Positions 1 through 64,000 of a stretch of 64,000 nt of DNA are shown here, in pieces. This DNA comes from Scytalidium lignicola. Taxonomy: Eukaryota; Ascomycota; Leotiomycetes. Every line of letters begins with the position of its first letter. The first letter of the stretch is position 1. Both the position numbers and the translations under genes were made by a program. The stretch spans positions 108,199 through 172,198 of the forward strand of contig NCSJ02000056.1 in assembly GCA_002812745.2 (NCBI GenBank), written 5' to 3'. Under the pieces are notes generated by a model. It had not been told where the DNA came from, did not search any database, and worked only from the letters and a program-made list of their open reading frames with translations.

Positions 1-1918
1 CAACATGTTAAATTGTAAAAGATAACTCTTAAAGCTGAAGAAGGAATCCTTCTCAGCTTTAAAGGTAATTTAATATATTATTATTAAGTGTTAATATACT
101 CTTATAAGCTTGTACAGTCATTATATATTACTTTTATAAAAGGAAATATTAAACTCAAAGACTTGAAGACATTTACAAGTCTTCTTAAAGCCTTAAATGT
201 TGAATTAGTACTTAAAGATATTATAATTGTTAATATTAAGACTTTTATAATATTAAATTTTGTTAATATAAAGACTTTTATAATGTTAAATCTTGATATA
301 ACATTTGAAGAAGTCTTTAAATCGTTTATAACAAAGGAGATAGAAGATGATAATAATACTTTAGATATAATTTAAAAAGTACTTGTTATTTAAGCTTTTA
401 AAGGTTATAATAAGCTTAAAGGTTTTAAAAACAAGAAACTTAACATAATTACATTAAATATCAACTTCTCAAGTTTATAATTGACTAGAGTAAAAACTGT
501 TATATTATCTTAATTATTAAATACACTTGTAGAATACTCTTCAAGGGTATTCATTATGGATAATAAAATTATAAGCTAGCTTATAAACATTGTAATAGCT
601 TATAAATATTGTCTTTTTACAAGGTAAGCCTTAAATATAAGTTATGCTTTAGTTGTATTTACAAATCCATTAAAGTTAAATACAATTAAAGAAGCTTGTA
701 ATTCAATATATTATAAAAGGTAAGATGACATTATGAAGGCTGAGTTAGCCTTCTTAATAAAGTATAACACTTTTAAGTTATCAACTCTCCTAGAAGAGAA
801 ATACACTCTTTATAACAAGTAAGTATTCAAGGTTAAATATAACTCTGATTATAAAATTAAATATTTTAAGATTAGATTTGTAGTTAAAAGTTATAAACAA
901 TATTATAGTATTGACTATGATTAAACTTAAGCAAGTATAACTAAGTTTATTATTTAAAAGGCTTTATTAACTTTAACTACTTACTTTAATTAAGAAGTTA
1001 ACTAAATAAACATAATTATAATATTCTTAAATGATGATATAAATACTGAAATCTATATTGAACTTCTTGAAGATATTATAATTAAAAACCTTTTAAAATT
1101 AAATGTTAAAATTAATAATATAAACATTAAATATATAAGTTTAAAAACTATTATTTTACAATTCTAAAAGTTACTTTATAACTTAAAACAAATATTATAT
1201 TATTAATAGTAAAAGCTTATTATAAAGTTAAAAGAGATTAGATATTCTTTGTTAATTTTTAATTTAAATATATTTTATAATCTTGATTTAAGAATTTATA
1301 TTTATACTTATATTGACGACTTTCTGATTATAAGCTTNAAAAAGCCCTTAATTTATAACCTTGAAGAAGAAATTACATAATCTCTTCGAAATAGTTGATA
1401 TAAGATTAACTATATACTTTCTAAGCATATGTATTATTTATAATTGCTAAAACAAGATTATTTTTATAGTCTAAGATATATATATCAATAAAATTTTTAA
1501 ACACTTTAATTATAACAATATAAAACTAGCTTAGTCTCTTATAAAAGTTAAAGCATTTATAATTTTGGTTAAAAACGAAGATATTACTTTTACAGTTAAT
1601 ATTTAGTTGTATATAAAGGAAGTTGGTTTGTTAATGTATCTTATAATATAAACAAGACCTGATCTTACTTTTATAACTTCTAAGTTATTACAATTTCTGC
1701 AAAATCCTTTTGTTTAATACTTAAAAGTAGTCAAACATGTTTACTAGTATCTTATTCATATATATAATTATAATATCACATTCAGTAAAGATCTTAACTA
1801 TTATAACTATAATGATATTAATTATAATAAGTATATTAAAACTTATTATTCTATTATAAGTTATATATTCTTTCTTGTTAAAGGACTTATTTCTTAGCAT
1901 TATTAATACTTTCCTTAC
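1..1918 (+). mobile_element. Left part of RIP-decayed Ty1/copia element A (reverse transcriptase region)
   Basis: Very AT-rich DNA with no long open frame, but plus-strand translation through the stops recovers a copia reverse transcriptase. At about 800-930 there is the KWVFK...RFVVKSYKQ...SIDYD type block that opens the domain. At 1171-1191 it reads LYNLKQ (family LYGLKQ) and at 1309-1335 YIDDFLIIS (family YVDD catalytic box), in the same frame. Stops such as TAA and TAG stand where Gln or Trp is expected, which fits C-to-T mutation. The element enters from outside the window and is cut at 1918 by the insertion of element B; it resumes at 8209. Dead copy. Confidence 0.85.
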
Positions 1919-2112
1919 TGTCGGTTCACTTGTAACACGAAGTATAGTACACAATTATACATAATATACTCGTTGTACTATTCCATGGTTGTTGTACGAA
2001 TAAGGGTAGGAGGGCAAAGCTATAAAAGCTTCGCTTGTTCTTACTACCTAATCGGGACTAGCTTACAGGGGCACATGAATATCATGTGTACATAACCATT
2101 ATTCTACCAACA
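1919..2112 (-). repeat. LTR of element B (3' LTR in element orientation)
   Basis: A 194-bp direct repeat of 8015-8208 of identical length, diverged mainly by transitions. The right copy has more T/A, as expected from independent RIP of the two LTRs. It ends at 2112 in CCAACA on the plus strand. Confidence 0.9.
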
Positions 2113-5100
2113 TTAAAGCTACTCTAAAAATGATCGTACATTATAACTCTTNAAAACGCTCAAATCTGTAGAGTTTTCCTAATCACATGTTAATTGTTTA
2201 ATTAAGAATAACTCTAAATCCCTCCTCCATATAATTCTCTGTTCTACTACTTACACCATTATATTCTACTTATTCTACCACTTCTAATTATACTTTATTC
2301 ATATCCAACAACTATTTTAAAGTGCTAAATAACTTTCCTTTGGTCATAAAATCAACTAGGTTTGTAATTCCTTCAATCCATTATACTTCAGTGATCTAGC
2401 ATTGTTCATACACTTGATGAAGGTATATTATATTAATCATGAGTTACTTTTCTTGTATAATTCTTAACTTGACAAGGTAATTGTATAATAACCTCAAATC
2501 TGTACATATAACTAGTAAGAGGTCAATTTCAAGGATTTCTTTAATAATTGACTTGATTATAACCTTTATATTGAATCCATAAGCTATTCTGTACAATTCT
2601 GAGGTTAAAACACTATATATAACCCTTTTACACTTGATCAACGTCCAGTATAATGTATTTACATTTCCTTTTTAGTCTGTAAATGTTATAATATAGCTAA
2701 TTTATAACAATAAGTCTTTGTTATTTACAAATAAGGCATTTATAAAGATTAATAGTTGTAATGTCTCCTTATTAAACTTGATGAATTGTATTCCTCTGAC
2801 AACATTCTGGATTTGTTATTATAAGTGTTTATTCAATGATTTTATGTCTTCTTGGCTAAGATCAATAGTTTAAGTGATTACTAATAGGTTGTATAATACT
2901 TTTGGTTAGTAAACTAAAGTTATATATACTCCTTAAGTATATTGTATAATATATTACTCTTTAATAATAAGGTTTTAGCATATAATTCCTTATAAGCTTA
3001 TTATAGTAGTTGATTTCCTAATTACAAGTTGTAGATTAATACATTAACACTCTTGAATAAGTAAAATTCTAGTATTATTCAATTATATAATACTTTTATT
3101 AAACTTAATTCCCTTGTTAATAATTAACATTTCATGTTCTTTTGTTAGGAAATTAGCTTTTTTCAATTATTCTTGCTTAAGTTCAGCAAATTAAACATCT
3201 TCAACAAACAAGGTATTGTTAGTTTGAAGCCTTATAACACTAAAAGGTTTAGTATTATACAATAAGCAAAAGTTGTATGTTGATAGTTTTATAACAAGTG
3301 CCTTGACATAATAAGAGTAATAAGTCTAGAACTAGTAATTTCTAACTTTAAAGACTTTGTAAAGTAGCTTTACAACTTGTAAAATTAAGCTTTCATAAAG
3401 ACTAAGTTGCTTTATAAGCTCTAAAGGTAGTTATATATAGAAATCCTAATTCAGTAAGGTGGTAGACTACATGTATACTTGTGAAATGTCTTGTAAGTAC
3501 AAACTTATGTCTTTATACTTTATAATAACAATACAAAGAATAATATACTAACTAACATGTTAAATAGTAAGTGATTAAGTTAAAACAAGCTTCTTCTTGT
3601 TATCCTTATAAGCTTATACTATAAAGTATGACTTTTTAAAAGCTTTTTCAATTCCCTTGTTCTTAATTTCATTTACAAACCTAGTATTAAATATATATAT
3701 ATCATTAAGCATACTTTAAAGGTTTACAATCTCAAAAACACCCTTTTCAAGTAGTCTTGATATTTCAGCTTGACATAAGGTTATAAATTAAGGTTGTTCA
3801 AGTTCCTCATCTTATAAGAAGATAATGACTTCAGGGTATTTACAAGGTTTTCTATGTCTACACTTTACTGATGGTATTAATAGTAAAGCAACAATTATAG
3901 TCAACTTGTTAAGCTCCTCTTAATACTCTTTAGTAATTGTAGTTTCTAACTTTAGCTTTAGTAACTTAATTCTATCAATTCTTTTCATAAGTATAAGATA
4001 TGGTTTCATAACCATTAACCTGAATAGTATGTTCTTATATAATAATACTAATACATATATTTCTTTGTTTATACTTACAAACTTGTATAACTCTTCTTAA
4101 CTTCTGTTTTAACTTGTGTTTCTTACTCTTTACACAAGAACATCTGAATTCAACAGTAAGTCATGAATAATACTTATATCAAGGCTATTATATATGTTGA
4201 TCATATCTTATACTTGTTGTTTTGCCTTGATTTTGCTGATTTCCTCTATAGCCTTCTTAATCATCATAACTCTTTAACTTATAGTTAAGGCTAGGATATT
4301 AAGTTCTAATATACATAAGTAAATACTATAAACTAATAGTATAAAGACAAGTTTATCAAGTCTTACTAAATCATTGACAACCTTGAATACTATTTATAAA
4401 GTTATATCTTTATCAAGATTACAGATTTCAATTACAATTATCTAGTAAGCATATCATACAAGTGCATAATATCGTTTAACATAGCTAATTAAGTTATAAG
4501 CTTCTACTAAAACCACTTTCAAGGTTATTCTTATAATTATAACACTTTGCTAGAACTCTTTATTAACAAAGTTCTTTCTAATATTAGTTATAATCTAGTC
4601 TAAAGGTCTTAAGTAAGTGTTAATCTAACAAGCTTGTAAAGTATCCTAAGTATACTTTATACTGATATTCTAAAGTTATTTATTAGCTTAATAATATATT
4701 CTTTTGTTAATGATATAAAGTATAAGTTTATTGTTAATGTAAAAGATATTAACAATAATAAAGTAATTAAAGTTAACATTATCTTATAAGTTGAATCTAA
4801 ATCTTCTTAACAACTTATTATAATGTTAATAATAAGTATAAAACTTGATAAAGTATTCTAATATGTTTTTGTTAATATCATAGCTTATACAATCTAATAT
4901 ACATTATAATCTGACTACTAACAAATAGTTAAAATGTTAGTATAAACATTGTAATTCTATATTAGTCAAGAAACAAGAGTTTTCTTTTAGTAAATTAAAA
5001 ACAAGAGTATGTAAAGATATGTCTTAAAGTNAAAAAGTTATGGCTAAATCATTATATGACTAAAACACTTCCTTATAAAGTAATAAGTAAGTTTATAAAG

Positions 5101-8014
5101 TTGTTAAAATATATATCTAATTAGTTTATATCTATTAAGTATAACAAAAAGGATATAGTCAACTTAATTATATAAAATTCAATTTGTTCAATTAATGTAT
5201 TCACTAATATAAAACCTATTAAAGTTATACTCTTAATTCTAAATTGTATTATCACTATGCCTTTAGTTACAGTATTCAGTGTTATAGTTTAGTTTACTTG
5301 TTGTAAAACTTTGAATTGACTATAACTAGCTGTAAAGTACTTTACAACTCTTGTATCAATCAAGATTCTATGAAATTATCTTGAATTGTACCTTATTAAG
5401 CTTTTTATACTATATACTTCTGTTGTGATTATTGTGAAGGTTTTTAAGTCAAGTTCTTAAAGGTAATTCTTAATTGTTAACACCTTAGTAGTTAGTTGGT
5501 ATAAGAAAGCATTATTAGCTAATTCCATAGTAATTAGTATAATTAATTCTACTAAGAAACTTCTACATGAGATAAAGAACATAGTTATAGTAAAGAATAT
5601 AGTTTTAGGCTAGTCAAGTTCTTTAAGGCTTGTTTTTATATTATTATAAGCAAATAAGGTCTTGAAAGTAAGGAGTTCAATGCCGAGGGTTTGCTACAAG
5701 AGTTGTGGATTACTACAATAAAATTGGTTAAAGTTTTTACTTTATATAAGTATATAAGAGCTTAATTTGTCTTCTTCGAAGTTACTTCCTTCATAATCAA
5801 CAACATATTGTTTAAACTATTCATTGAAACATTGTTCAAAACCACAAACATTAAAGCTAAATTTACTTATATTTCTAGCTTTAAAACATGCTTTCTTTGC
5901 ATCTTACTCTTCTTACAAGTATTTCCATAATCAACACCCTTCCCTTTTATATATAAAGCATCTTCCTTACATTTAAAAGTATAAAGTAATATGTTTAAGG
6001 CCTTGTAGATTAAATCATTAACTTATATTATGATTAGTATAATAACAATAGTCTGTAAAGTAGGTTTCATTATTATGTTCTTATTCCTTTTCCTTCTTAT
6101 ATAATATGATAGATAAATAAAGTTTGTTGATAAATTACCTTAAATCTCTTAATAAGTTTAAAATAGCATATTTACATGCTGAAAATCCTTAACAAGCAAT
6201 AATCAACTTCTTATAAAGAATATTAGTCATCTTATAAGCTAGTTAAAGGCTATATTAAAGCTTTTAAAGCTTGTTGATAAGTAATTATACATTCTCAAGT
6301 ATTGTTTTCCTAAGGTTTACAATTGTAATTAAGGTTAATGTTATACCTTCTTATTCAGTATAAATTCAACAATAATATGTAAGTTCTTTGTAAAAGTTAT
6401 ATAAGTAAGTATATACTTCTTTAAACATGTGTTTAATAAGGTGATTAACAATAAAATAACCTTTTGTTAACCTTGTTAACATAGTAAGGAACACTTTAAT
6501 ATAAAATTCCTCTAACAATTCTACTTATTCATAATAACTCTTAAAGATCATCAATTTGTATTTAAAGTTGTTAGTCATTCTATTATACTTTTAGTCTTTT
6601 ATGTACATCTTGACAATATCAAAGACTTGTTTTATATACATAAGCTGAGTTGAAGGTAATAATAATAAGCTAAGCTCATAATAAGAGTTGTAGTCTTGTT
6701 ATAACCTGTAAAACTGTTAATAGTCATTCTAAGAGGTTATAGAGGTTAGAAAAGTACTTAATTCCCAACTTATATACATTGAACTAAGAACTTTAAAGTT
6801 GATTTAAACATCTGTAAAGTAAGTAATTATAAGAAGTATAATAATTACAAAAGTAATAAGTCCTTTTTAAAAGTCTTAAGAAGTATATTAAAGGTCTTCT
6901 TCACTTTATAAATGTTATTCCTCCTCTTGTATAATGTTCACAAGAGTTTAAATAATTATAATACTCTTAGTATTATACATTATATATATATTACTATAAT
7001 AAAAGCAATTCTATAAGCTTTATATCTCTTTTTAAGTAATAACCTTGAAAGTATTAATTATAAAGTTCTTAAAGTCCTTTTAGAATAAGTCTTATAAGTT
7101 TGCATTATTAATTCTGTTAAGGTAATACTTGTAAACCTTGATAGTTAAGTATTCTTGTATGTCCTTTATAATAACATCCTTAAGGTTTATTCCCTATTCT
7201 CATTTCTTAATTAATATTGTCCAATTCACCTTTATAATACTCTTTATTACCCTTGTAATAATTTCTAGCCTATTCTCCTTTATAATCCTTGTTATATCTC
7301 TTATTTCTACTATATTTCCTGTTATTCCTAAGCTTTATATTATTGTCTACTAGTATTAATACAAAGTGCTTAAGTAGTTAAAAAGCAAAGTTGGTTATAC
7401 TTGAGTATAAAGAGTATTTACTTATAAGTAATAAACTCCATAATCTTAAAGGCTTGGACAAATGTCTTTAAGAGTATAATAACTTCTTAGTCTTCTTAAT
7501 CGTCACAGTTTCATAAGCTTTTAAATTCTCCTGTATACTTGTAAAAGCTTGTAATTCTATGATGAAAGTGAAGGTAAGATGAAAGATTATAGTTTTGATG
7601 TATTATTTCCAGTCTGTAAGAAGAGTAATAAAGAATATAAGTAATTTTTAAATAGAAATTAATGAAAATAAGTTGTAAAAGAATAGTTTTTCAAATAGAA
7701 TTAGTTAATTAGCTAATTATACAACTTTATAAGTAGACTACTTAATGTCCAACCAAATATGTTGTTTTTAACAAAAACAAGTTTAACAATAACAATTATA
7801 AAAGTAAATTACTTAATGTTTAATTAATTAAGTTATAAGTTAATAAATAACTGTTTTCCTCTTTGACTAGGTAGATTTCAGCTTTGTAAGTAAACTACTG
7901 GACGTTTAACTGAATAAAAGTTATAATCTCCTGAGATTTAACTTCAAAAGTAGACTACTTAGCATTTAACTAATTGAATGATAATCTCTTGATTTATATG
8001 TATAAACTGATCAA

Positions 8015-8208
8015 TGTCAGTTTACCTGTAACATGAAGTACAATATACAATTATACATAATATACTTGTTGTGCTATTCTATGGTTATTGTACAAATAGG
8101 AGTAAGAGGGCAAAGTTGTAAGAGCTTTACTCGTTCCTACTACCTAATTAGGACTAACTTACAAGGGCATGTGAATATTACATGTACATAACCACTATTC
8201 TACTAATA
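8015..8208 (-). repeat. LTR of element B (5' LTR in element orientation)
   Basis: A 194-bp partner of 1919-2112. It begins TGTCAG and ends CTAATA on the plus strand, where the left copy has TGTCGG and CCAACA. It is followed directly by the target duplication CTTAC at 8209-8213. Confidence 0.9.
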
Positions 8209-8678
8209 CTTACATTACTTTATTAATTACAAAGGTTGAATATTATACTTTATCAAAGGCTTCTTAAGAAGTCATTTAACTATTAAGGCTTCTTATTAAG
8301 CTCAAAATAACTATAACTAGCATTAAGATTATTACAACCTTAAATGATGATAATCAAGACTTTTTAATACTTGTTAAAATGTTAAAATAATCAAATCATG
8401 TTAAGTATATTAATATACATTATCATTATATTTACAAGAAGGTTTAATCTAGTAAAATTAAGTTAAACTATATACTTACCTTAATTATGGTTACTGACAG
8501 CCTTACAAAGTTACTTATAACTTAGAAACATACTGATTTCCTTAAATTGTTGAATTTACAGTCCATCAAGCTAAATACCATGAATTAAGTCCTTACAAGG
8601 CTATCAATTTTGGTGTTTTCACTATAAGAAACTTAGATCTACTTTACATAGCCTTCATATGTTCATAGCATAGGGGCA
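8209..8678 (+). mobile_element. Right part of copia element A (RNase H end and polypurine tract)
   Basis: It continues element A after the element B insertion. At about 8490-8560 the plus strand reads VTDSLTKLL...KHTDFLKLL, matching the C-terminal ADGLTK...KH..F.. block of copia RNase H. Removing element B places this about 930 nt after the YIDD box, the usual copia spacing. A G-rich tract (AGGGGCA) directly precedes the LTR at 8679 and is a plausible polypurine tract. Confidence 0.75.
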
Positions 8679-8937
8679 TGTTGTAATATTTAGAGTTTAC
8701 AGATGCCACTTCACAGTGTTCTTACAGTTGCCTATGCTAGGGCTTACGGATAGGGTTTACGGTAAGCTACCACTGTAGGCAACTATAAGCACCTTACGGG
8801 TGCCTGTACGACCGTAACTATTGACCATAACGGTTTTACGGCCATAACTCTCTGTATATATAGAATCTACTGTAGTTGTAAACTCCTTAAGCAATCAATA
8901 CAATAATGGTTCTGTATTCCTGCATTTCCAGTCAACA
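8679..8937 (+). repeat. 3' LTR of copia element A
   Basis: A 259-bp LTR beginning TGTTG and ending CAACA. It is the same length as, and closely similar to, the solo LTR at 31506-31764, differing mainly by transitions. It contains a TATATATA box near its middle. It sits downstream of the RNase H end and a purine tract, so it is the 3' LTR. The 5' LTR lies outside the window. Confidence 0.85.
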
Positions 8938-10964
8938 TTATTTAATTAAATTACTATAAACAGTATTCGAACCTATAACTTGTCAAAGGTTAAAGTGTAA
9001 TAGTTAAACTATAATAAATATAAATTCTATAACATAATAACTTTTATCACTAGTCTGTATAATATATATAAAAGGGTAAGTAATGAAAACTCTTCATACA
9101 CTCGACTGTTAACTCCGTCAATTATGGTTAAGTTTACAGTCGACCACAGCGGTTACGCACGTATTAATCTTTGACACTTGTGGTATAGTGCTAATGACAT
9201 AATCTAGTGTGGGCTTAGGTTTTCTGACTTAAGTAGTCTGAAGCACTGTAAGCCAATTACGTTTAGTAGTACGGTCTATATTTCGACAAACGTGTCAATA
9301 TGTTGCTTACTTGTATCCGAACGCCGACTTGCCTTTATCAGAATAGGCTCGGCACTGAGACATTGAGATGATAGCCTGATAGCCTGATACTGCAGTATCT
9401 GCCAAAGAATTAACTCACATGGTGCAACAGTCGATAAAATCTTTTTACTCCTAATACCTAGCGCTGATCTGGACACCAATTAGCAACTATAATCCCATCT
9501 TATGAAAAGTCAGGGGGTTTAGTTCAGCCCTGTAATGCGGCAACATCCCTTATAACGGGCCGAATATGTCAGACTCGAGGCGGTAAGAGACACGGCTGGG
9601 ACTCTGATTACTTAAACACAGGCTCCGCTTGGCTCTCTGGTTGGTGCAAATTTTGCTTTGTAAATGGGGTGAAACTCCGCTCTTGGTCTGATAATTGTGC
9701 TAACGAAAGTGCAAATAGGGGCAATGCTTATACGATTGTACAGGCCGGTTTGTCAATATGACGATGTGACTTGACTGGAGATCGAATAACGAACTGTGTA
9801 TCTGCTAATAAGTAACAATAAATTGGAGGCTTGTGTATACTAGTTACAATATATATTGGGAATTAGCTAAGTAGTAAATACTCAGACAGNAAAAAAGGAG
9901 ATTGAGTTGAAACGAGTAAGAAAACAAGAACCACTTTTTCAAGGCCCATATGCATTTTCGTCCTTTCAGGCCAACATTATGATAATTGCTCGACCCGCCG
10001 AAATTCCATCCCATGTTATACTCTTGTATTAGGCAACTGTGCATAGAAATCATCTTACTGGATATTTTTAAGCTGACATGCTGCAGCTGGAGTGGGTGGA
10101 CAATGTTCAGACGGCAAAAAGGGCTGCGGCATTAAATAACTAGTAAGAATATATCGGACGGCTTGAAGACGGTCTGGAACAGACTAGGGTTCTGTACCTG
10201 GCAGAATATTGCATATTTAATCCTGATTGACTGCCCTAGTGTTGACCCAGGATGCGCGACAAGGATTACAACAAGGGCTTGTTGTTAATAAGAAATCTCT
10301 TTGGTGCTTGTCGTGCTTGTGTCTGAATAAACTCAGGCCTCGGCTAGGGGCGCAACCCAGGCTCGCCAGGAGGCGAATTACAGTAGAGACTCTGTTGAAG
10401 GCAACAACTTCGGTACTGACATCCAGGCACAGATTTACTCCAATTAGTGGACACAAGCTTCAGGAACCATGTGGGAACGAGAGGAAAAAATAGTCAACTA
10501 CATCTGATCTGCCTGCCACCTTCCTAGATTAGTTTCCCTTCCTCTTCGAATTTCCGTGCTGACTGTAAGATTCTTCGGGCATAAAGGCGCTAGTTTGGTG
10601 AATACACCGGAGGAAAGCTTGGGTAGACTAATAAGCTTTGAAGCTGTCAGTGCCACTAATGACATACATATCCAGCAGTCAGCGCTATTGAAGCATGTAA
10701 TCTTTCATCGCGAAGTCATTATGAGTCCCACTTTGGAGGTGTCTCCGCGTGAGCTGACGATGATGATGACCGAGTTAAAGACAATCAGGCGACGATTCTT
10801 ATTATCAAATAGTAATGGGAAATGTTCCCTTAGCAGAGGCATAACGGTCATAGCTGAAAAATATATATAAAGTCATGTAGGGAGAACCTATGGCTGGTCC
10901 CTCTTGATGACCAGGCCGTCACCGACCCTTTTCTCTTCTCTTTTTTCTTTTGAAGCTGGCCAAG
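8938..10964. other. Gene-poor transition from AT-rich repeats to the genic region
   Basis: Base composition rises from AT-rich to normal at about 9100. Only short open frames occur (for example 9276-9479 minus, and overlapping frames at 10217-10493 on both strands); none has a recognisable domain, so I call no gene. The GC-rich stretch 10240-10490 is open on both strands, as seen for non-coding repeats. The last few hundred bases contain pyrimidine-rich sequence at about 10930-10950 and a TATATATA at 10860, the likely promoter of the glucanase gene. Confidence 0.5.
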
Positions 10965-13900
10965 ATGACAAGACTTAATTTTCTTCTTAATACTGTTATC
11001 TCCCTGCCTTTACTTGCTGCTGCTGCTGTCCCGGCCGACATCCATCTTCAAGCTTTTACCAACTATAGTTCTTTTGATATTCTTAAATGGGTCCCTTCGC
11101 GCGACTACGTGCCTCATAAAAGGTAAGTGCACAGGAATTCCGACTCCCATCCATCCTCAGATTTAGGAATCCTTCTTTTGACACGGACTAATCAATGGCT
11201 ATACAGTGGCATTCCCTTTACTATTAAAAATGAGACCGCTCAGCCCTGGGTTCATTTGGCCCATGTGAAAAACCATGGAAATACTACCAACCCAGAAAAA
11301 CACCAGAAGCGCCAGGCCTGCTCAGGACCTACCCAAGACAATCCGAGCACCTTTTGGTATGAGTCAATTGTCCACGATGGAGAATCATCCTTCATGGAAT
11401 CGTCTTATAAAGCCAACTACAAAGTCTTCCGGAATGTGGTGACGGATTTTCAGGCTGATAACACCGGCACTACTGATGCTTCCGCAGCAATTCAACGGGC
11501 TATCAATGGTAGGTCAATTTTCTTTCTCTCTGGTCGTCAAGGCTGAGCGACCTTGCTAATATGCAATGCGACAGCGGGAGCATCGAACGGCCCTGCTCGG
11601 ACCAGCAATTCCATGGGGACCACTAGTCAACCCGCCATCGTATATCTTCCGGCTGGAACATATTTGATGGAAGGGAGTCTCCAACTCTACGTTGGCACCG
11701 TCATAATCGGTGATGCCCTCAATCCACCAACCCTGAAAGCCAGCTCGAATTTCCCCAATGACCACATCATTTACGGCAAGGACCCGAACCAGGGAGGCAC
11801 CGTTAACTTTTATATGGGAATCAAAAACATAGGCATCGATTCTACAAGCGTGTCCACGACAAAAGCAATTGCTCTGCTGGATTGGACAGTCAGCCAGGCC
11901 ACTCAATTAACGAACATTGTCTTTAACATGCCAGACTTCTCGGATCACGTTGGCATCACTACTCAATATGATTCTAACAGTAATATTATCCTGGTAAGTT
12001 CCCATGGCTGGTTCACATGTTGGAGAATTTCATGCTAATCAACGCATTAGAATGACCTGACATTTTTTGGTGGCTCTATTGGGATAGAATTGAGCGGCCA
12101 GCAATGGATCCTAAAAGGCATCACAATCAACGGAGCAAACACTGGTATCAAAGCCGGGGCATTTCAAATCGTTTGCTTGAAGTGTAGCTTTGAAAATGGT
12201 GCTGTCGGCATTGATGCCAGCGGCGTGTCAGGCTCACTGACGATGATCGACTCTACTGGTAACTCTTTGGGCACCATGGTTACTTCCACCAACTCAGGTG
12301 GCAGTGCCCAAAATTCTATCATCCTGGACAATGTACAAAATACCAACAGTGGTGGCACAGTGACTCTGAATGGAAAAGTCGTTCTCTCAGGAAATGTGGT
12401 GAACACCTGGGTACATGGGAATCTCGTAAGTTATAAACACTCTGTACTTCTAAAGAGTACTCGATTGCCTCCCCGTTACTAATAACCATACAAGTATTCT
12501 AGCGGTGCCACAAGTCCACAGAATGACCAAGGCCTCATGGTCACTACACCGCGGACATCAGCCCTGCTCGACTCAAATTTTGACTACTTTACAATGGTGC
12601 CTCCAACCTACTCTCAGTATTCTGCCAATCAGTTCGTGAATATTAAGCAGGTCAGTGGTCTGCAAGTCATGGGTGATGGGGTCACCGATGACACTGCTAA
12701 TATCAATGCGATATTGCGACAATATGCGGGCTGCAAGATTATTTATTTCCCTGCCGGAACATACATCGTGACCGGTACCGTCTTCGTGCCAGCTGGCTCG
12801 ATCATTGTAGGAGATGCCTATGCCTCCGCCATCAGTGCCGTTGGCTCCCAGTTCTACAATCCAGATGCCCCAGGGACCATGTTCCAAGTTGGAAATGTAG
12901 GAGATGTTGGTGTAGCTCAAATCAGCGACATGGTGTTTACAGTTGCCGATGTCTTACAGGGCTGCAAACTGGTGAGTTAAACGATCAACCATTTCTAAGA
13001 GGAAGAAGAACCACTCCCCTTGCTAACATTGGTACCTCTGGATAGGTCGAGGTGAACATTGCCGGTTCAACTCCTGGTGATGTTGGTTTCTGGAACTCTC
13101 ATTTCCGTATTGGTGGTGCTGCTGGCTCCAAAGTTCAGACCAACTGCGCCGGCACCCCTGATACTTGTAAAGCAGCTTGGGGCCTTCTCCATCTCACCAA
13201 CACCTCCTCTGTTTACATTGAAAATATGTGGGGTTGGACTGCGGACCATGACCTGGATGGTGGCAATCCTCAGAATATCGCAACCGGCCGTGGTATGCTG
13301 ATTGAAGCTACCCAGGGTACATGGCTTGTCGGCACAGCAATGGAGCACCACACGCTGTATCAATATAACTTCGAGTATGCCCAGAACGTCTTCTCTGGAT
13401 TCCAGCAGAGTGAGACTCCGTATTGGCAAGGTGTGGGCGGCCCTGATCTTGACCCTGCTCCGTGGACAGATAACTTGATTGACAGTGACCCCAACTTCAG
13501 CAACTGTGCCGCTGGCGATGCTGACTGCCGCATGGCTTTCTTTGAGCGGATCCGGGGCTCCTATAATTTATTCCTGTACGGAGGTTGTGTCTGGGCATTC
13601 TTCAATGGTGGCGTCGGCCACTCCTGCACTGGTGATTGCCAGGCGAATGCTGTCAGGATCCTCTCATCAGCGGGGTCGGTGTATATGTATGGAACAAACG
13701 TCAAGTCCATCACCAATATTATCGTTGAAAATACGGTTGATGCTGCGACTGAAAGCGCCAACAATGGTGGATGGGGTGGTGTTGTGGCGGCCTACGTGCA
13801 CACCGGGGGAACACCCCCCCCTCCACCTCCACCTCCCCCTCCTAATAACGGTCCTGCTGTCACTGGCACTGGTCTGAATTGGTACAATCCGTCCTTCACT

Positions 13901-14629
13901 GTTGGTAATTCTGGCTACCAAGATCCGCAGTATTACTACTGCTTCGGGGGTCCGGCTTCTAACTTTCCTCCATTCGCAAACTGGATGAACTTCCAAGACA
14001 TGTTCGATCTTAACCAGCAGACCTCGATGGCACTTGAAGAATCAGGTCCAATCCAAGGAGATATTTACAACGCAATCGTAGAAATCTCCCAAAATTCAAA
14101 AGTTGACGCGCGTCTGATTCTAGCAATTATTATGCAAGAGGTAAGAGAGAACCTCCAGTCTAACAAATTGAAGTTGAGATCCCATTTGAAGCTGACAATC
14201 TATAGTCTACCGGCGATGTGTATGTTGGCTGCACTAATAATGGCGTGGAAAACTGTGGCCTCATGCAAGCCTATGCAGGATCGGTGTCCTTTGATCCTAA
14301 TAACGCTCAAGGAAGTATTACTCAAATGGTTAAAGACGGTACCCAGGGAACCTCTCAAGGAGGCGGTCTTGTCCAATGGTTCAATGACCAGAACGTTGGA
14401 GCTAGTACTAATGGCAATCCGTATGAAGTGGCACGAGGATACAACTCAGGCAGCATCAATTATAACGATCTATCAGATGCCCAGGGGGCTACTGCGTCTT
14501 ACGTCAGTGATATTGCAAACAGAGTACAGGTGTGTCTTATTCTTTCAATATTAATCGATTTTTTGCTAATAAGTTTAGGGATGGAATGGTAACGACGGAG
14601 AGGGATATAGATCAAAGTGTGGTTTTTAA
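10965..14629 (+). CDS. Secreted GH55-type exo-beta-1,3-glucanase fused to a C-terminal lysozyme-like (SLT/GH23-like) domain
   Basis: Eight exons close in phase: 10965-11122, 11207-11508, 11575-11993, 12051-12425, 12495-12971, 13046-14140, 14206-14529, 14579-14629 (1066 aa). Residues 1 to about 23 form a signal peptide (LLAAAAVPA). Two right-handed beta-helix lobes of the pectate-lyase-3/GH55 type follow: VVTDFQADNTGTTDASAAIQ with YLPAGTY opens lobe 1, and QVMGDGVTDDTANINAIL with YFPAGTYIV opens lobe 2. A Pro-rich linker lies near residue 831. The C-terminal ~200 residues carry ILAIIMQES (E942 is the candidate acid) and NCGLMQ (960-963), the E-S and GLMQ marks of lytic transglycosylase folds. 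Expected role: extracellular hydrolysis of beta-1,3-glucan, with a second wall-active domain. The glucanase call is strong; the activity of the C-terminal domain is inferred. Confidence 0.85.
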
Positions 14630-15832
14630 TTATATTACTTTCATAATAGCTCAGGCTCTAAAATTCAAGGGGAAAGATGCTGTAGATGGCTCTGTAGCCT
14701 ATCAAGAGTCTTAAGACTCAGATCAGGTTAGAGCAGTAACAACTCATGTCTAAAGACAGAAAAGGCCGCTTGTGAGGCTATTCGTGGTAGGCCTTTGATG
14801 ATATAAAATTTAAGACATAACAGTGTACGGTTCAACAATATCTTGTATTCAAACTAAAGACGTGTTTATAGTCATTCATGTGATAAAGCTATTTTCGTAG
14901 CCTATCATGTCTTTTTGTTTCCTCCAACAGCTACTAGCCCCCATTGAAGATTAATATTGATGATAAACTAAAGTCGTGAAACGCTACGCCAGCTCCTCAA
15001 GCCATCCAAAGAGGACACCAAGTGGTTCTCATAAGTGTTGCTGATATTGAAGTTCTTGGTTAGTTTAGCCATTGAAAATTCGTCTTCCCCTATGATCTAT
15101 GTAACATAGACATTATTTTATGCTATAGTTCTTACACATTGTTGAAGATAGTAGAGGTTCATTTCGAAGGATAGGCAGAAAAATAGGTGCCACGTACTAC
15201 TAAGATGGAGAATATTATTGCATTTTTGATGGATTACTAAAATTTCATGTTTAAAGTTTGTAGATAAAGGTAATCCCAAGCTTATTAGGCTAAAGAAAGA
15301 AATATTGTAAGAAATATCATCCTGTCTTCAATGCATTAAAAGCAAAGACTAAATTTAGATTTTAATACATTTACATTCTAGTAATATAAATTAAATTAAA
15401 CTAATATAAGTTTAATTCAATAAAAATATATATGTATAAATAAGTTGTTAATGGTAAATCTAACGTGTATATTCAGGATACATTTAAGTACCCCACAACT
15501 AGCAGTAGATTCCGCAAGTCAAAAGTGGGATAGAGCTAAATTTATATCGCGTGCCTACGTTACATTTCAAGGTTACAGCCAAGATTTCGAGATATGAAAG
15601 TATCGAGGCCCGCTCCGTGTAGATACGGAACTTTACTATCTGACCCGTTGTTGGCTAGAAGAGGTACCTTCCCTCGGTTGTATCCACCTGATCTCTAACT
15701 TCTTACATTGAAATCAAACTTTGGTTGATTTAGTAACAAGCAGGACAAGCAGGAAGATAAGCAATTTATAAAGAAGAAGAGGAGTGTTCAAAACCGATAT
15801 ATTTAGTAAGAATACTAGACGATCAAACAACC
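14630..15832. other. Intergenic, no gene seen
   Basis: About 1.2 kb, AT-rich in the middle (15330-15450). No open frame with coding character on either strand. It should hold the glucanase 3' UTR and the promoter of the DUF1479 gene. Confidence 0.6.
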
Positions 15833-17377
15833 ATGGCAGCTACGGTTTTACCTACTACGTCCGCGCTTGCGGATTCTCAATTGCTTCAAGATACAACAAA
15901 TATGACGAGGAATCGAGCTGGTGACTCGATTGGTACTGCCTTTGCATCGTTGTCATCCGGTGCTGCCGAGTTACCACCTCAGTACGTTACTCTTAAACAA
16001 AAACTCTGTGGAGGACATGAGAACGCGCTCTTGGATGGATGGAATCGTTTACTTCATACATTGGAAACAGAAATTCTTCCTCAGATCCAAGAATTAGGTT
16101 CAAAGCTGGTCCCCGAGGTTAACTTCTCTGATATAGAAGCAAATGGTGGAAAACTCCCAAAGGTTATAGAGGAGAAATTGAAGACTTGTGGAACACTTAT
16201 TGTACGTGGCATTGTTCCAAGAGAACAAGCTTTACAATGGAAGCAGCAAGTCCGTGATTATATTTCATCCAACCCCTCTACCGGCGGGTTTCCGGCAAAC
16301 AACATTCAAGTTTATGAAACATACTGGAGCAAAGCTCAAGTTGCTGCACGATCACACCCAAATATGCTTGCAACGCACCGAGCCATGAATAATACTTGGT
16401 CTGTGGCTCCTGAGGATCCTATTGTTTTATCAGAACCTCTTTCCTATGCAGACAGATTGAGAATCCGCACAGTAAGTGAGTAATCTTCAATGTAATTCAG
16501 AGCTTATTAGATATAGCCTGGCGACAAATCATTTAATCTCGGACCACACCTTGACGGTGGCTCCCTCGAACGATGGGAAGACACGGAATATAGAAAATGT
16601 TACACCGAAATTCTGAACGGAAATTGGGAGAAACATAATGCGTTTGATGTTACTCCACGTATTAAAGCAAATCCGGATATCCATCATGGCCCAGGTGGCT
16701 GTTCAATCTTTCGTTCTTATCAGGTGCGTATTAACACACTCCTCTCTTTGTAACTGCAAAAGTAGTTTAAATATTGATTTGGAGGGTGGCAGGGCTGGTT
16801 GTCACTTTCGGACTGTGCACCAGGTTCAGGTACACTCCGTGTTTTCCCTAACCTGCTTACATCTACCGCCTACCTCATTATGCGTCCATTTGTGAAATTT
16901 GAGAATGGAGCATGGACTGTTGATGATAAGTCACCAAATTTTCAAGGAGCAGCGATGGGTGCCGGGCAAGAGCTAAATGCCGAGGAGCATCCTCATCTTA
17001 TTCCGCCATATTTTGTGTGTATTCCGGCAGTTGAACCTGGGGATGCTGTTTTCTGGCATTGTGATGTGGCACATATGGTAGAGCCAGAGCACAGAGGCAC
17101 TGAGGATGGTAGCATCTTTTATCTTCCAATTCTTCCTTTATGCGATATCAACATAGCTTATTTGAAGGACCAGAAACTTAGTTTTGAAAAGGGGGCACCG
17201 CCACCGGACTTTCCAGGTGGAGTTGGAGAGACAAAACATTCTGAGAGAGGACAGTTTGACTCCATCTACCCCGCAGGTCGTCCTGCTCTGGGATATGGTC
17301 CATTTGACGTCACTTTAGCAAAATCCGAGGGTGAAAAAATTGCATACGAAAGTGCTAATAAGATATTAGGGTATTGA
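15833..17377 (+). CDS. DUF1479-family Fe(II)/2-oxoglutarate-type oxygenase
   Basis: Three exons (15833-16471, 16517-16723, 16793-17377) close in phase to 476 aa, the usual size of fungal DUF1479 proteins. The start is a clean ATG in CCATGG context. The jelly-roll core carries PHLDGGSLERW (H224, D226) and, about 150 residues on, FWHCDVAHMVE (H376 is the likely third ligand), giving the HxD...H iron triad. RGIV and RAMNNTW are further family marks. The substrate is unknown for this family. It lies at the left end of the UstYa/RiPP region beside an SDR gene and on the same strand, so it is a candidate tailoring enzyme (oxidation or hydroxylation). It could equally be an unrelated catabolic oxygenase. 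Confidence 0.85.
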
Positions 17378-17858
17378 AATTAGGATTAAGAAATTTCATA
17401 AGAGAGAGGGGCAGTATTGTACTAGAACAGTCTAACTGAGGTTGACGATAATGATTTGTATGATGATCTGGCTTCCCTTTTTGTGTAATTATGGCATTAA
17501 AACTTAANTTTTTTATTTTAGTGAACTTAAACTTTGAATCTATCAAGCCTTTTAACAACCATAGAGTATAACATGCATCCCTACGAATATCTTCTGATAT
17601 CCTGATTAAAACAGTTGTGTTTTGGAATATTATAGCAAATGTAACGTTGCCATACATATCTATGTACTATTATAACAGCCTGAGGCATTTAATATTTGAC
17701 TAGTATTGAACAAGTGTAGTATTTTCTTCTTCTTTTGCTCTATTTCCCTGAGTACAACATCCTTGGTGTTACATACTCGCGCCTTCCAAAACAGACTAGG
17801 CAATCTCAAAATATTTTGAAGTTTGTTCCCAAGAACTTCTTGTTGAACACAGTTTAAA
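17378..17858. other. Intergenic with one N
   Basis: 481 bp between the DUF1479 and SDR genes, with an unresolved base at 17508 beside a T run. Short minus-strand frames here have no coding signature. It should hold the SDR promoter. Confidence 0.5.
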
Positions 17859-18921
17859 ATGAATCCATCAGTGTCAACCCCGCTCTTCCCACTGTTCTCA
17901 CTTAAGGGCAAGACTGCGATTGTATCAGGAGCAGGCGCTGGACTTGGCCTAGCTATCGTACATGCTCTTGCTGAAGCTGGAGCAAATGTAGCAATTTTGT
18001 ACCATACGAATAAGGAAGCTATCGAGAGTGCTAAAGTTGTAGAGCAAACGTATCAAGTAAGGTGTAAGTATAATGAAAGTAATGGACATAAGGCTAGCAT
18101 GTGACCTTTCTATTATACTCTCTTGCTAATATATATTGTAGGTACCGCATATCAGATAGATCTCAAAGAGGAGCAAGATGTGGAAGGCACTATTAATCGT
18201 ATCATTACTGAATTTAATGGTCGTCTCGACATTTTTATCGCAAATAGTGGCATTGCATGGAACGAAACAGCAGCTATTGACAGCAGTGTGACTCATTATC
18301 ATGAAATAATTGCTACTAACCTTGACAGTGTTTATATATGTGCGAGAGTGGCTGGCCAGCACTGGCGACGTCAAGTAGTAGAGGGAACTACAATTAATGG
18401 AGAGAAGCTAGTAAATTTTAAATGTGGCAGCTTTATAGCTACTGCTAGTATGAGCGGTCATATTGTTAATGTTCCACACATTCAAGCAGCATACAATGTC
18501 TCCAAAGCCGGTGTAATCCATCTATGTGAGTTTGAAAAATGGTCTATATTCTTCTCTATAGAATGCTTATCTTGGTATTTAAATTATAGGTAAATCACTG
18601 GCTGTAGAATGGGCAGGGTTTGCACGTGCAAATAGTGTCTCTCCTGGATATATAGAGAGTGGACTTACTGGTAGTTCGCCCGAACATCTGAAGGATGTAC
18701 TTCGAGAAAAGACACCACTGAGGTTCGTACTGTACATCGTGCTCTCGACTATCACTCCTGTTTTAAGGTTACTGAGATTAAAATTAACTAACCATAACTT
18801 TATTAGACGGATAGGAGAACCATACGAGTTGAAAGGAGTCTATCTTTATCTTGCATCAGAAGCCTCGAGCTTCACAACGGGTACTGATATTATTGTCGAT
18901 GGAGGGTATTGTTTATTATAG
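17859..18921 (+). CDS. NAD(P)-dependent short-chain dehydrogenase/reductase
   Basis: Four exons (17859-18063, 18142-18525, 18590-18722, 18807-18921) close in phase to 278 aa, a classical SDR length. The cofactor loop is SGAGAGLGLA (G24-G30). NSG stands for the NAG motif, Ser171/Ser173 lie in ATASMSG, and the catalytic pair is YNVSK (Y186, K190). SPGYIESGLTG and a C-terminal FTTGTDIIVDGGY follow the sorbitol/mannitol-dehydrogenase-like subgroup. It is a soluble oxidoreductase acting on an alcohol/ketone pair; the substrate cannot be read from sequence. It stands 480 bp after the DUF1479 gene on the same strand and about 750 bp from the first UstYa gene, so a role in peptide tailoring is possible but unproven. 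Confidence 0.88.
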
Positions 18922-19667
18922 TAGAACTCTTCCTCTTTTATCGTTATGTGAAATGGAAGAGAATGTTCGTTCGCTTGCCTTACAGCTGCTTAGTTAAGTA
19001 GTTTGCTTCGACTGATAAGTTGTATATTGTGAGTAGTGCTTAGATATGCTACTTTATATCCTGCGTAAGACAGCAAGTTAACGAACAGCATTACTACACA
19101 AGTACTCTTGGCTGCCTTCTCCAATGGAGAAGCTGTGCCTAGAGTTTACTGGCGATCTGTTCTGCCGAGCTGTGCAAGTGATTATCTATAACCGTTAGCC
19201 GTTAGTTGACAATTCAATCGTTGAGTCTTCTCAGCAGGAAAAGAGGAGTTGCGGTTTCTGCTCTAATGGAACCACAATAAGCAACCGGCCAGGACCCTTT
19301 CACAGTCAACTCCAAGTCGTTACTAAAAGGAATGCGTACGTACGGAGGTCATGGCAATATGTAACCGGATTTCTGTTCAAGCCACCAAGTACTACTACCG
19401 GTCTTTAACGCTAGTCTAGATATGTAATCAATCGTACGTAAAGTTTAACATATAATAACACTTCTTCACACTATTAAACATAAAGTTATTAATTCTTAAT
19501 AACAGTTATAATAACAAAAGTTGGTAAAAGTAATAAGAGAGATGGTAAAAGAGGCGGTGGGAGAGATGGTAATCCTTACGCTTAATAGACAAATATGCTT
19601 GAATATATGCAATTTATTCTCTAGTTTGGCCTTGTCCTCAATTTCTAGTATAATCTAAGAGGGTTCC
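18922..19667. other. Intergenic between convergent genes
   Basis: 746 bp between the ends of the SDR (+) and the first UstYa gene (-). No coding frame; AT-rich from 19430 to 19560. Expected to hold two 3' UTRs. Confidence 0.5.
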
Positions 19668-20816
19668 TCAGGGAACCTCTGCCAGAATCAAGGCTCCTTC
19701 ATGAGGAACCACATCCATATCCACAAGTAACATTTCCTGCCTTCTTTCTGCAAATTCACGAATAGCATCGAAATTTCGACATTTATGCTCGCGATTGAAA
19801 TCCGGAAATGGGTGTGGGGGGTCCCCAACCCAGAGGAAGGGTTGTAGACCTGTATCAGCAGTACACATCAGGGTTTGACGAAGTGTGTCGAGACAGTGTC
19901 CTAATAAAATTATAACTGTTAACTTGATCGTCAAACTAAAAGGGCAATATTAAAAGAAAGAAGCATAAGACAAAGCTCTAGAGACAAGGGGAAATGAAAC
20001 GCCCAAGTTACCTATGTGAAGTTTGAGTGAGTCTTCATTGTTCGCAAACGCGCCTTTACCTAAGTTACGGTAGTAGTTATAGTTGAAATGGATACTTTGA
20101 CGGAGTAGGTTCTGTTACATATCAATCCGTCAGAGTTCCTGAAATATTAATGCTGATATGGAATGATCTCACAAGACAATGGAGTTGGTGCAGCGCTTCA
20201 ACAATCACTGGATAGCCTGGCCCTCCATTTTTTTCTCCGACTTTCAATCTATCTGGAGATATTCCTGATCGTTCAACTTCTTCAACGGGTATTACCATTG
20301 GCTTGTCTAAAATGCAAGATTAGACCCAGGCATCACACGTAACGTTATAATCTCAGAGCTTCAATTCTTACAATCTACTCCTAAAGCAAGCCATGCTGCA
20401 TCTACTTCTGGACTTGCCTCTTTTCGATATATGGTCTCTTTAAAGAAAGAACCGTTGAATTTTGTGGATGTGTATGTGATATCTACGGAGCCTAAAACAG
20501 GCGCTAACAAATTGTCAATACGACAAGAGGTCTATAATGCTATAGTCAGGATGGTGATGTAGTACTTACTCCAACTTTGTGATGTATGAAGAGCACAGGT
20601 CTTGTCAAGGTGGTGGTTTTGGTTATACCTAGTAAGGAAAAAAGTGGTCGTATTAGTGACAAGAATGACCGCGACGCATAGAGCAAGCCATCGATATTGC
20701 AGAATTGTCTTCTGCTTCAAAAATGGTGCTTCATGTACTCTAAGTTCGGGTCTGTCACCATTCTTTTCTCTATCATCAGCGAGGAATGGGATACTTGACT
20801 CCTCAGTGTGACTCAT
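19668..20816 (-). CDS. UstYa-like (DUF3328) oxidase, copy 1
   Basis: Five exons on the minus strand (20816-20570, 20503-20372, 20306-20173, 20111-20012, 19900-19668) close in phase to 281 aa. The N-terminus is cytosolic, followed by a single membrane segment (RWLALCVAVILV...), then the lumenal domain. Both family motifs are present: HQLHC (H166-C170) and HIGHCLDTLRQ (H203-C207). In ustiloxin-type pathways UstYa/UstYb proteins carry out oxidative cyclisation or other oxidation of Kex2-released core peptides, and the paired HxxHC motifs are thought to be the active site. The gene points away from the precursor at 24703-25137 and is tandem with copy 2. Strong family call; substrate inferred from context. 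Confidence 0.9.
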
Positions 20817-21549
20817 TATCTTTATTCTACCGTTTGAAAGATGAAGGTATTGAGAATAGAGTAACTTGACGCTTAGAACTACTACTAACGTACGAGAAGA
20901 AAAAGTCCGGGTATCGGAGACGGATCCGGATTTGTCATTGCTAGCAGTGTACCCTTGAAGAGTTAACTCCTGTTTCTCGGTTCTGAACAGGGAGGATCGA
21001 ATCCTAGGTGTTGTGTGCTAATATTTTGAGTGAGGTTTTGAGCCAAACAGACCTTCGTGCGTGCACACGTGTATATAATGCTTGCATGGGCAGTTATTAC
21101 GGATCCGTGGATCTTACATTGAATACATTGTCTGATTATCTGCAGCATTGTATTATGTAGATTCCCAATTTGAACTGGGATCAGAATAAAGCTATACGTT
21201 CTAGACACTAATACAGTAGCATAATGCATGATATTTTAAGGTTGAAACTCATTCGACGAAGAATATATATCTTTTGTTAATGACCTAGATGGTAACAAAC
21301 GGAAACTTATAATTATTGTTATGATGAGGTGGCTTTATAAAGCAGGAACTGGCTTTTGCTATGCAACGTCATTATACTTCTTTACAACTAAGAAATGTTA
21401 TGTTCATTTACTATTTTCAGTTTTTCCTTCTACTTAATCAAGCATCACTTATGAGCTTAACCTTTTTTTTAATTTTTTTTTTATCTATTAAACAAGTCAT
21501 TCATAATTTCACTCACTTCTGGAAACGTTATTGACTAGAGTGATAGTGC
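20817..21549. other. Intergenic between two tandem UstYa genes
   Basis: 733 bp, upstream region of copy 1 and 3' end of copy 2. A T-rich run lies at 21460-21485. No coding frame supported. Confidence 0.5.
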
Positions 21550-22719
21550 TTATGGTATCCAAGTCCCGTGAGTCGGTCTCGGTTGAATCTTCGCCTTTTC
21601 TACCTCGGTTAATACATGAATTCTGTCCATGGCCCATTGTTGGATATTGTCCCATTTACGACAGGTATGAGGCGCTTCCGGCTTCAGGACGGCCTCCTTT
21701 CTCGTATCTGACCAGAACCATTTCATAGGTGTCATATCAGCGTGGCATTGTACGGCCTGGCGAACAAAATCTATGCAATGATCTAGTGCCAGGTCTCATG
21801 TTAACAAGGATGTGTGTAAATGGTTTTTTTGTTTCTTGGGCCCATTTCTACTTACCAAGGTGGATCCATGTAAACTCTCTTTTTGAAGGATCATCAGGAA
21901 AGAGATAATAATCTCGATAAACTGCCATTCGCACAATATTCTAACATCAGTATAACGTTAGTTCTGCAAGAGCATCTTTATGATGAATCTCAAACGATTT
22001 AACATGCCAGGCAATGAAGAGTATGATGTACTGTAAAACTATTAAGCGTCAGCTGAATTGTTCCAAATGCTACTTGGTAAATAAATTACCCAGTAAAATA
22101 TTTGTCGGTCCCTGGCCATACCAAGGTATCCTGAATACCTTCAGCCTCATCTTCTTCAAGATCAATGTTGATAGCTTTCTTGGTGTCAGCAAAGCAAATT
22201 GATGGCCTTACAAATTTCACATACGTTGTATAAGATTAGCCCAGGCCTTGTCAATAGCATCACTGGGCGGCCCAGTATACTGGATGTTGGAGTTGTTGAC
22301 TCTGCGAATCCACTGCCCATTCTCGACAGCCAGCTCGCCTGTAAAATGTATATCGACTAGTTCCACTGTAGATCTTGAAGTAGCTGTGATGAACTGTTAG
22401 CTTTACTGGTTGTTGATGTGAATAAGTATAAAATACCTAGTTCCGTTGCAAAACCATGTTCATAGCTGGGACCTCGAGTAAGAAGGATGTGTTGTCGATA
22501 TAGTACCCCTAAAAGCACAACTGTGATGCTAGCAAAGATACAGGCTAATAGGGCCCAGAAGTCGAATCTCAGGTCCCAAAAATTACCCCTTCGCGAAGAA
22601 GGTTCTCTTGCGTATGGATGTGCGTCTCCATCGTTCTTCTCTTCATTCAGAGGTTCGTAAAGGACTGGGTCTCGTGACGGTCGTCGTGAGAGGAAGAGCA
22701 TGATCGATTTTTTGCTCAA
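21550..22719 (-). CDS. UstYa-like (DUF3328) oxidase, copy 2, one junction unresolved
   Basis: Minus-strand exons: 22719-22437, 22338-22225, about 22174-22090, 22030-22008, 21940-21856, 21782-21550. A membrane segment (FWALLACIFASITVVLL) follows a basic cytosolic tail. The lumenal part has WIRRVNNSNIQYTGPPSDAI, the first motif HHTLHC in the 23-nt exon, and a second motif HLDHCIDFVRQ made when the last intron ends at 21783. The intron after the first motif would start with GC (GC-AG). The frame does not close between exon 3 and the small exon with any GT-AG choice I tried, so there is either an unusual splice, a sequence error or a real one-base break. First and last exons (283 and 233 nt) equal those of sister genes, so the family call is firm; integrity is not. 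Confidence 0.75.
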
Positions 22720-24702
22720 GAGGAACTGGCTCAGACTAGGAGGAGAGAAGGTTAGGCTTGGTGAACGTCGATAAGGAGGGAATTTCTCTCAACACTGCTA
22801 CCGGAAGACTGGCTTCAGAATAGTTTTCCGCATAAAATTGGTTAATGGCGTGTCCAGCCGGTTACGGCGCAGCCCCCTGTTGGATTCTACAGTAGATTTC
22901 ACACGTTTGGGATCGTCGGTAGATCAATGGTATACCTTAATGATGAGTTGTCAGTATAATCAAGGTCGTGGAATGAAGAAGTGCAGCGATTGGGCAATCC
23001 AAAGTGAATCTGATGATGATGCAATTAGGTAGGATGATGATACCTGAACTTACCCCCCACTCTGACATTAGTCCCCGGGATCCTATATTACAATACTGTA
23101 CTGTACAGTAGAAATACGTCCGCATCTACCCTTGTATTGGTGGAGCAGTAGATAGAAATCCTAGCTAAGCCGCCGCCCCCCTCCTTAAATATTCCACACA
23201 TGCAAGGGTCAAAACTGAGATTCTGAACAAGGACTGCAAGGACCTTATGAGCTCACTTGGGTAATATTCATAAAATAGAATCTTCATTTTACAAGGGTTA
23301 TGCAAGGGTTTGAGCAAATGAGATCACGCAAATTACACTTTTGCCCTTGTATGGGTGAAGTATTTAGGAGAGGGATAGTAAAGCAACAATACTAAAAGTG
23401 GTTCAAAATGGCTTATGGGGATAGTTGCCCAGGTTACACTAATCCTACACAATCCTGTAGATGACTCTGCATTGTCAGCACTAATCCAGTAGGCAAAACA
23501 AAACTAATTAGTTGCCGTTTATGACACGACTTGCCCACACATACGGATACCCGGCGAGGCCCTTGTGGCGCCGCTGCTCCCGCTCGGCCGTTTCCATAAA
23601 CGGGTCTAATAGGAGTTTTCCGGTGGTCCAAACACTCATCCTCCCGCACCCACTGCAAGCCACATTCACTCCCCCTTTTCTACAGCACAACTCTCTGTAG
23701 AAACAATGTTGGCTCATGACTGAGAAAACGGATACGTCCGACTAAGAGACTTCAGCTAAAAGACTAGCTCGAACACGTTTGCACCCATAGTCCACCTTGC
23801 TCGACTGATTCCTGCCCAAATAACGAATCAATGACAGTAGGTTGTCGTTCGCCCAATTCTCTTTCGATCTCATATTTCTCGGTCTGAAAGTGTAGAACAT
23901 GTGAGGGAAGTAGTCGGTACCACCGTATACTAGTAAGTTAGAAAGTTCTTACACAACACCCCTCCTGAAGCCGCTAGACAAACACGACTTCTGTTGCTGC
24001 ACAGCACACGCTTGACCCCACGTGCAACTTTGGCTGGTAAATGCTTAGGGCGATCTGGGAGAAGGAAAGCCAGTACGGGTCCAACGGTGCATTAGTTCTA
24101 GATCCTCGCGAAATAGCCCCCGGAGCTACTGCACCGTTCTGTGGCAGGGGAACGTTGAGTCTGACACCCCCCCGGCTTTTCTGATGAAAACAAGTACATC
24201 TGCATCAAACTAGCTTAGTATAAACTTTGATCGAGAATAAATCGGCTAGGGAATTGCTATACTTTGCAGTTTCAGGGTAGTTGAACCAATATTTGAGAAC
24301 TTGCATATTGCTAAAATAGAACAAAACAAAACGAATTCCTATACCAAGTTGGGAAATCTGTGGTGACCGTCATGTCGGTCAGCATGATCGATGATTGGCG
24401 TCTCGCAAAATACGCGCACATTATTAAAAGTAGAGATTACGTTAGATGATATTTTATGAGACATTATACGTTCATGCTTATATTTCCTCGTTAAAAATTG
24501 CTTATATTCAACATTGACTAATGAGTGACGGCGATGTACATCTACCGCAAAAAAATAACCAGTATATTTCATGTTGCATGTTCATCAAAATACACTAACT
24601 CGGTAACTTCTTATGTGGAAACTTCGCATATCTCGCTTTGACAATCTCGGCATTTTAGACCACTCGCTATGAACTGTGGGGTTGCGGGAAGACAGCGACT
24701 CC
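22720..24702. other. 2-kb gene-free stretch between UstYa copy 2 and the precursor gene
   Basis: No domain or convincing spliced gene. Short frames overlap on both strands at 23434-23717 and a 77-aa minus frame lies at 24339-24572; none has recognisable motifs. The segment should hold the copy 2 promoter and the precursor 3' UTR, and could hide a small intron-rich gene that I cannot resolve. Confidence 0.45.
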
Positions 24703-25137
24703 TCATTTGTCGAAGTAGACGTAATTGCCATTGTCGGGGGTCTGACGCTTCTCCTTGTCGAAGTAAACGTAATTGCCATTGTCTGGAGTTTGTCTCTTCT
24801 CCTTATCGAAGTCAACGTAGTTACCATTGTCTGGAGTCTGGCGCTTTTCCTTGTCGAAGTAGACATAATTACCATTGTCTGGAGTTTGACGCTTTTCTTT
24901 GTCGAAGTAGACATAATTGCCATTATCGGGGGTTTGACGCTTCTCTTTATCAAAGTAGACGTAGTTGCCATTGTCGGGGGTTTGACGCTTCTCCTTGTCG
25001 AAGTAGACGTAGTTACCATTGTCTGGAGTTTGGCGCTTCTCCTGATCAAGAGCAACAGCTACTTCGGGTTCAGCGATAGGAGCAGCGATGGCTACTTGCA
25101 TGGCTGCAAACACAACAACAGCGCTTGAGAATTTCAT
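24703..25137 (-). CDS. Repeat-bearing secreted precursor peptide of a candidate dikaritin-type RiPP
   Basis: Single-exon gene, 144 aa. Residues 1 to about 19 are a signal peptide ending AIAAP. A short acidic leader follows, then seven perfect-register 16-residue repeats (residues 33-144) of the form EKRQTPDNGNYVYFDK. Each repeat carries the Lys-Arg pair recognised by Golgi Kex2-type proteases, so the repeats would be cut into up to seven Q-T-P-D-N-G-N-Y-V-Y-F-D-K cores. Repeat 5 has Asp for the second Tyr (residue 109; codon 24811-24813). The repeats are 48-bp tandem DNA units that differ by silent changes. This architecture and five UstYa genes in cis are the hallmark of dikaritin (ustiloxin/asperipin-like) RiPPs. 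The product is not one I recognise; the biological activity is unknown. Confidence 0.85.
   Translation of the reverse strand: MKFSSAVVVFAAMQVAIAAPIAEPEVAVALDQEKRQTPDNGNYVYFDKEKRQTPDNGNYVYFDKEKRQTPDNGNYVYFDKEKRQTPDNGNYVYFDKEKRQTPDNGNYVDFDKEKRQTPDNGNYVYFDKEKRQTPDNGNYVYFDK
24706..25041 (-). repeat. Seven 48-bp in-frame tandem repeats within the precursor gene
   Basis: 7 x 48 bp = 336 bp exactly, each coding one 16-residue unit. Units differ at third positions (for example GTCGAAGTAGAC versus ATCAAAGTAGAC) with one missense difference in unit 5, so the peptide is conserved while the DNA drifts, which suggests purifying selection on the core. Confidence 0.9.
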
Positions 25138-25646
25138 TTTGGCTGACTTGAGAGAAAATGACTTGATACCAAGAAGATTTAGTCGTTAGATTTGTTGTAA
25201 AATGGAAGACAACCCACAAGCACAAGAGTGAAATGGACGGGTAGCAATTAGATCTTTATATGCAAGGAAATTGACTGAAAATACTTTACCTTTCTTGGCA
25301 TCGAGTAATAATGGTGTCTTAGCACCGCTGGTAGAAAACTGCATAAACTGAGCAGTTGCTCGAGAAGGATTTCGTAAAAGGGATCTTTGACAAGAAAGGC
25401 AGGTGAGATGTATGCAGCTTCGTCACCTTGCAAGTAAAGTACATGGCCAGGATCAAGTGAAGATAGGCCGAACGGGGGGTGGTTGCTCCACTTCAAGATA
25501 TGCGTGTCAGTCTGAATAGAGGGTTTTTGCACATTGAAACTTGTTCCCCAACTTTCCAAATTATAAACCACTCTTTTTTTCAATCAAACGCTCTACATCT
25601 TTCTTAAAACAATATACCCTGATATCCAATTTCCAATTCTTAACTC
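25138..25646. promoter_or_regulatory. Divergent promoter between the RiPP precursor and UstYa copy 3
   Basis: About 510 bp between the start of the precursor (-) and the likely start of UstYa copy 3 (+), the only bidirectional promoter in the RiPP region and so its likely control point. A 111-codon minus-strand frame (25248-25583) crosses it; it has no motif I recognise and I do not call it a gene, though it could be a small unannotated one. No transcription factor gene lies inside the candidate cluster. Confidence 0.5.
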
Positions 25647-26601
25647 ATGTATCCTTTTCTAAAATCGTCTCCATTTTCTTCTCTAAAGAAAAACTTCTTA
25701 CCACCCAGTGAGTGGTAATTCTGACAATGAGTCGACACCAGACTTTGTGCAAGCACAGAACAGGATTTTCTTGAAGCTTTGCAGACAAATCAAGCTTTTG
25801 GCTGTTTGTTCTACATTTCTCCTGGTCCTTCTGTTTATATCTGTTATCGGACATGTCTTTCATCCGACAGTATCTTCCGTGTCTGCTTCACAAAATCTCC
25901 ATCTTGACCATGTCCGTTTGGCACCCGAGTGTATGTATATCTGCAACATTACTACTGGTATATGGCTCTAATTGGGTGATGTTTTTAGTTCCTCTTGTGA
26001 CAAAAGTATTCGAAGGTGGCCCACCTATAAGAGAAATCACTGAGGAAATAGAACTACGCTGGCAAAATGATATGCCGAGTAAGTGTTACAATTCACATCA
26101 CATCTAGTCAGTGAAGTTTCTAGCTAATGATGAAGAAAGTGGGCCGAGGGTTTGTACGTGTCCCAACAGGCGGTGCTGGCTCAGCTGAGGATATTTTCAC
26201 CGTCGCCGTCTATCATCAGTTACACTGCTTGGTAAGGTTAGAACGGACAAGTTCAGAGAGACAAAAGTCAGCTAACAACAATATAACTATAGTATATGAT
26301 GCAGCAATCTTTTACTCGGGCCATAGAGAACGCGTCGCAAGTGCCTCAAGCCGAGGTAACTCACACGTACCATTGCGCAGAACTTCTGCGTCAAGCTCTC
26401 AAGTGCTCTGCGGATCCATCCCTAGATACGGTTATCGACATTCCAGATAGTCCTACAGGGCATGGAACTAGTGGGTGGGGTGGAATTCACGTTTGCAGAG
26501 ATTACGAAAGTCTATTTGCGTGGACAGAGGAGCATCGTACGAGTGACCGAATCGGTGCGGGCAGCATAGCTGGACCGCATGACGGCCACGCCGGTCACTA
26601 A
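25647..26601 (+). CDS. UstYa-like (DUF3328) oxidase, copy 3, start uncertain
   Basis: Exons 25742-25930, 25989-26078, 26140-26231, 26293-26601 close in phase. An ATG at 25647 joins them only through a 34-bp GT-AG gap (25708-25741), unusually short for an intron, giving 246 aa; a different 5' exon or a sequence error is possible. The membrane segment is LLAVCSTFLLVLLFISVI. The lumenal domain has GGPPIREITEEIELRW, GRGFVRV, the first motif HQLHC and the second motif HTYHCAELLRQ, then a VCRDYESLFAWTEEH tail shared with sisters. Same expected role as copy 1. It starts a run of three UstYa genes reading away from the precursor. Confidence 0.85.
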
Positions 26602-27321
26602 ATAAACTGGCTCGGAAATAGTTTCAATTGGTGTCCTAATTCAAGGAGTACATTTGCAGTAATAGCTAGCTGAAATCAAAGAGTGAGATTGTGGATTCTT
26701 CTAACAAATATCTCTTCCCGTAATGCAGATGAAACTTGGCAAGATTGACAAATAATCTTCGCTGGCTGGGAACACGTGTGTGAGGAATTCGTTTCATTTA
26801 ATATATATAGTATAGATCTCTTATGCCCGTAAAGTTATTATCATCATGTATCATGCATTAAGTCTCTAGCGCTGAACCTTCGCGCATAACAAGCATGCCA
26901 AGCATGCCAAGCCCTCCAGGGGCGACGACCGTTGTGGTAAATAGTCCCAATGTTACAGTACTCGGTCTCACATACCCTACTCGCCTGCATACTTCCTTAC
27001 CAAGGTATCCAGTGCTCTACAGCAGTACAGTAGCAGCAGTTGCATAACCTTAAACGAAGCGCCTGATTGGTCCACACTACTCTTCCTCCAGACCACCGGA
27101 TCGCTCACACAGTTCTGCAATCCATGCACTGACTGGAGCCCTGGCTCCGGCTCCGGCTCACATAGATTCTTCCCATCGATTACCAAGATGATGCATCCCC
27201 CGTTACTTGGCTCCAAGGCTTGTCTGTCTCTCGCCTTTACTCGGCACATCGAGACTGTTGGCCACCGAACTTTCATGTCCAAAGAAACTTTAAACTAAGA
27301 CCAGCGCAACCAGAGGAAGAC
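26602..27321. other. Intergenic, no gene seen
   Basis: 720 bp between UstYa copies 3 and 4. A short repeat of AGCATGCCA occurs at about 26890-26910. A 101-codon minus frame (26977-27282) lacks motifs and overlaps the probable copy 4 promoter. Confidence 0.5.
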
Positions 27322-28342
27322 ATGAAGAGTGAGAATAACCATGAATCGCTGGACTTCAGCCAAGATGATGGCCATCCCCTCATGGCAAGCGAAAACTGGG
27401 ACGATGAAGAATCGATTCAATTGCAGAAACGGCCAGTTCGAACGAAGAGGTCCCGGAAGGTTTGCTCTGCTATTTTGTCCATCAGATATGTCCTGGATAC
27501 CGTTCTCCTTATTTTAATATTGGTCTTTCTAGTGACAACAAGATCTCACAACCGCCCAGACCAGCTGGAAACTTCTGGAGATATTACAGGCTTTGCGCCG
27601 ATAGGTAAGTGGCCGATTCGGCTCTTAAAACTGGCAACACTGTCTTGATAAATCTACTGAACGAGATTCTATTGAATGCTGATTTTGAGCATGCACAGTT
27701 CGCCGTCAGATAAAAAGTTTTGCTCACGATTCGTCCTTTACCCCCGATGATCCCGCCGACTGGTTTACCAACCGTGTCAAGCAAAATTGGCTTAATCTTG
27801 TACCAAGTAGGTATTCATACCTATTCCAGACTTTTGTATTATACTAAGACTTGGTACGATAGAGGGCCTTGGATATGTCCGGATTGACAAGCCAGAGGAG
27901 TATGACAATCTCCCCGAGCCACTGCCAGAGTACGATTCCACCGTCTTCACGACTTCAGTGACACACCAGCTCCATTGCTTGGTAAGCTTAACTTTATCAT
28001 CTTTATGGGCATAATAATGACCGTCAGTCTCATAATATCTCTAATAACCGCTAATAATGTCATTAGTATAAACTTCAAGAAGTTTTCTCATCTTTCATGC
28101 TTAACAGGACTGAAACCCAAGAGTTTAAGGAGACAGTATGGCATAGCGGACACTGCTTTGAATACTTACGTCAAAGCATCTTGTGCTGTGGCGATACAGC
28201 GCTCGAGGGTAAACAGACATCATTTCCTGACAAGAATCTCCCAGGGAGCGATGGCTGGGATGCGAAACATATATGTCGAAATTATGATCAAATCCGTAAC
28301 CATCTGGAGAGAAACAGAGTAAATGACAAAGTGTGGATATGA
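27322..28342 (+). CDS. UstYa-like (DUF3328) oxidase, copy 4
   Basis: Four exons (27322-27604, 27699-27806, 27863-27981, 28067-28342) close in phase to 261 aa. Exon 1 is 283 nt, as in copy 2. A Lys/Arg-rich cytosolic segment (KRPVRTKRSRK) precedes the membrane helix (VLDTVLLILILVFLV), giving a type II membrane protein with a lumenal catalytic part. Motif 1 is HQLHC (H165-C169) and motif 2 HSGHCFEYLRQ (H196-C200). The GLGYVRI stretch and the ICRNYDQI tail are typical. Expected to act on the secreted core peptide in the ER/Golgi lumen. The upstream frame from 27220 is not needed: the ATG at 27322 gives a normal-length protein. Confidence 0.9.
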
Positions 28343-28801
28343 ATTTGACAAATGAAGTAAATCTACTAGCCCTTTAAGGGATATTTTAGAGGAGAGATTC
28401 CTCCTATAAACAATTTTAAAATAAACGTATGAAAATATACTGAACTATCAGTTATTATGGTCCAATATCCTGGTTGTGTATCAGNTTAGCTAGCTAAACA
28501 ACATCAGCGACAGTATTAATACCGTGGCCAGTTCTTATTGAGTTAAACATAGATGTGGAAACTCAATTCCCTCCCCGTGGCAGTTACCGGACGCCTGCCC
28601 AGGAAAGGAAGGTAAGCAAAGACATTGCGTCCCTTTATAATTGGACGCCATATTAGTGTATTGGAGCTCTCTGGCCTTTTAAGCGTACACATTCGCCATT
28701 GTTCCACAGATAATCTCCGTCTCAGCAAAAAGGCTCTAGTGTTATAGCAAGATCCGCAACCACTTTGCAGACTTCTGTTTCTCTTATCCAGGCAAATAAT
28801 T
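28343..28801. other. Intergenic with one N
   Basis: 459 bp between UstYa copies 4 and 5, with an unresolved base at 28485. No gene on the plus strand; the minus frame 28543-28836 overlaps the start of copy 5 and looks like a shadow. Confidence 0.5.
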
Positions 28802-29923
28802 ATGTCTACATACCAACCTCTCCCTACTGGGGACAATGAAAATTATACATCCAAATCTCTCCACCCCAATTCCGATTTACCATTTCAACCCATCTCGTCG
28901 CCAATCCCGCTAGTTAACAGACCTTGGTTTATTAGGCTCTGGGCTACACTAACATTAGTACTTACCCTATGCAATGTGTGGCAGTTCTTCAACGTTAGGC
29001 TTAAATCTGAAGCTGTAGTCGGCCTTGGTACCTTCGAAAAAGGGTTCGACAACGAGCTACGTTTGTGTCCTTTCTAATTGTATCGCATTTCTATTATTAA
29101 TATAACTATTATCACATGTAGATGCCGGACGAGCCATAATCAAGACGATAGAAGTCAAATTTTCAGGAGATCCAGAGTTTGCAGAGGATGGGACGCCAAG
29201 ACTACCAATAACCCCTCCTGGTGCTCTACGATTTGTGGGAACTCCGGGTCCAGAAGTTGATGAAGCATGGGAGGGGTTAGGGTTAGGAGGTATCATAGTT
29301 CCAATTCAACTTTCAAAATAAGGTGAACTAATACTTGCAAATAGCGCGATTCTTTCTCTTAAGTGAGGAAGAAGCAAAGGAGAACTTGGGCGAGGCCTAC
29401 AAACGTTTTTGGGACCCGAAATACAATGGCTACTTTGTGGAGTGAGGTCCACTTCGATTTACAATCGTTATGGAATAGTCGTTAATGTGCAAGATAGGCT
29501 GGACATGTTTCATACCTTACATTGTCTAGTAAACAATTACTCTGCCAAGTACAACTTTACAGATAGTTAACAATCACCTAGGATCACATTCGCCAAGCCT
29601 TTTATCCTGATGCTTACCCACAAACTCCACTTCACGGCGAAGTTCATCGAGGTAAGATAAGATTGCTCAGATAATCTTAAGTAGCCTGCTAACAACGATT
29701 ATTATAACCTGCAGACCATTGTATTGATCATATCCGGCAAATGGTCCAGTGTCATGGAGATCTAACACCGATCCCATCAATGTGGGTCGAAGGCATTCAG
29801 CAAAGTTATATTATGTCTGATAAAGTTCATGTTTGTCGTGACTTTGATTCAATACGAGAATGGGTTTGGGACAGGTTCAATGGGAGTTCGGCGGTAAATA
29901 AATTGTCAAATATAGAAACGTAG
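28802..29923 (+). CDS. UstYa-like (DUF3328) oxidase, copy 5
   Basis: Six exons (28802-29060, 29122-29289, 29345-29441, 29498-29528, 29582-29651, 29715-29923) close in phase to 277 aa. A short cytosolic tail is followed by the membrane helix WFIRLWATLTLVLTLCNVW. The lumenal domain has VKFSGDPEF, GTPGPEVDEAWEGLG, motif 1 FHTLHC (H180-C184) and motif 2 HRDHCIDHIRQ (H207-C211), then a VHVCRDFDSIREW tail. This is the most canonical UstYa of the five, and a good candidate for the principal cyclising partner. Last gene of the candidate cluster before a 1.6-kb gap and an LTR. Confidence 0.92.
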
Positions 29924-31505
29924 GCTAATTAGAGACGTCATGGGAAGTTCAGGAAACACTTTTTGCCACGAAAATATGTCAAAACTCCTGACAGTTCTAC
30001 TCCTGCGCTCATTAATTGCAATTTAAAAGACTAAAAAAGCTTTTATTGTCGTAGAAGGTAGTTTGGTTGATATTATATCTCGTTATTTGGTCGGATTTTG
30101 AGCTTAGGTCATGTAGCATAGACCTTTACAGCTCACAGCAAAGAAATAACTAAAAGCCAAAGGTCACTTTTATGCATACAAGCACTCAAAGCTTAGCCAA
30201 CTCATATTTTCCGATGTTTTGTCTCCATATACATGTCGTTTCCGAACTCATATTAACACACTAAAACAGCATATGACTGTATAATGACCTGAATTCGATC
30301 CGTACTAGCCATTATATGAGAAATTTAGTTCGATTACTTATATTAAAACATCACAACTGATGGCAGCAAGTCAATCATAATTATATGAATAAGACTTCTT
30401 AATCTACCAACATAACTCCATGATGTTTAGAATCTCTCAAACTACAGTGTGCGATATCTATGGCAGACACAAATTCCTGAAAATTCCCTTCTATTCCTCA
30501 AGCGCTAAGCATCCAGATATACAGAATATTTAAACTAGATAACATAAATCTTTATACCCATTAGATTCTCAAGCCACTACTCTCGTATGAATGTTTTCTG
30601 TAATTTAGGGAGATTTAGGGAGCCCCGGATTAGCTCCAGAGATGACAAAATAGAGATAATTTATTGCTGAGAGAAGTAAAACACTAGGAGACATCAAGAG
30701 TATTCCAAACGTATTAATCAAAGACATCTTACCGAGAGTGTATTTTCCATACCAGTTATTTGCTATTAAAATGCCTAGCAACTTGATTCCTGAGTTTTAA
30801 AAACTTAACAATGCTGAAGCTGTAAGCTCCCCACTCTCTTTCCAGTTATCCTATTGGGCAATTCTGAAAATAGGAATAATGACTCGGTTTCTACAACATG
30901 TGATACTCCCCAAATGAAGTCCATTGCTTGCATGCTGTGAGCTTCTAATCTAGTGCTGGGAGCGAAAGTAAAAGAGTAGAGACACACGATAAGATATCAA
31001 ATAATATAAGAAGATCTAACTCAGAAGTCATTAAGGGTTCATTTATATTAGAAGATTAGCCGCCTCCCAGTTAACTAGCACTTGGAACTTACGTACGTAG
31101 CCAGTAGATAACTAGGTCTTTATCATGGTTTTCCCCTAGTAGTTTTCCGATACGTTATAGATTTTAAGTCCAGATAATGAGTTTTGTTTTTCAATTTGCC
31201 CAATTAATAGTTTCCATATAACCCTTCAGCTCAGTCCCTGTATTCTGATCGCCCAAACCACTCTGAACTTCTATAATCTAGAACTTTTATGATACAAGGA
31301 GTCCGATTTATGTTGCTGTAGCAGCATAACATATTCCCTTGTATATCAAGACATATACTATAATATCAATGTTATATTTAATTTGTGTTAGAGATAAAAA
31401 ATTAGTTGAGAGGAAAATCAACGATTTAAGACCTCTTCATCCATAGTTTGAGTTTATTGTCGGGTTACAAATTGAAATTTCACCAGGACTAAATAAATTA
31501 TAACG
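29924..31505. other. Gene-free 1.6 kb right of the RiPP cluster
   Basis: AT-rich, no supported gene. The 60-codon minus frame at 30805-30987 has no motif. A plausible cluster boundary, since the next feature is a transposon footprint. Confidence 0.5.
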
Positions 31506-31764
31506 TGTTGCAATATTTGGAGTTTACGGATGCCACTTCACAGTGTTCTTACGGTTGCCTATGCTAGGGCTGACGGATAGGGTTTACGGTAGGCTACCAC
31601 TGTAGGCAACTATAGGCACCCGTAGGGTGCCTGTACGACCGTAACTGTTGACCATAACGGTTTTACGGCCGTAACTCTCTGTATATATAGAATCTGCTGT
31701 AGCTGTAGACTCCTTAAGCAACCAATACAATAGTGGTTCTGTATTCCTGCGTTTCCAGTCAACA
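31506..31764 (+). repeat. Solo copia LTR with target-site duplication
   Basis: 259 bp, TGTTG...CAACA, flanked on both sides by TAACG (31501-31505 and 31765-31769). Nearly the same sequence as the LTR at 8679-8937 but less AT-shifted. No internal sequence is present, so it is the product of LTR-LTR recombination. Confidence 0.92.
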
Positions 31765-32045
31765 TAACGCTCATGCTATTAATTAATAACGTGTTTAGAG
31801 TGGCTGACTCATGAAAATTTTAGTTACGGTAAGTGTGGGATCTTACCCGGGTGGGATGTGGGGACTGTGGAAATTATCATACTTCAAGAACTTCAAGAAG
31901 GGAGAGCACATACGGACGTACTGTTCGGCCGCTCTTTTTATTTCATCTAGATACATATATGTCTGCATTAAAATTTAGAATTACTCCTATATTTACTCCA
32001 CTCCATTTATACTGCAGGTGATCATCTTTTACTAAAATCGTTGTT

Positions 32046-33940
32046 ATGCAAAGTTCGGACTCGGAATTTCAGAATGTCTCTTCGCGACTTTCGCAGGCAC
32101 TCCTGCATCTGATGCAGGAGACTCATACCCAAGCTTCCAAGCAGTCAGCCCATCATCGACACTTACATTATAGCAAACCTGACTGGATACTCAACCTGGA
32201 TACTTGGGCCCAATTAGAGGCATTTAGGCAATTACTCTGCCAACGGCCACCGAATCCCCAGCTACCACCGGAGGTCCTCTGTGACATTGACACAGTTATA
32301 AAGTACCAAAACAGTCACAGTTTGCTGACTTCCTCATCATCAATCCTTCCCAGTATAATAATTAAAAGAAAGGAAGCAAAAACGGGTCAGCAATTGGCTG
32401 CAAATTCAATCAAGCTATCAGTCTGGCAGGGTGATATCACAACTTTAACAGACGTCACAGCAATTGTCAATGCCGCTAATTCCCAAATGCTTGGATGTTT
32501 CCAACCAGGCCACCGTTGCATAGACAATGTCATTCACTCAACCGCCGGCCCACGCCTACGTGATGCTTGCCATTCACTCATGCTTGCTCAGAAACATTTC
32601 GAGCCTGTAGGATCCGCTAGAGTAACGAAAGGGTTCGATTTACCTGCTTCGTGGATTTTACACACCGTTGGCCCTCAACTCAGCCCTAAAGACAGCCCTA
32701 AAATGATCCATAAAAATCAACTAGCACAATGCTACATATCATGTCTTGAGGCTGCACAATCTCTTCCTCCACTCCCTGATGGTCGGAAGGTCCTGGTATT
32801 TTGCTGTATCTCAACTGGCATATTCGCATTTCCATCTAACTTAGCTGCTAAAATTGCACTTGAGACTGTAACCCAGTGGTGTATTGACCATTCAGATACA
32901 ACTTTGACAGATATAATTTTCGACACGTTTCTCAAGAGAGATTGGCAGTGCTACAATAACAATATTTGTACACTAAAGGAAAGCCATAACTATCCTGACC
33001 ATGAAGTAACCTTTGAGTCGAGTCTACCACAAAAGCTACTAAATGCAATATCTACTCCAGCAGTGATGAAGGCAAGGGCCTGGATAGAAGAAGTAGACTA
33101 TCTAATCATTACGGCTGGCGCTGGGTTATCTGCAGCCATTGGTCTTGATTACACTTCCGAAGACCTCTTTGAAAAGCACTTCCCCGCCTTTCGCTATCTT
33201 GGGCTGAGTCGATTATATGATGTGTTCGGGTTTCAAGAATGGGACAACTTGAGGCAGAAATGGGGATACTACTTTCTGCATCTTGAGATGGTGCGGACCT
33301 GGCCGACATCAACACTCTACGCGACCCTCTGCGGACTCGCCAATCGATTTGAGTCAAAATACTTTGTCCGGACATCCAATGCGGACGGACAGTTTGTGAA
33401 CAATGGATTTGCCCCTGAAAGAATATCTACGCCACAGGGACAATATAAATTCTTGCAATGCTTTGCCAAATGCCGATCAGATGCAGTATTTCCGTCAGCC
33501 CCATTCATTGACGCGGCTCTACCGTTCATTGATCCTGACAGTCAAGTTCTCACGGATGAATCAAAAGTCCCACGATGCCAATACTGTGGAGGGGAGCTGA
33601 CGATCTGTGTTCGTGGCGGAGACTACTTCAACCCTTCACCCTTCCGAGATCAGGAGCGAAATGGAAGCAGTTTCTTGCAGAGGTTTCACAAAACCTCGAC
33701 GGTAAAAGTTCATCGGGCAATACGGCAGTGGTTCTCGAGTTAGGTGTTGGGCTAAACACTCCAGGTGTGCTAAGATGGCCGAATGAGAAACTGGTGGAAG
33801 AGTCCTCAAGTAGTAGTTTCCGGTTAATTCGAGCTGGCATTGGGGCTTCTGGATGCGCTCCTTGGGACCTAGAGGAAGAGAATTTGGCGATTGGCATTTC
33901 TGGTGATTTGAATATTGTCATCAATGCATTAACTACTTGA
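32046..33940 (+). pseudogene. Macrodomain-class M sirtuin (SirTM) fusion, single frameshift near 33655
   Basis: An intronless frame runs 32046-33743 (565 codons); the true C-terminus continues in another frame to 33940. After an N-terminal region of about 120 residues there is a macrodomain: QGDITTLTDVTAIVNAANS (G129, D130, N142-N145) and ISTGIFAFP. A SirTM-type sirtuin domain follows: TAGAGLSAAIGLDY (from T356), NADGQF, and Zn-binding Cys in LQCFAKC and CQYC. At PQGQY the His usual in sirtuins is replaced, as reported for SirTM. Family knowledge: SirTM proteins ADP-ribosylate proteins and linked macrodomains reverse this, in bacteria connected with lipoylation and oxidative stress. A one-base shift near 33653-33662 separates the last ~95 residues (LELGVGLNTPGVLRWP). 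It is either a recent pseudogene or a sequence error. Confidence 0.85.
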
Positions 33941-34195
33941 ATTATCTGACTGACCGGAAATCCGAGTATTATTTTTTTACTGGCAACCATCTCTCTTCTT
34001 AGGTACAATTTCGCGTATCAAAAAAGGGTTGGAGAATTCCCTCGAGGTTCGAAATTTAGTGGCAAAGCTCGACTGCAAGTTCATCTCGGAGGTAAATTGC
34101 TTATTTGACAATTTTGTTGATGCGGGCCAGATAAGCTGGAGTTAAAAGCATAATACAATTCAATAGATGGTTCAGAGAGGATATTTGTTATTATA
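33941..34195. other. Spacer between the SirTM gene and the Tc1 element
   Basis: 255 bp, no gene; it carries the 3' region of the SirTM gene and ends at the TA target dinucleotide of the transposon. Confidence 0.5.
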
Positions 34196-34243
34196 CAGTC
34201 CCTACCCTTACAAAGTGCAAAAGTGGCAAAATGTATGCCTGGC
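34196..34243 (+). repeat. Left terminal inverted repeat of the Tc1/mariner element
   Basis: 48 bp, perfect inverse of 36182-36229, preceded by TA. Confidence 0.95.
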
Positions 34244-34400
34244 TGATGTTACCCTACGCCCTGGACACCGCCTTCCTAATACAGTAGCATTACCTGCATA
34301 GTCCTAAGTACTGAATTTGTATGGGAATTAAGGCTATAGGACAATTGTAGCAATGTTAAATCTAATACTTTGTTAGCCCTCCTTTTGCATCAATCACAGC

Positions 34401-36065
34401 CTAACATCTCCTCCACCAGCTGTCATATAAACTTTGAATATATGAATCTGGAATTGCATCCCAAGCCTCCTCAATTATCCTTTTTAATTCAGCATGAGAT
34501 ATATTCCTTGGATTGTAATAAGCCTCTATATAGTGTTTCTGAATCCAATCCTTCATCCATGACCATATATTTTCGATTAAATTCAAGTCTGGAGAGTAAG
34601 GTAGCCAACGAATATATAAAATCCCCCTTCTATTAAGGTTGAAGAAGGTTAACCGTGATCTGTAAGAAGGAGTGTTATCTTGCATAAATATGAAGTCAAG
34701 GTGTTCTACCTTGAATTCTTCTACTTTTGAAAGAATATAACTGTTATATTTCTCTGAATTGATATTCCCCCAATCTTTTTCCCAAAAGATTAAAGGACCC
34801 TTTTTCCCATTATATATCATACCCCAAACCCACTAACATGTTCCTTTCTTTCTTCTTTACTCTATAATATCGATAAGATAATCTTCAGAGCTATCATCTT
34901 TCACAGTTACAAATTGGATAGTATGCTAACCTCCATATGTCCAAACCTCATCAGAAAAGCCTTGTTGAAAAACTCTGATTAAATCCTAATGAATTGCTAT
35001 TTCAACAAATTGAAGCCTTTTAGCCATAACTCTAGGATTATCTAAATAACCTTTCCATTTGGCTATTTTTCTTTTATATCCAGTAATTTTCATTACTGTT
35101 TTGAATGCTTTTTTCCCTATAGATTTAAGCTCAGAATGTAAATCAGGAATATCTTTTTGAATTTGGTCAGAATATTGATCAAATCAATATCAACGATAAG
35201 AAGGTGAATCTTCAAGCCATTTCACAATTCTAGCTTGTTAAGATGTGATAATTGTTGACTTTCTAGCCTTCTTGACATGTTAAGGAGTAACAAGGTGTTT
35301 AGATGCCCAATAAATTTGATGATATGAAACACTTAATACCTCATTTATTTCCTTATATTTATGACTAAATAAAAATGCTGTTTTAATCTGAAGTCGAAGA
35401 TCTTGAGTAATGTATGTTGAAATAGATTTTTCAAAGGAATTCATGATGTTATTAGTGGATTCTTGAGATTCCTGAGAATCTAGAATCTCAAGGCTAAGCC
35501 ATCGTAGAGTTTGAGGTGTTGGATTGTGAGTTGTTGTAGTAGCTTGAGAGAATGATATCTCTACAACTAATGAAGTTGGAGGAGAAAGAGTTGAAGGAAT
35601 TGAAGTTGTCCAGAATGGTGATTGAAGAGCTGGAATTGGAAGTGGTAATGGTGTAGGATCCCAACTGAAAGCTGGTGAAGCTGTTGAAGAAGGTGGAAGT
35701 GGTGGAGGTGATGGCCCTGGAATTAAAAGTGATTCTGGAATTGGCTGAACTGGTGAAGGAGTTGGTGGAAGTGATGGAATTGATATTACTGTTAATGGAG
35801 GAGTCCTTGGAGAGTTTAGAATATGTGATATTGGTATAGCCATAGTGGTAGAATTGGAGCTTGGAATGGAGCTTGAAATGGAGCTTGAAATGGAACTTGA
35901 AATGGAGCTTGAAATGGAGCTTGAAATGGAGCTTGAAATGGAGCTTGGAATGGAGCTTGAATTGGAGCTTGAATTGGAGCTTGAATTGGAGCTTGAAATG
36001 GAGCTTGAATTACTACAGCTACTACTACTACTACAGCGACAGCTAATATTTGGATGGGAACTCAT
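34401..36065 (-). pseudogene. Tc1/mariner DDE transposase with a Ser-rich N-terminus, inactivated by C-to-T stops
   Basis: The first open block (36065-35280) begins with a long Ser-rich tract, then a Pro-rich stretch and a helix-turn-helix-like segment (LRLQIKTAFLFSHKYKEIN). The last open block (34820-34401) has the DDE core: IFMQDNTPSYRSR (second Asp) and LPYSPDLNLIENIWSWMKD. Between them the same protein can be read through about ten stops (TAA, TAG, TGA) at sites where Gln, Arg or Trp codons would differ by one C-to-T or G-to-A change. This is a RIP-type death, not deletion. Confidence 0.88.
35850..36015. repeat. 12-bp imperfect tandem repeat inside the transposase N-terminus
   Basis: About 13 copies of GGAGCTTGAAAT / GGAGCTTGAATT. 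On the minus strand it codes (Ser-Ser-Ile/Asn-Ser)n; the plus-strand Glu-Leu-Glu-Met frame is a shadow. Confidence 0.9.
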
Positions 36066-36181
36066 TCTAGAGGGTTCGAGATATGAAGCTCAACTGCCAT
36101 TGTCAACATCGAATTGTATAGAAATTCTGCCGGTAGGCGATGACGCTGATTGGTTGTGGGCTGCCGGCGCTCTGACCCTAC

Positions 36182-36229
36182 GCCAGGCATACATTTTGCC
36201 ACTTTTGCACTTTGTAAGGGTAGGGACTG
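36182..36229 (-). repeat. Right terminal inverted repeat of the Tc1/mariner element
   Basis: 48 bp, perfect inverse of 34196-34243, followed by TA. Confidence 0.95.
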
Positions 36230-36859
36230 TAGATGTTTGCGTTAGGATGAAATGGAAAGGGAACAAAGTTTGATTGTCTCCGAATTAATTTCACAGTTCT
36301 GAACAAGATATTACTACATGAAAAGTTGAAGGAATGTCTTACTACATGCTCTAATACTTTGCTACTATCGCATTTCTCTTTAAACTGTAAAAGTTTGCTT
36401 TTTAGTTAAATATCAAGGGGGTTTATAAACCGAATATGAGTGAACTAGCTCAACAAACTTAAAATGAAATAAGCATGTCTTATTATAAATATTCATTAAT
36501 TTGATTTATTCCGCTGTTAGTTCTAGTACACCTTCCTTACGATAGACTTATAGCCCGATCATTATCTATTATCCTCTGGCTGCTGTAATTATCCACTATC
36601 TATATTAAATTTTAATGCTGTGATGAACTTCTGACTAACACCATAGATGAGGATCGTTTGTCTATTATAATTGGTATATATAAGACTGATTTCGCAAATA
36701 TCAGTTTAAAGGAATATCAATTCTCTGTATTATCTAGTTAATCACTATACTCCTGATACTAAGACTCTTCCGTATAGGCATTTGACTTCAACATCATCTT
36801 CTATACTCGTATTCTATTATATAACATGACGTTTTTTGCAAATTTAAAATCTTGGTTGC
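36230..36859. other. Intergenic, no gene seen
   Basis: 630 bp, AT-rich, between the transposon and the stop of the acyl-CoA dehydrogenase gene. Confidence 0.5.
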
Positions 36860-38197
36860 TCAATAACTACGGGGTAATTGAAGCGACTTCTCAGCGATGT
36901 AGTTCAAAATCATTTCACGACTCACTGGGGCAATGCGTGGGACTAAGCATTCTCTAAAGTACCGTTCCACATCATATTCAGCAGCATATCCCATTCCACC
37001 AAGTGTGAGCACAGCTCTCTCACAGGCTGCAAATGCTGCTTCTGCAGCTAGATATTTTGCGCTATTACAAGCTATACCCACTGCCTCCTGCTTTATAGAG
37101 CTGTCTGTCTGGCTTGCGTCATATAGTCTCGCTGCGTGATAAGTTGCCAGCTTTGCCGCCTCAAGCCGCATATATGCATCTGCTAACGGATGAGCAATGC
37201 CCTGGTTCTGTCCAATCGGTCTTTGAAAAACAACTCGTTCTTTAGCATAGGTTGCAGCTTTAGTCAAAGCTGCGTATCCTAAGCCGAGTGCCTCGCCTGC
37301 AAGTAGACACCTCTCAGCATTCATGCCGTGCAGGATAATTTTGAAGCCTTGGTTTTCCTTTCCAATAAGCGTATCAGCGGGGATCTCATAATTATCGAAG
37401 AAGACTTCGTTGGCATCTACTGCACGACCACCCATCTTCTTGATCCTTGCCATATCCAATCCGGGTTTATTACGATCAAGATCAATACAGAACAGAGATA
37501 GTCCCTCACTTGGCTTCTTCACTTCTTCAAGTGGCGTAGTTCGAGCGAGGAGGATCATCTTGGAAGCAACTTGAGCGCAAGTAATCCAGATCTTTTGACC
37601 TGATATGCTGTAGCCACCATTGTCCTGCTTCTTCGCCACCGTCCTTAATCGCAAGGTATCAAGGCCAGTATTTGGCTCCGTCACGCCAAAGCAGGTCCTC
37701 CACTTTCCTGAGATAATATTAGGGATGGTGCTTTCCAGCTGTTCCTTAGTCCCAAATCTAGCAAGAGGCTGCGTTGCATAAACATTGGCGTGGATCGCCT
37801 GTGCCCCAGCCATCCCAGCGCCGGACTCGGTGATTGTCTGCATCATCATGACCGCTTCTGAAATTCCAAGACCAGCCCCTCCAAGTGACTCGGGAAGCGC
37901 AATACCAAGCCAGCCATCTTTCGCCATCGCAGCATGAAAGTCTTTGGGGTCCTCTTCATTTTGATCGTGTTCTCGCCAGTATGTGTTTGGAAATTGGGTA
38001 CAGACTTGGCCAACTGCTTCCCTCACGGTCAATTGTGTCTCTGTGAAGCCACTGGTCTCCATAATCGACCGATGGGAGCGGGAGGTGGAAAAGGCATGAC
38101 TCCCGAGTCTGAGAATCCTAGGAAATCGCCTTTTGCATGTTGATGAGACTGAACGACAGCTCAATTGCAGCAAGGGTCGCATAGATAGTTGAGACAT
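36860..38197 (-). CDS. Acyl-CoA dehydrogenase family protein, probably mitochondrial
   Basis: Intronless, 445 aa. The N-terminal ~40 residues are Arg/Ser-rich without acidic residues, a mitochondrial targeting signal. The ACAD domain follows in order: the N-terminal helical part with LPESLGGAGLGISE, the FAD/substrate middle domain (CFGVTEPNTG, ISGQKIWIT), and the C-terminal domain with RVVFQRPIGQNQGIAHPLAD and LGGMGYAAEYDVERYFRE, whose Glu lies in the catalytic-base area. It oxidises an acyl-CoA to the enoyl-CoA, passing electrons to ETF. It is divergent from the CoA-transferase across a 642-bp shared promoter, which suggests joint control. Acyl specificity cannot be read; context suggests a branched or C5 dicarboxyl-CoA. 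Confidence 0.9.
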   Translation of the reverse strand: MSQLSMRPLLQLSCRSVSSTCKRRFPRILRLGSHAFSTSRSHRSIMETSGFTETQLTVREAVGQVCTQFPNTYWREHDQNEEDPKDFHAAMAKDGWLGIALPESLGGAGLGISEAVMMMQTITESGAGMAGAQAIHANVYATQPLARFGTKEQLESTIPNIISGKWRTCFGVTEPNTGLDTLRLRTVAKKQDNGGYSISGQKIWITCAQVASKMILLARTTPLEEVKKPSEGLSLFCIDLDRNKPGLDMARIKKMGGRAVDANEVFFDNYEIPADTLIGKENQGFKIILHGMNAERCLLAGEALGLGYAALTKAATYAKERVVFQRPIGQNQGIAHPLADAYMRLEAAKLATYHAARLYDASQTDSSIKQEAVGIACNSAKYLAAEAAFAACERAVLTLGGMGYAAEYDVERYFRECLVPRIAPVSREMILNYIAEKSLQLPRSY

Positions 38198-38839
38198 GAT
38201 GAATATAAGTAGAGATTAACTAGGAACTTATTATTAGGGGATTGTACCATGTTCCATCATAGAATGGACATAAATATCAGATATTAGAATGGTTAAGCCT
38301 CGGGGGTGCTTCGAAGATTCGGTAGTGCTACAGTAAGCGATATGTACAGTACACACAAGTATCCATGGGGTAATTGATATTATTATGGAGATGTCGGTTA
38401 TGACTTTGTTCATACACGCAGCCGAGGGTAGCTTTTCATTGTTATTACACTTCTAGAGAGCTCTTCTCATGCTCGGCTATTATTCATTTTTGGGAAATGA
38501 AGCTGAATTTGAATTCGATTCAGATCTAGTGCGAGCCTGCCCCAGAATTCGCCATTATTATTCAGTTATACGGTACATTATTGTGTGGCATCCCGAACCG
38601 GTTGCTAGTCTTCACGCGTAGCCGAACTTAACTTAATCGGAAAGAACACTGTCTTCTCAAGACAATCCACTCTGACCCCCATGTTTGAAAAGTCTCGTGA
38701 CATTAATCTCGCAATAAAAAGGATTTAGCATATTTCTATTACACTACACTATGCTATAATTTCTTGACTTGGTCAAAACTTAAATATCTTCCAGCTTTTC
38801 AAACTCTCACCGGCAACCACCGGATTCTCTTCAACACAC
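38198..38839. promoter_or_regulatory. Divergent promoter, acyl-CoA dehydrogenase / CoA-transferase
   Basis: 642 bp between the two start codons with no open frame of note. Possible CGG-type half-sites for a Zn2Cys6 factor occur (for example CGG near 38319, 38395, 38571 and CCG near 38597), but spacing does not define a clear site by eye. Confidence 0.5.
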
Positions 38840-40228
38840 ATGAAAACTCGATTGGATAGAAGCCTACTTACATTAGGCCAACAAGGCATCAGTAGAACTA
38901 GGAGTCAACGAGGAAACCTCGTGTGGGCACCTAAACCGATTTTCGATCAAACTTCTATCGCTAGATGCAAATATGTGAAGAATTTGGCCGCCGGTTTTAC
39001 TCAGCAGAGACTTCTGTCGTCAAGTCAATCACAGCCGAAGACTCAACCCCAAAGCAAATCGGGAAATCACTCGCGGCCGTTGGCTGGCATCACAGTTGTC
39101 TCCATTGAACAGGCTGTTGCGGCACCTTTCTGTACTAGACAACTTGCAGACCTAGGAGCGCGAGTCATTAAAGTTGAACGTCCGCTAGTGGGCGATTTTG
39201 CCCGTGCTTACGACACACGAGTTGATGGTTTATCTTCCCATTTTGTTTGGATAAATCGATCTAAGGAAAGCTTAGCCCTTGATCTGAAATCGGATAAAGA
39301 CTTAGGTGTCTTGAAAAAGCTCCTCCTCAATGCAGATGTCTTGGTACAGAACCTAGCTCCAGGCGCATGTGCCCGTCTTGGTCTCTCTTATGAAGCTTTA
39401 AAAGAGCACAATCCATCTTTGATTGTTTGTGATATTTCAGGCTACGGAACTGATGGCCCATATACAAATAAGAAAGCCTACGATTTACTTGTCCAAAGCG
39501 AAGCTGGTTTGCTTTCTGTCACGGGCACCGGGAAAGAGCCGGCAAAGGCGGGAATTTCAATAGCTGATATTTCCGCGGGAATGTATGCGTATAGTAACAT
39601 TCTGGCGGCTATTATTCAACGACAGAAGACTGGTGAAGGGTGCAATATTGACGTCTCTATGTTTGAAAGTATGGTCGAATGGATGGGGTTCCCCATGTAT
39701 TATACCTTCAATGGAGCTCCTGCTCCAGTTCCATCTGGTGCGGCACACGCAAGCATATATCCCTACGGGCCATTCGATACTGGGGATGGAAATACAGTTA
39801 TGCTCGGTATTCAAAATGAACGAGAGTGGGTCATCTTTTGTAAAGAGGTGCTTAGCGACCTGGACGTCGCGACCGACCCACGTTTTTTAAACAATACACT
39901 TCGGACAGAAAACCGAGATACGCTTAAGAACATAATATGTAACACATTCTCAAGTCTCAGCTCAGAGGAGGTTATATATCGATTAGACTCCGCGGGTATT
40001 GCTAATGCAGCTGTCAACGACATGCAAGACGTCTGGAATCATCCCCAACTTAGAGCCCGACGACGATGGACGGAGGTCAAGACACCAGTAGGGATGATTC
40101 CAACTCTCATTCCACCCGGTATTCCCCCTGCAGATAATGGAAACGTGATTGAGCCTAGAATGGACCCGGTGCCTGCTGTTGGAGAGCATAACAAAGTTAT
40201 TTTTGCGGAGCTCGGAATAGATGAGTAA
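38840..40228 (+). CDS. CaiB/BaiF family CoA-transferase (class III), probably mitochondrial
   Basis: Intronless, 462 aa. An Arg-rich, acid-poor leader of about 60 residues suggests import into mitochondria. The class III domain then reads LAGITVVSIEQAVAAPFCTRQLADLGARVIKVERP and GDFAR, with NVDVLVQN-like LLNADVLVQN, GYGTDGPYTNKKAYD and GCNIDVSMFESMVEW. Family members move CoA between carboxylic acids (for example succinyl-CoA to itaconate or glutarate). Together with the CitE-like lyase and MaoC-like hydratase downstream this is the expected activating step of a dicarboxylate route. Stop at 40226-40228; an N lies just beyond it at 40239. Confidence 0.92.
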   Translation: MKTRLDRSLLTLGQQGISRTRSQRGNLVWAPKPIFDQTSIARCKYVKNLAAGFTQQRLLSSSQSQPKTQPQSKSGNHSRPLAGITVVSIEQAVAAPFCTRQLADLGARVIKVERPLVGDFARAYDTRVDGLSSHFVWINRSKESLALDLKSDKDLGVLKKLLLNADVLVQNLAPGACARLGLSYEALKEHNPSLIVCDISGYGTDGPYTNKKAYDLLVQSEAGLLSVTGTGKEPAKAGISIADISAGMYAYSNILAAIIQRQKTGEGCNIDVSMFESMVEWMGFPMYYTFNGAPAPVPSGAAHASIYPYGPFDTGDGNTVMLGIQNEREWVIFCKEVLSDLDVATDPRFLNNTLRTENRDTLKNIICNTFSSLSSEEVIYRLDSAGIANAAVNDMQDVWNHPQLRARRRWTEVKTPVGMIPTLIPPGIPPADNGNVIEPRMDPVPAVGEHNKVIFAELGIDE

Positions 40229-40930
40229 CCACCCAAGCNGGGGGGGAATTAGTAGTGAATTTAGGTTTATTAATTAAATTGTGGCCTTTGATTTAGGTCA
40301 ATTTATCTCAAGAGAAACACCAAAGAGCATTTGTATTCTAGGACTTATAGCAAATTAACTTCATGAGATGTTAATTGTTGATTAGATTATAAGAAACTGC
40401 CTTAAGTAGAAATGGCTGGATAAAAGCTCTAAATTGATAATTAAGCATAGTTGTTAGACAAATATTTTGATTCTCAGCTAATTAAATTGAGTTTGACTTG
40501 GATATTCTAGGAAATGATTCTGTAAGTAACCATTTGAAAGTATGTTTCCTTTCTCGTGTAAATAAATATTCATAATGGTTGATTATCTCTCTAACCAGTT
40601 GATTCAATTTAGTATTACTGACACTGGGGAATATCTTCTATTAACTAGTTATTAAGATTCAATTTTTATATAATTTTCAATATCTCTTAAATAAATGGAG
40701 AAGTTGAAGTCAAACACACCCCGGCTCCTGGAAGTCAATCGCTAGTCCTTTTTAGGTTGAAGCTTTACGCGACCCCGCCTTATTGCTAACCACCCGTGCC
40801 ACCAGAATCAAAAACACAGCTACAATATCTATAACACGCAGCGAATTGGCTGTAGAAAAGAGTATGACGGTGGTAGCTATAGACTATAGACAGACTGAGC
40901 TTTCTGCACACGCCTGTTTCAGCTATTCAG
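40229..40930. other. Intergenic, promoter of the regulator gene
   Basis: 702 bp, AT-rich to 40700 then mixed; an N at 40239 before a G run. No gene. Confidence 0.5.
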
Positions 40931-43370
40931 ATGTCATCGCCTGCGGCCGGTAATGGCGGGACGCGAGTCAGGCGACAACGCGCAAAACAAGCCTGTAAAG
41001 TATGCAACGCACGAAGAGTCCGTTGCAATGTTGTAGAAAGACATCCATGTGATAGGTGCGAAGGAGCAGGGGTACTATGTGAGATTATACCATCCAGAAG
41101 AGGCAGGTAGGTCTGCGTGAATAACTTTAATCCCGCCCGGAGGCATTGTTCTGTATTGACACCAGTCCTAGACGTTCTACGAATACGGAATCTTTGAAGC
41201 GGGCATCCCGGCAACAGCTGTCAGATAACTCAGAGTTCAGAAGACATTCTCCAGAGGTTCAAGAACATTGTACCCCAAACACTCAGAGTCCTGCTCATAA
41301 TGGGACTCCAAGAAGCGGCCACAAGTCTCCGATCACTTCCATTGCGGATACCATAGTATCTCCAGCTCCAGCAGCACAGGCTTTATTCTTTGGTGAATCG
41401 AATCTATTGACCTGTGTTACTAGCCCTAGTATTGTAGACAATCTGGTAACGGATCCATCGGGGAAAACTCAAAAACGACTGGTTTACCCCATTTCAGATG
41501 CAATCAATATCAGAGCTTCGGAATTGTTTGCTGAGCATATTCTCCCCACTAGCTCATCAAAAGCCCACTACCTAGCCAAAGAGGGCGCTTTCACACTCCC
41601 AGCGCCTCAGGATTGTCTTACTGTACTGAGAGCATATTTCAAATGGTTTCACCCTTGTTTTCCCATCGTCGACCGAGTGGATATTGCAAATAACTATAAC
41701 AAGGGTGAAATGTCTCCACTTCTACTCCAAGCAATCTTATTTATTGGAGCAAGCTACTGTGACGATGAAACAGTCCACCGAATGGGATTCAAAGATCGCC
41801 CAGAGGCAAAATCACAACTCTATAATAGAGCAAAGATTCTATATGATGCAGATTGGGAGTCGAACGAGATTACAGTTCTTCAATCGTTGTTCTTGATTAG
41901 TTTCTGGAGGGCAGGACCATTGAACGTTAAAAATACCAGATATTGGTTAGGCGCAGCAATCAGCCTCGCCCAAGCTCGTGGGCTGCATAGATCGTAAGCT
42001 GCCTTAAGGATTATTTCTGTAAACCTACTAATCTCGTCTGCAGANCGCAATTGCCAGGTATGGATTTTAAAGAAATGAGGCTTCGGAAGCGGATTTGGTG
42101 GTCTATATATGTATTCTAACTTCCATGACCTTAAATTTATTGCTTGCTAAGCGTACTAGGTTCGAGACCGTCAGTCCTCGGCATCTCTCGGCTTACCAAG
42201 TCGGATTCAGGATGAGGATTGCGATGTCGAAATGCTGGACTACTCAGATTTTGCTGAAGAAAGCGAAACAGCTATCCCTGAATTTCTTGGCACCTACCAC
42301 CACGATCACGGCGTATACGCAATCCAGATGGCACAACTAGCACAACTGCGTAAGTTTACGCAAACACCGTTGAGGTTTTCGTTACTGATAAAAAGTGAAA
42401 GTCGGTAGGATCTTGGCAACTCAATTCAGGCCAAATAGAGATCAGCCTGATAAAGAGGAAACAAGAAGACTTGTTGTTGCCCTCGAAGAATGGAAGGCAA
42501 TGTTGCCAGCAGATATGAGGTCCTGCGAAATCGAGAAGGATTCCGAAAATATCTGGACATATCTACTACACCTCGCATATAAGTAAGAGTAAAACTAGCC
42601 CTAACTAACCATCTTCCTTTATTGACCGCTGATAGTTATTTACACATCCTACTCCATCGCCAAGCATACACGAAACCTCGAACTGAAAATAATACGTCCG
42701 ATGGAAGACCAGCGCTCCAAGCTGCGTGTAGGGTGACAAGGATTGTTGAAGATATGCTTTCGCAGAACCTTGTTCAATTTGGCCAAATGCATTTGTACAT
42801 CACGTTCAATTTCATCCAAAGACAATCGCTGACAAATATTTCTACAGGATTACCAGTCTCTTTTCCTCCCTTTGTATTCATACAATCGAACTTCAGCGAT
42901 CAGAGCACATTGTGAAAAGACTTGCGGAACAAAGGGCTCAGATATGTCTTATTGGATTGAAGGAGATCCAAAAATACTGGGAGGTTAATAATCTTGTGCT
43001 AGAGTTGTTTTTCCAATATTTAGATGATTCAACTGCAAGAAAGTTACGAGGCGGTGTAGCTGAGGATCTGCCGGGCTCGGAACAGTTCAACCACAGTTCG
43101 GGTTCAGCTTCAAGCAGAAATCTGAATGCTCCAGCGTTTGCTAGAATTAACGCGGCGCCAGTTCCTGACACAGGGCTTGACGCATTAGATAACGGTAGTG
43201 TCTCGCAGACTCCACTGGTGCCATCACATCAAGGCTCCGTGTTGTTTGATATGCCACGCAATATATTAAGTCACGGCGGTTCAGCAGATGATTTCACGTT
43301 CTTCATGGATCAGTTCTTGCTTAACAATGGAGCTGGAGGTTTAAATGATACACTAGATATGCAAAACTGA
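40931..43370 (+). CDS. Zn2Cys6 transcription factor with fungal-specific domain
   Basis: Seven exons (40931-41106, 41172-41993, 42044-42110, 42160-42349, 42402-42582, 42636-42794, 42848-43370) close in phase to 705 aa. Residues ~24-52 are the binuclear zinc cluster ACKVCNARRVRCNVVERHPC...C...C. The middle homology region follows (ILYDADWESNEITVLQSLFLISFW, LRKRIWWSIYVRDRQ, GLPSRIQDEDCDVE). One unresolved base (42045) sits in the first codon of exon 3 but does not alter the frame. A nuclear DNA-binding regulator, placed between the CoA-transferase and lyase genes, so the likely pathway-specific activator. Confidence 0.9.
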
Positions 43371-44712
43371 GAACATTATAGAGACTCTGTCACAATACAA
43401 ACAATTAAAACCTTCTAGTTCCGATATGACATTTCCGAGGAGGTCAGACAAACTACTGTAACTCAACTACTTAGATTAGGTAACCGCCAAGTAGCCGATT
43501 ACGCGTACTTGAGGGGTTGATTGCCGAACCTCGCCTCTCTGAAAGCCGAAAGTTGTTTAATCCCATTTTTGAGCCATTCTTTGATAGCCGATTGTACGAA
43601 CGTAAGTGGCCGAAACAAAGAGCTCTCAACCCGACAGGTTTAATTGCTGTGTGATTCTCAATCTAAAGCTTGAAGAACTACCTGCTAGAAGGTTGCTATT
43701 TACACCCTTTGGCATTCATACTTTTACTCCTCACAGATTTAACATGATTCTGTAAATTCTGCAGATCCGCATAATTTAAGTGGTCTATTAGAGCAGGAGA
43801 TCTGCTGGGAATCTACAGGAGGTGGCAACTATGAGAGAATAGGTACTCTTGGTCACCTTAGCGTACAGTTGGCTCTTTAGTTAATTCAGTTCTATGTTCA
43901 TTACCTCCTATTATCGGTGTGTATGAATTCTGCAAGAGTAAATATTATATCATAACTTTTATGTTAATGTCTTTCGGTGACTATCACAGTGATGAGAATT
44001 ATGATAATTATTAAACTGTGTAATGGACTGTAGTTATCTGTAGTAATCGGTATTATATAAACGGCGATTACTGTAATTACAGTGAACACACTACTTAGCC
44101 TGAGGTTGCATCCAGTACCAGCAATTGTAAGTGGATTTAAGTCTCCCTTATAAATTATTAACTTTTAATTGATCATGATATGATGATATGAATAAATACA
44201 GTACCTCCTGCTTCGGTAAAAACGGACCGATAAGTTCGGGGGAATACATGTGAGGCTGAGACAGTGGTACGGATATCTGATGGATCTGATAAGGCACATA
44301 TACGAAGGACTTAACTATCTCAAGACTGATTATCATGCACTGTTCGAGCTTGTATTTATTTGTGGGGCAGCATATCAAATTCTTCATCGTTGAATTTACA
44401 ATATTATTATTCATTTTTAAAATCGCGAGATGCTCATACGAAATCGTCATGAACAAACTCTCTACTATCGACCATCTCAAGTATAACCTCACAATAGAAT
44501 AACGGGAACGACATAATATCTACAAGCTTTGTTCTACATTTGTAATTCTTTTGCTTTGTGTATATAGCGCTATCCCTTTCACCAGCAATATCTCAACAAG
44601 GCCAACAGCTTGGAAGCAAAAAAGTAAAGACAAAACTCCCTTTCGTTGAGCCGAGGTTGGAAAATATTCTGTATAAAAAAAAGGACCTTGGAGGTTGACC
44701 ATCTCATAGGTT
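43371..44712. other. Intergenic 1.3 kb
   Basis: No supported gene. The 114-codon minus frame 44148-44492 has no motif. No 5' exon or signal peptide for the downstream hydrolase could be found here. Confidence 0.5.
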
Positions 44713-46686
44713 GTGCCCTCTGAGCAACTCGATTACACAGATTGCTTCAATGGATTTCAGTGTGCAAGATTAAATGCTCCATTAAATTGGAATGCTACGG
44801 ATCGTGATGCCGGACCGCGAGAAGCAGTTGCGGTCATCAAATTACCAGCCAAAGTGCCAGTCACGGATCCAAGATATGGAGGAGCTATGCACACAAATCC
44901 TGGTACGTTATCACCTATGGCGAAAGATCAGGAGAAAATGCTTATGGGAGTACAGGTGGTCCAGGAGAGTCTAGCGTTCACCAAGTTCTCAGTGGTGGGA
45001 ACAAATCCAGACTATCGTCGACTCGGCAGAATCAACCTCAACCAAATACACTAATGTAACTTGAGCAAAGTATTTTGACATCACCAGNTTTTGACCCAAG
45101 AGGGGTCAATAAAACCATGCCTCGTCTAAAATGTTTCCCTGATGCGTTCAAACAGCAAGCCTGGTTGCTGGAGTACGAAGACTATGGTGTGCTTTGGGAG
45201 ACGGATTCCCTTCTGGGCCTTGAATGGTCGAGGGCCCAAGCCATTGGTGGTAGTTGTTCACGAGCAACGATGAAAATGATCTAGTTAGATATGCAAATAC
45301 TGCTCAAGCTGTAGAAAATATTGTGGAAATAATTGAACGCCATGCGGAATGGATGCAAGAAGAAGCTNAAAAAAAACTCTCAGCACGGGTTCATTCTGAG
45401 GAAAAACAGAACATTCTCGATCGCACGGCATGGAAGAAAGGTCAAGAAAAGATCTAATATTGGGGTTATAGCTACGGTACATTGATTGGAGAAACTTTTG
45501 CGGCAAGGCATCTAGATCTAGTACGCTGAATTGTTTTAGATGGAGTGGTAAATCCGGTAAATCATTATAAAGGAGACTGGCTCACGAACCTCCAAGATTC
45601 TGACAAAATCATCACGAAGTTTTGTGAATACTGTTTTGAAGCAGGGCCCGAAAAGTGTCCTCTATATACTGGAAATTCAGGAAGAGACATCGAAACTCGT
45701 CTAGAAGAGATAATGTCAAGTCTAAAGAGTGACCTGATTCCAGTACCGGCGTCAATTGATCCAGGCCCAGAAGTGGTCACTTATAGCGATGCTTTATTAC
45801 GGATGCTGTCAGGCATTACTTCTCCTATGCATGAGCAGAGGCCTTTTTTGAAGAACTTGCACGCCTTGGGGAGGGTAATGGTACAAGTATTGCAATCCAG
45901 AAACAGAACTCGCTGAAAGCGGCAAAAATCTCTCTGCAGTGCCACCAAGAGGGGCCATTCTCTGATGCATGTGTCCAGAGCAACTACATCTCAGGAATGG
46001 GTCCTGGGAGATCGATTGGCTGTATGGATATAGGTGGTGTAGATAATCTCACGAAAGATTTATTTAAGGAGTATCTGCAAGAATTGAAGAGTCAGAGTAG
46101 ATGGATTAGTACCAGCTGGGCGAGGAATAAAATGGCTTTTCTCGGGTTTACGGTTAAACCTGCTTGGACCTTTGAGGGTTTGTGATATTCAACACATTTT
46201 CTCTGTAGATGCTGACATTTCATAGGCCCGATCTCTAGCAACATGTTGCACCTTTCATTGATCATCGGTAACACGCATGACACTGTAACACCGTTGCGAA
46301 AGTAAGGCCTTGATTATTGTCAGTTTGCTGTACCTAGCTATGCTGACCAAAATTCAGTGCAAGATTCGTATCAACATTATTCCCAGGATCCATTGCCGTT
46401 CAACAAGACTCAGAATGGGTCGGTATACCAATTATTTTCCTCAGAGGTCATCGTTGACATTCTACATCATTGTTCATACTCAAATCCGTCCCTATGCACC
46501 GGTAAGATAGTGCGGAAGTATTTCCAGATCGGTGAACTTCCGGAGTCCGAGACAGTTTGTAGCCCTCAATATAGGCCATTTATCGGGTGTTTGCATAAAT
46601 ATAAAGAAGTAAAATGCCGGAAACTAGAGAAAGGTGACCAGGAGATGTGGGATACTATGGTGGCAATCACAGAGGCGTGGCCGTAG
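44713..46686 (+). pseudogene. Decayed secreted alpha/beta hydrolase of the TAP-like/S33 family
   Basis: Recognisable in order: EQLDYTDCFNGFQCARLNAPL; NPG then GGPGES across an intron (44901 to about 44957), the oxyanion-hole strand; DPRGVN at 45092-45110; YWGYSYGT (nucleophile elbow, about 45457-45480); VLDGVVNPVNHYKG; and a C-terminal ILHHCSYSNPSLC with the likely catalytic His. The gene is broken by a missing 5' exon, a frameshift near 45255, a TAA just before the elbow, a TGA near 45527, a frameshift at the T run near 45845, and stops near 46180-46210. The N at 45088 adds another apparent shift that vanishes if it is an extra base. Non-functional as it stands. Confidence 0.82.
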
Positions 46687-47041
46687 GTTCAAGGGTTCAT
46701 AGCTTATCTCTGAAAATGAAGCTGAATGCACGTACATCTTCCACCTACTATAGCTTGCAAAAATCACTAAATCACGTAGGGAAGAGGGATACACGTGTAA
46801 GCAACAGAATGCGCCTCCCTTAAATTTCATGCCCATTATTGGTCCGTTCGCTTCAGTTCTATGCAGGTATGCGGCTCAAGTTACCTATAGGGAACGAGGC
46901 AATATATTGTTCCCTTCGGGGATTTTGCTACATATAAAACATTGAATATGACAATATCTTTTTGTATTCACCATGTAATTTCCATAAACAACTAGAATCT
47001 TTTTCAACATCCTATTTTCAACAACTACTCGGCTTTTTAAA
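46687..47041. other. Intergenic, promoter of the methyltransferase gene
   Basis: 355 bp; TATAAA at 46934 and a pyrimidine/CAACA-rich leader before the ATG. Confidence 0.5.
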
Positions 47042-48568
47042 ATGTCAAATTCTCCAGCATCTCTAACTCAGCTTGCCAAAAGCATTCTTGCCAATGCTCA
47101 AATAATAGAGGACTTTTTGTCTTCGAACAATCTTCCTCAGCCTTCATTCGATGTCAAGGGTCCAAAAGACTTCCCTGTGGGGACTGAGCATGCCGAAATC
47201 CACGTGGCTCGACACGCTCTGATTGATGCTACTCGCGAGCTGCGGAATTTGATTATTGGCCCTGTCGACACGCTGAAGTGGATGACCATGAATGTTAGTA
47301 ACTGGTCTTGTATCTACAATCTCATTAGATGGAACGAAGATCATCCAACTCTGTTCTGTTCTCTTAATAAGCGTGTTTCTCGCTGTGTGCTCCAATGCCT
47401 CGTTTTGTCCCTTCCTATTTCATTTCAACCATGAATCACAATAATAAAACTATATACTTAGATATCTCTTGTCTAGGACCACACCATCGCAGCCAGCCTG
47501 CACGCCGTCTATCATTTTAAAATCGCCCAAGCCGTTCCTGTGACTGGCTCAATCTCATTCGCTGATCTTGCAAAATTGACTGGGCTCAGCGAGCTCAACG
47601 TCACCCGTTTTATCCACCGTGCAGCAATCCATCATATCTTTATTGAACCCTCTCCAGGTCAGGTTTCTCATACGGCAGCATCGATGCTCCTAGCCACCGA
47701 TCCAAACATGCAAGCGTTGCTCGGGCACATGGCAGAGGAAGCTTTTCCCGCGTCCGCCAAGATTGTGGATGCACTGGTAAAGTTTCCATATAGCGGTGAG
47801 CCGGATGAGAGTCCGTTTACTTTAGCGTTTGGATCTAGTTTCTTCGAGAGGAAGATGAAGTATCCGGAAACGATGCAGCGGTTTGCCTAGGCAATGAGTG
47901 CGTGGAGTGAGGGAGATGGTAGTGCGTACATGCGGGATTGCTATGACTGGGCAACATTGCCCAAGGGAGCAACTATAGTCGATGTTGGTGGTGCAGAGGG
48001 GCATATTTCTCTTGCACTCGCCCAAAAGTTTACAGATTTGCAGTTTATTGTTGAAGATCAGCCACCGGTAACAAATCAAGCCCAGGATTTGATTGCCTCC
48101 TTTGAGCAGAGTGTTTCACAGAGGGTAAAATTTATCCCCCGTGACTTCTTTCAGCCACACCCAGCGGAAGCTATAGGTGCAGCTGCCTATATTATGCGTT
48201 ATATTCTTCATGACTGGTCTGATGTCTATGCTAAAAATATTTTNAAAAAATGTTATCACAGCGATGGAGAAGGATAGTAGGCTACTTATTGCGGATGCGG
48301 TGTTGCCGTCGACTGGGGTTCTACCTAACTGTCAAGAAGAAGTGCTAAGGAGTTTCGACGTAGTGAGTTACACAGTTTAATGTAACAATTTAGCATATTA
48401 CTAACAATTTATCAGAGTATGCTTGCACAGTTGAACTCTCAAGAGCGCACATTGGAAATGTGGGAGGAGCTGGTTAAAGATTCTAGTGATGGAAAGCTCG
48501 GAATTAGCAAGGTCATTATGCCGCCAAAAGGTGAATCCGTTAGTATCATTGAGATTACTTTCAAGTAG
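47042..48568 (+). pseudogene. COMT-like O-methyltransferase interrupted by one in-frame TAG
   Basis: Three exons (47042-47293, 47477-48362, 48416-48568). The N-terminal part is the dimerisation/winged-helix domain (HTIAASLHAVYHFKIAQAVP, FADLAKLTGLSELNVTRFIHRA). The SAM-binding glycine motif is VDVGGAEGHISLALA at about 47977-48020, followed by LHDWSD with the usual catalytic-region His. A TAG at 47888-47890 stands between the two domains (family often Gln or Lys there), consistent with a C-to-T change. The second break, at N 48244, is an artefact: without that base the frame runs on. It may be a recent pseudogene inside the catabolic cluster; the substrate is unknown. Confidence 0.8.
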
Positions 48569-48932
48569 AGAATGTTTGCAATAGCAGCTACACACCATTA
48601 TTTACCAGATATCCATTATACATGTTGGGCAAGGCAAATCAAGAGATCCAACTAGACTTAACTAACATTCAATGATGAACTGTTTTCTCGCATTATGATT
48701 CGACCTTCCATAGTCCACTGATGCCATTAGAATCCTTAATTAGTGATCAGGGTTGAGGCATTAATTTTGACTCACTTTAAAAATATAGCTAAAAAAAATG
48801 GGAATCACAGTCTCGAAGGACTAAACTAATTTTTTTTTTAGAAAATGAAAGTCTCGGTGGAAATGGGAACAATATTATTACATTAATATACGAGTAGATT
48901 TGGTCTTGTGCGCGAGAGACTGACTGGATGCT
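48569..48932. other. Intergenic between convergent genes
   Basis: 364 bp, AT-rich with A and T runs (48780-48840), between the methyltransferase (+) and the lyase (-) ends. Confidence 0.5.
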
Positions 48933-50010
48933 TTATCCAGGTTCTTGAGTCTTCCATTCCTCCAGTAGTCCATCAACGTCAAAACCACACTCTTCCGCAC
49001 TGGCCAAAATATTCAAGCACTTCTTTACAACAGGAACGTCTATCATCTTGCCATCTAATGTCCAGGCACCTCTCCCTGAGTTTCTGGCTTTTTTGTCAGC
49101 GACAGCAACCCTCGCAGCCCATACTACCTCTTTATGCTCTGGAGCAAATGTTTTCTGAACAACCTCAACTTGAGAAGGGTGGATACACTGCTTTCCATTG
49201 AAACCTAATCCTTTGCCCTCACTGGATTCCTTCTCCAGCAATCGTAGGGCGTCATCTCCTTTAAATTTAGTGCACACAAGGTCAATCGCAGACGATAGAT
49301 TATACGCTTTGCTAGCAGTCACAATAGCAGAACGAGCATACAAAAATTCAGATAACGAAGGAGTCCGAGTAATAGATAAATCAGCCGCAAAGTCCTCTCC
49401 AGCGAAGAGAAGGCCATCAAGATACGGTGATGCAGTACAAATCTCCCGTAGTGACATGAGAGCCTGTGCAGACTCAATTAATGCCAATATTTTTATTTGA
49501 TTCTTAGATCTTAGATCTTGATCCGGCAACAAGTGACGGATCACATCAGATACGAAGTGAAGATCGGCTGCTGAGTTGACCTTTGGCACAACAATTGAAT
49601 CTAGGTCAGGCACTTTTAGCTAAAAGTAGTGTGAAGTTAGCATTGCCTAGTAACACTTGAAATCATTCCTCACTTTGCAAACATACCACTTCTGTCAGGT
49701 CCTGTAGTGCGTGGCCACTATCTACCGCGTTAATACGCACTGCTTGTTTCCTGATGCCTTTTGCCTTTGGCTGACGCAGGAAGTTGGAAACAGCAATGCG
49801 AGCTTCCTTCTTCAAATGCGGTGATACAGAATCTTCAAGATCATATACCGCTAGGTCAACATCTAACCCGCGAGATTTCTGGAGCATCTTCTGAGAAGAC
49901 CCCGGAACTATATTCATTGTTGTCAGCATTAGGTCTCTGGACCGAACTATTAGGAAGTTTTACGTACTGTAGAGCAATGCTCTTCTTAGAGTCGAGTTTG
50001 TCAAACTCAT
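48933..50010 (-). CDS. HpcH/HpaI-CitE family lyase (citramalyl/malyl-CoA lyase-like)
   Basis: Three minus-strand exons (50010-49968, 49907-49687, 49619-48933) close in phase to 316 aa. The tiny first exon supplies the conserved RRALLY, which splices to IPGSSQKM, the family's standard start. DLAVYDLEDSVSPHLKKEAR carries the acidic Mg-binding region, VRIN the substrate-binding Arg, VVPKVNS the next strand, ALIESAQALMSL a further active-site Glu, and FNGKQCIHPSQV the C-terminal signature. These TIM-barrel enzymes cleave beta-hydroxyacyl-CoAs, such as citramalyl-CoA to pyruvate plus acetyl-CoA. It is divergent from the hydratase gene over 330 bp. Confidence 0.92.
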
Positions 50011-50340
50011 CTCCGCTAATTTATAATTGAAATTATTTTTGAGTTAATCATTCTCACCCCGTTTATACATCTAGAACTAGACATTTCATTCATGGTAACT
50101 ATTCAACAAAGCGTTAATTAATTACCGACAGGTTGCGTCCAGACCCGGTTGCAGTAGCCGAACTGCCGAACCACCTTCCCCGTCAAACCCGAGGTCGGTT
50201 CAAGCGTCGCCAACCCTGTAGAGCAAGGATGCGTCAAAAGGTTTCCTACGAAAATAATTGAAGTATAGAGTACACCAGGCATATTAGTCTCTATGTGAAT
50301 CCAAGGAATCATTGATACAGCAACGACAACTCTATACCTG
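50011..50340. promoter_or_regulatory. Divergent promoter, lyase / hotdog hydratase
   Basis: 330 bp between start codons, consistent with joint control of two consecutive pathway steps. It contains GACCCGG and CCGAGG blocks at 50150-50195, possible CGG-type regulator sites. Confidence 0.5.
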
Positions 50341-51413
50341 ATGAAAATGGTCCGCCCGTCACTGAGACTCTCCTCTAGTGTGTCATCATCAGCATCCAAA
50401 GCAGCAACTCAATTTTTAGAACGCGCAGCGAAAAATGGCGTTCTAGTTCAAGAACAGCTCTTTGATGGAAACCAGCTCCAGAAGTTGTCGCTCGCACTAA
50501 ATCGCTCTTTGATGTATAAATCCCTGAATATATATTCACGACCACCTCCTAATGGTACGCCACTACCTCCTGGGTATCACCTTGTTTACTTTACACCCAA
50601 TGGGTGCGAGCAGGATCTTGGGATCGACGGCACTGATCGTACAGTTAATCCACCGCATCCATTCACCAGAAGAATGTGGGCTGGAGGTTCAGTACAGTGG
50701 GCTCGTGATAACAGACTAAGAATCGGGCAGGCGGTGCGAGAGACAACAGAAATATTATCAGCCCAACCGAAAACAACTAGAGGAGGAGAGCCAATGATTG
50801 TTGTAGATGTGAAAAAGACATTTGAGAATGAAAAGGGACTAGCAGTTACAGAAAATAGGTAATCCGTTACCTCCATATAGTGCAGAGGATTTTAACGATT
50901 GTGATGATGTAAACAGAAATTGGGTATTTCAAACAGAAATCACAGAGCCACGACTACCCAATGAAAAGCCAAAAATCGTTAATTTACCGGAAGGTTGTCT
51001 TTCAATATTTTGTATTACTGTCCTAGCCCATTGCTAATCATCATCCTACAGGAACTATCACTCGAGACTTCTGCCAGTCACCAGTGTCTTTATTTCGCTT
51101 CTCAGCTCTTACCTTCAATGCACACAAGATTCATTATTCACAGGAGTGGTGCAGGAACGTGGAAGGCCATCGCGACCTAGTTGTTCATGGACCACTCAAT
51201 CTTATCAACATGCTAGACCTTTGGCGTGATAATAACGAGAATGGGGATACTGAGGTCCCGCAGAATATATATTACCGAGCAATGTCTCCGTTATATGTAG
51301 GAGACAGGTACCGAGCGGTCATGGAGCAGACAGAGGATGGAAGAGTTTCAAATACAGTTATCTATGGACCGTCTGGTGCCATTGCTATGAGAGGGGAGAT
51401 AAATCGGGTTTAA
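50341..51413 (+). CDS. MaoC-like hotdog (3R)-hydroxyacyl/mesaconyl-CoA hydratase-type protein
   Basis: Three exons (50341-50858, 50917-50993, 51052-51413) close in phase to 318 aa; Met3 at 50347 is an alternative start. The N-terminal ~25 residues are Ser/Arg-rich, a possible mitochondrial signal. The N-terminal hotdog has HLVYFTPNG, RRMWAGG and VKKTFENEKG; the C-terminal hotdog has LFRFSALTFNAHKIHYSQEWCRNVEGHRD and VVHGPL, the hydratase-2 catalytic region. Relatives include mitochondrial FAS dehydratase (HTD2) and mesaconyl/itaconyl-CoA hydratases. Next to a CitE-like lyase and a CoA-transferase, the hydratase of a C5 dicarboxyl-CoA route is the better reading than fatty acid synthesis. Confidence 0.88.
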
Positions 51414-51942
51414 GTACAATCAAGTCCTGCTAGAAATTAGGCCAACTAGTAGTTTTAAGATTCTTCACACGAAACTCTACGAGGCCTTACAGAAGATAAA
51501 CACATCAAATTTTAGGCTATGAAACATTAATTTTAATTGTGTCTGAAATATGCAGATATGGCACAAATACCTTTCCATCTGTGGCTAGTTATAGGCAAAG
51601 ATCTACAGCCATGTCAGCATTGTTAGCCGATTGATAGTCCCGAGCAACGGTTATTGCTATTCGAATGGTAGTTAATTCTTCAGTTATTACCCTGCTGACT
51701 CTTTACCCCACTTCTCCGCACTGTTTCCAGTCTATTCCCAGGGCTTTGTGCCTATCAAGCATATACTAACTGGTGTTTAGTGGCATGATGCGAAGAATTA
51801 ACCCATCTTTCCCCAACTCATTTCCCCACACTTCCCCGGTATATAAAACAGCACCACCACCCAATTTCTTCTTGTTTCAAAACGATATGGGTGATATCTC
51901 TAATATTTCTACCACTCCCTCTTCAAAACACTCAAGGTCACG
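51414..51942. other. Intergenic, promoter of the permease gene
   Basis: 529 bp. TATAAAA at 51840 lies about 100 bp before the start codon and is a likely TATA box. Confidence 0.5.
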
Positions 51943-53760
51943 ATGTTAAAAGCTTCTGGCGCTGATAAAGCGCTTGACGAAACTATGTCTAACCACCTCG
52001 AAGAAGCTCTCGAAGACACTAAAGCCGAGCCTGTCGTGCAAACCGAAGAGTACGAGCATACGGCTGCACAAAAAGCCCTTGTTCGGAAACAAGACATTCG
52101 TATTGTCCCTCTTTGCGCTTTTATCTATCTTCTCTGTTTTCTCGACCGCTCAAATATCGGTAAGTGGAAGGGCCTATCATTGCTTATACCAGTTATAGTT
52201 CTAACGTGATATGACAGGAAACGCTAAAAGCCTCAACGCAAACCACAAGCATGATCTCCTCTCTGAGACTCACATGACCGATTATCAGTACACGTCAGTA
52301 ATCCATGCTCGATCTCAAATATATTAGCTTACTCAAACCTATGCAGGATCGCTCTCATGCTATTCCTAGTAGCCTATGGGGTTTTTGAAGTCCCAAGTAA
52401 CTACTACTTAAAGAAATTTACTCCGAGCAAGTGGATTGCATTTTTAATGCTCTCCTGGGGAGCCTTGACGATGGGGCTTGGAGGAGCGAAGAATTACGCA
52501 ACTGTGGCTGCCATTCGGTTTCTCCTTGGGACATTTGAGGCTGGTAAGTTACCTAAAAGATTCCTCAGTACTGATTAGCTTGCTGACGGCATAATGACGA
52601 AGGTCTCTTTCCTGGCTTTGTTTACTATATCACATTCTGGTATCGGGCGGATGAACGCTCACTACGAGTCGCATACATTCTCGCCTCCGCAACTGTTGCA
52701 GGCGCATTTGGCGGAGCCTTAGCATTTGCTATTGGACATATGGATTATGTGAGCGGCCTTGCCGCCTGGAGGTGGCTCTTTATACTTGAGGGTCTTCCAA
52801 GTTGCCTATCCGCTTTCCTGATTTTCTTCTTCCTACCCGATTACCCCGAAAGTGCTACGTGGCTGAATGAAGAAGAGAAAGCGATGGCAATTGAAAGACT
52901 CCGCATTCAAGGCTCTCATGGTGATGACCCGCCTTTTACTTGGGAAATGGTTAAATCTACTCTGTTAGAATGGAGGTTATACGCCCATTACCTGGTAAGT
53001 CCACGAATCGCGGTTGCTCTCATTACTGAGTTGTGTAAACTAAAATCAAAATAGGTCTATTTCTGTCTGAACTGTCCATACTCTTCGCTTTCTCTATTCA
53101 CACCTAGCATTACAGCTGGTCTTGGATATAAAAATCTTGAGGCGCAACTAATGACTGTCCCACCTTATGCAGTTGCCTGTAAGTATTATGTCAGTAAAAT
53201 AATTTATCTCAGAGCTAATAGAAGTAGACGTTTTTACCCTTGCAGTTGCTTACTCTGCAGATCGATTTAATGCGCGAGCACTACACTGTGCAGGAGCTGC
53301 ATTAATTGGCGCAATTGGATTTCTGGTCTCCGGGCTGCTTCCAGCGCACTCATATTCGGTCAGTATCCTCATTTCCAAAAACTATGCAGCAATCCACTAA
53401 TTTTCTGTTGCAAAGGCTCGATACGGATGTCTTATCGTGGCAACATGTGGATCATTTGGACTCATCCCCCCTCTTCTAGGCTGGCTCTCGTCCAACTTAC
53501 ACTCCACTGCTTCAGCTGGACTCGTTATTGGGATCAATCAGATGTGGGGTGCTCCTGGCCAGATTACTGGTGTTTGGATTTACAAAGCCGATCAAGCAGC
53601 TATTGGTTATCCTTTAGGGCATTTTGTGAACTCAGCCATGCTATTTACGATTTCGGTCGTATCCTTAGCCCTTGTAGTATACTATCGTTATATGAACCGG
53701 CGGATACGCATGAAAATGAGTAGAGGGACCGTTACGGATGCACAATTTTTCAAGTATTAG
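51943..53760 (+). CDS. MFS permease of the Dal5/anion:cation symporter type
   Basis: Seven exons (51943-52159, 52218-52293, 52347-52543, 52603-52994, 53055-53178, 53246-53358, 53416-53760) close in phase to 487 aa with about 12 predicted membrane helices. RIVPLCAFIYLLCFLDRSNIGNAK is the standard first helix of this subfamily; VFEVPSNYYLKKFTPSKWI, FPGFVYYITFWYRADERSLRVAY and FFLPDYPESATWLNEEEK follow in the expected order. Members import anionic organic compounds such as carboxylates, nicotinate and allantoate. It is the probable plasma-membrane uptake step for the acid degraded by the cluster. Confidence 0.9.
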
Positions 53761-54265
53761 TTAGTAGTGTTGCCCTTTCCCCCTCTTAGATAGCCATTAT
53801 CGAATAGAATGCGTCAATTATACAAATATAAGATCCTGTCATATAGAGAAGGTGTTGGATAGACATATTGCTCGGCAGATAGAAATTTAGGGTGAGGAAA
53901 GCTAGATGAAAGAAGAAAGTCAGGAAATTACACTATCAATGATTGGTCGAAAATAATAATTCAGGAGTTTTTGTAACCTCTAATTCCTAAGATCAGGTGA
54001 TATGTCCCTTAACATGATAACGATTTAGCAGTCTGGTTTTTAATTGATTTATAAGCTCATAAAGTAAGTAGTCTCGCTATTTCGTAGATAGGACCTTGCC
54101 CATAATAGTTAGTAAGATTTAAATTTAGTAGCCAAGAACTGGAGGGGTAATTATTATGATTATCTATGCACTTTTCAAATAATAAATTATTCCAACAAAA
54201 ATAATAAGAAATACTTTTCCCAATCCCTGAAACCCCCCTAGTTCCCATCCAAAACGTCCAAAATT
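53761..54265. other. Intergenic, end of the catabolic cluster
   Basis: 505 bp, AT-rich, no gene. Confidence 0.5.
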
Positions 54266-54720
54266 ATGTCAGTAGTAGACTGGCACGACTCCCCATTCGA
54301 TGTATACATCGGCCGTTTCGTTCCCGATGGCCCACCAGGTATCGGTCCCGAATCAGTAAGTCCGCAAGAAAAATTCTAATAAAATCACCTCCGAATTGTA
54401 CAAGTACTCTTTGCTTAATTAATTAATTAATTGTCTGATATAAAAATAATAAAAAGTGTCCCTTTGGAAATCCATTCGTTTTAAATGACCCTTCCGATCC
54501 AAAAGAGCGCGCCGAGGTCATTGCAAACTACGAGCGTTGGTTGCTGGCTCCGGAGCAGGCCGAACTGGTGGAGAAGGCGAAGAGAGAGTTGAAGGGGAAG
54601 GTGCTGGGGTGCTGGTGCAAGCCACGTGATTGCCACGGAGATATTTTGAGGGCGGTGACGGAGGAGACGGCGGAGGAGACGGAGAAGAGGAGAGCGGAGG
54701 TATTGGGAAGGAGAAGGTGA
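54266..54720 (+). CDS. DUF4326 small protein
   Basis: Two exons (54266-54355, 54457-54720) close in phase to 117 aa. FDVYIGRF near the start, CPFGNPFV at the exon junction, and GKVLGCWCKPRDCHGDIL are the DUF4326 signature (three Cys and a His that could bind metal). The C-terminus is charged and Glu/Arg-rich. Function of the family is unknown; phage and fungal members exist. The second exon is GC-rich compared with its AT-rich intron and flanks. No link to its neighbours is evident. Confidence 0.8.
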
Positions 54721-55144
54721 CAAAAGATTACTTAAGTATTAGAATGGGAGAACTTGAGAGGTTGTTATCCAGGTATTTTGTTTTTCATATAAATTTACTA
54801 CCTTGCAAATAAGATCATTCATAATATCCACACTGTGCAAAGATTTCTTCTTTAATATGTATAACGCATGGGGTGATATTTAAAGGAGCTAGACTAAAGT
54901 CCCATCNAAAAAAAGGTTATTTACCTATCTCACTAATTACATTGCTAAGGCTCCAGCAACCACGGAGGAATGTAAAAACAAGTTTGAATAAACCTTTATA
55001 TATTGGAAAACTTGAGTGATTCAGATGAATTCTCTAATCCTACCATTTCCTTGCTATTATAATAACTTCGAAGGGGATATATGGCCNTTTTTTAACGTGT
55101 CACTATAAGGACAGAAGTACTTGTAGTGTAGTGGTCTCCACCCT
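54721..55144. other. Intergenic with two N bases
   Basis: 424 bp between convergent genes; N at 54907 and 55087 beside A and T runs. No gene. Confidence 0.5.
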
Positions 55145-57093
55145 CTAGGCATTCAAGTTGAGCGGCGACGTGCAGGAGAATGAGTTCAGTTGCGGAATAT
55201 CAAATGCCTCGATCAAACCTATAGATAGAAGTTAATAAACGTCTGGTTAAGTATGGGGTGGGTGATTAGGATAACACCTACCTTCGACAGCAGCATACAT
55301 GCCCAAACCACACATAGCTAGCGACGCCAGGAAGTATATCACGTGCCAAATATTGATGGCAACTTGCCAGGGGCCACCGCAGAAGAAGCCGCGGATGTAT
55401 CGTTGCACAGTTGTCTCATTCCTGATCACTTCTCCCGTGGTAGGATCGAATCCCTCGCCCTGATCAGCCCGGATAGCGTTTCTCTGGATGTCGAAGCCTA
55501 GGGCGAAGAATGGCGGAAGCGTGTAGGTTAGATTCAGGAGCATAGAAGCAGCGATGACGCTGACAAAACCGAAGTAGTCTGGAATGGCAGCTGCGATGAC
55601 AAATGCTACCGACCACCAGACTGGAACAATAGCAGCGTAGATGACCTTACCAGTCGTCGTAACGAGCGGAGGTGCATTGAAGATGTCCACGAGGATGTTG
55701 TTATAGAGGACTTTAATGCCGATGTTTCCGTAAAGACCTGCGGCGATGAGGGCAGCGATCAAAGAAATCATGTTACCCGCGGTTTGCCAGGCGTAGATGC
55801 TTACACCTTGGTAGCTGGGATTGAAGCTGTACTGGCCTTGGTAGTGGTAGATAAAGCATCCATAGATGAGGTACACGGTGTAGATGAAGAATTGGGCTCC
55901 CCACATGGCTTTGAGGAAGTCGGCAGGTCGCTTCATCTCTGCGAGAAACTCCACGAAGAGCTGAGCACCCGCATATGCCAACACCCCAGAAAGCAAACCG
56001 TTGATAGAACCGATCAGGCTTCCGGGGGGAAGATTGTTGTAGTGGATGATGGGAGGGTAGTTACCATTGGCATCAGGTGTAATGGTGGAACGGTCGACCG
56101 CGCTGCCCGCCGAACCCAGCACAGAGATTGAGTAGTTTGGCGGCGAATGCGCGACAACTCCCATGCTGATGAAGATGACCAGCAAGTTGAGCCAGACGGC
56201 GAAGTTGGCGACCCAGCCATACGATTTGAGCGTGCGGATCTGGGTGAGGAAGAAGCCGACGCAGACGAAGAGGACAGGGCAGACGACGTAGCACAGTTTG
56301 AATTTGGAGACTTGTGAAATGTTCTCGCCGTACTGGATCACCACCTGGCCCAGCAGCAGGAGGAGCCCCAGGGCCTGCATGATGTTGGTGATGTAGCGGG
56401 TCAGCGTGCCCCAGGTGCGAAAGCCCAGATCGCCATAGTTTCGGGCGGGAAATTCATAGCTGTCGACACCGAGAAAAACATGATAGATCAAGTATCCCGA
56501 GTAGCCAGCCATGAAGCCGAAGATGGTGTAGAAGGCGATGCCCGGTCCCCAGCCCAAGGTGCCCATGGCGAAGCCCACGCCATATGGTCCCAAGATATCG
56601 GTGGTGATCAAATAGAAGCCTTTTTGCCAAGCACGTTACGTTAGCACCGCTCGCGCCAAGGATGAGATGAATGAAGCTTAATTATTTTGGGGAGGGGCTT
56701 GTAGGAATTTTCATATTGTTTTATACTCGGGGACCACTTACATGCACCCCACGACGCGGTTCTGAACGCGCGACTGGCATTTGTCCACTCCTCGTCGCTG
56801 ATCTCGAGTCGATTCTCGTGGGATGTGAAATCCGTCGCGGTAAGATGTGTGACGGTCGCGTCAGAGTCTTCATGGCCCTGCTTCTTGCGCAACACAATCT
56901 CGCGCCAGTTGAGCGAGGGAGACTCGAGGCTCTTCTCCTCCTCGCGCGTGCGCTGGGCATAGTAGTGGTACTCCTCGAAAGTGACATCGGGATCGTGCGG
57001 TTTGCGCCATTGCGGTTTGATGTATGCACCGGCGCTGGGCGCGACAACGTCTGGCGGGCTTGGCAGCTCGGCTGGCTTTTGTTTTTCATCCAT
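55145..57093 (-). CDS. AVT-type amino acid transporter (AAAP family)
   Basis: Three minus-strand exons (57093-56742, 56619-55282, 55218-55145) close in phase to 587 aa. The hydrophilic N-terminus of about 110 residues (VTFEEYHYYAQRTREEE) is typical of fungal AVT proteins. Membrane segments start at WGACFYLITTDILGPYGVGFA and include TLGWGPG, about 11 in all. The last intron is worth noting: unspliced, the frame would end in an atypical RCYPNHPPHT tail, whereas splicing gives EGLIEAFD and SCTSPLN, the family's normal C-terminus. It probably moves amino acids across the plasma or vacuolar membrane. No sign of membership in either cluster. Confidence 0.9.
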
Positions 57094-59424
57094 GGGGAAG
57101 CTGTTAGCTCTTATCTCCGGGTCCTTGGCTCTTGGCTGGCGGCACGACGGAGAATTTAATTGCTAGTTTAGAAGCAGAAGCAGAAGAAACAGAGCAGTTG
57201 CTTGAATGACTCCGAGCGCAAATGTATAGAAAAGAAAGAGAAATGCAAACTCGGCCGGGAGGTGCGGATCATAAGACGAACTTTGCTGGATTGGGAGAGC
57301 TGATCGTACAATCTCTTTCTTACCTAAGTTCCCATTCTAGTTTCTTCTTCGCACCTTCCTATCTCGTCGACTGGAAGGCAGCTGCGCACGTGACATACAA
57401 CAGCTTCCACACCCTCAGATGCTTCCAGTCCAATCAAAGAAAAATGATTTACAAACTATTCAAGGCAGGGGCTTCCTCTTATTAATAGCTTCAACTAGTT
57501 CAGTTCAAGGAGGAACGGTTCCATGTTCGATATCCACAAATTTACAGCAAGACGTTTCCTGACAGGCCGGTCTTCGAGCTTCGATATACACTCATTCTTC
57601 CCTCCCTGTATGGAATTAAGTTACACGGGCTTGATAACTGGTTAATACGAACTGTTGATACGGTGCCGGTACCGGTATGCCGGAGCTTCGGTGAAAATCC
57701 TGCCTTTGCCATTGACCAAACGAAGAAACACCCCATGGAGAGTTTGACTACGCGCTCCAATGGAAATTGCTCCCATCTCGGGCCGTGACTATCACAAGTA
57801 CGGGATTGGTCCAAAGAACCCCATATGAGAGATTTCATAGTATACTGTACCTTACGTACTACTGTATTTCCTCCAACGAGACATCACGATAAATGCTTCT
57901 AGAACTGTGGGGCTCGATGTTCTAACGCAGGTGCCATGAAGAACAAGGTTTCGGATACAGGTACTAGGTATGGGTGCATGCGCCGTGCCCGGGTTTTTAC
58001 GCCGGTTGATCCAAGCATTATCCGAGCATCATCTAAACAAGTAAGCATATTCGACAATGAGTCATAGAATAACCCAACAATAAGAGCTGGCTCGATTGTA
58101 AAGCCATCCCGGGCGTATCGAGAGACTATCACTAGACAGGGAGCTGACAATGGCCCAAGAGGAACCAGCCTCGGGAAAAGATACCTCCAAGCATACGAGG
58201 CTGGAGCGGTGATTTTAATTTATATTCGGAGAGTTTCAAACGAATCATATTGTAGCTTTAGGATTAGTGGTGGTCCTGGACTTCAATATGCTAAGTGAGC
58301 CTCACACTTAGTATAGGGGGTTATCCCCTCGACCGCCAGAAATGGAGTCACTTATGCAAAAGTGCACCAATATTCTCAGAGGTTCTAAATAAAAAAAGCT
58401 CTGTTCACCAAACCATCTTCATAAATTGAACAATGTGGCCCGTCTATCAACGACGGCCTCAGCTATATAAGTAATTTTCTCACATGAACCAAATCACGGC
58501 CTAATTATCTCTCCGTCACACCTCCAGCAACACAGCCTCTACGCCTTGTTCTAGCGCTTACCATGCCAGGTGAGAACCCTATCCCAACAATGAAACATAA
58601 CAGAACAGTGAGTGCATGGTGGACAAGGTTGTAGCTATAACAACAGCGCTAATGTATGAGAGCAATGGTTGAGAGAGCTCTGTTACGCATGGATGCGACG
58701 AACGTGCTGTTACTGTTGCTGGGAATGCTTGCTAACCGCCACTTGATGCACCCAGCTAGGGTAGATTGTTGATGTACGGCAATCACCTATGTTTGATTAG
58801 ATTGTGCTGATTTACATCGTAAAGAAATAATTACTGACCACAACGCTTATCCAATCTATTAAAATCATAAGCAAAACATTAAGCATTCACATCACAAGAA
58901 AACTCACCTAAATTCTACACCCAGCACATTTGGAGGACAGCGTTTATAAGTGGTCTCATAAGTGGTACACCACGCCCGAACAGTATACCTAACGTGCCCG
59001 CATCCAAACTCCACTTGGGTATAGTCACACATGATGTTCAAGATTTAGATTTATAATTATTAGTCTTAAAATGATGCAAAATAATTGCAAACTATTTCGC
59101 CTGGCTATACTGAGATCATGAGGATTAAATAAGAACATGGTATATAAAGGTCCTTAGTCGTATCCGAGAAATAGAGGAAGATCCAGGAGCCACACATACC
59201 AAGCCGAGTTAGAACGTAAAAACGGATCTAAGACCCAAAGACAATAACTGCTGATTTATCATTGATAACGTCCTTATTTCTATAAAAATTTTCCATGAAT
59301 GTACCTACTTTGTCAGGTTAAGCATTAATGAGCGAGCAATAGCACGAGTTGGTGAAGGTCTGAGAGCTGAAAATGCACTGGGTCAGATATGCTGTAATCT
59401 TCATGCCGCCAAGGATCCGAGTAG
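57094..59424. other. Gene-free 2.3 kb
   Basis: No supported gene. At 58563 an ATG is followed at once by a good 5' splice site (ATGCCAG|GTGAG) after a pyrimidine/CAACA-rich leader, like a first exon, but I find no downstream exons. Small minus frames (57542-57838, 57899-58150, 59325-59543) have no motifs. Confidence 0.45.
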
Positions 59425-59425
59425 A

Positions 59426-59471
59426 CTATACCAAATGCATCAGAGACGTGTCTCTGATGCATTTGGTATAG
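59426..59471. repeat. Perfect 22-bp inverted repeat with 2-bp spacer
   Basis: Arms 59426-59447 (CTATACCAAATGCATCAGAGAC) and 59450-59471 are exact reverse complements around GT. No transposase or TIR pair is seen nearby. It could be a hairpin-forming palindrome, an excision footprint or a miniature element remnant. Confidence 0.9.
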
Positions 59472-59944
59472 CGTAGAAATACAGATATCTTTCCGTCCTG
59501 GACTCATTCCAAAAGACAACACAACTCTTGATCCACCTACCATGGGAAACAGCCTCAGTGTAAGTTCTATTATCGATGACCTTCATTTATTAAAGCCCGA
59601 GAGATCAACTGCCTTGGATGAATTGCATACACAGGTATGCTCTCGTGCCAGGAAGTTAGAAGCCCGCTCTAAGTTGAAACAGCACTGAGAGGTTAGAGCA
59701 TACTTGAAATCAAAATTTCATGATGATACGGAGGGCTCTCGGAAATCCCAACTAGGGCAGCCGCAGAGAACGATTTATATTAAAAAGGAACAGAACGAAG
59801 AGAACGAAAAAGCATCTCATTGTGAGCAGCAATTGATTAAGGCAAAAAACGAATCATGGCACGACGACAGTTCAGGTGTATTTATTTCTTGACGAAGATT
59901 CGGAGGAGTTGAGAGCAGAAGGAGTTTTGAGCCTAGAAATTCAA

Positions 59945-60480
59945 GGATGCAGGATGGCAGGCGGACCGGTTTATTGAAAGGATGAAGACTACTGAGAATT
60001 TCTATTATCAAGAAGTCGTCCAGGTCCGCATAGACAAATGGTATAAAGGCCATGTGGTTCTGTTGGGAGATGTTGCTCATTGTCCCTCTCTTTTCACTGC
60101 CATGGAAACCACGAGTGCTTTCATTAGCGTATACGTCCTAGCTGGTGAAATCAGCCGCAATCCAACTAATCTTCCGGAGGCTTTTGCAAAATATGAGCAG
60201 GTATTACGGCCATTTGTCGATGTGGTACAAAAGATCAGTCTAACCATCATTCACTAAGCAATTCCCAAGACGCAGTTTGGAATCGCCATTATTCATTTTA
60301 TTGAAGGCATACCATGCTACTTTCGCATCCTTGAAATTCTTGCAAGCATTTCAACAGAAGAAAAGGGTAGTTAGAAATTACCTGATTACCCAGAACTTGA
60401 GACGCTATCTCTATAAAATTCCTCAAGGAAGAGACTTAGAGAGCCTCATAACCCCCACCGTTCTGAGGATGGCATAAAGT
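59945..60480 (+). pseudogene. FAD-dependent monooxygenase, C-terminal fragment
   Basis: An exon-like block from 59945 reads ADRFIERMKTTENFYYQEV then WYKGHVVLLGDVAHCPS and TSAFISVYVLAGEI, the GD box that binds FAD ribitol in aromatic-hydroxylase-type monooxygenases (family form GDAAH). A TAA at 60255-60257 ends it; similarity seems to go on in another frame to about 60480 (GIAIIHFIEG). The N-terminal GxGxxG Rossmann part is absent upstream (59540-59940 gives no match). A truncated, dead copy; the family call rests on about 100 residues. Confidence 0.7.
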
Positions 60481-61016
60481 GCGATTTGATATCAAAAAAT
60501 TGGACTTTTATTTTTCTCTTGAAATATTCAAAGCTTCGGACTTTGACGCTATACATTGATACCCTCTTCTCTTCCTCCTCTCCCTTCTCAACTCTTCATG
60601 GTTAATTTCGTGTGGTTATATGCTCTGCACTGCGGATGCTCGATCTTGGGATCCGATGTATTATTTTTATATATCCTTGGCAAGAAAAGCAATTATTTCA
60701 TGTGTGGTAGCGTTCTACTGGGGCTTACCATCTTTCTGTACAATATATTCCAATTCTATACATGAATAGACGATTGCAGAGTATCTAGACCCATCTCTTA
60801 TCAAAATAGTACAAGCCCGTCACTTCTAAGTTTAGCAGCGTGCATATTGAGCCTAGATAGCAGAATACTCAGAATTTTACGTACTGCCGTTATGATTATC
60901 ACACGCTAATCCTGACACGAAGAAAATTCGTTTCTGTTCGGAAAGGTGAGCAGAGCTGCTTTACCAACTGTTTTTGGTGAGTTAAGGTGAGCAAGGGCGA
61001 TGACTTGATTTAATCA
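60481..61016. other. Intergenic, no gene seen
   Basis: 536 bp. A 69-codon hydrophobic plus frame (60556-60765) looks like chance or a decayed membrane segment; not called. Confidence 0.4.
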
Positions 61017-62023
61017 TTAGCCTATTGCAAAGTCTGGGATCCTTTCAGGGTAGAAGTCTTTAATAGTATCACTGTCCTCCTCGACATCGTAGCCCTTTTC
61101 CTTTATAAATTGTACTATATCCACTCTCAGCTCATCCACACTCAAATACTGCTGTCTCCAGCATTTTGCTACAACCTCTCCCACTAAATCTCTTGATAAA
61201 TTTGGAAAGCGTTGTTGCTGCATCTGCCTTAAAGCCTCGCGATGGTCTTCTTCTCCAGGTCCTCATTCGTCAGAAGCCGATACACAAATGTACCCCAATC
61301 AAACAAATCACTTTGTACATTTGCTCTAGGTTTTATTATGGTGGTTCTCATCATCGAACCTTTACGATCTGCACCACCATCGTTCAACTGACCCCATTCA
61401 TCTCTGAACTCAGCGTGAAGGAAACCAATCAGGGAGAGCGATAAATCGGACGACAGCCAGCAGTTGTAAATTGTGAGATCGTTATAATAAAAATCATTGT
61501 GCGAATGAATAAACTTGAGGGCAGACAGGGCCTGCAAAGCCCAGTTAAGAACTAGGGGCAAGAATGTGTCATTTACAATATGGCCATCAGGATACATGTT
61601 GGCTTGATGATTTCCGATAAACTCATTGAGAGATGGTCCAGTTGGTCGAGCCAAAATTGGGAGGCCATTCCAGGCATCTCGGCGGAGATAACGAGCAATG
61701 CGTGGATGATCTCCCTGGAGTTGTTCGTATGCAATACTGGTTTTAAGAGCTTGATAACCTGAAGTCTGCTCACGCCAATATTCGTCCTCATCAGTCCCAC
61801 CGTTTACGTAATCACTCGGAAGAAGAATTACTTCATCGGCATCTGCACCATCTCCTAAAATCATCAGGAAAACAGAGTCATCAAGACCGTCAATTAGACG
61901 ATTTCGAGGATTGCCACGGCTAAGCAGTGGTGTTGGCCGCTCAGGTTGACCTGGAGGAGGCTGAGGACGCTGATAATATGGATGTTTGATGGGTCTAGAA
62001 GCACCAAATCCATACCGTGCCAT
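61017..62023 (-). pseudogene. Protein kinase-like protein with one frameshift near 61238
   Basis: The main frame 62023-61229 (264 codons) starts with a Pro-rich tail, then kinase-like blocks: YEQLQGDHPRIARYL, LNWALQALSALKFIHSHN, YYNDLTIYNCWLSSDLSLSLIGF (in place of the HRD...N and DFG loops) and SDLFDWGTFVYRLL. The C-terminal lobe goes on in another frame to 61017 (RFPNLSRDLVGEVVAKCWRQQYLSVDEL). A one-base shift at about 61235-61242 separates them, with no N nearby. HRD is replaced by YND and DFG by IGF, so even an intact version may be a pseudokinase. Role unknown. Confidence 0.65.
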
Positions 62024-62163
62024 ATTAGAAGTATTGTTGTATAGATGTCCAGGGAGATATCAAAGAGAAAAAGAAATAGATTTGCTGAAGCCGGGGACTA
62101 ATGTAGGCGTTGAGCGTGCAACGTGTAAATTCTGCATGCACGGTGGGCGTGCCTAACACAATA

Positions 62164-62460
62164 CTAGGTACGTAAGGCAGGAGTGCCATATCCAGTGCTC
62201 TGTGGCGTAAGTCTGGGTGTTGGAAGCAAGCCTAGGGATGGAGCAAGCTTAGGATATACAATTGATGGTGAGGGTTCTAAGACACTCGGGGTATAATATT
62301 TTGGAGTTGGAGTGGAATCCAAGGAGCCAAACGTTGGCATGCGCTCAACAGAGGAAATAGTAGTTGATCGAGGCGATGAAGGAGTAATCGCCGCATCATT
62401 TGTTTTTGATGGGATCGATGGTAATATCCCTTCAATGTTGTCTAGCTCAGGATTGAGCAT
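62164..62460 (-). CDS. Small Ser/Pro/Thr-rich hypothetical protein
   Basis: 98 aa on the minus strand, low complexity (PTPKYYTPSVLEPSPS, LLPTPRLTPQSTGYGTP). No domain or signal peptide recognised. It follows the kinase-like gene's upstream region on the same strand by 140 bp. It may be a real small gene, an exon of one, or chance; the opposite strand is also partly open. Confidence 0.35.
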   Translation of the reverse strand: MLNPELDNIEGILPSIPSKTNDAAITPSSPRSTTISSVERMPTFGSLDSTPTPKYYTPSVLEPSPSIVYPKLAPSLGLLPTPRLTPQSTGYGTPALRT

Positions 62461-63047
62461 GAGAACAATTGATTTCCGTACAGAAGATGTTGTGGGAGAA
62501 CGATGATGTGTATTGCTCTACTAGCTACACAGAGAAAGCTACTACTACGTAATACATACCGAGGTGGTGGTTGGCTGTCCTACCTAATAGGTGAGGTCAC
62601 GTGCCCACGTACAACAGAAAAATTCTGTCAAGAGGTTAGAGCGCAGTGAGCAGTAATAGCACATACAAAGTATATGGCAGAGAACTTAATTAATTACTAC
62701 AATACGTAGAATACAAGTAACGATGGATGATTAGGATGGTAAGAGCGATAGGGGGCTATGTGAGAAATTCGAGGGCTGGCTGACCTTCAACCACTAGCGT
62801 GGCCCTTAGGCGAGCCAGGGCTAGGGCTACGGGAGTCGCACCCCTGGGGGCTGGCCCACCTACATCCTCTCGGCTCATCGGGAGTATTCGGGCCCGGCCC
62901 CCTTAATTATCGGCCAACCGCACTACAGACGATTATGTAAGCACTATTCCTAGCAAATTCGCTACCTCTGCCCAATAGCGTTAGATTGGACAATTGCTTG
63001 AGCAAAGCGGCGGGGTATCACGTGCCGGAGGGCTTGGCGCACACACA
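62461..63047. other. Intergenic with a GC-rich island next to the copia fragment
   Basis: 62740-63045 is clearly GC-rich (GGGCCCGGCCC, CCCCTGGGGGCTGG) beside DNA of about 25% GC. Frames are short. It could be an un-RIPed fragment of another repeat; no terminal repeats or domain seen. Confidence 0.45.
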
Positions 63048-64000
63048 GAAAGAATAATACACTGGTTAACATACTAAATGGTAAGTAATTAGGTTAAAAT
63101 AAGCTTCTTCTTATTATTCTTGTAAGCTTATATTACAAGGCATAACTTTTCAAAAGCTTTTTCAATTCTCTTGTTTTTAATTTCATCTACAGACTTAACA
63201 TTGAATATATATATATTATTAAGTATGTTTTGAGGGTTTACAATCTCAAAAAACGCCNTTTTTCGAATAATCCTGATATTTCAGCTTGATATAAGGCTGT
63301 AAATTAAGGTTCTAATTCCTTGTCTTATAAGAAAGTAATAATTTTAAGGTATTTATAAGATCTTCTATGTTTTTATTTTATAAGTAGTATTGATAGTAAA
63401 GTAATAGTTATAATCAACTTGTTAAGCTCTTCTTAATGCTCTTTAATAATTGTAATTCTTAACTTTAACTCTAGTAGCTTAATTCCATTGATTCCTTTTG
63501 TAAGTATAAGGTATAATTTCATAACCATTAACCTGAATAGTGTATTCTTATATAGTAATGCTAATATGTATATTTCTCTGTTTATACTTATAAGTTTATA
63601 TAACCTTTCTTAGCTTTTATTCTAACTTATGTTTCTTGCTCTTTATATNAAAAACGTTTGAATTTAATAATAAGTTATGAATAGTACTTATATCAAGGTT
63701 ATTATGTATGTTGATCATGTTTTATACTTATTGTTTTATCTTGATTTTGTTGATTTCCTCCATAACCTTCTTGATTACTATAATTCTTTAACTTACAATT
63801 AAGGTTAAGGTATTAAGTTNTAACATGTATAAATAAGCATTATAAACTAATAGTATAAGAACAAGTCTATTAAGTCTTACTGAATTGTTAACAACTTTAA
63901 ACATTATCTATAAAGTTATATCTTTGTCAAGATTATAAATTTTAATTATAATTATCTAATAAGTATATTATATAAGTACATAATATTATTTAACATAGTT
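63048..64000 (-). mobile_element. RIP-decayed copia fragment, related to element B
   Basis: It aligns along its length to 3531-4500 of element B in the same orientation, sharing for example AAGAATAATA at the junction and the AATATATATAT tract, and so covers the start of the reverse transcriptase on the minus strand. Similarity starts abruptly at 63048, where GC-rich DNA ends, and runs off the window. N bases at 63258, 63649 and 63820. No open frame. Confidence 0.85.

What the first reader, a model, noticed from the sequence alone, without database searches (positions are those of the whole stretch)
15833..29923. Candidate new dikaritin-type RiPP cluster with five UstYa genes
Seen: a signal-peptide precursor with seven Lys-Arg-separated repeats, five UstYa/DUF3328 genes with paired HxxHC motifs on both sides, and a DUF1479 oxygenase plus SDR at the left edge. 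Known: ustiloxin, phomopsin and asperipin clusters pair such a precursor with UstYa/UstYb oxidases after Kex2 cleavage. Inferred: this makes an undescribed cyclic peptide from the core QTPDNGNYVYFDK. No tyrosinase, P450, peptidase, transporter or regulator is seen in the cluster, so it looks like a minimal, UstYa-rich type.
Basis: partly seen in the sequence, partly recalled or inferred. Interest (0 to 1): 0.92.

Follow-up and report, generated by a model that had tools for sequence, protein, structure and literature searches.

The report
Likely fungal cyclic-peptide gene cluster
A mould carries a gene for a protein made of seven near-identical short peptides, flanked by five genes for copper-type peptide-modifying enzymes, so it probably makes an undescribed cyclic peptide; it is a good new example of a kind of cluster already known to be common in fungi.

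Summary
The window lies in Scytalidium lignicola. At 24703-25137 (-) there is an intact 144-aa precursor: signal-peptide-like N-terminus, then seven QTPDNGNYVYFDK units separated by EKR. Over the 13 core codons the units show 11 silent variants and one replacement (Tyr to Asp, unit 5), where 78% replacements are expected by chance (p = 5e-7), so the peptide itself is under selection. Five UstYa/DUF3328 genes (PF11807, each with two HxxHC motifs) flank it; the start of one is unresolved. They are old paralogues (18-31% identical). UstY-A and UstY-D have 55-69% identical relatives that appear to share one contig in Xylogone sp. and in Rhizodiscina lignyota. Six-frame search of 18.9-32.0 kb found no other Pfam domain.

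Best reading: a dikaritin-type RiPP cluster without tyrosinase, product unknown; a new member of a known kind. A 2020 survey counted 1,758 precursors with DUF3328 neighbours, phomopsin also has five, asperipin's cluster also lacks a tyrosinase, and this genome has at least four more such loci. Ring formation, linkage site, expression, and membership of DUF1479 and SDR are untested. The first score of 0.92 is too high.

The parts
24703..25137 (-). Kex2-processed repeat precursor, 144 aa: signal-peptide-like leader and seven QTPDNGNYVYFDK(EKR) units (unit 5 NYVDFDK)
   Evidence: the only match in the own genome is itself
24707..25043 (-). 48-bp tandem array coding the seven core units
   Evidence: TRF score 457; 11 silent versus 1 replacement variant over the 13 core codons
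19668..20816 (-). UstY-A, UstYa/DUF3328 protein, 277 aa, HQLHC and HIGHC, five exons; public model B7463_g3987
   Evidence: PF11807 E 2e-62; models; P0033 98%
21550..22701 (-). UstY-B, UstYa/DUF3328 protein, 285 aa, HTLHC and HLDHC, six exons (one GC-AG intron)
   Evidence: PF11807 E 1.6e-40
25647..26601 (+). UstY-C, UstYa/DUF3328 protein, about 242 aa, HQLHC and HTYHC; first exon uncertain
   Evidence: PF11807 E 1.6e-19
27322..28342 (+). UstY-D, UstYa/DUF3328 protein, 261 aa, HQLHC and HSGHC, four exons; first half of public fused model B7463_g3991
   Evidence: PF11807 E 1.3e-22; P0001 identical over 254 residues
28802..29923 (+). UstY-E, UstYa/DUF3328 protein, 277 aa, HTLHC and HRDHC, six exons; second half of public fused model B7463_g3991
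   Evidence: PF11807 E 1.4e-37; P0001 identical over 131 residues
25138..25646 (.). shared divergent upstream region between precursor (-) and UstY-C (+), possible common promoter (inference)
   Evidence: gene order
15833..17377 (+). DUF1479 / Gig2-like oxygenase-family protein; cluster membership unproven
   Evidence: PF07350 E 2.4e-142; PDB relatives GIG2 6akz and YbiU 2dbi; oxygenase role recalled
17859..18921 (+). short-chain dehydrogenase/reductase, four exons; cluster membership unproven
   Evidence: PF13561 E 5.4e-49

Best explanation
This is a dikaritin-type (KEP plus UstYa) RiPP cluster without tyrosinase. The precursor enters the secretory pathway, the kexin of the fungus cuts after each EKR, and carboxypeptidase trimming would leave QTPDNGNYVYFDK(E). 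Membrane-anchored UstYa proteins, each a probable copper enzyme through its two HxxHC motifs, then oxidise the peptide. The likeliest first step is a phenol-ether bond from Tyr8 to the beta-carbon of Tyr10 or Phe11 (close spacing as in known dikaritins). The remaining UstYa proteins would make further rings, desaturations or hydroxylations, as several UstYa proteins of phomopsin do. Shown here: the precursor, the five genes, the motifs, selection on the peptide, and a gene with a kexin-type P domain in the genome. Inferred: cleavage, copper binding, cross-linking, the residues involved, and any role of DUF1479 and the SDR.
For: Precursor anatomy and seven KR-bounded units. 11 silent to 1 replacement variant among units, expected replacement fraction 0.78, p 5e-7. 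Five PF11807 genes with paired HxxHC, each with its strongest hydrophobic stretch within residues 35-69, fitting the single membrane helix reported for CctR. One PF01483 (P-proprotein) match in the genome, at C80. A- and D-type proteins with equal listed contig lengths, so presumably on one contig, in Xylogone sp. PMI_703 (55% and 69%, 6,927,901), Rhizodiscina lignyota (60% and 68%, 3,322,451) and Xylariales sp. PMI_506 (48% and 47%, 1,160,136): 3 of the 4 named species, S. lignicola aside, that show both types among the 151 proteins retrieved (names compared by eye). HxxHC(x)nHxxHC as a binuclear copper site in CctR: PMC12435403 (parts 1 and 2 of 3 read). Three phomopsin UstYa homologues act in cyclisation and desaturation: PMC10512285 passages.
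Against: No expression or metabolite data. The precursor has no relative at E <= 1 in 5.8 billion proteins, so conservation of the core across species is untested; the S. lignicola precursor itself seems absent from that database too. No peptidase for end trimming and no transporter seen in the cluster. The best-scoring relatives of UstY-B and UstY-C among the 151 proteins are only 33-34% identical (only the best 120 of 379 hits were listed). The start of UstY-C is unresolved. A shared contig of 1-7 Mb does not prove a shared cluster; in Pyricularia pennisetigena the listed contig lengths of the A- and D-type proteins differ.
Confidence: 0.78

Rival explanations
1. The precursor is an unmodified, linear Kex2-processed signal peptide (for example a pheromone-like or hormone-like KEP), and its UstYa neighbours serve something else.
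For: Most KEPs (6,120 of 7,878) have no DUF3328 neighbour, and the yeast mating factors among them are linear (PMC7329392, section 7).
Against: Five UstYa genes flank it on both sides; mating-factor KEPs are almost never accompanied by DUF3328 (three exceptions, PMC7329392 abstract); the core has two Tyr, and Tyr is commoner in the DUF3328-linked repeats (65.6% versus 38.2%).
Confidence: 0.1
2. The UstYa genes belong to a small-molecule (non-ribosomal or polyketide) pathway with DUF1479 and the SDR, and the repeat protein is a coincidental neighbour.
For: DUF3328 proteins also occur in polyketide and non-ribosomal pathways (PMC12048977 section 22; cyclochlorotine, PMC12435403). DUF1479 and the SDR lie beside UstY-A.
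Against: No PKS or NRPS domain between 18.9 and 32.0 kb in six frames, nor among the 20 flanking open frames tested (not every base of the window). Precursor and UstY-C share a divergent upstream region.
Confidence: 0.07
3. The cluster is decaying: UstY-C lacks a clear start, so the pathway is partly broken and makes no final product.
For: No in-frame ATG upstream of the UstY-C body; the only splice solution found has a weak donor.
Against: The other four UstYa genes and the precursor read through without stops. The published S. lignicola draft is from Ion Torrent reads (PMC6256649, whole text), where small length errors in base runs are a known weakness (recalled), so a frame slip may be artefact.
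Confidence: 0.05

Closest known systems
Asperipin-2a cluster (Aspergillus flavus)
   Same: Repeat precursor with Tyr-rich core, UstYa-type oxidase, no tyrosinase in the four-gene cluster, a reductase gene (aprR) in it (PMC6514808 passages)
   Different: Asperipin has one UstYa gene (AprY), a transporter and core FYYTGY; here five UstYa genes, no transporter seen, core QTPDNGNYVYFDK, and an SDR of unproven membership rather than an isoflavone reductase
Phomopsin cluster (Phomopsis leptostromiformis)
   Same: Five DUF3328 proteins (PMC7329392 section 7) and a KR-bounded repeat precursor (PMC6514808 passages); core begins Tyr-Val (recalled: YVIPID), here YVYFD
   Different: Phomopsin needs the tyrosinase PhomQ and has a methyltransferase; S41 peptidases and a zinc-finger regulator are conserved in such clusters (PMC6514808 passages); none of these seen here
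Ustiloxin B cluster (Aspergillus flavus)
   Same: KEP with two UstYa-type genes near the precursor
   Different: Tyrosinase UstQ required with UstYa and UstYb; 15 genes in all (PMC6514808, PMC10512285 passages)
Cyclochlorotine DUF3328 enzymes (CctO, CctP2, CctR)
   Same: Same enzyme family and HxxHC(x)nHxxHC motif, shown to bind copper in CctR (PMC12435403)
   Different: They act on a non-ribosomal peptide

Membership tests
Dikaritin / KEP-UstYa RiPP | Precursor with ER signal peptide and tandem repeats bounded by Kex2 (KR) sites | tested here: met
   Seven units, EKR spacers; signal peptide judged by hydropathy and eye only
Dikaritin / KEP-UstYa RiPP | At least one DUF3328/UstYa gene beside the precursor | tested here: met
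   Five, the nearest about 0.5 kb away
Dikaritin / KEP-UstYa RiPP | Side-chain cross-linked product derived from the core | not testable with these tools
   Needs LC-MS/MS and gene deletion
Tyrosinase-dependent (ustiloxin/phomopsin) subtype | Tyrosinase gene in the cluster | tested here: not met
   None of the 11 PF00264 matches in the genome is on contig C521; none in six frames
Tyrosinase-dependent (ustiloxin/phomopsin) subtype | S41 peptidase, methyltransferase and Zn-finger regulator in the cluster | tested here: not met
   No such domain at 18.9-32.0 kb; the methyltransferase near 48 kb and the transcription factor near 41 kb lie in another gene group
Asperipin type | Tyrosinase-free, single UstYa, transporter and isoflavone reductase | tested here: not met
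   Tyrosinase-free, but five UstYa genes and no transporter seen
UstYa / DUF3328 enzymes | PF11807 domain with paired HxxHC motif and an N-terminal membrane helix | tested here: met
   5 of 5 proteins; helix by hydropathy only, and UstY-C's N-terminus is uncertain
UstYa / DUF3328 enzymes | Copper- and O2-dependent activity | not testable with these tools
   Shown for CctR in PMC12435403; not assayed here
Fungal mating-pheromone KEP | Pheromone-type repeats without DUF3328 neighbours | tested here: not met
   Five DUF3328 neighbours; the precursor's only Pfam match is MAP1B_neuraxin (E 3.9e-5, 23.3 bits, no single stretch passing), read as chance on a short repeat

The most novel reading that the evidence does not exclude
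A tyrosinase-free, UstYa-only dikaritin pathway in which five anciently diverged UstYa copper enzymes act in series on one core, installing several cross-links or dehydro residues in YVYF, with an A-D enzyme pair kept together across fungal classes (Leotiomycetes, Dothideomycetes; the class of Rhizodiscina is recalled). That would make UstYa-only multi-step peptide oxidation a distinct subtype.
Probability: 0.3. Interest if true: 0.55.

Novelty: new member of a known kind. Interest (0 to 1): 0.36.

Why it matters
Only five dikaritins had been reported by 2022 against at least 838 KEP types (PMC10512285 passages), and what most UstYa proteins do is unknown. A compact cluster with five UstYa genes and little else is a convenient system for assigning one reaction to each UstYa, and unit 5 (Tyr to Asp) is a built-in control for which Tyr is linked.

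Tried and rejected
Precursor relatives: phmmer against 5.8 billion proteins gave none at E <= 1. A local control shows that an identical copy would have scored E 8e-90 at that database size, so not even the S. lignicola precursor seems to be in that database; the absence therefore says little about other fungi. A second copy in the own genome: only itself. Full-text search for five pieces of the core sequence: 0 papers. PDB relatives of UstY-A by sequence: none at E <= 1 (the other four were not tried). Alternative exon joins for B, C, E and SDR gave broken frames or a non-canonical site and were replaced. Considered and rejected: recent tandem duplication of UstYa (pairwise identity 18-31%; in the midpoint-rooted tree A falls apart from the other four, B groups with E, and C with D, each at a deep node; 140 of the 151 retrieved proteins were used, P0001 and P0033 left out as the window's own and 9 left out for length). 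Chance array: excluded. Supplementary tables of the KEP survey (PMC7329392) could not be opened, so whether this KEP is already listed there is unknown; the genus Scytalidium is in that survey, which started from annotated proteins. Not tried: structure prediction, fold search, Rfam, promoter scans; none would have changed the verdict.
Full report
What was checked. The window is contig C521:108199-172198 of a 46.85-Mb fungal genome in 664 contigs. Two public proteins listed with a contig of exactly 172,198 bases match the window's genes and are named Scytalidium lignicola: B7463_g3987 (98% to UstY-A) and B7463_g3991 (99.6% to UstY-D over 255 residues, wrongly fused to UstY-E). The published draft is strain DSM 105466, from oak leaf litter, Ion Torrent reads, 47.7 Mb in 826 contigs, AUGUSTUS annotation (PMC6256649, whole text). 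Its contig count and size differ from those of the held genome, so the strain is inferred.

The precursor. One open frame at 24703-25137 (-) codes 144 residues: 18 residues with a hydrophobic core and an A-x-A site, a 17-residue stretch ending EKR, then QTPDNGNYVYFDK seven times with EKR between. The seven DNA units have diverged: against their consensus, over the 13 core codons, there are 11 silent variants and 1 replacement (Tyr10 to Asp in unit 5). Random changes would be replacements 78% of the time; binomial p = 5e-7. The units are not independent (copying between units), so the p value is a guide. The plain meaning is that the peptide is kept while its DNA drifts. Tyr8 is kept in 7 of 7 units, Tyr10 in 6 of 7 and Phe11 in 7 of 7.

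The five UstYa genes. Manual splicing gave complete models for A, B, D and E and a model for C with an uncertain first exon. With the two left genes, 25 of 26 introns are GT-AG and one is GC-AG. All five proteins match PF11807 well over the cut-off. Each has two HxxHC motifs (A HQLHC/HIGHC, B HTLHC/HLDHC, C HQLHC/HTYHC, D HQLHC/HSGHC, E HTLHC/HRDHC) and a strong hydrophobic stretch near the N-terminus. CctR, a studied member, is a membrane-anchored dimer whose HxxHC(x)nHxxHC motif holds two coppers per monomer and which uses O2 and electrons (PMC12435403, parts 1 and 2 of 3 read). Copper use by the five proteins here is inferred from the motif.

Age and relatives. The five proteins are 18-31% identical to one another. 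In a tree with 140 of the 151 retrieved proteins, A lies in a clade with Xylogone, Rhizodiscina, Fonsecaea and Cladophialophora proteins (support 0.96), and D in a clade with Xylogone, Rhizodiscina and Thozetella (0.95); B groups with E and C with D at deep nodes. So they diverged long before these species. Of the 151 proteins, 74 are nearest A, 38 nearest D, 38 nearest E and 1 nearest B (these counts include the window's own P0001 and P0033). The list held only the best 120 of 379 profile hits plus the 32 hits of UstY-E, so B- and C-type relatives may be hidden. Four named species other than S. lignicola had both A- and D-type proteins in the list (names compared by eye; unnamed entries not counted). 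In three the listed contig lengths are equal, so the two are presumably on one contig (Xylogone sp. PMI_703, Rhizodiscina lignyota, Xylariales sp. PMI_506); in Pyricularia pennisetigena they differ. The contigs are 1.2 to 6.9 Mb, so this suggests linkage and does not prove a cluster.

Surroundings. Six-frame Pfam search of 18925-32020 with stops read as X found UstYa in five frames, nothing in the sixth, and no other family at E <= 0.001. To the left are an SDR and a DUF1479 (Gig2-like) gene (PDB relatives GIG2 and YbiU). DUF1479 occurs at five loci in the genome over the cut-off; only the window's is on a contig with a UstYa match. So nothing but proximity ties these two genes to the cluster. 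To the right, from 32 kb, is a macro-domain gene, then after about 36.8 kb a group with acyl-CoA dehydrogenase, CoA-transferase, HpcH/citrate-lyase-type, transporter and methyltransferase genes, which looks like a separate group.

Same genome, other clusters. PF11807 matches (54 exon-level hits) fall into 29 loci by my grouping. I scanned the 28 others (20 at up to 10 kb, 8 at 6 kb) for single-frame KR repeat proteins: 4 of 28 have one (none in the last eight): C188 (PPYHPNIDVVDKR type), C340 (DGADEYGAKWAKR type), C228 (12 ESPYYKR units, with a tyrosinase match 1.5 kb away) and C44 (a di-histidine type). Repeat genes interrupted by introns would be missed. Reversed sequence as a control gave 3 hits, each a mirror image of a true array. 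The window's locus has the most UstYa genes by exon hits. One P-proprotein (kexin-type) match exists (C80).

Known background. In 1,461 fungal genomes 7,878 KEPs were found; 1,758 (22%) have DUF3328 neighbours, on average 1.7 each; two are used for ustiloxin, five for phomopsin and one for asperipin; Tyr occurs in 65.6% of the DUF3328-linked repeats (PMC7329392: abstract, section 7, part 1 of section 6 and passages seen). Asperipin's four-gene cluster lacks a tyrosinase; ustiloxin and phomopsin need one (PMC6514808, passages). Venturia inaequalis has nine dikaritin clusters (PMC9632046, passages), so several per genome is not unusual.

Mechanism proposed. Secretion, kexin cleavage after EKR, trimming of the C-terminal KR, then copper-dependent oxidation by UstYa proteins in the secretory lumen. 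Known links run from a Tyr phenol oxygen to a nearby residue's side chain (beta-carbons in asperipin, PMC6514808 passages); the conserved YVYF block fits Tyr8 to Tyr10 or Phe11. With five UstYa proteins, more than one oxidation per core is likely. All steps after translation are inferred.

Verdict. Novelty is at the level of a new member: undescribed core, and an uncommon combination (five UstYa genes, no tyrosinase) that I did not find described in what I saw of the papers. Searches behind that last statement were made; the original phomopsin and victorin reports were not held.

Noticed in passing
L023 (C228:7500-17499): A fuller dikaritin-like locus in the same genome: repeat precursor with 12 ESPYYKR units, a tyrosinase match and a UstYa match.
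   Followed up: partly
L010 (C188), L020 (C340), L025 (C44): Three more KEP-UstYa loci with quite different cores (PPYHPNIDVVDKR, DGADEYGAKWAKR, and a His-His type whose units lack Tyr).
   Followed up: partly
27322-29923 and P0001: The public gene model B7463_g3991 fuses UstY-D and UstY-E into one protein; the genes appear separate here.
   Followed up: yes
32022-33940 (+): Macro-domain protein followed by a SIR2-like stretch (SIR2 part by eye), resembling macrodomain-linked sirtuins (recalled); Pfam sees only Macro.
   Followed up: no
36860-53760: Acyl-CoA dehydrogenase, class III CoA-transferase, HpcH/citrate-lyase-type enzyme, fungal transcription factor and MFS genes together; may be an organic-acid (itaconate-like) degradation cluster (interpretation by inference).
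   Followed up: no
1-8000: Very AT-rich block (GC 0.20-0.26; most other 2-kb steps 0.36-0.52), as in repeat-induced-mutation relics, ending about 7 kb left of the DUF1479 gene.
   Followed up: no
11127-14592 (+): Pectate-lyase-fold (perhaps glucanase) gene split over several frames; introns, decay or sequencing errors.
   Followed up: no
34404-34832 (-): DDE_3 transposase fragment right of the cluster.
   Followed up: no
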